Assembly: GCA_937899145.1 (NCBI GenBank)
Contig: CALBPW010000100.1
Location: 1-21,121, forward strand
Length of the DNA stretch: 21,121 nt
Direction: 5' to 3'
Source of the DNA: an uncultured Bacteroidota bacterium
Lineage (GTDB): Bacteria; Bacteroidota; Bacteroidia; Bacteroidales; SZUA-534
Below, in pieces: positions 1-21,121 of the stretch; position 1 is the stretch's first letter; each line of letters begins with the position of its first letter. The position numbers were made by a program, and so were the translations under genes. The notes beneath the pieces are model-generated. The model was not told where the DNA came from. It was given only the letters and a program-made list of their open reading frames with translations, and did not search any database.

Positions 1-1
1 C

Positions 2-925
2 GAACGAGCCGAATTCACCCAAGAATTTGAGCCTGTGCTGCTTATGGTTAAAGACGACCGACGCCAAGCGCAAGTAACCGATATGCTCCAGCGCGCACAT
101 GCTAACATGCGGCAAATCAGACTTTTCCAATTGGATACAAACCGAAATTGGATGCGCGATTCTGGCCCGATAACCGTTCGCAATAATGGAAACCTCGAAA
201 TGCTCCATTTTGGATTTACCGGCTGGGCTAAATATTCTAATAATCTGAAAGACAGAAAAGTGCCGCAAGTGGTTGCTAATGTGCTTGGCTTGCCTTGCAC
301 CAGTGTCATGTATCGTGGTCGGAGAGTCGTGCTTGAAGGCGGCGCAATCGACCATAATGGCAGCGGTGTGCTTGTAACAACCGAAGAATGTCTTTTGCAT
401 CCAACGCAACAAGTTCGTAATCAAGGTTTTACAAAAGCTGATTATGAACAGGTTTTTGCCGGTTATTTAGGTGTAAAGCAAGTGATTTGGCTTGCCGAAG
501 GCATTGCTGGCGACGACACGCACGGCCATGTTGATGACATTTGTCGTTTTGTTTCGCCTGACACCGTAGTCGCCTGCTGCGAGCCTGACAAAAACGACGA
601 AAATCATTTGAAACTTGAACATAATATTGATATTCTGGAAAATACAACGCTTTTTAATGGTAGAAAACTGCAAGTTGTGAGAATTCCAATGCCATCGCGC
701 ATCGATTTTGAAGATATGCGGTTGCCGGCAAGTTATGTTAACTTTATCTATGTAAATGGAGGCTTGCTTGTGCCAACTTTCAACGATGCCAACGATGCAG
801 TTGCAATCAACACCTATCAGAAAATTTTCCCAAATCGCAAAATCATCGGCATCAATGCCACCGACTTGATTTGGGGACTTGGAACATTGCACTGTTTAAG
901 TCATGAAATACCAAAAAATGTTTAA
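2..925 (+). CDS. aguA: Agmatine deiminase family protein, 5' end missing
   Basis: Partial gene. The frame is open from base 2, so the GTG at 35 is only an internal codon and roughly the first 40-60 residues lie outside the window; 307 residues are visible. The family hydrolyses guanidino groups, classically agmatine to N-carbamoylputrescine plus ammonia in polyamine synthesis. Visible family marks, in order: WMRDSGP near the start, LEGGAID, the GDDTHGHVDD block with the acidic and His catalytic residues, and the C-terminal HC (Cys codon 893-895) that should be the nucleophile, in GTLHCLSHE. This is the PAD_porph fold. The sequence matches the short cytosolic agmatine deiminase type rather than the secreted peptidylarginine deiminase, since no extra C-terminal domains follow. 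It lies upstream of the lipoprotein peptidase gene on the same strand. Substrate assignment is inferred from family resemblance. Confidence 0.88.
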   Translation, partial: ERAEFTQEFEPVLLMVKDDRRQAQVTDMLQRAHANMRQIRLFQLDTNRNWMRDSGPITVRNNGNLEMLHFGFTGWAKYSNNLKDRKVPQVVANVLGLPCTSVMYRGRRVVLEGGAIDHNGSGVLVTTEECLLHPTQQVRNQGFTKADYEQVFAGYLGVKQVIWLAEGIAGDDTHGHVDDICRFVSPDTVVACCEPDKNDENHLKLEHNIDILENTTLFNGRKLQVVRIPMPSRIDFEDMRLPASYVNFIYVNGGLLVPTFNDANDAVAINTYQKIFPNRKIIGINATDLIWGLGTLHCLSHEIPKNV

Positions 926-1020
926 CAGGTTAAAAAATAGTGTTTAAATTACATTTTGCGCATTACACTTATAACTTCATACATTGCTCATTATACATTA
1001 CTCTTCACATACTACACTTT

Positions 1021-3129
1021 ATGTTAAACAAATTTCTTCCAGCACTTGCGATTACTTTCATCGCATCGGGCTGCCAACAAAACAAAATTAATTATCCGAT
1101 GACAAAAAAAGTTGATACGGTTGACGTATATTTTGGTCAGCCAGTAGCCGACCCTTATCGTTGGCTCGAAGATGACAATTCTGACGAAACCGCGCAATGG
1201 GTTAAAGAACAAAACCAACTGACATTCAGTTATTTAGAAAAAATCCCGTTTCGTGGTCAAGTCAAAAAACGATTAGAACAACTTTACAATTATCCGAAAA
1301 TGTCGGAGCCGGTTAGGTATGCGGGGCGATATTTCTGGTTTAAAAAGGACGGAATGCAAAACCAAAGTGTCATGTATTATAGCGATACACTTGGCGGCGA
1401 GACTGTTGAATTGTTGAATCCAAACGCATTGTCTGACGATGGCACTGCGGCACTTTCAACTGAAGCTGTATCGCACGATGGTAAGTATTTAGGCTATGCC
1501 ATAGCTCGCGCCGGTTCTGATTGGACTGAAATCTATGTTAAAGAAATTGCGACAGGCAAAACTCTTGACGACCATATCAGATGGGTGAAATTTTCGGGAA
1601 TATCGTGGTACGGCGATGGTTTTTTCTATTCGCGTTATCCCGAACCTTCTGATAATGATGCGCTTACGGCGGCAAATATCTATAACAAAGTTTATTATCA
1701 CAAAATTGGAACCCCGCAATCGGCTGATAAACTGATATTTGAAGACCCCAAACACCCCGAACGTAGTTTTTATACGCAAACATTTAAAGGCGTACATATT
1801 CTTGTTATTTATGCTGCTGAATCAACATCGGGTAATATGTTGTATATAAAAGATTTAGAAGAAAATAGCGAAGCGCAATGTATTGTCGGCAATTTTGATT
1901 CTGATTATGCGGTATATGATATTTGCAATGACAAATTGCTGACACTCACTAATTTCGATGCGCCAAAGTATCGTTTTGTGGCCATCGACCCCAAAAAACC
2001 TGAAAGTGCGAATTGGCAAACCATCATTCCAGAAAAAGAAAATGTGCTGTCATCGGTTACGGCTAAAACTGAAAAATTATTTGCCGAGTACACCAAAGAC
2101 GCACAAAGCCATTTCGAAGTTTATTCATTGGCCGGCAACTATTTATACGATGTTGAGTTTCCTGAAATTGGTGCTGTATCAGGTTTTGACGGTGAAAAGG
2201 ATGACAACGAAATATTCTATACCATCACATCTTTCACATCGCCGTCAAATATCTATAAATATGATGTAAAAAGCAATAAATCAGAACTTTATCATCGTTC
2301 TGAAATTAATTTTGATGGTAGCGGCTACGTAACAAAGCAAGTTTTTTATGCAAGCAAAGACGGCTCGCAAATACCGATGTTTATTGTGCACAAAAAGGAC
2401 ATCAGACTTGACGGCTCAAACAAAGTGTGGATGTATGGTTACGGCGGTTTCAATATTTCGCTTTTGCCAATGTTCAGCGTTACACGTTTGGCATGGCTTG
2501 AGCAAGGCGGAATCTATTGCCAGATGAACTTGCGCGGTGGTGGTGAATATGGCGACGCTTGGCACAAGGCCGGCACTCTGATGCAAAAACAAAATGTGTT
2601 TGACGATTGCATTGCCGCTGCCGAGTATATGATTGCCGAAGGTTACACTACGGCTGGCAATATTGTGCTGCAAGGTGGTTCAAATGGCGGATTGCTTGTT
2701 GGTGCAGTTGTAAACCAACGCCCTGATTTATACGGAGTTTCGTTGCCTGCTGTCGGCGTTATGGATATGTTGCGCTATCATAAATTTACCATCGGTAAAC
2801 ATTGGGCAACCGATTACGGCACAAGCGAAGACAGCCCGCAAATGTTCCAATATCTGCTCAGCTACTCGCCACTGCACACCATAAAAGATGCGGCTTATCC
2901 GGCAACCCTTGTAACTACAGGCGACCACGACGACCGCGTTGTGCCTGCTCACTCATTCAAATATGCAGCCACATTGCAAGAGCATCAGCATGGGGCGGCG
3001 CCTGTGCTTATCCGCATCGAGACTAATGCAGGGCATGGAGCCGGCAAACCAACTTCAAAATGGATTGAAGAAAATGCTGATTTGATGGCGTTTGCATTTC
3101 ATAATCTGAAAATATACCCAAAGTATTGA
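1021..3129 (+). CDS. Prolyl oligopeptidase (S9A), predicted lipoprotein
   Basis: Serine peptidase that cleaves after proline in short peptides; probably anchored in the envelope. I chose ATG 1021 over the in-frame GTG at 940 because it gives a clean lipoprotein signal: MLNKFLPALAITFIASGC with the lipid-attachment Cys at residue 18. The extra 27 residues from 940 have no such sense. From 1021 the protein is 702 residues, normal for the family. The N-terminal part starts with the conserved DPYRWLED block, followed by the beta-propeller. The catalytic alpha/beta-hydrolase domain shows Ser554 in GGSNGG, an Asp in DHDDRVVP (residue 637 or 638) and His672 in AGHGAG. There is no Shine-Dalgarno upstream, as usual in Bacteroidota. 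A terminator follows 25 bp after the stop codon. Confidence 0.95.
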   Translation: MLNKFLPALAITFIASGCQQNKINYPMTKKVDTVDVYFGQPVADPYRWLEDDNSDETAQWVKEQNQLTFSYLEKIPFRGQVKKRLEQLYNYPKMSEPVRYAGRYFWFKKDGMQNQSVMYYSDTLGGETVELLNPNALSDDGTAALSTEAVSHDGKYLGYAIARAGSDWTEIYVKEIATGKTLDDHIRWVKFSGISWYGDGFFYSRYPEPSDNDALTAANIYNKVYYHKIGTPQSADKLIFEDPKHPERSFYTQTFKGVHILVIYAAESTSGNMLYIKDLEENSEAQCIVGNFDSDYAVYDICNDKLLTLTNFDAPKYRFVAIDPKKPESANWQTIIPEKENVLSSVTAKTEKLFAEYTKDAQSHFEVYSLAGNYLYDVEFPEIGAVSGFDGEKDDNEIFYTITSFTSPSNIYKYDVKSNKSELYHRSEINFDGSGYVTKQVFYASKDGSQIPMFIVHKKDIRLDGSNKVWMYGYGGFNISLLPMFSVTRLAWLEQGGIYCQMNLRGGGEYGDAWHKAGTLMQKQNVFDDCIAAAEYMIAEGYTTAGNIVLQGGSNGGLLVGAVVNQRPDLYGVSLPAVGVMDMLRYHKFTIGKHWATDYGTSEDSPQMFQYLLSYSPLHTIKDAAYPATLVTTGDHDDRVVPAHSFKYAATLQEHQHGAAPVLIRIETNAGHGAGKPTSKWIEENADLMAFAFHNLKIYPKY

Positions 3130-3153
3130 TAATGAATTTATATCGATAATGAG

Positions 3154-3191
3154 AATCCGACTTGCGAAGGTTTGTGAGTCGGATTTTTTTT
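3154..3191 (+). terminator. Rho-independent terminator of the S9A peptidase gene
   Basis: Perfect 9-bp inverted repeat AATCCGACT (3154-3162) and AGTCGGATT (3177-3185), with a T-run at 3184-3191. It lies 25 bp after the stop codon at 3129. Confidence 0.9.
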
Positions 3192-3209
3192 GCCTACAAA
3201 TAATTCAGT

Positions 3210-3239
3210 TTTGCGAGAACTGATTTTTTTCTATATTTT
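3210..3239 (+). promoter_or_regulatory. Candidate Bacteroidota-type promoter for the mltF-like gene
   Basis: TTTG at 3210-3213 followed after 18 bp by TATATTTT at 3232-3239, close to the Bacteroidota -33 TTTG / -7 TAnnTTTG pattern. The last base deviates from consensus. It lies 20 bp before the ATG. Confidence 0.35.
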
Positions 3240-3259
3240 TAAAAGTTTATTGCGGGCTT

Positions 3260-4678
3260 ATGAATGTGTTTAAAAAAATATCAATTCTTTTATGCGCAAC
3301 CTTGCTACTTATGGCGTGTCATAGCAAAAAAGCCGAACAAGAGCCCGAAAGTTACGACTTGCCCGAAATTGAAAAACGGGGTAAACTTATCGCTACAACC
3401 GATTATAATTCAATAAGTTACTTTGTTTATCGCGGAACGCTGATGGGGTATCAGTATGAATTGTTACGCGATTTGGCAAAATCGCTCAATCTCGATTTGG
3501 AAGTAAACGTATCTAACAACCTCGACAACGATTTCGAAAATCTGATAAACCACAAAACCGATATTCTCGCTATTAATCTGGCAGTTACGGCCGAACGTCA
3601 ACAAAAAGTCGCCTTTACAACACCAATAACTCAGACGCGACAAGTGCTTGTGCAACTATCCGAACGCCAACGCATACGCAACAATCGCAATTACAAAGGC
3701 GAAAAACAGATAAAATCGATACTTGATATGGCAGGCAAAACCATCTATGTGGTTAAAAATTCGGCTTACGCAGCGCGCTTGCGTAATATCGAATCGGAAA
3801 TAGGCGACACAATAGATATTATCGAGGTTGAAAATATTGATTCAGAGCAACTTATCGAACAAGTCGCAAAGGGCGAAATCGACTATTGCGTTACCGACGA
3901 AGATGTGGCTATGATTAATCAAACGTACTATCCAATGCTTGATATAAGTACGGCGGTGTCGTTCCCGCAAAATATGGCTTGGGCAGTCAGCAAAGACAAC
4001 CCGACGCTGCTTGACACAGTGAACAATTGGATTGCCGGAATGAAAAATTCGGCTTTTCATATTGTGCTTTACAAAAAGTATTTCAAAGACCCAAAGACAC
4101 TTACTCGCGCACAAAGTCCGTACCAGTCGTTCCGCGGAGGCTCAATATCAAAGTACGACGATGCCATAAAAAAGTATAGCAAACAAATTGATTGGGATTG
4201 GCGATTGTTGGCATCGCTCATTTATCAAGAATCGCGGTTTAATGCCGATGCCCGCTCGTGGTGCGGCGCCTTTGGACTGATGCAGCTAATGCCCGAAACA
4301 GCCGCACGCTTTGGCATTGACTCTACAGCAACGCCAGAAGCCAACATCAAAACGGGCGTTAAGTTCATCAAGTGGCTCAACAGGCAACTTAAAGACTCCG
4401 TTGCCGATGATGAAGAACGCATAAAATTCATCTTGGCATCGTACAATATCGGTTTAGGGCATATTTTAGACGCGCGCCGTGTAGCCCGCGTCAATGGCGG
4501 CAATCCTGACATTTGGGACGGAGCCTCCAATGTCGATTTCTTCCTTCGTCATAAATCTGACAAACTCTACTACAACCCTGAAATTGTCCGCTCAGGCTAT
4601 TGTCGAGGCGAAGAAACCCACAATTTTGTTCGCGATATTATTGAAAGGTACAATATCTATAAGACGTTGATTAAGTGA
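3260..4678 (+). CDS. mltF: MltF-like lytic murein transglycosylase, lipoprotein
   Basis: 472-residue envelope enzyme that would cleave peptidoglycan glycan strands to 1,6-anhydro-muropeptides. The N-terminus is a lipoprotein signal (LLLMAC, lipid Cys at residue 20). Residues of about 35-275 resemble a periplasmic amino-acid-binding (SBP_bac_3) domain, with the family start RGKLIATTDYNS and YQYELLRDLAK. Residues of about 305-430 form an SLT lysozyme-like domain with catalytic Glu324 in YQESRF, then GAFGLMQLMPETA and the ASYNIGLGH block. SBP plus SLT in this order is the MltF architecture. No Shine-Dalgarno is visible. A terminator precedes the gene, so it is probably transcribed alone. In Gram-negative bacteria the binding domain regulates the transglycosylase; whether it does so here cannot be read from the sequence. 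Confidence 0.93.
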   Translation: MNVFKKISILLCATLLLMACHSKKAEQEPESYDLPEIEKRGKLIATTDYNSISYFVYRGTLMGYQYELLRDLAKSLNLDLEVNVSNNLDNDFENLINHKTDILAINLAVTAERQQKVAFTTPITQTRQVLVQLSERQRIRNNRNYKGEKQIKSILDMAGKTIYVVKNSAYAARLRNIESEIGDTIDIIEVENIDSEQLIEQVAKGEIDYCVTDEDVAMINQTYYPMLDISTAVSFPQNMAWAVSKDNPTLLDTVNNWIAGMKNSAFHIVLYKKYFKDPKTLTRAQSPYQSFRGGSISKYDDAIKKYSKQIDWDWRLLASLIYQESRFNADARSWCGAFGLMQLMPETAARFGIDSTATPEANIKTGVKFIKWLNRQLKDSVADDEERIKFILASYNIGLGHILDARRVARVNGGNPDIWDGASNVDFFLRHKSDKLYYNPEIVRSGYCRGEETHNFVRDIIERYNIYKTLIK

Positions 4679-4808
4679 AGGCTGGAAGATTGAGACACTA
4701 TGCTGTTTGGAAGGTTTAAAGTTTAAGAATTTAACACCCAATACCTAATACCCCGACCGCCAATATCAAAAAATGGAGCACAACAACATTAACCAAAGGT
4801 GTTTTTTT

Positions 4809-4816
4809 TAAATTTG
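4809..4816 (+). promoter_or_regulatory. Bacteroidota -7 box (TAAATTTG)
   Basis: A perfect TAnnTTTG match, 20 bp upstream of the ATG at 4837, after a run of T. No matching -33 TTTG is visible at the expected distance, so this is a partial promoter call. Confidence 0.45.
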
Positions 4817-4836
4817 CGGTTCAAAAGAAATGTAAA

Positions 4837-5478
4837 ATGTTTATTTTCAGTAAAAAATACGCGCCACGTTGGATTGTCTTAATAATCGACATTTTCATCA
4901 GCACCGCGTCTATCATAATAGCCTATCTGTTGCGTTTCAATTTTGAAATTCCTGAAAACGAAAAAATCGGTGAACTTACACAAATAGTTCAACTTGTTGT
5001 TGGTGTCAGATTTGTCAGCTTCTTGATATTCAAGACATTTGCAGGCATAATTCGCTACACCGGATTGAATGATGCCCGTCGCATTATCATCACCACTGCG
5101 ACGGGCAGCATTGTAATATCGCTCATCAACGTAGTGTGCTACTATGGCGGGCTGACCGAAGCATTTATTGTGCCAATGTCGATTGTCATCATCGAATTTC
5201 TAACCACAATGTTTTTCATGATTTCGCTGCGTTGGTTAGTAAAGTCGATATTTTTTGAGTTCCGTTCAACGCTAAAAACTCGCAATGTCATTGTTTACGG
5301 AACCGACCGCAATGCGCAATCGGCAAAAGTGGCACTTGAGGAGGACAGCGGTTCTAATTACAAAGTGGTAGCCTTTGTCGATGATATTGATAAAAAATTA
5401 TCGGAACTGTCAATCTTAAGGAATAAGAATTATATAGTACAAAGCATCATATTGCTTCTTCCGTTTGAGAACAGTTGA
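4837..5478 (+). pseudogene. Truncated FlaA1/CapD-type nucleotide-sugar dehydratase/epimerase membrane protein
   Basis: N-terminal third of a polysaccharide biosynthesis protein of the FlaA1/WbpM/CapD family, normally about 600-650 residues. Four membrane segments are visible at about residues 13-32, 47-66, 85-103 and 108-130, with LLRFNFEIP between the first two. Then comes the start of the first Rossmann-like domain (RNVIVYGTDRNAQ, VVAFVDD). The resemblance ends at DKKL (residue 188, base 5400). The remaining 25 residues are unrelated and stop at 5478. The whole second, catalytic domain (GxxGxxG and YxxxK motifs) is missing. The loss coincides with the change in base composition and ribosome-binding-site style, so the truncation is more likely the edge of a joined sequence than an in-place mutation. 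An intact homologue would act at the inner membrane in capsule or O-antigen precursor synthesis. Confidence 0.85.
5395..5410. other. Abrupt junction between Bacteroidota-like and Bacillota-like DNA
   Basis: To the left: moderate GC, genes without Shine-Dalgarno, -7 boxes of Bacteroidota type. To the right: eroded, increasingly AT-rich DNA and then genes with strong AGGAGG sites and TTGACA/TATAAT promoters. The break falls inside the coding sequence above, at about base 5400. No direct repeat, insertion-sequence end or attachment core is visible at the joint. Confidence 0.7.
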
Positions 5479-5783
5479 CAGAATACTTAAATACTCTAAA
5501 TAAAGCAAATGAGAATGGGGGAACATAAAAAGTAATCGTTGGCAACAACAATAAATATTCAAGATGAACTAAAGTTCTATCGTAATGCAACATTGCAGGT
5601 CATCGTGGACAGGTAAAAGGGAAGGTGGTTCACGATTCACAATGGTATTTAGATAACCCAATTGGTTTTAGATTTATTTATGATTGCGACAATTTTCAAA
5701 TAGTTGATGGTGTCATTCCAAGAGGAAATAATTTATGCAGAGATTATGAAAAATCTGCTAGTAACGGAAAAAGACAAAGATAA
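5442..5783 (+). pseudogene. Eroded coding remnant, unknown function
   Basis: One frame carries protein-like sequence interrupted by four stop codons (5466 TGA, 5526 TAA, 5565 TGA, 5583 TAA). The pieces include EQLTEYLNTLNKANENGG and KVIVGNNNKYS, then an open stretch of 65 codons from 5586 to the stop at 5781 containing AGHRGQVKGKVVHDSQWYLD and GVIPRGNNLC. A second frame reads NIQDELKFYRNATLQ just before 5610, suggesting small indels as well. I do not recognise the family. It is followed at once by a strong hairpin terminator, which fits the 3' end of a former gene. Confidence 0.4.
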
Positions 5784-5790
5784 TAATACC

Positions 5791-5834
5791 AAAAAAGACA
5801 ATTTTAGTCACATAGTCTTAAAATTGTTTTTTTT
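5791..5834. terminator. Hairpin terminator, probably bidirectional
   Basis: ACAATTTTA (5798-5806) pairs with TAAAATTGT (5819-5827). An A-run precedes it (5791-5796) and eight T follow (5827-5834), so it can stop transcripts from either side. It closes the + strand remnant and overlaps the stop of the minus-strand remnant at 5818-5820. Confidence 0.75.
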
Positions 5835-6019
5835 GAATATCTTTATCAAAAATATTGAGATTTTTTTGTTTGCCTTTTAACTCACTTAATTCATCATAAT
5901 AGATAACAATTAACTCATTAAATTTACATAACTAAAGTAATTTTTCTTCTTGTTCTCCAAGTAAAATCCTTATTAATCGTACCCCATTACACCATTTCTT
6001 TACAATAACAACAAAAAAA
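5818..6019 (-). pseudogene. Degenerate minus-strand coding remnant, unknown
   Basis: Read from right to left, one frame gives VKKWCNGVRLIRILLGEQEE, then an in-frame TAG at 5934-5932, then FNELIVIYYDELSELKGKQK and a TAA at 5820-5818 inside the terminator. The amino-acid make-up (amphipathic, Leu/Glu/Lys rich) looks coding on both sides of the TAG. There is no start codon with a ribosome binding site. No family recognised. Confidence 0.3.
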
Positions 6020-6040
6020 TCAATCCTTTTGGGATTGATT
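6011..6040 (-). terminator. Minus-strand terminator
   Basis: AATCAATCC (6018-6026) pairs with GGATTGATT (6032-6040) across a 5-base loop. The A-run at 6013-6019 gives a T-run for leftward transcripts. It overlaps the stop codon of the remnant ending at 6020. Confidence 0.7.
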
Positions 6041-6189
6041 TCTATTTAATGTCCGAATAATTCGAACAGAATTATCTAATGGAGCGCTATACGTTCAAAG
6101 TAAGCCAAAATATTTTCTTTTGATAAATATATTATACTACATTTTTTAATAGTTTGACTAATAATATATAATTTTTTTAAAGGCCATGG
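6020..6189 (-). pseudogene. Degenerate 3' end of a minus-strand gene
   Basis: The frame starting after 6189 reads KKLYIISQTIKKCSIIYL and KENILAYFER down to about 6092. A frame change near 6095 then continues as YSAPLDNSVRIIRTLNRNQ and SQKD, ending in TGA at 6022-6020. The last codons form a hairpin with a minus-strand T-run, the compact stop/terminator arrangement also seen in the intact genes of this half. Just upstream another frame gives ENCGYNHGL. I read this as the tail of a frameshifted gene; the family is unknown. Confidence 0.33.
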
Positions 6190-6201
6190 TTATATCCACA
6201 A

Positions 6202-6357
6202 TTTTCCCTATATTAATATTATATAGTTATTGGAATTATAGTAATATATAGGGAACGAAATAATTCAAAACTTTGGATTAATTTTGCATGTGCAAAATAA
6301 GCTTTTCCCTATGAAGATGACTTATGAAATAAGGCTTTTGAATAGTTTAAGGGAAAA
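6202..6357. repeat. Two tandem related hairpins with TTTTCCCTAT arms
   Basis: Hairpin 1 spans 6202-6255 (TTCCCTATAT at 6204-6213 against ATATAGGGAA at 6246-6255). Hairpin 2 spans 6304-6357 (TTTTCCCT against AGGGAAAA). Both span about 54 bp and begin 102 bp apart. The stretch from 6190 to 6616 otherwise holds no supportable gene, only these hairpins, a palindrome at 6282 and the promoter region of the next gene. Confidence 0.5.
6282..6297. repeat. Palindrome TTTTGCA-TG-TGCAAAA
   Basis: A 7-bp inverted repeat around a 2-bp centre. A near-identical site lies at 8038-8053, and the flanks are similar too (TCAAAACTT upstream in both). Palindromes of this size often bind dimeric regulators or recombinases; the function here is unknown. 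Confidence 0.55.
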
Positions 6358-6548
6358 TCTCTTATGCTCTTTGTTTTTTTATCACAAAATAATTGATAAT
6401 TTTGGATTATATTAGGCCATTTTAGGACATAAGTATGGATACAAATTAATGTCAATACCCATTATAGATGTTTTATCATTTTTCGGAATATTAGTAATAT
6501 TGCGTTCATTTACTTTACACTTTTAACAGCATACAAATATAGAAAAAG

Positions 6549-6580
6549 TTGCTTTTCATATATATATATATATATATAAT
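6549..6580 (+). promoter_or_regulatory. Promoter with an (AT)n spacer, candidate phase-variable switch
   Basis: TATAAT at 6575-6580 is the -10 box. The best -35 is TTGCTT at 6549-6554, giving a 20-bp spacer. Most of that spacer is an AT dinucleotide tract at 6558-6578 (about 10.5 units). Loss of one or two units would give 18 or 16 bp, nearer the 17-bp optimum. The ATG of the surface protein gene lies 36 bp after the -10 box. Confidence 0.5.
6558..6578. repeat. AT dinucleotide tract
   Basis: 21 bp of uninterrupted alternating A and T, about 10.5 units, between the -35 and -10 boxes of the surface protein gene. Tracts like this change length by slipped-strand mispairing. Confidence 0.9.
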
Positions 6581-6616
6581 TGAGGTATAAAGGATAAATG
6601 ATTGGATGTGTAAAGT

Positions 6617-7849
6617 ATGAAAAAATTAATATTACCAATTTTATTATTTATGATGTTTATGCCATTTAAAGTTAATGCTTTTACATGCGATATAAAAACA
6701 ATTCCAACATCATCAGGATATGGATTAATATATGAATTTAAAAAAATAGATATTTCTACGAATGAATCATTGAAAAATGCTGAATTTACTTTAAGTTTTC
6801 TTAATAATAATTATATTTTTGAAACTATACAGAATTATGATGATACATCTAGTTATTATGAAATAAAAAGTTTTTCTAATGTAAATACAGTAGAATTATA
6901 TAATTTATTGCCACAAAGTATAAAAGATTTATATGACTATATAAATTCATATAACGATTACACCATAATACGAAGTGATATAAATTATACAAATAATAAT
7001 TCCATCTGCACTCAATGGATTGACGAAAACAATAATACTTATTGGGATAGTTCAATTGTAATTGATTTTTTAATTCCTTTAAAGATAGTAGAAAAAAGAG
7101 CACCAGTCGGATATAAAAGGGATGAAATGATAGTTCTTGCTAATGTTTCCTTGATTTTTAATTATAAAGATCGAGATGAAAATATTGATAATAAACAAAT
7201 TATTATCACATCTACTGGAAACACATTTTATAAATATGATAAATCGATTAATTATGAACAATATATTGTTAATAATAATTTGAGTGAATTAATGCAGAAT
7301 TATCCATCTTATGACAAATTTATTCCAAATGAAAAAGGTAGTATAGAGCTAAAAATTGATAATAAAATAGAAAATACATATAAATATGAAACAAAATCAA
7401 ACAATCGTGTTAATTATAAAATAATATTTAGTAATGATGGAACCGCCTCTTCGGGTAATAATGAAATAAAAATTGTAATACCAGAAGAATTGGAAGTCAT
7501 TGAAGATACAATAAGTGATAATGGAATACTTAATTCTGAAAAAAATGAAATTTATTGGAATATAGATTATATAGATTCTAACTCTAAAAAAGAATTATCG
7601 TTTGATATATTTATTCCTACAAGAGCAAAAGGAGAATACAAACTTTATTCAAGTATTCATAATGGTGAAATAGATGTAAATGCTCGAGAAACCACCCTAA
7701 AAATAAATGAAGAATTATCAGTACCAGACACATTAAAAAATCCGAATACAGGAACAGGCATTTCTTTAATAATTATAACAATTATACTATTTGTAAGTTC
7801 TATTGCCAATATAATGATAAAAAAGAAGAAAAATTATATTTTAAAATAA
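6617..7849 (+). CDS. Cell-wall-anchored surface protein with NPNTG sorting signal
   Basis: 410-residue secreted protein. A signal peptide runs to about residue 22 (KVNA). The C-terminus has a complete sortase signal: NPNTG at residues 375-379, a hydrophobic segment, and the basic tail IKKKKN. Sortase would cleave before the final Gly of the motif and attach the protein to peptidoglycan. Residues of about 250-365 (NRVNYKIIFSNDGTA, IPEELEVIEDT, GEYKLYSSI) resemble a DUF11-type Ig-like surface repeat. The middle carries KRAPVGYKRDEM, similar to pilin-like Cna_B or prealbumin-type edges, but I cannot assign a domain. The gene is more AT-rich than the housekeeping genes to the right. The ribosome binding site is weak; an out-of-frame ATG at 6598 has the better AAAGGA. 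No sortase gene is in the window. Likely an adhesin or minor pilin, by inference. Confidence 0.8.
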   Translation: MKKLILPILLFMMFMPFKVNAFTCDIKTIPTSSGYGLIYEFKKIDISTNESLKNAEFTLSFLNNNYIFETIQNYDDTSSYYEIKSFSNVNTVELYNLLPQSIKDLYDYINSYNDYTIIRSDINYTNNNSICTQWIDENNNTYWDSSIVIDFLIPLKIVEKRAPVGYKRDEMIVLANVSLIFNYKDRDENIDNKQIIITSTGNTFYKYDKSINYEQYIVNNNLSELMQNYPSYDKFIPNEKGSIELKIDNKIENTYKYETKSNNRVNYKIIFSNDGTASSGNNEIKIVIPEELEVIEDTISDNGILNSEKNEIYWNIDYIDSNSKKELSFDIFIPTRAKGEYKLYSSIHNGEIDVNARETTLKINEELSVPDTLKNPNTGTGISLIIITIILFVSSIANIMIKKKKNYILK

Positions 7850-7873
7850 TCGTAAGATTAAGATATTACGTTC

Positions 7874-7901
7874 AAGTAGGATAAAAAATATCCTACTTTT
7901 T
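7874..7901 (+). terminator. Terminator of the surface protein gene
   Basis: Perfect 10-bp stem AAGTAGGATA (7874-7883) and TATCCTACTT (7889-7898) with a 5-A loop and a T-run to 7901, 25 bp after the stop codon. Confidence 0.92.
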
Positions 7902-7902
7902 G

Positions 7903-8131
7903 TATGTCATAATATGGTTATGTTTTGACCATAAAAACTTATTATTTTTTTAATTATTTAGTAAGAGCATAAGAGTTTGATATCCTTACACATATAAAGC
8001 CTTTTTTTATAAGAATTTTATGTGATATCAAAACTTATTTTGCACTTGCAAAATGTAACATATACTATGTCATATTATAATTAGTTTAGTTTTATTTTAA
8101 GCCAAATTAATATGGTTTATTTTATGTCATA
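7903..8131. repeat. AT-rich intergenic stretch with recurring TATGTCATA and AAAACTTAT words
   Basis: The 387-bp gap between the surface protein gene and the recombinase gene has no gene I can support. TATGTCATA occurs at 7903, 8066 and 8123. AAAACTTAT occurs near 7932, 8030 and 8152, and ATATGGTT near 7912 and 8111. The spacing is irregular. It may be a recombinase or regulator binding region, or simply the decayed edge of an element. Confidence 0.4.
8038..8053. repeat. Palindrome TTTTGCA-CT-TGCAAAA
   Basis: Same 7-bp arms as the site at 6282-6297, with a different central dinucleotide (CT rather than TG). The two sites flank the surface protein gene, about 1.76 kb apart. Confidence 0.55.
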
Positions 8132-8176
8132 TTTTTATCACAACAACATTTAAAACTTATATAATTATGGTTATAT

Positions 8177-8208
8177 AAAAAAGAACTTAATTCATGTTAA
8201 GTTCTTTT
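8177..8208 (-). terminator. Terminator of the serine recombinase gene
   Basis: Perfect 12-bp stem AAAAGAACTTAA (8179-8190) and TTAAGTTCTTTT (8197-8208) with a 6-base loop. The A-run at 8177-8182 gives a T-run for leftward transcripts. It lies 29 bp beyond the recombinase stop codon. Confidence 0.9.
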
Positions 8209-8236
8209 GATAAATACGATAAAACAAAATAAATTC

Positions 8237-9994
8237 TTATTTTGGAATAAATAATAATTCATCAACAAATTTATTATCTATTATAATTGCACCAACTAAT
8301 ACACCTTGATTAGATACTAGATTGTTGATTATTTCTTTATGATCTTCATGTATATTATTATTGTTATTTAAATAATCTTCTACACTTATTGTATTATAGT
8401 TTTCATATAATGTTAGTAATGTGTTCATATCTTTTATTTGTTTATATTCAAAACCTTTATAGTTTTCTCTTAAAGATAACATCAAATCATTTAAAAATTC
8501 ATCAGCATTTTCATTAAAATATTGTTTTTCAAATTTTATATTAGTAATATCAATAAAGTATTCTTCATCTCTAGATATTTCAATTTGTCTAATAAACTTA
8601 TGCAATATTAGTTTTTTAGTTTCAGGATCTAGTTTTAACCATTTTTGATATATTGGTAATTCTTTGTTCATAAAATAAGTATTTAAATTTGTATTACTAA
8701 AGTTATTTAATAGTTCTATTTTTACCTCTATTGGTTCTTCATAATTTAATTCTTGTTTTTTCTTTTCTAGCTCATTAATCTCATTTTTTATCATTTCGTT
8801 TTTCTTATTTATTGTATCAACATCTAAACTACTAGATAGATATAATTCTACTAATTTTTCTTCTTGCTGTTTTAACTTGTTAATAGCTTTTTCTATATTC
8901 TCAAAATCTTTGTTTGTATCTACTTTCGGCTTAACAATGTTTTCTGGATTTTCAGTCATATAGATTATTAATTCATTTAATAGCTTAGATAAAGTTCTTT
9001 CTAATCTATCACAACTATAGTGTAGTCCTTTGCCTATACATTTCTTATTTTTACATACAAGAAAGTAATAGTCTTGATATCCATCTTTTGTTTTCTTATG
9101 TGAAAATGTAGAACTTAATATATTCTTACAATGTGGGCATATAACTAGATTAGAAAATATATGTGTATGCTTACCATAATTTTCATGACAATTCCTTTTT
9201 ATTTGTTTTCTTGATTTATTCCATATCTCTTTAGTTATAATTGGTTCACAATAATTTTCAATAGTTAATTGTTCTTCTTTTTTACGATTATATTTTCCAA
9301 ATATAAATGTACCTATATATATTTCATTATCTAATATTTTACAAACTCTAGAATCAGACCATTTACCAGTTTTTAAATATCTATTTTCTTGTCTCATTTT
9401 TTCTGCTATTTGTCTATAAGGTATTCCCATAACTGACATATCGAATATATCTTTAACTACTTCTGCTTCAACTGGATCTATTTCTAAATGTTTAGTTATA
9501 GGATCTCTAGTATATCCATAAGGTGGTTTAGCAGGATGTTTATGTTCAATAGCCATTTGTTCTAATCCTCTTTTTGTTCTTGCACTTATTTCTTTTCTTT
9601 CTCTTTGACCAAATGCTAGATTAAGTCCAAACATCATTTCACCATTTGCAGTTGATATATCAAAAGGTTCTAGTGTTAATTCAATTCTTACATTATATTT
9701 ATCACATTGATGTAATAGCCAATATCCATCATAACCATCTCTTGTTAATCTATCTGTTTTAATAGCTAGAAGAATATCAATTTTACCATCTTCAATATCT
9801 TTTAGTAATCTTTGCATTTCAGGTCTCATTAAGTTTTTACCAGAGTATCCAGCATCATTATATATTCCAACTATATTATAGTTATTTTTGTCAGCATATT
9901 CTTTTAACATACGAAGTTGTGAATCAATAGAATATCCATTATCTCTTTGTTCATCAGTTGATACTCTTACATATATAGCAACTTTATTATTCAC
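8237..9994 (-). CDS. Large serine recombinase (site-specific integrase/transposase)
   Basis: 585-residue DNA recombinase of the large serine family, which cuts both strands at short att sites and joins ends through a Ser-DNA link. The N-terminal resolvase domain has the nucleophile Ser12 in YVRVSTDEQ and the Arg-rich block KTDRLTRD (79-86). The Recombinase domain follows (about 155-265, PPYGYTRDP to the ICKIL-like and YIGTF motifs). A zinc ribbon has Cys286, Cys289, Cys314 and Cys319, and a long coiled coil covers about 360-425. The length fits integrases of integrative elements and phages rather than small resolvases. The start is GTG 9994 behind an AGAGAGG site. The gene is translationally linked to a 38-residue leader ORF and preceded by a terminator-like hairpin. 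No relaxase, replication or structural phage gene is nearby, so the element is small, partial or remnant. Confidence 0.95.
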   Translation of the reverse strand: MNNKVAIYVRVSTDEQRDNGYSIDSQLRMLKEYADKNNYNIVGIYNDAGYSGKNLMRPEMQRLLKDIEDGKIDILLAIKTDRLTRDGYDGYWLLHQCDKYNVRIELTLEPFDISTANGEMMFGLNLAFGQRERKEISARTKRGLEQMAIEHKHPAKPPYGYTRDPITKHLEIDPVEAEVVKDIFDMSVMGIPYRQIAEKMRQENRYLKTGKWSDSRVCKILDNEIYIGTFIFGKYNRKKEEQLTIENYCEPIITKEIWNKSRKQIKRNCHENYGKHTHIFSNLVICPHCKNILSSTFSHKKTKDGYQDYYFLVCKNKKCIGKGLHYSCDRLERTLSKLLNELIIYMTENPENIVKPKVDTNKDFENIEKAINKLKQQEEKLVELYLSSSLDVDTINKKNEMIKNEINELEKKKQELNYEEPIEVKIELLNNFSNTNLNTYFMNKELPIYQKWLKLDPETKKLILHKFIRQIEISRDEEYFIDITNIKFEKQYFNENADEFLNDLMLSLRENYKGFEYKQIKDMNTLLTLYENYNTISVEDYLNNNNNIHEDHKEIINNLVSNQGVLVGAIIIDNKFVDELLFIPK

Positions 9995-10103
9995 TTATAA
10001 TACCTCTCTTTCTATTAAAAAAAGAGAATAAAGCACCGATAGAAAACCAATACTTCATTCTCTTAATAAATCTTAAATTATATATAGATTGTCTTTTAAT
10101 CAT
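9987..10103 (-). CDS. Leader peptide ORF overlapping the recombinase start (38 residues)
   Basis: ATG 10103 follows AGAGAGG at a good distance. The peptide starts MIKRQSIYNLRFIKRMKYW and ends with NRKRGIISE; it is basic with one short hydrophobic stretch (FSIGALFSFF). The TAA at 9989-9987 lies inside the recombinase gene, so the end of this ORF overlaps the GTG start at 9994. Its codons run straight through the terminator-like hairpin at 10017-10064. Translation of this ORF would both melt that hairpin and deliver ribosomes to the recombinase start. The role as a regulatory leader is inference from layout; a structural peptide is also possible. Confidence 0.55.
   Translation of the reverse strand: MIKRQSIYNLRFIKRMKYWFSIGALFSFFNRKRGIISE
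10017..10064 (-). terminator. Intrinsic terminator/attenuator in the recombinase leader
   Basis: On the minus strand AAGAGAATGAAG (10064-10053) pairs with CTTTATTCTCTT (10033-10022), 12 bp with one G-U pair and a 19-base loop. It is followed by a T-run to 10017. It sits between the leader promoter and the recombinase GTG, within the 38-residue ORF. Confidence 0.75.
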
Positions 10104-10148
10104 AGATGTACCTCTCTTTCTAGAGAATATCTCTTTCATTGGTTATAT

Positions 10149-10176
10149 ATATTATTATTTTAAATTATTTTGTCAA
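10149..10176 (-). promoter_or_regulatory. Candidate promoter of the leader ORF and recombinase
   Basis: TTGACA at 10176-10171 is a perfect -35. TAATAT at 10154-10149 gives a 16-bp spacer; overlapping TATATA boxes further on give longer spacers. It lies just after the stop of the upstream small gene. Between it and the leader ATG, AGAGA (10134-10130), TCTCT (10126-10122) and AGAGA (10117-10113) can form two mutually exclusive small hairpins, the second masking the leader's ribosome binding site. Confidence 0.5.
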
Positions 10177-10193
10177 TGACTCTAGAATGAAGT

Positions 10194-10481
10194 TTAGTAA
10201 TTATTAATATATTTTTTAATTTCATTACTATTAAAAGTTTCTTTTGTTTTATGATTTATAAAATTATTTCCCTTAATATGATCTTCTGGATATTCATAAA
10301 ACTCTATTATTTTTGTTTTATAAAATAATAAATATTTAATTGGAATAACTGTTTCAATATTAGTAGGTTCTAATACATTTATTTTTCCACTAGTTATTTG
10401 CATTTTATATGGATGAGTAGAACTAATAGCTTTTAAAGTTTTTGAACTTGGGTTTAGTTCTTGTAATAGTTTTACTTTTAT
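10194..10481 (-). CDS. Small hypothetical protein, start uncertain
   Basis: An unrecognised protein of up to 95 residues. The frame has an ATG at 10403 (69 residues), but it stays open upstream with coding-like sequence (KVKLLQELNPSSKTLKAISS) to a TGA at 10502-10500. A textbook AAAGGAGG lies at 10500-10493. The codon at the right place after it is ATA (10481-10479), which would need a non-standard AUA start or reflects a mutated ATG. The ATG at 10403 has no ribosome binding site. The later part is Lys/Asn/Ile rich (KYLLFYKTKIIEFYEYPEDH) with no transmembrane segment or known motif. It shares strand and region with the recombinase and could be an accessory or excisionase-like protein of the same element, but nothing in it shows this. 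Confidence 0.5.
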   Translation of the reverse strand: MKVKLLQELNPSSKTLKAISSTHPYKMQITSGKINVLEPTNIETVIPIKYLLFYKTKIIEFYEYPEDHIKGNNFINHKTKETFNSNEIKKYINNY

Positions 10482-10483
10482 AG

Positions 10484-10518
10484 AAAAAAGTGCCTCCTTT
10501 CACAAAAGAAAACACTTT
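10484..10518 (-). other. Hairpin enclosing the AAAGGAGG site of the small gene
   Basis: AAAGTG (minus strand 10518-10513) pairs with CACTTT (10492-10487), with a T-run beyond. The ribosome binding site AAAGGAGG lies in the loop region beside a smaller TTTC/GAAA pairing. It can be read as a second terminator after the tRNA or as a translation-control structure. Confidence 0.4.
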
Positions 10519-10520
10519 AG

Positions 10521-10553
10521 AAAATAAAAAGTACATCATTTCTGACGTACTTT
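10521..10553 (-). terminator. Terminator of tRNA-Gly
   Basis: The minus strand reads AAAGTACGTCA (10553-10543), a 4-base loop, then TGATGTACTTT (10538-10528), 11 bp with one G-U pair, followed by TTTTTATTTT. It begins 10 bp after the CCA end of the tRNA. Confidence 0.88.
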
Positions 10554-10562
10554 GATTTTAAA

Positions 10563-10636
10563 TGGAGCGGATGAGGAGAATCGAACTCCCGTAGTCAGCT
10601 TGGAAGGCTGAGGTTCTACCATTAAACTACATCCGC
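10563..10636 (-). tRNA. tRNA-Gly (UCC), CCA encoded
   Basis: 74 bases including the encoded CCA. The acceptor arms GCGGATG and CATCCGC pair fully and the discriminator is U. The anticodon loop CTTCCAA gives anticodon UCC. The D-loop carries AATGGTAGA and the T-arm GGGAGTTCGATTCTCC. It has its own strong promoter and terminator. Confidence 0.97.
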
Positions 10637-10700
10637 ATATACTTTAATCAACCTCGCCTTTCCGATAGCAAAGGTCGACTAAATAAAGTAGACACATTTA

Positions 10701-10728
10701 ATTATACCGAAAATCCTAATAATGTCAA
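10701..10728 (-). promoter_or_regulatory. Strong sigma-70-type promoter of tRNA-Gly
   Basis: Perfect TTGACA (10728-10723) and perfect TATAAT (10706-10701) with a 16-bp spacer. The predicted transcript has a leader of about 58 bases before the tRNA, including a small CCTTT/AAAGG hairpin, probably removed during processing. Confidence 0.85.
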
Positions 10729-10738
10729 CACTTTTTTC

Positions 10739-10766
10739 AAAAAAACAGCAGATTTACTCTACTGTT
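10739..10766 (-). terminator. Terminator of the ispH-GNAT operon
   Basis: The minus strand reads AACAGTAGA (10766-10758), loop, TCTGCTGTT (10752-10744), 9 bp with one wobble pair, then seven T. The hairpin overlaps the stop codon of the acetyltransferase gene at 10756-10754. Confidence 0.85.
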
Positions 10767-11245
10767 TCAATGTTTTTAATCACGGTATGCATACGATTGT
10801 GATATCCCTCTCTATCATAGAACTTTATAGCTTTTTCATTATATGCGAATACATCAATTACTGCATATTTACAATTACATTGTTTAAAATATTCTTCCAT
10901 CTTATTCATTAACTTGTTTCCAATTCCTTTTCCTCTTGCGTCTTTTGAAACAATTAATTCTGTTACTTCTCCTGCTTTTGGGCATTTATAATCTAAATAA
11001 TCGTATTCATCATATTTTCGAATAATTCCCATAATAAGAGCAATTACTTTGTTGTTTTCTACCATTAAGAAGCATTTTCCATTTTTTTCTTCTACTTCTC
11101 TTAAATCAAGTTCTGCCATTTTTTCACGATAATCTTCATGTATTTGATCAAGATGATCTTCATCTATTTCCACTAGATATTCTTCTAATTCTACTAATAA
11201 ATCTTTTACATCTTCTAAATACTTTTCTTCATATTCTACGATCAT
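10754..11245 (-). CDS. GNAT family N-acetyltransferase
   Basis: 163-residue acetyltransferase that would move an acetyl group from acetyl-CoA to an unknown amine. The acetyl-CoA pyrophosphate loop is clear: VSKDARGKGIGNKLM, with RGKGIG at 104-109. The following VIDVFAYNEKAIKFYDREGY is the usual motif B region. The first 55 residues are unusually acidic (EELEEYLVEIDEDHLDQ-like), which may shape the substrate site. The ATG directly follows the ispH stop codon (TAAATG) and its AAGGA site lies in the ispH end, so the two genes are co-transcribed and probably translationally coupled. No functional link to isoprenoid synthesis is implied by the sequence. Confidence 0.9.
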   Translation of the reverse strand: MIVEYEEKYLEDVKDLLVELEEYLVEIDEDHLDQIHEDYREKMAELDLREVEEKNGKCFLMVENNKVIALIMGIIRKYDEYDYLDYKCPKAGEVTELIVSKDARGKGIGNKLMNKMEEYFKQCNCKYAVIDVFAYNEKAIKFYDREGYHNRMHTVIKNIETVE

Positions 11246-12100
11246 TTATTTTCCTTCTTTCAAATAATCTATTATTTCTTGTACAGCAATTTCTGGAGTA
11301 GATGCACCTCCCATGATTCCTACTTTCGCATCATTTTCTATCCTTATTCCTTCTAAATCTTTTGCATCTTGTACTAGATAGACATTTTTACAATTCTTTT
11401 GTGAAATTACTTCTAATTCCTTTGTATTAGAGCTTTTTTTACCTCCAACGATTATCATTGTATCTACATTTTTTGACAATTCATTTGTTTCTTCTTGACG
11501 TTTGCTTGTCGCATCACAAATTGTCTTATCTACTATTATTTCTCCCTTAAATTGTTTTTTTATTTCTTCTACCAATTTATCAAATTTATTACTATTAAAG
11601 GTTGTTTGTGATACAATATAGATTTTATTTTTCTTTGACGTCAAATGTTTTTCTTTACATTCTTCTATATCTTCTTCGTTTTCTAAGATATAAGAATTTC
11701 CTCCTGAAAAACTTTGTACACCGAGAGTTTCTGGATGATTCTTTTTTCCAACAATAATGATAAAAGAATCTTCTTTTTGACGGGATATTTTTATGCGAAT
11801 TGTCTTTATCTTTCCACAGGTTAGATCTAGTAATTCAATTCCTTTTGCTTCTGCTTTGTCATAGGTATCTTTTATTTCTCCATGCGCTCTTATTATTACT
11901 GTTTCATCATTTGGAGCATCTTCTATATTAGAGATGGTTTTCATTCCTTTTTTTTCTAGATCTTCTATTACTCTTTCATTGTGTACAATTTCTCCTAAAC
12001 AATAGATTGTTTTTTCTTTGTTCAAGGCTTTTTCAGCTTCTTCTACGGTGAACCTTACTCCATTACAAAAACCACTGTACTTTCCGACTATTATTTCCAT
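11246..12100 (-). CDS. ispH: 4-hydroxy-3-methylbut-2-enyl diphosphate reductase
   Basis: Last enzyme of the MEP pathway: it reduces HMBPP to isopentenyl and dimethylallyl diphosphate using an Fe-S cluster. The 284-residue protein is of ordinary length. The three cluster cysteines are in place: Cys12 (GFCNGVR), Cys95 (LDLTCGKI) and Cys195 (DKTICDATSKRQ). HNERV (40-44), RAHGE (71-75), HPETLG (122-127), the SSNT block and GGASTPE complete the substrate pocket. The usual CP after the second Cys is CG here, a minor variant. The start ATG 12100 follows CGGTGAT, and a TATACT lies at 12121-12116 immediately after the upstream gene's terminator. A lineage with ispH makes isoprenoids by the MEP route. 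Confidence 0.96.
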   Translation of the reverse strand: MEIIVGKYSGFCNGVRFTVEEAEKALNKEKTIYCLGEIVHNERVIEDLEKKGMKTISNIEDAPNDETVIIRAHGEIKDTYDKAEAKGIELLDLTCGKIKTIRIKISRQKEDSFIIIVGKKNHPETLGVQSFSGGNSYILENEEDIEECKEKHLTSKKNKIYIVSQTTFNSNKFDKLVEEIKKQFKGEIIVDKTICDATSKRQEETNELSKNVDTMIIVGGKKSSNTKELEVISQKNCKNVYLVQDAKDLEGIRIENDAKVGIMGGASTPEIAVQEIIDYLKEGK

Positions 12101-12125
12101 GTAATCACCGTTTTTAGTATAACAT

Positions 12126-12151
12126 AAAAAAGCTATTTATTAATAGCTTTT
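12126..12151 (-). terminator. Terminator of the beta-helix protein gene
   Basis: The minus strand reads AAAAGCTATT (12151-12142), a 4-base loop, then AATAGCTTTT (12137-12128) and six T. The hairpin contains the TAG stop codon at 12135-12133. Confidence 0.9.
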
Positions 12152-14037
12152 CCATTTACATATAATTTATATCCATTAAAGTTAATATTGGAATAAGTTT
12201 CATCTGCATCTTCTAATTCTGTAACATAACTATCTCCTGTTAGAGTGATTGTTGAATTCTTATCAAGCGTTAGTTTTATACTTTTTGCTGTATCATTTCC
12301 ATTTATCGTTCCTGTATATGAAGATTTAGATGTTATTTGCATTATTAATGTTGATATTTCATCTATTACAATATTTCCTTCTGCTGTTTGTTTTTTTAAG
12401 GTAAGCGTTACATTTCCTCCATTACTTCCGGAATTTCCCCATGAATCTTTTTGTACTCTTAGGAAGTTTCCTTCGCTATCTTCGTTTTTTATAGAGTTAT
12501 TTTCTAAAGAGATGGTTGCTGTTGTATTGGTTACATAAAAACTATCTCCTTTTTTTGTTGTAATAGTTGAATTTTTGGCTGTGAATGTTGCAGTTCCTTC
12601 ACTAGCATCTCCTGACATAGATTGATATAAGAAAATATTTTTATACGTAGTAGACTTTCCATTTAATTTTGTATTATTGTCAGTAAGTTCTACATTTTCT
12701 AGTGTTACACTGTTCTTTCCTTCAATTACTACTCCTTCAGATGCAGTTGCTTCTAATGTTGCATTCTTAACTGTAATATCTGCTGTTGAATAAATAGAAG
12801 GAGATCCTTGACCTGTTGTTTTATATGTTCCTCCATTTACATCAACAGTGCCACCTCCTCTATCGCTTCTGATTGCGGCAGAGGATGTTCCGGCTGTATT
12901 AATGGTTAAATTCTTTGCAATCGTTGTTCCTCCTCCTGTTGTCATAATACCTCCGGCATTGTCTTTTGTAGTTGTTATTTTTGAATCACTTATTGTGATT
13001 GTTGTTCCATCACTACTTGCATTATTTGTTTTAGCACTTCCACCATAACTAAATACTCCATTTGCTCCTGTTGCGTTGGTCTCAATCGTTGCATTTTTTA
13101 TTACTACATTTGCTCCTCCTTTTGCAAGGATTGCAGAGTTTGTTCCATAGAAACTTGTATTGTCTCCGCCAGAGGAATCTCCTGTTTTTGTAACAGTAAC
13201 ATTCTCGATGGTAGAAGATACTTCTCCATTTATTAATATTGCATTTTCATCGGCTGTTTCTGAGGTAAAGGTTCCTTCTGTAATATTTTCATCTTTTGTT
13301 ATTTCTTTTGCTGAATTATAGGTTATATTTGAAGTATCTTGTTGATTCATTGTACTGTCCCTACTTGTATGACTGAAATTAAATAATGGACTTACAAAAG
13401 TAATTACTCCTGTCAATATTAATACTAATAGTCCATAAATAATTCCTTTGTCTGTACTTTTAAACACTTCTTTTAAAGTCTTTTTGTTCATTCTAGACAT
13501 TATTAGATATACAATGATTGATGAGATAATCAATCCTTCTACTCCAAATAAGATATAGAAAATAATTGGTGTTGTTGAATTTGTTGTTTGTCCTGGAGGA
13601 GTACCCATTTCTCCATTTGGCATTTCTGGTGGTTCTCCCATCTCATTATTTTCTCCATTTGGCATTTCTGGTGGCTCTCCCATCTCATTATTCTCTCCGG
13701 CTGGCTTTTCTGGTGGCTCTCCCATCTCATTATTTTCTCCATCTGGCTTTTCTGGTGGAGTTTTTCTATCACTACTCTCTCCACTTGATTTTTCTTTTTT
13801 TGTTTTACTTGATGAGCCATCTGTCTTCGTAGTCGTTTCATTTGCTTCTTGTTGCATTTCTGGTGGTTCTCCCATTTCTCTACTTTCCCCATCTGGTGGA
13901 GTCATTCTTTCTCCCATTTCTGACATTTGATTGTTTGAACTTGTATTTGTATTCTTAAAATATATAGTGAATCCTAATAGTCCAAGCATTACTACCAGTA
14001 CTACAATCATAATAATATTTTTTGTTTTTCTTTTCAT
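12133..14037 (-). CDS. Membrane-anchored beta-helix protein with PPE/MPN repeats
   Basis: 634-residue protein of unknown function. Membrane segments are predicted at about 8-27, 157-181 and 197-221. Between the first and second is a low-complexity region with three tandem copies of a 14-residue unit, GENNEMGEPPEMPN or close to it (residues 100-141), plus degenerate copies around residues 40-63. From about residue 230 to the end the sequence is Thr/Ser/Asn/Gly rich with repeated strands such as NATIETNATGANGVFSYGG and NLTINTAGTSSAAIRSDRGG, the look of a right-handed parallel beta-helix. Proteins with similar helices in gut Bacillota are annotated as carbohydrate-binding or adhesin-like (Cthe_2159 type). 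The helix is probably outside the cell. The start has AGGAAGGA upstream. Function as a glycan-binding surface protein is inferred. Confidence 0.75.
   Translation of the reverse strand: MKRKTKNIIMIVVLVVMLGLLGFTIYFKNTNTSSNNQMSEMGERMTPPDGESREMGEPPEMQQEANETTTKTDGSSSKTKKEKSSGESSDRKTPPEKPDGENNEMGEPPEKPAGENNEMGEPPEMPNGENNEMGEPPEMPNGEMGTPPGQTTNSTTPIIFYILFGVEGLIISSIIVYLIMSRMNKKTLKEVFKSTDKGIIYGLLVLILTGVITFVSPLFNFSHTSRDSTMNQQDTSNITYNSAKEITKDENITEGTFTSETADENAILINGEVSSTIENVTVTKTGDSSGGDNTSFYGTNSAILAKGGANVVIKNATIETNATGANGVFSYGGSAKTNNASSDGTTITISDSKITTTKDNAGGIMTTGGGTTIAKNLTINTAGTSSAAIRSDRGGGTVDVNGGTYKTTGQGSPSIYSTADITVKNATLEATASEGVVIEGKNSVTLENVELTDNNTKLNGKSTTYKNIFLYQSMSGDASEGTATFTAKNSTITTKKGDSFYVTNTTATISLENNSIKNEDSEGNFLRVQKDSWGNSGSNGGNVTLTLKKQTAEGNIVIDEISTLIMQITSKSSYTGTINGNDTAKSIKLTLDKNSTITLTGDSYVTELEDADETYSNINFNGYKLYVNGKAINK
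13615..13740 (-). repeat. 42-bp tandem repeat, three units
   Basis: Three 42-bp units coding for GENNEMGEPPE(K/M)P(A/N) inside the beta-helix protein gene; a partial fourth unit follows and degenerate copies lie further toward the N-terminus. The units differ by few bases, so copy number could change without breaking the frame. Confidence 0.85.
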
Positions 14038-14132
14038 TGTATCCTTCCTTTCCTATTATTTTCTCCTTATAGCTATAGTTTTATCATTTCTTTATGAAAA
14101 AAAATTGTATATATTGTGAAATAAATGTGAAA

Positions 14133-15134
14133 TTACGATTTATTTAAAATATTTAATAATTTTTGTGGCATTCTTCTAGGTCCTCTAATTGCTCTTAGAT
14201 CATATTTCTTTAGTTTTTCAAATGGATATTCTTCTTGTTTATAATGTTTTACTAGTTCTATCTCCATACATTTTTCTATGCCAGGATATACCGATCGAAT
14301 ATCTTTCTTTGTTACTTTACATTGATACATCAAACAAGCATATGGTTGTCCTACATAAATATATACATAGTCTCCTACTGCAACTTTATCAATTTGTTTC
14401 CATTCAATTCTTTTGACATTTTCAAAGCAATGAATAATATCCCAATATTTTGGATTTGCAGGAATTACCCAGTCTTTTGTTTCAATGGTATACTGATAAC
14501 TCATATCAATTAATTCTTCTAATTTTTTATCATCGATGGAATCATCTAATGTGAATGTTATCCAATATTTCTTTTGCATATGATAAGCAGGATAAAATCC
14601 TTTTTCTTTTAATAATTTTTCTATTAATTCTGGTGGTAATTTTACATTCATCACTTCTACTTTTTTATTTTCTTTGGAAATTTTATTTTTGTTAATATAC
14701 ATAACAATTCCAAACCATTTTTTATTATCATTATTACGGAATACAGCATTACTATCATCATCCCATAGATATTCAGGACTTACTTTATATATTTCTTTTA
14801 TATGGTTACTGATGCGATTTGCTTGTTTGGAAATAAAATTATTTTCGATTGTGCATTTTTCTTTTACATCTTTTAGAAGAGATACATATTCTTCACGAAT
14901 ACTACTTACAAATTCTCCAATTTGATTTTCAATACGGAAATTTATATACTCTTCGTCAAATTCTTTTTCTATAATTTTTCCTGTTAGATGATTTTCTTTA
15001 ATTGATAAAACAATTTCAAAAGATCCATCTAAGATTTCTTTTTTATATATATAAGAATCTTTTTCTTTTTTAAAACCATATTTACTATATTTTTCTTTGA
15101 TAAAAATACATTTTTTAAATATTTCTTCTTCCAT
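14133..15134 (-). CDS. MmcQ/YjbR domain fused to an EVE/PUA-like domain
   Basis: 333-residue protein in three parts. Residues 1-95 match the N-terminal region often found before YjbR (LDGSFEIVLSIKE, DEEYINFRIENQIGEFV). Residues of about 105-215 are an MmcQ/YjbR domain (YLWDDDSNAVFRN, KKWFGIVMYI, VKLPPELIEKL, YHMQKKYWITFTLDD), a small fold linked with DNA binding. Residues of about 220-320 look like an EVE/PUA-type domain (WVIPANPKYWDI, then WKQIDKVAVGDYVYIYVG and YQCKV). EVE domains bind modified bases in DNA or RNA and are often tied to restriction. The first two parts are a common combination; the third is the unusual addition. The EVE assignment is by pattern resemblance only. The start has AGGAGGATACA upstream. 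Confidence 0.72.
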   Translation of the reverse strand: MEEEIFKKCIFIKEKYSKYGFKKEKDSYIYKKEILDGSFEIVLSIKENHLTGKIIEKEFDEEYINFRIENQIGEFVSSIREEYVSLLKDVKEKCTIENNFISKQANRISNHIKEIYKVSPEYLWDDDSNAVFRNNDNKKWFGIVMYINKNKISKENKKVEVMNVKLPPELIEKLLKEKGFYPAYHMQKKYWITFTLDDSIDDKKLEELIDMSYQYTIETKDWVIPANPKYWDIIHCFENVKRIEWKQIDKVAVGDYVYIYVGQPYACLMYQCKVTKKDIRSVYPGIEKCMEIELVKHYKQEEYPFEKLKKYDLRAIRGPRRMPQKLLNILNKS

Positions 15135-15154
15135 TGTATCCTCCTAATAAAATT

Positions 15155-15194
15155 TTATCATAAAAAAAGAAGATTTTTCTTCTTTTTATGATAA
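15155..15194 (-). terminator. Terminator of the htrA-like gene
   Basis: Long inverted repeat: TTATCATAAAAAAAGAAGA (15155-15173) against TCTTCTTTTTATGATAA (15178-15194), overlapping the htrA stop at 15188-15186. The A-rich arm gives T-rich RNA on either strand. Confidence 0.8.
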
Positions 15195-16409
15195 TGTTAC
15201 TTTTACTTCTTTTTCGCTATATGTCTTTTTATTTGCATATGCAACTGTTAAAGTGATTTTATCTCCTTTTTTCTTAGAATATAAAACATCTTTAATATCG
15301 GTTAGACTTTCTACATTTTTTCCTTCAATTTTCGTGATAATGTTTCCAATTTCTAATCCTGCTTTATCAGCCCCACTTCCATCTACTACTTTTGAAATAT
15401 AGAAGCCATTTGGCATATTATAGGCACCATTCGTTACCATTACACCTTCAATACCGATAGTTGCATCACTCGTATCATTTTCACCATTCATTAAGGTTTC
15501 CACAATATCTTTTACATCACTAATTGGAATAGCAAATCCCATTCCTTCGATACTAGCAGAATAGCTTGATCCACCTGATGAGTATTTTGCAGAATTAATT
15601 CCTACAACTTCTCCTGCACTGTTTAATAAAGCTCCTCCACTATTTCCACCATTAATTGCTGCATCAATTTGAATCATTTTAGTTGTTATATCATCAATGG
15701 TTACTTCTCTATCTAGGGCACTTACTACACCTGTTGTAACAGATTGTCCATATCCTAATGCATTTCCAATTGCAATAATTCCATTTCCAACTTTTAATTC
15801 CGAACTATCTCCAATTGTTGCAATACGAATGGCTTCTTGTGTTTCTTTATCAAGATTGGATAATTTTACAGATATTACTGCAACATCCTTACGATCAGAT
15901 GTTCCTTTTACGGTTGCATCTGCACTTTTACCATTAATGAATTGTACTGATAATTCTTCTGCTCCTTCAATTACATGATTGTTTGTTAATATTAGTAATT
16001 CCGTATCTGTTTGACTAATAATAATTCCAGATCCTGCTCCTTCACTGTATTGCTCCTGTCCAAAGAAACTTGGACCATAACTTCCGGAATTTACTAGTGT
16101 TTTACTTGTAATTGCTACAATAGAGGGCATTACTTCTTCTACTACATCCGATACGTCTGTCATGTAAACTCCTTCTGTTGTTTTCTTGTTTGTATCGGTA
16201 TATTGAAGGGTTACTTTTTTGTTGTTTGATACTCCTTCTAAGGTATTAATATTTAATAATCCAATATTATTTAAAGCAATGATAAATGCTCCAAATACTA
16301 CTAGAATGAAAAGACATATAATGACATATATGGCTTTTCCGCCTTTCTTTTTTTTCTCTTCTTTGTTGTCTTTTTTCTTTTCTTCTTTCTTTTCTTTTTC
16401 TTCTTCCAT
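15186..16409 (-). CDS. htrA: HtrA/DegP-like serine protease with PDZ domain
   Basis: 407-residue membrane-anchored quality-control protease that degrades misfolded exported proteins outside the membrane. Residues 1-25 are a cytoplasmic Lys/Glu run, then a membrane anchor at about 27-50. The trypsin-like domain carries the full triad: His145 in LTNNHVIEG, Asp175 in KDVAVI and Ser257 in GGNSGGAL. A single PDZ domain occupies about 320-405 (GIEGVMVTN, GADKAGLEIGNIITKIEGK). One anchor, one protease domain and one PDZ is the Bacillota HtrA/HtrB layout. The start ATG 16409 follows AGGTGATC. TTGAAG and TATAAA upstream make a weak promoter candidate. It is transcribed from its own region but follows the TPM protein gene in the same direction. 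Confidence 0.95.
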   Translation of the reverse strand: MEEEKEKKEEKKKDNKEEKKKKGGKAIYVIICLFILVVFGAFIIALNNIGLLNINTLEGVSNNKKVTLQYTDTNKKTTEGVYMTDVSDVVEEVMPSIVAITSKTLVNSGSYGPSFFGQEQYSEGAGSGIIISQTDTELLILTNNHVIEGAEELSVQFINGKSADATVKGTSDRKDVAVISVKLSNLDKETQEAIRIATIGDSSELKVGNGIIAIGNALGYGQSVTTGVVSALDREVTIDDITTKMIQIDAAINGGNSGGALLNSAGEVVGINSAKYSSGGSSYSASIEGMGFAIPISDVKDIVETLMNGENDTSDATIGIEGVMVTNGAYNMPNGFYISKVVDGSGADKAGLEIGNIITKIEGKNVESLTDIKDVLYSKKKGDKITLTVAYANKKTYSEKEVKVTLS

Positions 16410-16483
16410 TTGATCACCTCATTTATAATTACATTTTAAATATATACTTCAATTGTGAAAATTATATGAAATAATTTCATTTT

Positions 16484-17407
16484 TTATCCGTGACGTCCTC
16501 CACCACTGGAATGTCCTCCGCCAGAAGATCCAGAACTAGAATGATGCCCACCAGAACCTCCACTACTTGATGAAACGGTATAACTAGACGTATGAGTTGT
16601 TAAGAACTGATCTTGTCTATTCGTAATATGAATGGATTTTTGATCTAAGTACTCTTCCGCTTGTGTTGCTTTCATAACCATTTTGTTTTTCTTTACTAAA
16701 ACAGACATTGTTACAATCGTAATTAATAAAGATAATCCAAATATAATGAATGCAGGATATTGGTAATTTTTTACTAAAAATCCATTTTCATCAATGGAAT
16801 AATTATTTAATCCATATCCACTATCATAATAATCATCTAAATAATCAATAAACTCTGTGAATCCTGTCAAATAGTTTCCTTGATGCAGATCATCATATAT
16901 GCCATCTAGTATAATTTGAAGTCTATCATAATCATAGTATAATTGTGCTTCTCCAAATGTATAAATATCATAATATGGATCTTGTTCATATGTATTTCTT
17001 AATAGTAATGTTCCACTATAATTTTCGAAATCGATTCCAAAGTCATTGTAGTCATAAAAGTCTGCTGCAAAAACTTCATTGGTTTCATCCATCGAATAAG
17101 GAATTCTATCAATAACGATGACTAAATCCATTTGTGTTTTATCAATATAATCCTCAATCATGCTTTTTAGTTGTTCTTTTTCTTCTTCTGTTAATACATT
17201 TTGGAAATCATATATTTTTTCACTTGCATCTACACATGGAGTTATTTTTACATTGTTTATATTACTATTTGTAATTTCCCATTTTTTATTCACTCCATAG
17301 TTTTCCATCTCGGCTCTATCACATAATGTTGGTTGTTCTGCCAATACAGGAGTTGTATTGAATAGAAAAAGAATTGGAAGGATTAATAACAATAATTTCT
17401 TCTTCAT
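16484..17407 (-). CDS. TPM-domain membrane protein with Gly/Ser/His tail
   Basis: 307 residues from ATG 17407. I prefer this start to the GTG at 17416 because AAAGGAGG sits 8 bases before 17407 and would be inside the longer version. A signal peptide ends near residue 23 (PVLA). Residues of about 63-190 form a TPM (TLP18.3/Psb32/MOLO-1) domain: IYDFQNVLTEEEKEQLKSMI, then DLVIVIDR and the FGIDFENYSGTLLL region. A membrane segment lies at about 218-238. The cytoplasmic end is low-complexity Ser/Gly/His, as in other YgcG-like proteins. The family is thought to help in membrane-protein maintenance; biochemical activity is unclear. The ATG follows the stop codon of the zinc-ribbon gene by one base, so the pair is an operon. 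Confidence 0.85.
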   Translation of the reverse strand: MKKKLLLLILPILFLFNTTPVLAEQPTLCDRAEMENYGVNKKWEITNSNINNVKITPCVDASEKIYDFQNVLTEEEKEQLKSMIEDYIDKTQMDLVIVIDRIPYSMDETNEVFAADFYDYNDFGIDFENYSGTLLLRNTYEQDPYYDIYTFGEAQLYYDYDRLQIILDGIYDDLHQGNYLTGFTEFIDYLDDYYDSGYGLNNYSIDENGFLVKNYQYPAFIIFGLSLLITIVTMSVLVKKNKMVMKATQAEEYLDQKSIHITNRQDQFLTTHTSSYTVSSSSGGSGGHHSSSGSSGGGHSSGGGRHG

Positions 17408-17408
17408 A

Positions 17409-18506
17409 TTACACACCTCCTTTATAGATTAAATAGCTTAATACCGAAAGGATTATAGCAGAAATTACAAATATAAGAATGGTATAAAGAACTGCTTTTT
17501 TCTTATCAATTGGAATATTTCCAATAAATTCTCCTGTTTGTCCATTCATTGCAAAAATATGCATCTTATTGTTATATTTTATATTTACCATCCATACTGG
17601 TAACATGACATATTCTTTATCTATCTCTTCTGCTGATAAAGTGTTGGATGAGATTACTTTTGTTGTATATTGTTTTGCATCATTTTGAAGATAGGTCTTT
17701 GTTGAATTAATTGCTCTTTCACTTACTTCTTTCAATACAGAATCTCCTTCTTCATCATACTTTTCTGCATAAAAACCCGAAAGATATGCATGATTATAAG
17801 GAATCAAATCTTCATAATTGAATGGTTCTAAGGTATTCATAATATCATTGTCAAAGTGTGTGGAACCATCTACTGGAATACTATGATATTCCATATCTCC
17901 TCCACGTACCACTTTGTAGGTATCTGTTTTTGTATAACGAGTATCTCCACTTGACCAATGCGTTACAATCGTTCCATTCATATTAACATCTCCAGATACT
18001 TTTACATCATATAGCCAGAATGGTATGTATACTCCTTTGATTTTTTCAATATTTTTTTCATTATTAAAATCTTTTGGCATTAAAGGTCTTCCTTTGGATA
18101 ATCCTTTAAAGGCATCTACTGCCATATCTTTTTCTTTTTTAAAAGGAATGATTCTACTAGGAGTAAACTCTCCTGATAATTTACTTTGTAAGATAGCAGT
18201 ATTTCCACAATAAACGCAAAAAGTTGCAGCAGTTGCTTCGTCCGCTACAATTTCTGCTCCACAGCTTTCACATTTGTATGATATATACCCGTCGTATTTG
18301 TCTACTACTTTTTGATTCTCTTTTTTCTTATTCTTCTCATCGGTTGCAGCATTATCATTGTATTTTTTTAATTCTTCAAGAGTAAATTCACTTCCACAAT
18401 AATCGCATTTAAACTTTCCTAATTTTGGTTTGAATTTCATGGATGCTGTACATGATGGGCATTTGTTTTCTAATGCTTGTTCTGTCTTTTGTTTATTCTC
18501 TGTCAT
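17409..18506 (-). CDS. Double zinc-ribbon protein with C-terminal membrane anchor
   Basis: 365 residues from ATG 18506, chosen over the in-frame ATG at 18527 because AGGTGAT lies just before it. Two four-Cys ribbons are visible: Cys16/19/34/37 (CPSC, CDYC) and Cys79/82/97/100 (CESC, CVYC). A soluble region of about 220 residues follows with IPFWLYDVKVSGDV and YVMLPVWMVNIKY; such paired phrases mark the 'TFIIB-type zinc ribbon-containing' family of Bacillota, often mislabelled as PriA. A single membrane segment lies near residues 338-361. It is co-transcribed with the TPM protein, which suggests a shared job at the membrane. The biochemical role is unknown. Confidence 0.78.
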   Translation of the reverse strand: MTENKQKTEQALENKCPSCTASMKFKPKLGKFKCDYCGSEFTLEELKKYNDNAATDEKNKKKENQKVVDKYDGYISYKCESCGAEIVADEATAATFCVYCGNTAILQSKLSGEFTPSRIIPFKKEKDMAVDAFKGLSKGRPLMPKDFNNEKNIEKIKGVYIPFWLYDVKVSGDVNMNGTIVTHWSSGDTRYTKTDTYKVVRGGDMEYHSIPVDGSTHFDNDIMNTLEPFNYEDLIPYNHAYLSGFYAEKYDEEGDSVLKEVSERAINSTKTYLQNDAKQYTTKVISSNTLSAEEIDKEYVMLPVWMVNIKYNNKMHIFAMNGQTGEFIGNIPIDKKKAVLYTILIFVISAIILSVLSYLIYKGGV

Positions 18507-18531
18507 CTTATCACCTACTATAATCATTTAT

Positions 18532-18540
18532 ATTATAGCA
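18532..18540 (-). promoter_or_regulatory. Extended -10 promoter for the zinc-ribbon/TPM operon
   Basis: The minus strand reads TGC-TATAAT (18540-18532), a perfect extended -10. No good -35 is visible 17 bp upstream, which fits an extended -10 promoter. Transcription would start near 18525. Confidence 0.55.
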
Positions 18541-18562
18541 TATTTATACTCTATCTAAAATA

Positions 18563-19591
18563 TTATTCTTCTATTTTGATACTTCCTTCTCGAATTGTTG
18601 TTATCTGATCATTTTCTACCCTTATAATGGTAGATGCTACTTGTATATCAGTTGTTCCTCCATCAATAATGGCATCTACTTTCCCGTCGAAGTAGGTAAT
18701 AAAATCTTGTACATCTACTCCTGCTTCTTCTCCGGACTCATTTGCAGAAGTGGTTGCTAAAGGATATGGATAATTCTTTAATATTGTTAGTGCTATATGA
18801 TTATTTGGTATTCTTACTCCTACGGTTGGAAGAGATGCTGTTAAGATATCTGGAACATGTTCCTTTTTATCCATTACAATGGTTAATGCTCCTGGCATAT
18901 ATTTTTCCACTAAAGCTTGTTCTTTTTCCGATATTGTTGCAACCATATTTATTTTTTCCACAGAATCTGTTAATACACTAATTGGTTTATATTTTGCTCT
19001 TTGTTTGATTTCAAATATTTTTTCGATTGCTTTTGTACTAAAACAATTGCATGCTAATCCATATACTGTATCAGTTGGAAAAATAATTACTCCATCATGA
19101 TCTAGAATGTCCATTACTTCTTCTAGTTCTTTTGGATCGATTTCATCTTCCCAATTCCATAATTTTGATTCTTTGGGTTGTGGTTTCCAAATCATTCCAT
19201 CTCCCAAATGTGCTTCTTTTCTTGTAATGAAACCAAATTTACGATAGAAATTTTCTTTTCCATAATCTGGTCCCACATAGATTCTTACTTCGGGATAAAT
19301 TCTTTTATATTCTTCTGCTTTTTCCATGAGTTTTTCCATGATATTGGTTCCTATTTTTTGATTTTGATAATCTGGATCAACCATCACATCTTGTATATAT
19401 AGAAACATTGTTTCATCTCCTACGACTCTACCATATCCAACGATTTCACCAGAATCATAAGCAGAAATAGAGAATAATGTTTTTTCTTGTGCGTTTTTAA
19501 TTTCTTCCTCTCTTCTTTTTCCCCATCCTACAGCTTCTGATAGTTTATTATATTCTTTTACATTTTTTATATTTTCTACGTATGTGATCAT
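18563..19591 (-). CDS. tsaC: GNAT acetyltransferase fused to TsaC/Sua5 (YrdC) domain
   Basis: 342-residue two-domain protein. Residues 1-135 are a GNAT fold (YIQDVMVDPDYQNQKIGTNI, then ENFYRKFGF). Residues of about 156-342 are the YrdC domain that makes threonylcarbamoyl-AMP from Thr, bicarbonate and ATP, the first step of the t6A37 modification of ANN-decoding tRNAs. Its key blocks are present: FPTDTVYGL (171-179), KQRAKYKP (196-203), PGALT (233-237), GVRIPNN (258-264), TSANESG (281-287) and the closing REGS. The C-terminal Sua5 domain is absent, so it is the short TsaC type. Having an acetyltransferase at the N-terminus is unusual. One continuous frame with a single GAGGTGAG start site argues for a true fusion. 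Substrate of the GNAT half is unknown. Confidence 0.9.
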   Translation of the reverse strand: MITYVENIKNVKEYNKLSEAVGWGKRREEEIKNAQEKTLFSISAYDSGEIVGYGRVVGDETMFLYIQDVMVDPDYQNQKIGTNIMEKLMEKAEEYKRIYPEVRIYVGPDYGKENFYRKFGFITRKEAHLGDGMIWKPQPKESKLWNWEDEIDPKELEEVMDILDHDGVIIFPTDTVYGLACNCFSTKAIEKIFEIKQRAKYKPISVLTDSVEKINMVATISEKEQALVEKYMPGALTIVMDKKEHVPDILTASLPTVGVRIPNNHIALTILKNYPYPLATTSANESGEEAGVDVQDFITYFDGKVDAIIDGGTTDIQVASTIIRVENDQITTIREGSIKIEE

Positions 19592-19626
19592 ATTCTCACC
19601 TCTTTTTTATTATACTATATTTTATC

Positions 19627-19653
19627 AAAAAAAAGGTAGTTCCTTACTACCTT
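19627..19653 (-). terminator. Terminator of gpmI
   Basis: AAGGTAGT (19633-19640) pairs with ACTACCTT (19646-19653) across a 5-base loop. The eight A at 19627-19634 give a T-run for leftward transcripts. It overlaps the gpmI stop codon (19654-19652). Confidence 0.9.
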
Positions 19654-21121
19654 ATTCCTTTCCTTTTATTAGGGAATCTCCATTAATTTCTACTGGGATT
19701 GGCAATTCCATTAATGTTAAAATAGTTGGCGCTATATCCGCAAGTTTTCCTTCTTCTTTTAACTCAATTCCTTTTTTTGTTAAATAGAATGGTACCGGAT
19801 TGGTTGTATGCGTTGTGCAAATTGTCCCATCTTCATTTACCATTACATCACAGTTTCCATGATCTGCTGTAATAATCATACAGCCACCGATCTCTTCAAT
19901 CTTATCATATACTCTTTTAATACATTTATCCATGAATTCAACGGCAGTTACGGCTGCATCATAAACTCCTGTATGTCCTACCATATCTCCATTAGCATAG
20001 TTTAATACTACGAAGTCTAAATAATCTTTATCTAATTCCGCTAGTAAGTTATCCGTAATCTCCTCTGCACTCATTTCTGGTTTTAGGTCATAGGTTGCAA
20101 CTTTAGGAGATGGTATTAAGATTTGCTTTGCTCCTTTTAATTCTAAATCTTTATCTCCATCAAAGAAATGGGTTACATGTGCGTACTTTTCTGTTTCTGC
20201 AATTCTTAGTTGAGATAATCCTAAGTTTGATAGATATTCTCCTAAACCATTTGTTATCTCTTGATGTTCAAAAGCAGTTAATCCTTTTACTGTTTCATTA
20301 ATTGGCATCATGGATACAAACTTGATATTATTATATTTTGTGGTCTCCATTGGAGATGCATCTGGATTTGTAATAGCTGTGAACATTTCTCTTAATCTAT
20401 CTGGTCGATAATTCCATACAATAATTCCATCATTATCTGCTAACTTTCCTTCGTCTAATACACTCGGTAAAATAAACTCATCGGTAATATCTTTTCCATA
20501 CTGATCTTCAAATACTTCTTTTACGGAGTCATAATGTTCTCCGATACCATAGCAAATTGCATCATATGCTAATTTTAACCTATCATAATTATTATCACGA
20601 TCCATTGCATAGTATCTACCAGAAATTGTAGTGATTCTTCCCATCTTTGTTTCATCAATTTTATCTTCTAGTTTTTTAATCCATTCTTGAGCAGTATGTA
20701 CTCCAGTGTCACGTCCATCTGTAAACAAATGGAAATAGATTTCTTTAATTCCATTTTGTTTACACATATCAATAATTGCTAATAAATGGGATGTATGGGA
20801 GTGAATTCCTCCATCACTAATTAATCCCATTAAATGTAATTTCGAATTATTTTCTTTTACATGGTTAATTACTTTTAAGATATTTTCATTTGTGAAGAAC
20901 TCTCCTGTTTCTATAGACTTATTAATCATTTCAAGAGATTGATATACAATTCTTCCTGCCCCAATATTCATATGTCCTACTTCACTGGTACCCATTTGTC
21001 CTTTTGGAAGTCCAACTGGTTGACCAGATGCCTCTAAAATCGTATTTGGGTAATTTTCTTTTATAAAATCTAGTGTTGGAGTATTTGCATTATCAAATGC
21101 ATTATATTTGCTTTTTGGAGC
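19652..21121 (-). CDS. gpmI: 2,3-bisphosphoglycerate-independent phosphoglycerate mutase, N-terminus missing
   Basis: Glycolytic enzyme interconverting 3- and 2-phosphoglycerate with a phosphoserine intermediate and two Mn ions. The frame is open to base 21121 (first codon GCT), so the gene runs off the edge; 489 residues are visible of about 510, and only roughly the first 20, including the first metal-binding Asp, are lost. The first visible residues include FDNANTPTL and EASGQPVGLPKGQ. The nucleophile Ser lies in MGTSEVGHMNIGAG. Other family blocks: SDGGIHSH, FTDGRDT, GRYYAMDRDNNYDR, NYRPDRLRE, NYANGDMVGHTG and the C-terminal metal site TADHGNCD with THTTNPVP. The ATG at 20995 is internal (Met of the nucleophile motif). 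Usually grouped with other glycolytic genes; none is seen here. Confidence 0.97.
   Translation of the reverse strand, partial: APKSKYNAFDNANTPTLDFIKENYPNTILEASGQPVGLPKGQMGTSEVGHMNIGAGRIVYQSLEMINKSIETGEFFTNENILKVINHVKENNSKLHLMGLISDGGIHSHTSHLLAIIDMCKQNGIKEIYFHLFTDGRDTGVHTAQEWIKKLEDKIDETKMGRITTISGRYYAMDRDNNYDRLKLAYDAICYGIGEHYDSVKEVFEDQYGKDITDEFILPSVLDEGKLADNDGIIVWNYRPDRLREMFTAITNPDASPMETTKYNNIKFVSMMPINETVKGLTAFEHQEITNGLGEYLSNLGLSQLRIAETEKYAHVTHFFDGDKDLELKGAKQILIPSPKVATYDLKPEMSAEEITDNLLAELDKDYLDFVVLNYANGDMVGHTGVYDAAVTAVEFMDKCIKRVYDKIEEIGGCMIITADHGNCDVMVNEDGTICTTHTTNPVPFYLTKKGIELKEEGKLADIAPTILTLMELPIPVEINGDSLIKGKE

Follow-up and report, generated by a model that had tools for sequence, protein, structure and literature searches.

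A contig of 21,121 bases that is very probably an assembly chimera of two unrelated bacteria, with the change of lineage placed between bases 5398 and 5399

The window (the whole stretch of DNA that was analysed, 21,121 bases) appears to be a complete contig, as its joint-spanning protein is listed with a longest contig of that length. It carries Bacteroidales-type genes on its left, integrative elements beside a tRNA-Gly gene in its middle part and Bacilli chromosomal genes on its right. The features are given below with their coordinates and strand, and with the evidence in brackets:

1-5398, + strand: Bacteroidales-type block (Pfam, DNA matches in Bacteroidales-family genomes, composition)
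2-925, + strand: deiminase (Pfam PAD_porph), cut by the contig start
940-3129, + strand: prolyl oligopeptidase (Pfam)
3260-4678, + strand: SBP/SLT lytic transglycosylase-like protein (Pfam SLT/SBP_bac_3)
4837-5398, + strand: start of a polysaccharide-biosynthesis enzyme
4837-5478, + strand: putatively chimeric ORF of 213 aa, its first 187 residues belonging to a FlaA1/EpsC-like sugar enzyme and its last 26 unrelated
5398-5399, no strand: the joint (match ends and change of sign in composition)
5399-5783, + strand: decayed gene in one frame, interrupted by five stops and open towards its C-terminal end (5586-5783)
5791-6079, - strand: remnants of element B, read as an integrative element with genes for a relaxase and a serine recombinase (matches in the same order to L077 and other Bacilli loci; Pfam of the full genes in L077; TGGAGC scan)
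6080-10568, - strand: element A, whole, integrated at the 3' end of tRNA-Gly (TGGAGC at 6080 and 10563)
6617-7849, + strand: cargo of element A, a surface-type protein with a C-terminal NPNTG motif (translation; weak sub-cut-off DUF11 match)
8237-9994, - strand: large serine recombinase of element A (Pfam Resolvase and Recombinase; PHROG integrase)
10563-10636, - strand: tRNA-Gly (TCC), the target of element A
10754-21121, - strand: Bacilli chromosome (Pfam; colinear with L001, L003 and L004), with genes for a GNAT protein, IspH (LytB), a carbohydrate-type membrane protein, a YjbR protein, a trypsin/PDZ protease, a TPM protein, a zinc-ribbon protein, a GNAT-TsaC fusion and GpmI

On the right side, Pfam searches confirmed LytB (IspH), the independent phosphoglycerate mutase and the GNAT-TsaC fusion, and three Bacilli MAGs (L001, L003, L004) were colinear with the window, with gaps, from tRNA-Gly to gpmI. 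A protein search of genome contigs with IspH returned 8 loci, five of them named Bacilli, Bacillales or Erysipelotrichaceae (66-75% identity). The DNA of 5400-21121 matched 193/193 genomes of the family of G001, short tRNA-level matches included; the genomes are called "Bacilli" or "Bacteroidales" after the named records that led to them (L001-L005, L008). Against 20 Bacteroidales-family genomes, the right block gave 29 matches in 16 genomes (best E 4.6e-20): 20 fell in gpmI, which is present in both phyla, and the rest included matches to the protease gene and to tRNA-Gly. The earlier note had described the right side as housekeeping DNA; ispH, tRNA-Gly, gpmI and TsaC are present, but what lies near the joint is a mobile-element array without its outer end. 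Two further observations were made on this side: in the single ORF at 18563-19591, the GNAT acetyltransferase domain is N-terminal to the TsaC (Sua5_yciO_yrdC) domain, and the coding sequence at 12133-14037 contains a 42-base tandem repeat (13610-13777) that encodes a repeated MGEPPEMPNGENNE-type segment.

Searched against 193 Bacilli genomes, the left block gave 11 matches in 10 genomes, the best with E 8.1e-5 and the longest of 61 bases. In G793, the transglycosylase gene is split across two contig ends (contigs C46 and C161; L119 and L120) at the site of window positions 4059-4064. The left block is taken as one piece because of its composition and its matches to a single family, not because of gene order. 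A further misjoin inside it, such as one separating the transglycosylase from the sugar-enzyme gene, is unlikely: each of the 19 fetched Bacteroidales loci holds one of the four left genes only, with differing gene neighbours, but the surroundings of all four genes vary among these genomes anyway. Furthermore, the same two genes stand upstream of the oligopeptidase in two genomes and of the transglycosylase in another two, consistent with a long-standing pairing, and the four genes all match one family, with a composition that keeps to one side.

Composition was scored with fourth-order Markov models, for which the training sets were 252 kb (Bacteroidales loci) and 245 kb (Bacilli loci); as these loci had been fetched for their resemblance to the window, the models are local ones. 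The Bacilli-minus-Bacteroidales score, calculated in 100-base steps, was negative in 5/5 steps before 5400 and positive in 10/10 after it, the sign flipping at 5400. When 500-base pieces were used, the 11 that start at 1 to 5001 scored as Bacteroidales and the 31 later ones as Bacilli. The AT-rich right side that had been described was recovered: GC per 100-base step was 0.20-0.35 across 5400-6399, compared with 0.36-0.46 across 4900-5399. The contrast reported for Shine-Dalgarno sites stood in part (the two left starts tested match 3 nt only; 7 of the 10 on the right match 5-7 nt). The promoter types assigned to the two halves did not hold up. TAnnTTTG, the Bacteroidota -7 box, occurs twice on the + strand of the left block (one box is at 4809, 28 bases upstream of the 4837 start) and at a higher rate on the right, and 50 sigma-70-like sites were found in 4600-11300, against 54.7 in shuffles (sd 7.6). 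Promoter boxes, being not above background, were discarded as evidence for either half.

The ORF at 4837-5478, which spans the joint, had no Pfam match at E 0.001. Its 22 relatives (the ORF itself not counted) reach identities of 78, 75 and 74% in the closest three; PF13727 or PF22674 is present in several of them, and those with names are annotated "polysaccharide biosynthesis protein" (of Bacteroidota) or "FlaA1/EpsC-like NDP-sugar epimerase", polysaccharide enzymes of the WbpM-like kind. In an alignment of 7 of these 23 proteins, the window protein tracks the others to FVDDIDKK (187 residues) and then departs; P0002, P0004 and P0009 continue. P0003 stops at the same codon as the window break, on a contig of 2,287 bases, so this may be a contig end. 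Intact ORFs in the fetched Bacteroidales loci are 605-638 aa long, and in L112, the single intact relative scanned, Polysacc_synt_2 (PF02719) lies at residues 291-572, past the break at 187. The likeness of the window ORF to FlaA1/EpsC (WbpM-like) enzymes is confined to its 187 N-terminal residues, which align with Bacteroidota members; as the window lacks the catalytic domain, the ORF encodes no working enzyme. It formed a one-member cluster among ~5.8 billion proteins, which is weak evidence because most sequences of rare organisms are singletons. One of the relatives, P0004 (ENA contig, 19,627 bases), ends in a PF00381 (HPr) stretch after residue ~270 and is possibly a second chimera in the same gene.

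At the DNA level, 18 matches overlap 4837-5398 (search of 20 genomes of one Bacteroidales family, that of G235). Twelve of the 18 extend past 5380: 10 stop at 5398, one at 5384 and one at 5387, and none runs beyond 5398. By blastn against the 19 fetched loci, nine of which hold the gene, the match ended at 5398 in eight cases and at 5402 in one. The family resemblance that had been reported as lost at base 5400 thus ends after residue 187 of the frame, and the DNA break lies at 5398/5399. The phylum-level switch inside a coding sequence described in the earlier note is confirmed and is now placed to one base, with Bacteroidales-type DNA at 1-5398 and AT-rich DNA of an uncultured Bacilli lineage to the right.

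Element A carries a serine recombinase between two matching ends and is an integrative element. Between 5301 and 10700, the + strand has TGGAGC at two positions, 6080 and 10563, of which the second forms the end of tRNA-Gly; the opposite strand has none. A TGGAGC at 4774, in the left block, was rejected as an element end, its surroundings being unlike those of the other ends and its position preceding a Bacteroidales gene. Both ends of element A (6080-6149 and 10080-10568) are shared by G455 (L051), where the element is also bounded by TGGAGC but no tRNA was detected. The recombinase (8237-9994) has a 92% identical relative, P0024, which represents 478 sequences, and a viral-contig scan for it gave 13 pattern matches and no relative. 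The NPNTG motif of the cargo protein (6617-7849) is presumably of the sortase type.

In 10 of 17 genomes, the window included, large serine recombinases of two groups lie at most ~620 bases from the 3' end of a tRNA-Gly gene (TCC or GCC); the 17 are genomes whose fetched loci contain such a recombinase, the loci having been picked by similarity to the window and some stretches ending early. The ten are the window (6080-10636), L001/L054, L037/L052, L038/L053, L061, L067/L079, L077, L078, L082 and L088. Serine recombinases at tRNA genes look uncommon, and a search found no literature that pairs "large serine integrase" with "tRNA-Gly" (broader wording was not empty).

To the left of element A, the stretches 5791-5876, 5858-5894, 5911-5971 and 5971-6147 match L077 (G714) in the same order. 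Some of their counterparts in L077 are within or next to a relaxase gene (5167-6474, PF03432); others fall inside a second serine-recombinase gene (6910-8790) or straddle the border of the two elements. The end portion alone of the relaxase gene matches in the window; the full L077 gene is a PF03432 Relaxase. L077 has TGGAGC at 842, 9242 and 14491 (tRNA-Gly), among other positions, and from these its element B was read as 842-9242 and its element A as 9242-14491. By this comparison, element B of the window is reduced by deletions of ~3.2 kb and ~0.5 kb and lacks its outer TGGAGC, so that the Bacilli side is cut within a decayed element. The break heeds neither gene nor element boundary: a gene is cut on its left and the decayed element B on its right.

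The two-element tandem at tRNA-Gly, deletion-reduced in its outer member in the window, is whole in G714 (L077 842-14565). Decayed and intact integrative mobilizable elements adjoining at one tRNA gene have been described (PMC5704250). The arrangement in the window resembles such tandem accretion, with a decayed and a second element at one tRNA 3' end and a short shared core (PMC5704250), and differs from it in the large serine recombinases at tRNA-Gly, compared with the tyrosine-type enzymes in the tRNA-gene rows of that source.

The 385 bases between the joint and the remnants of element B (5399-5783) had no relative in PHROGs, in 385 Bacilli genomes (as protein), among 5.8 billion proteins, in phages or in plasmids, and the open end of the decayed gene had no Pfam match. 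A sole 28-base match in 198 Bacteroidales-order genomes was treated as chance. Left homology stops at 5398 and, among the matches listed, Bacilli homology starts at ~5777; for 5399-6250 searched against 386 Bacilli genomes, none of the matches listed starts before that point. By composition and position only, the segment would belong to the Bacilli side: its score exceeds those of all 600 Bacteroidales test pieces and lies under 99.4% of 540 Bacilli pieces. The open stretch at 5586-5783 precedes a hairpin common to the Bacilli loci, and nine of these carry various other genes, on the same strand, at the same place. The segment is read as decayed cargo of element B.

An origin of 5399-5783 in a third organism, with a second misjoin near 5783-5791, is decidedly unlikely. 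It would suit the missing protein relatives in the 385 Bacilli genomes, the late start of the listed Bacilli matches and the low rank of the segment among Bacilli pieces; however, the differing same-strand genes before the hairpin in the nine loci mean that unrelated cargo is to be expected there, the score is above that of every Bacteroidales piece, and the segment is decayed like the remainder of element B.

At the joint itself, a repeat scan found nothing of note at 5398, and the TGGAGC attachment core is absent between 5301 and 6079, which argues against site-specific insertion at the joint. The joint is AT-rich, and the exact matches that touch it have 13 bases for the Bacteroidales loci sampled and 12-14 for the Bacilli ones, too few to demonstrate a linking k-mer. 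A viral-contig scan with a 30-base pattern taken immediately right of the joint gave 0 matches. In a blastn search with 4800-10700, 131 plasmid and 574 phage records were matched, none with 80% query coverage; the idea that the joint region derives from a phage or plasmid was rejected, the matches being to the tRNA-Gly stretch in the best 20 of the 131 and the best 20 of the 574.

A real and very recent junction, in which illegitimate recombination fused 5.4 kb or more of Bacteroidales DNA with a Bacilli chromosome, in either direction, within the element hotspot at tRNA-Gly, is very improbable: the joint does adjoin a mobile-element array, an entry place for foreign DNA, and the full form of element B bears a relaxase, but there is neither an attachment core in 5301-6079 nor a notable repeat, the left block begins and ends within genes and carries ordinary enzymes, 0/193 Bacilli genomes have a left-block match of >61 bases, and the joint-spanning ORF has no second copy. 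Equally improbable is a fusion within a decayed element of this hotspot so recent that the Bacteroidales block has kept its composition.

Judged from its sequence, the contig is very probably an assembly chimera of two unrelated bacteria. This reading is preferred because homology is lost base-exactly in mid-gene, where intact relatives run on with a catalytic domain; because neither block has a substantial cross-phylum match, gpmI excepted; because of the composition step at 5400; because Bacilli gene order is conserved on the right; because the joint has no attachment site in its vicinity and element B is without its outer end; and because the joint-spanning ORF is alone in its cluster, while the 92% relative of the recombinase represents 478 sequences. 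The preference of the earlier note for misassembly over transfer of a 16-kb block is likewise supported, the cross-phylum matches being insubstantial bar gpmI and the gene order of the right side being common to Bacilli MAGs.

Between 5398 and 5399, the assembler would have left a Bacteroidales chromosome and entered a Bacilli one, both presumably from one and the same sample, at a point that lay in a polysaccharide gene on the left and in a decayed element of the tRNA-Gly tandem array on the right. A high AT content or low coverage there may have permitted this step. That the assembler rather than a cell made the join is suggested by what each route would require: for the cell, a break in a Bacteroidales gene and another in a Bacilli element, without an attachment core or a notable repeat; for the assembler, a single weak link only. 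Assemblers are known to produce chimeric contigs by way of shared k-mers or of errors in sequencing (PMC7299287). The window resembles the inter-genome chimeric contigs of short-read metagenome assembly in its two genomes and its sharp switch of ancestry and composition (PMC7299287). The chimeras treated in that source, however, are mostly between related species that share k-mers, whereas here the phyla differ and the longest matches at the joint are of 12-14 bases.

The approach needed no reads, using instead the many relatives that lose homology at one mid-gene base and the truncated mobile element opposite, and it can be applied to further doubtful contigs. A real joint would represent a rare inter-phylum chromosomal fusion. 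Because the contig is almost certainly misjoined, the side-by-side position of its halves is given no biological meaning, and claims of an operon, cargo, transfer or shared regulation that link the left and right genes should be dropped for this window.
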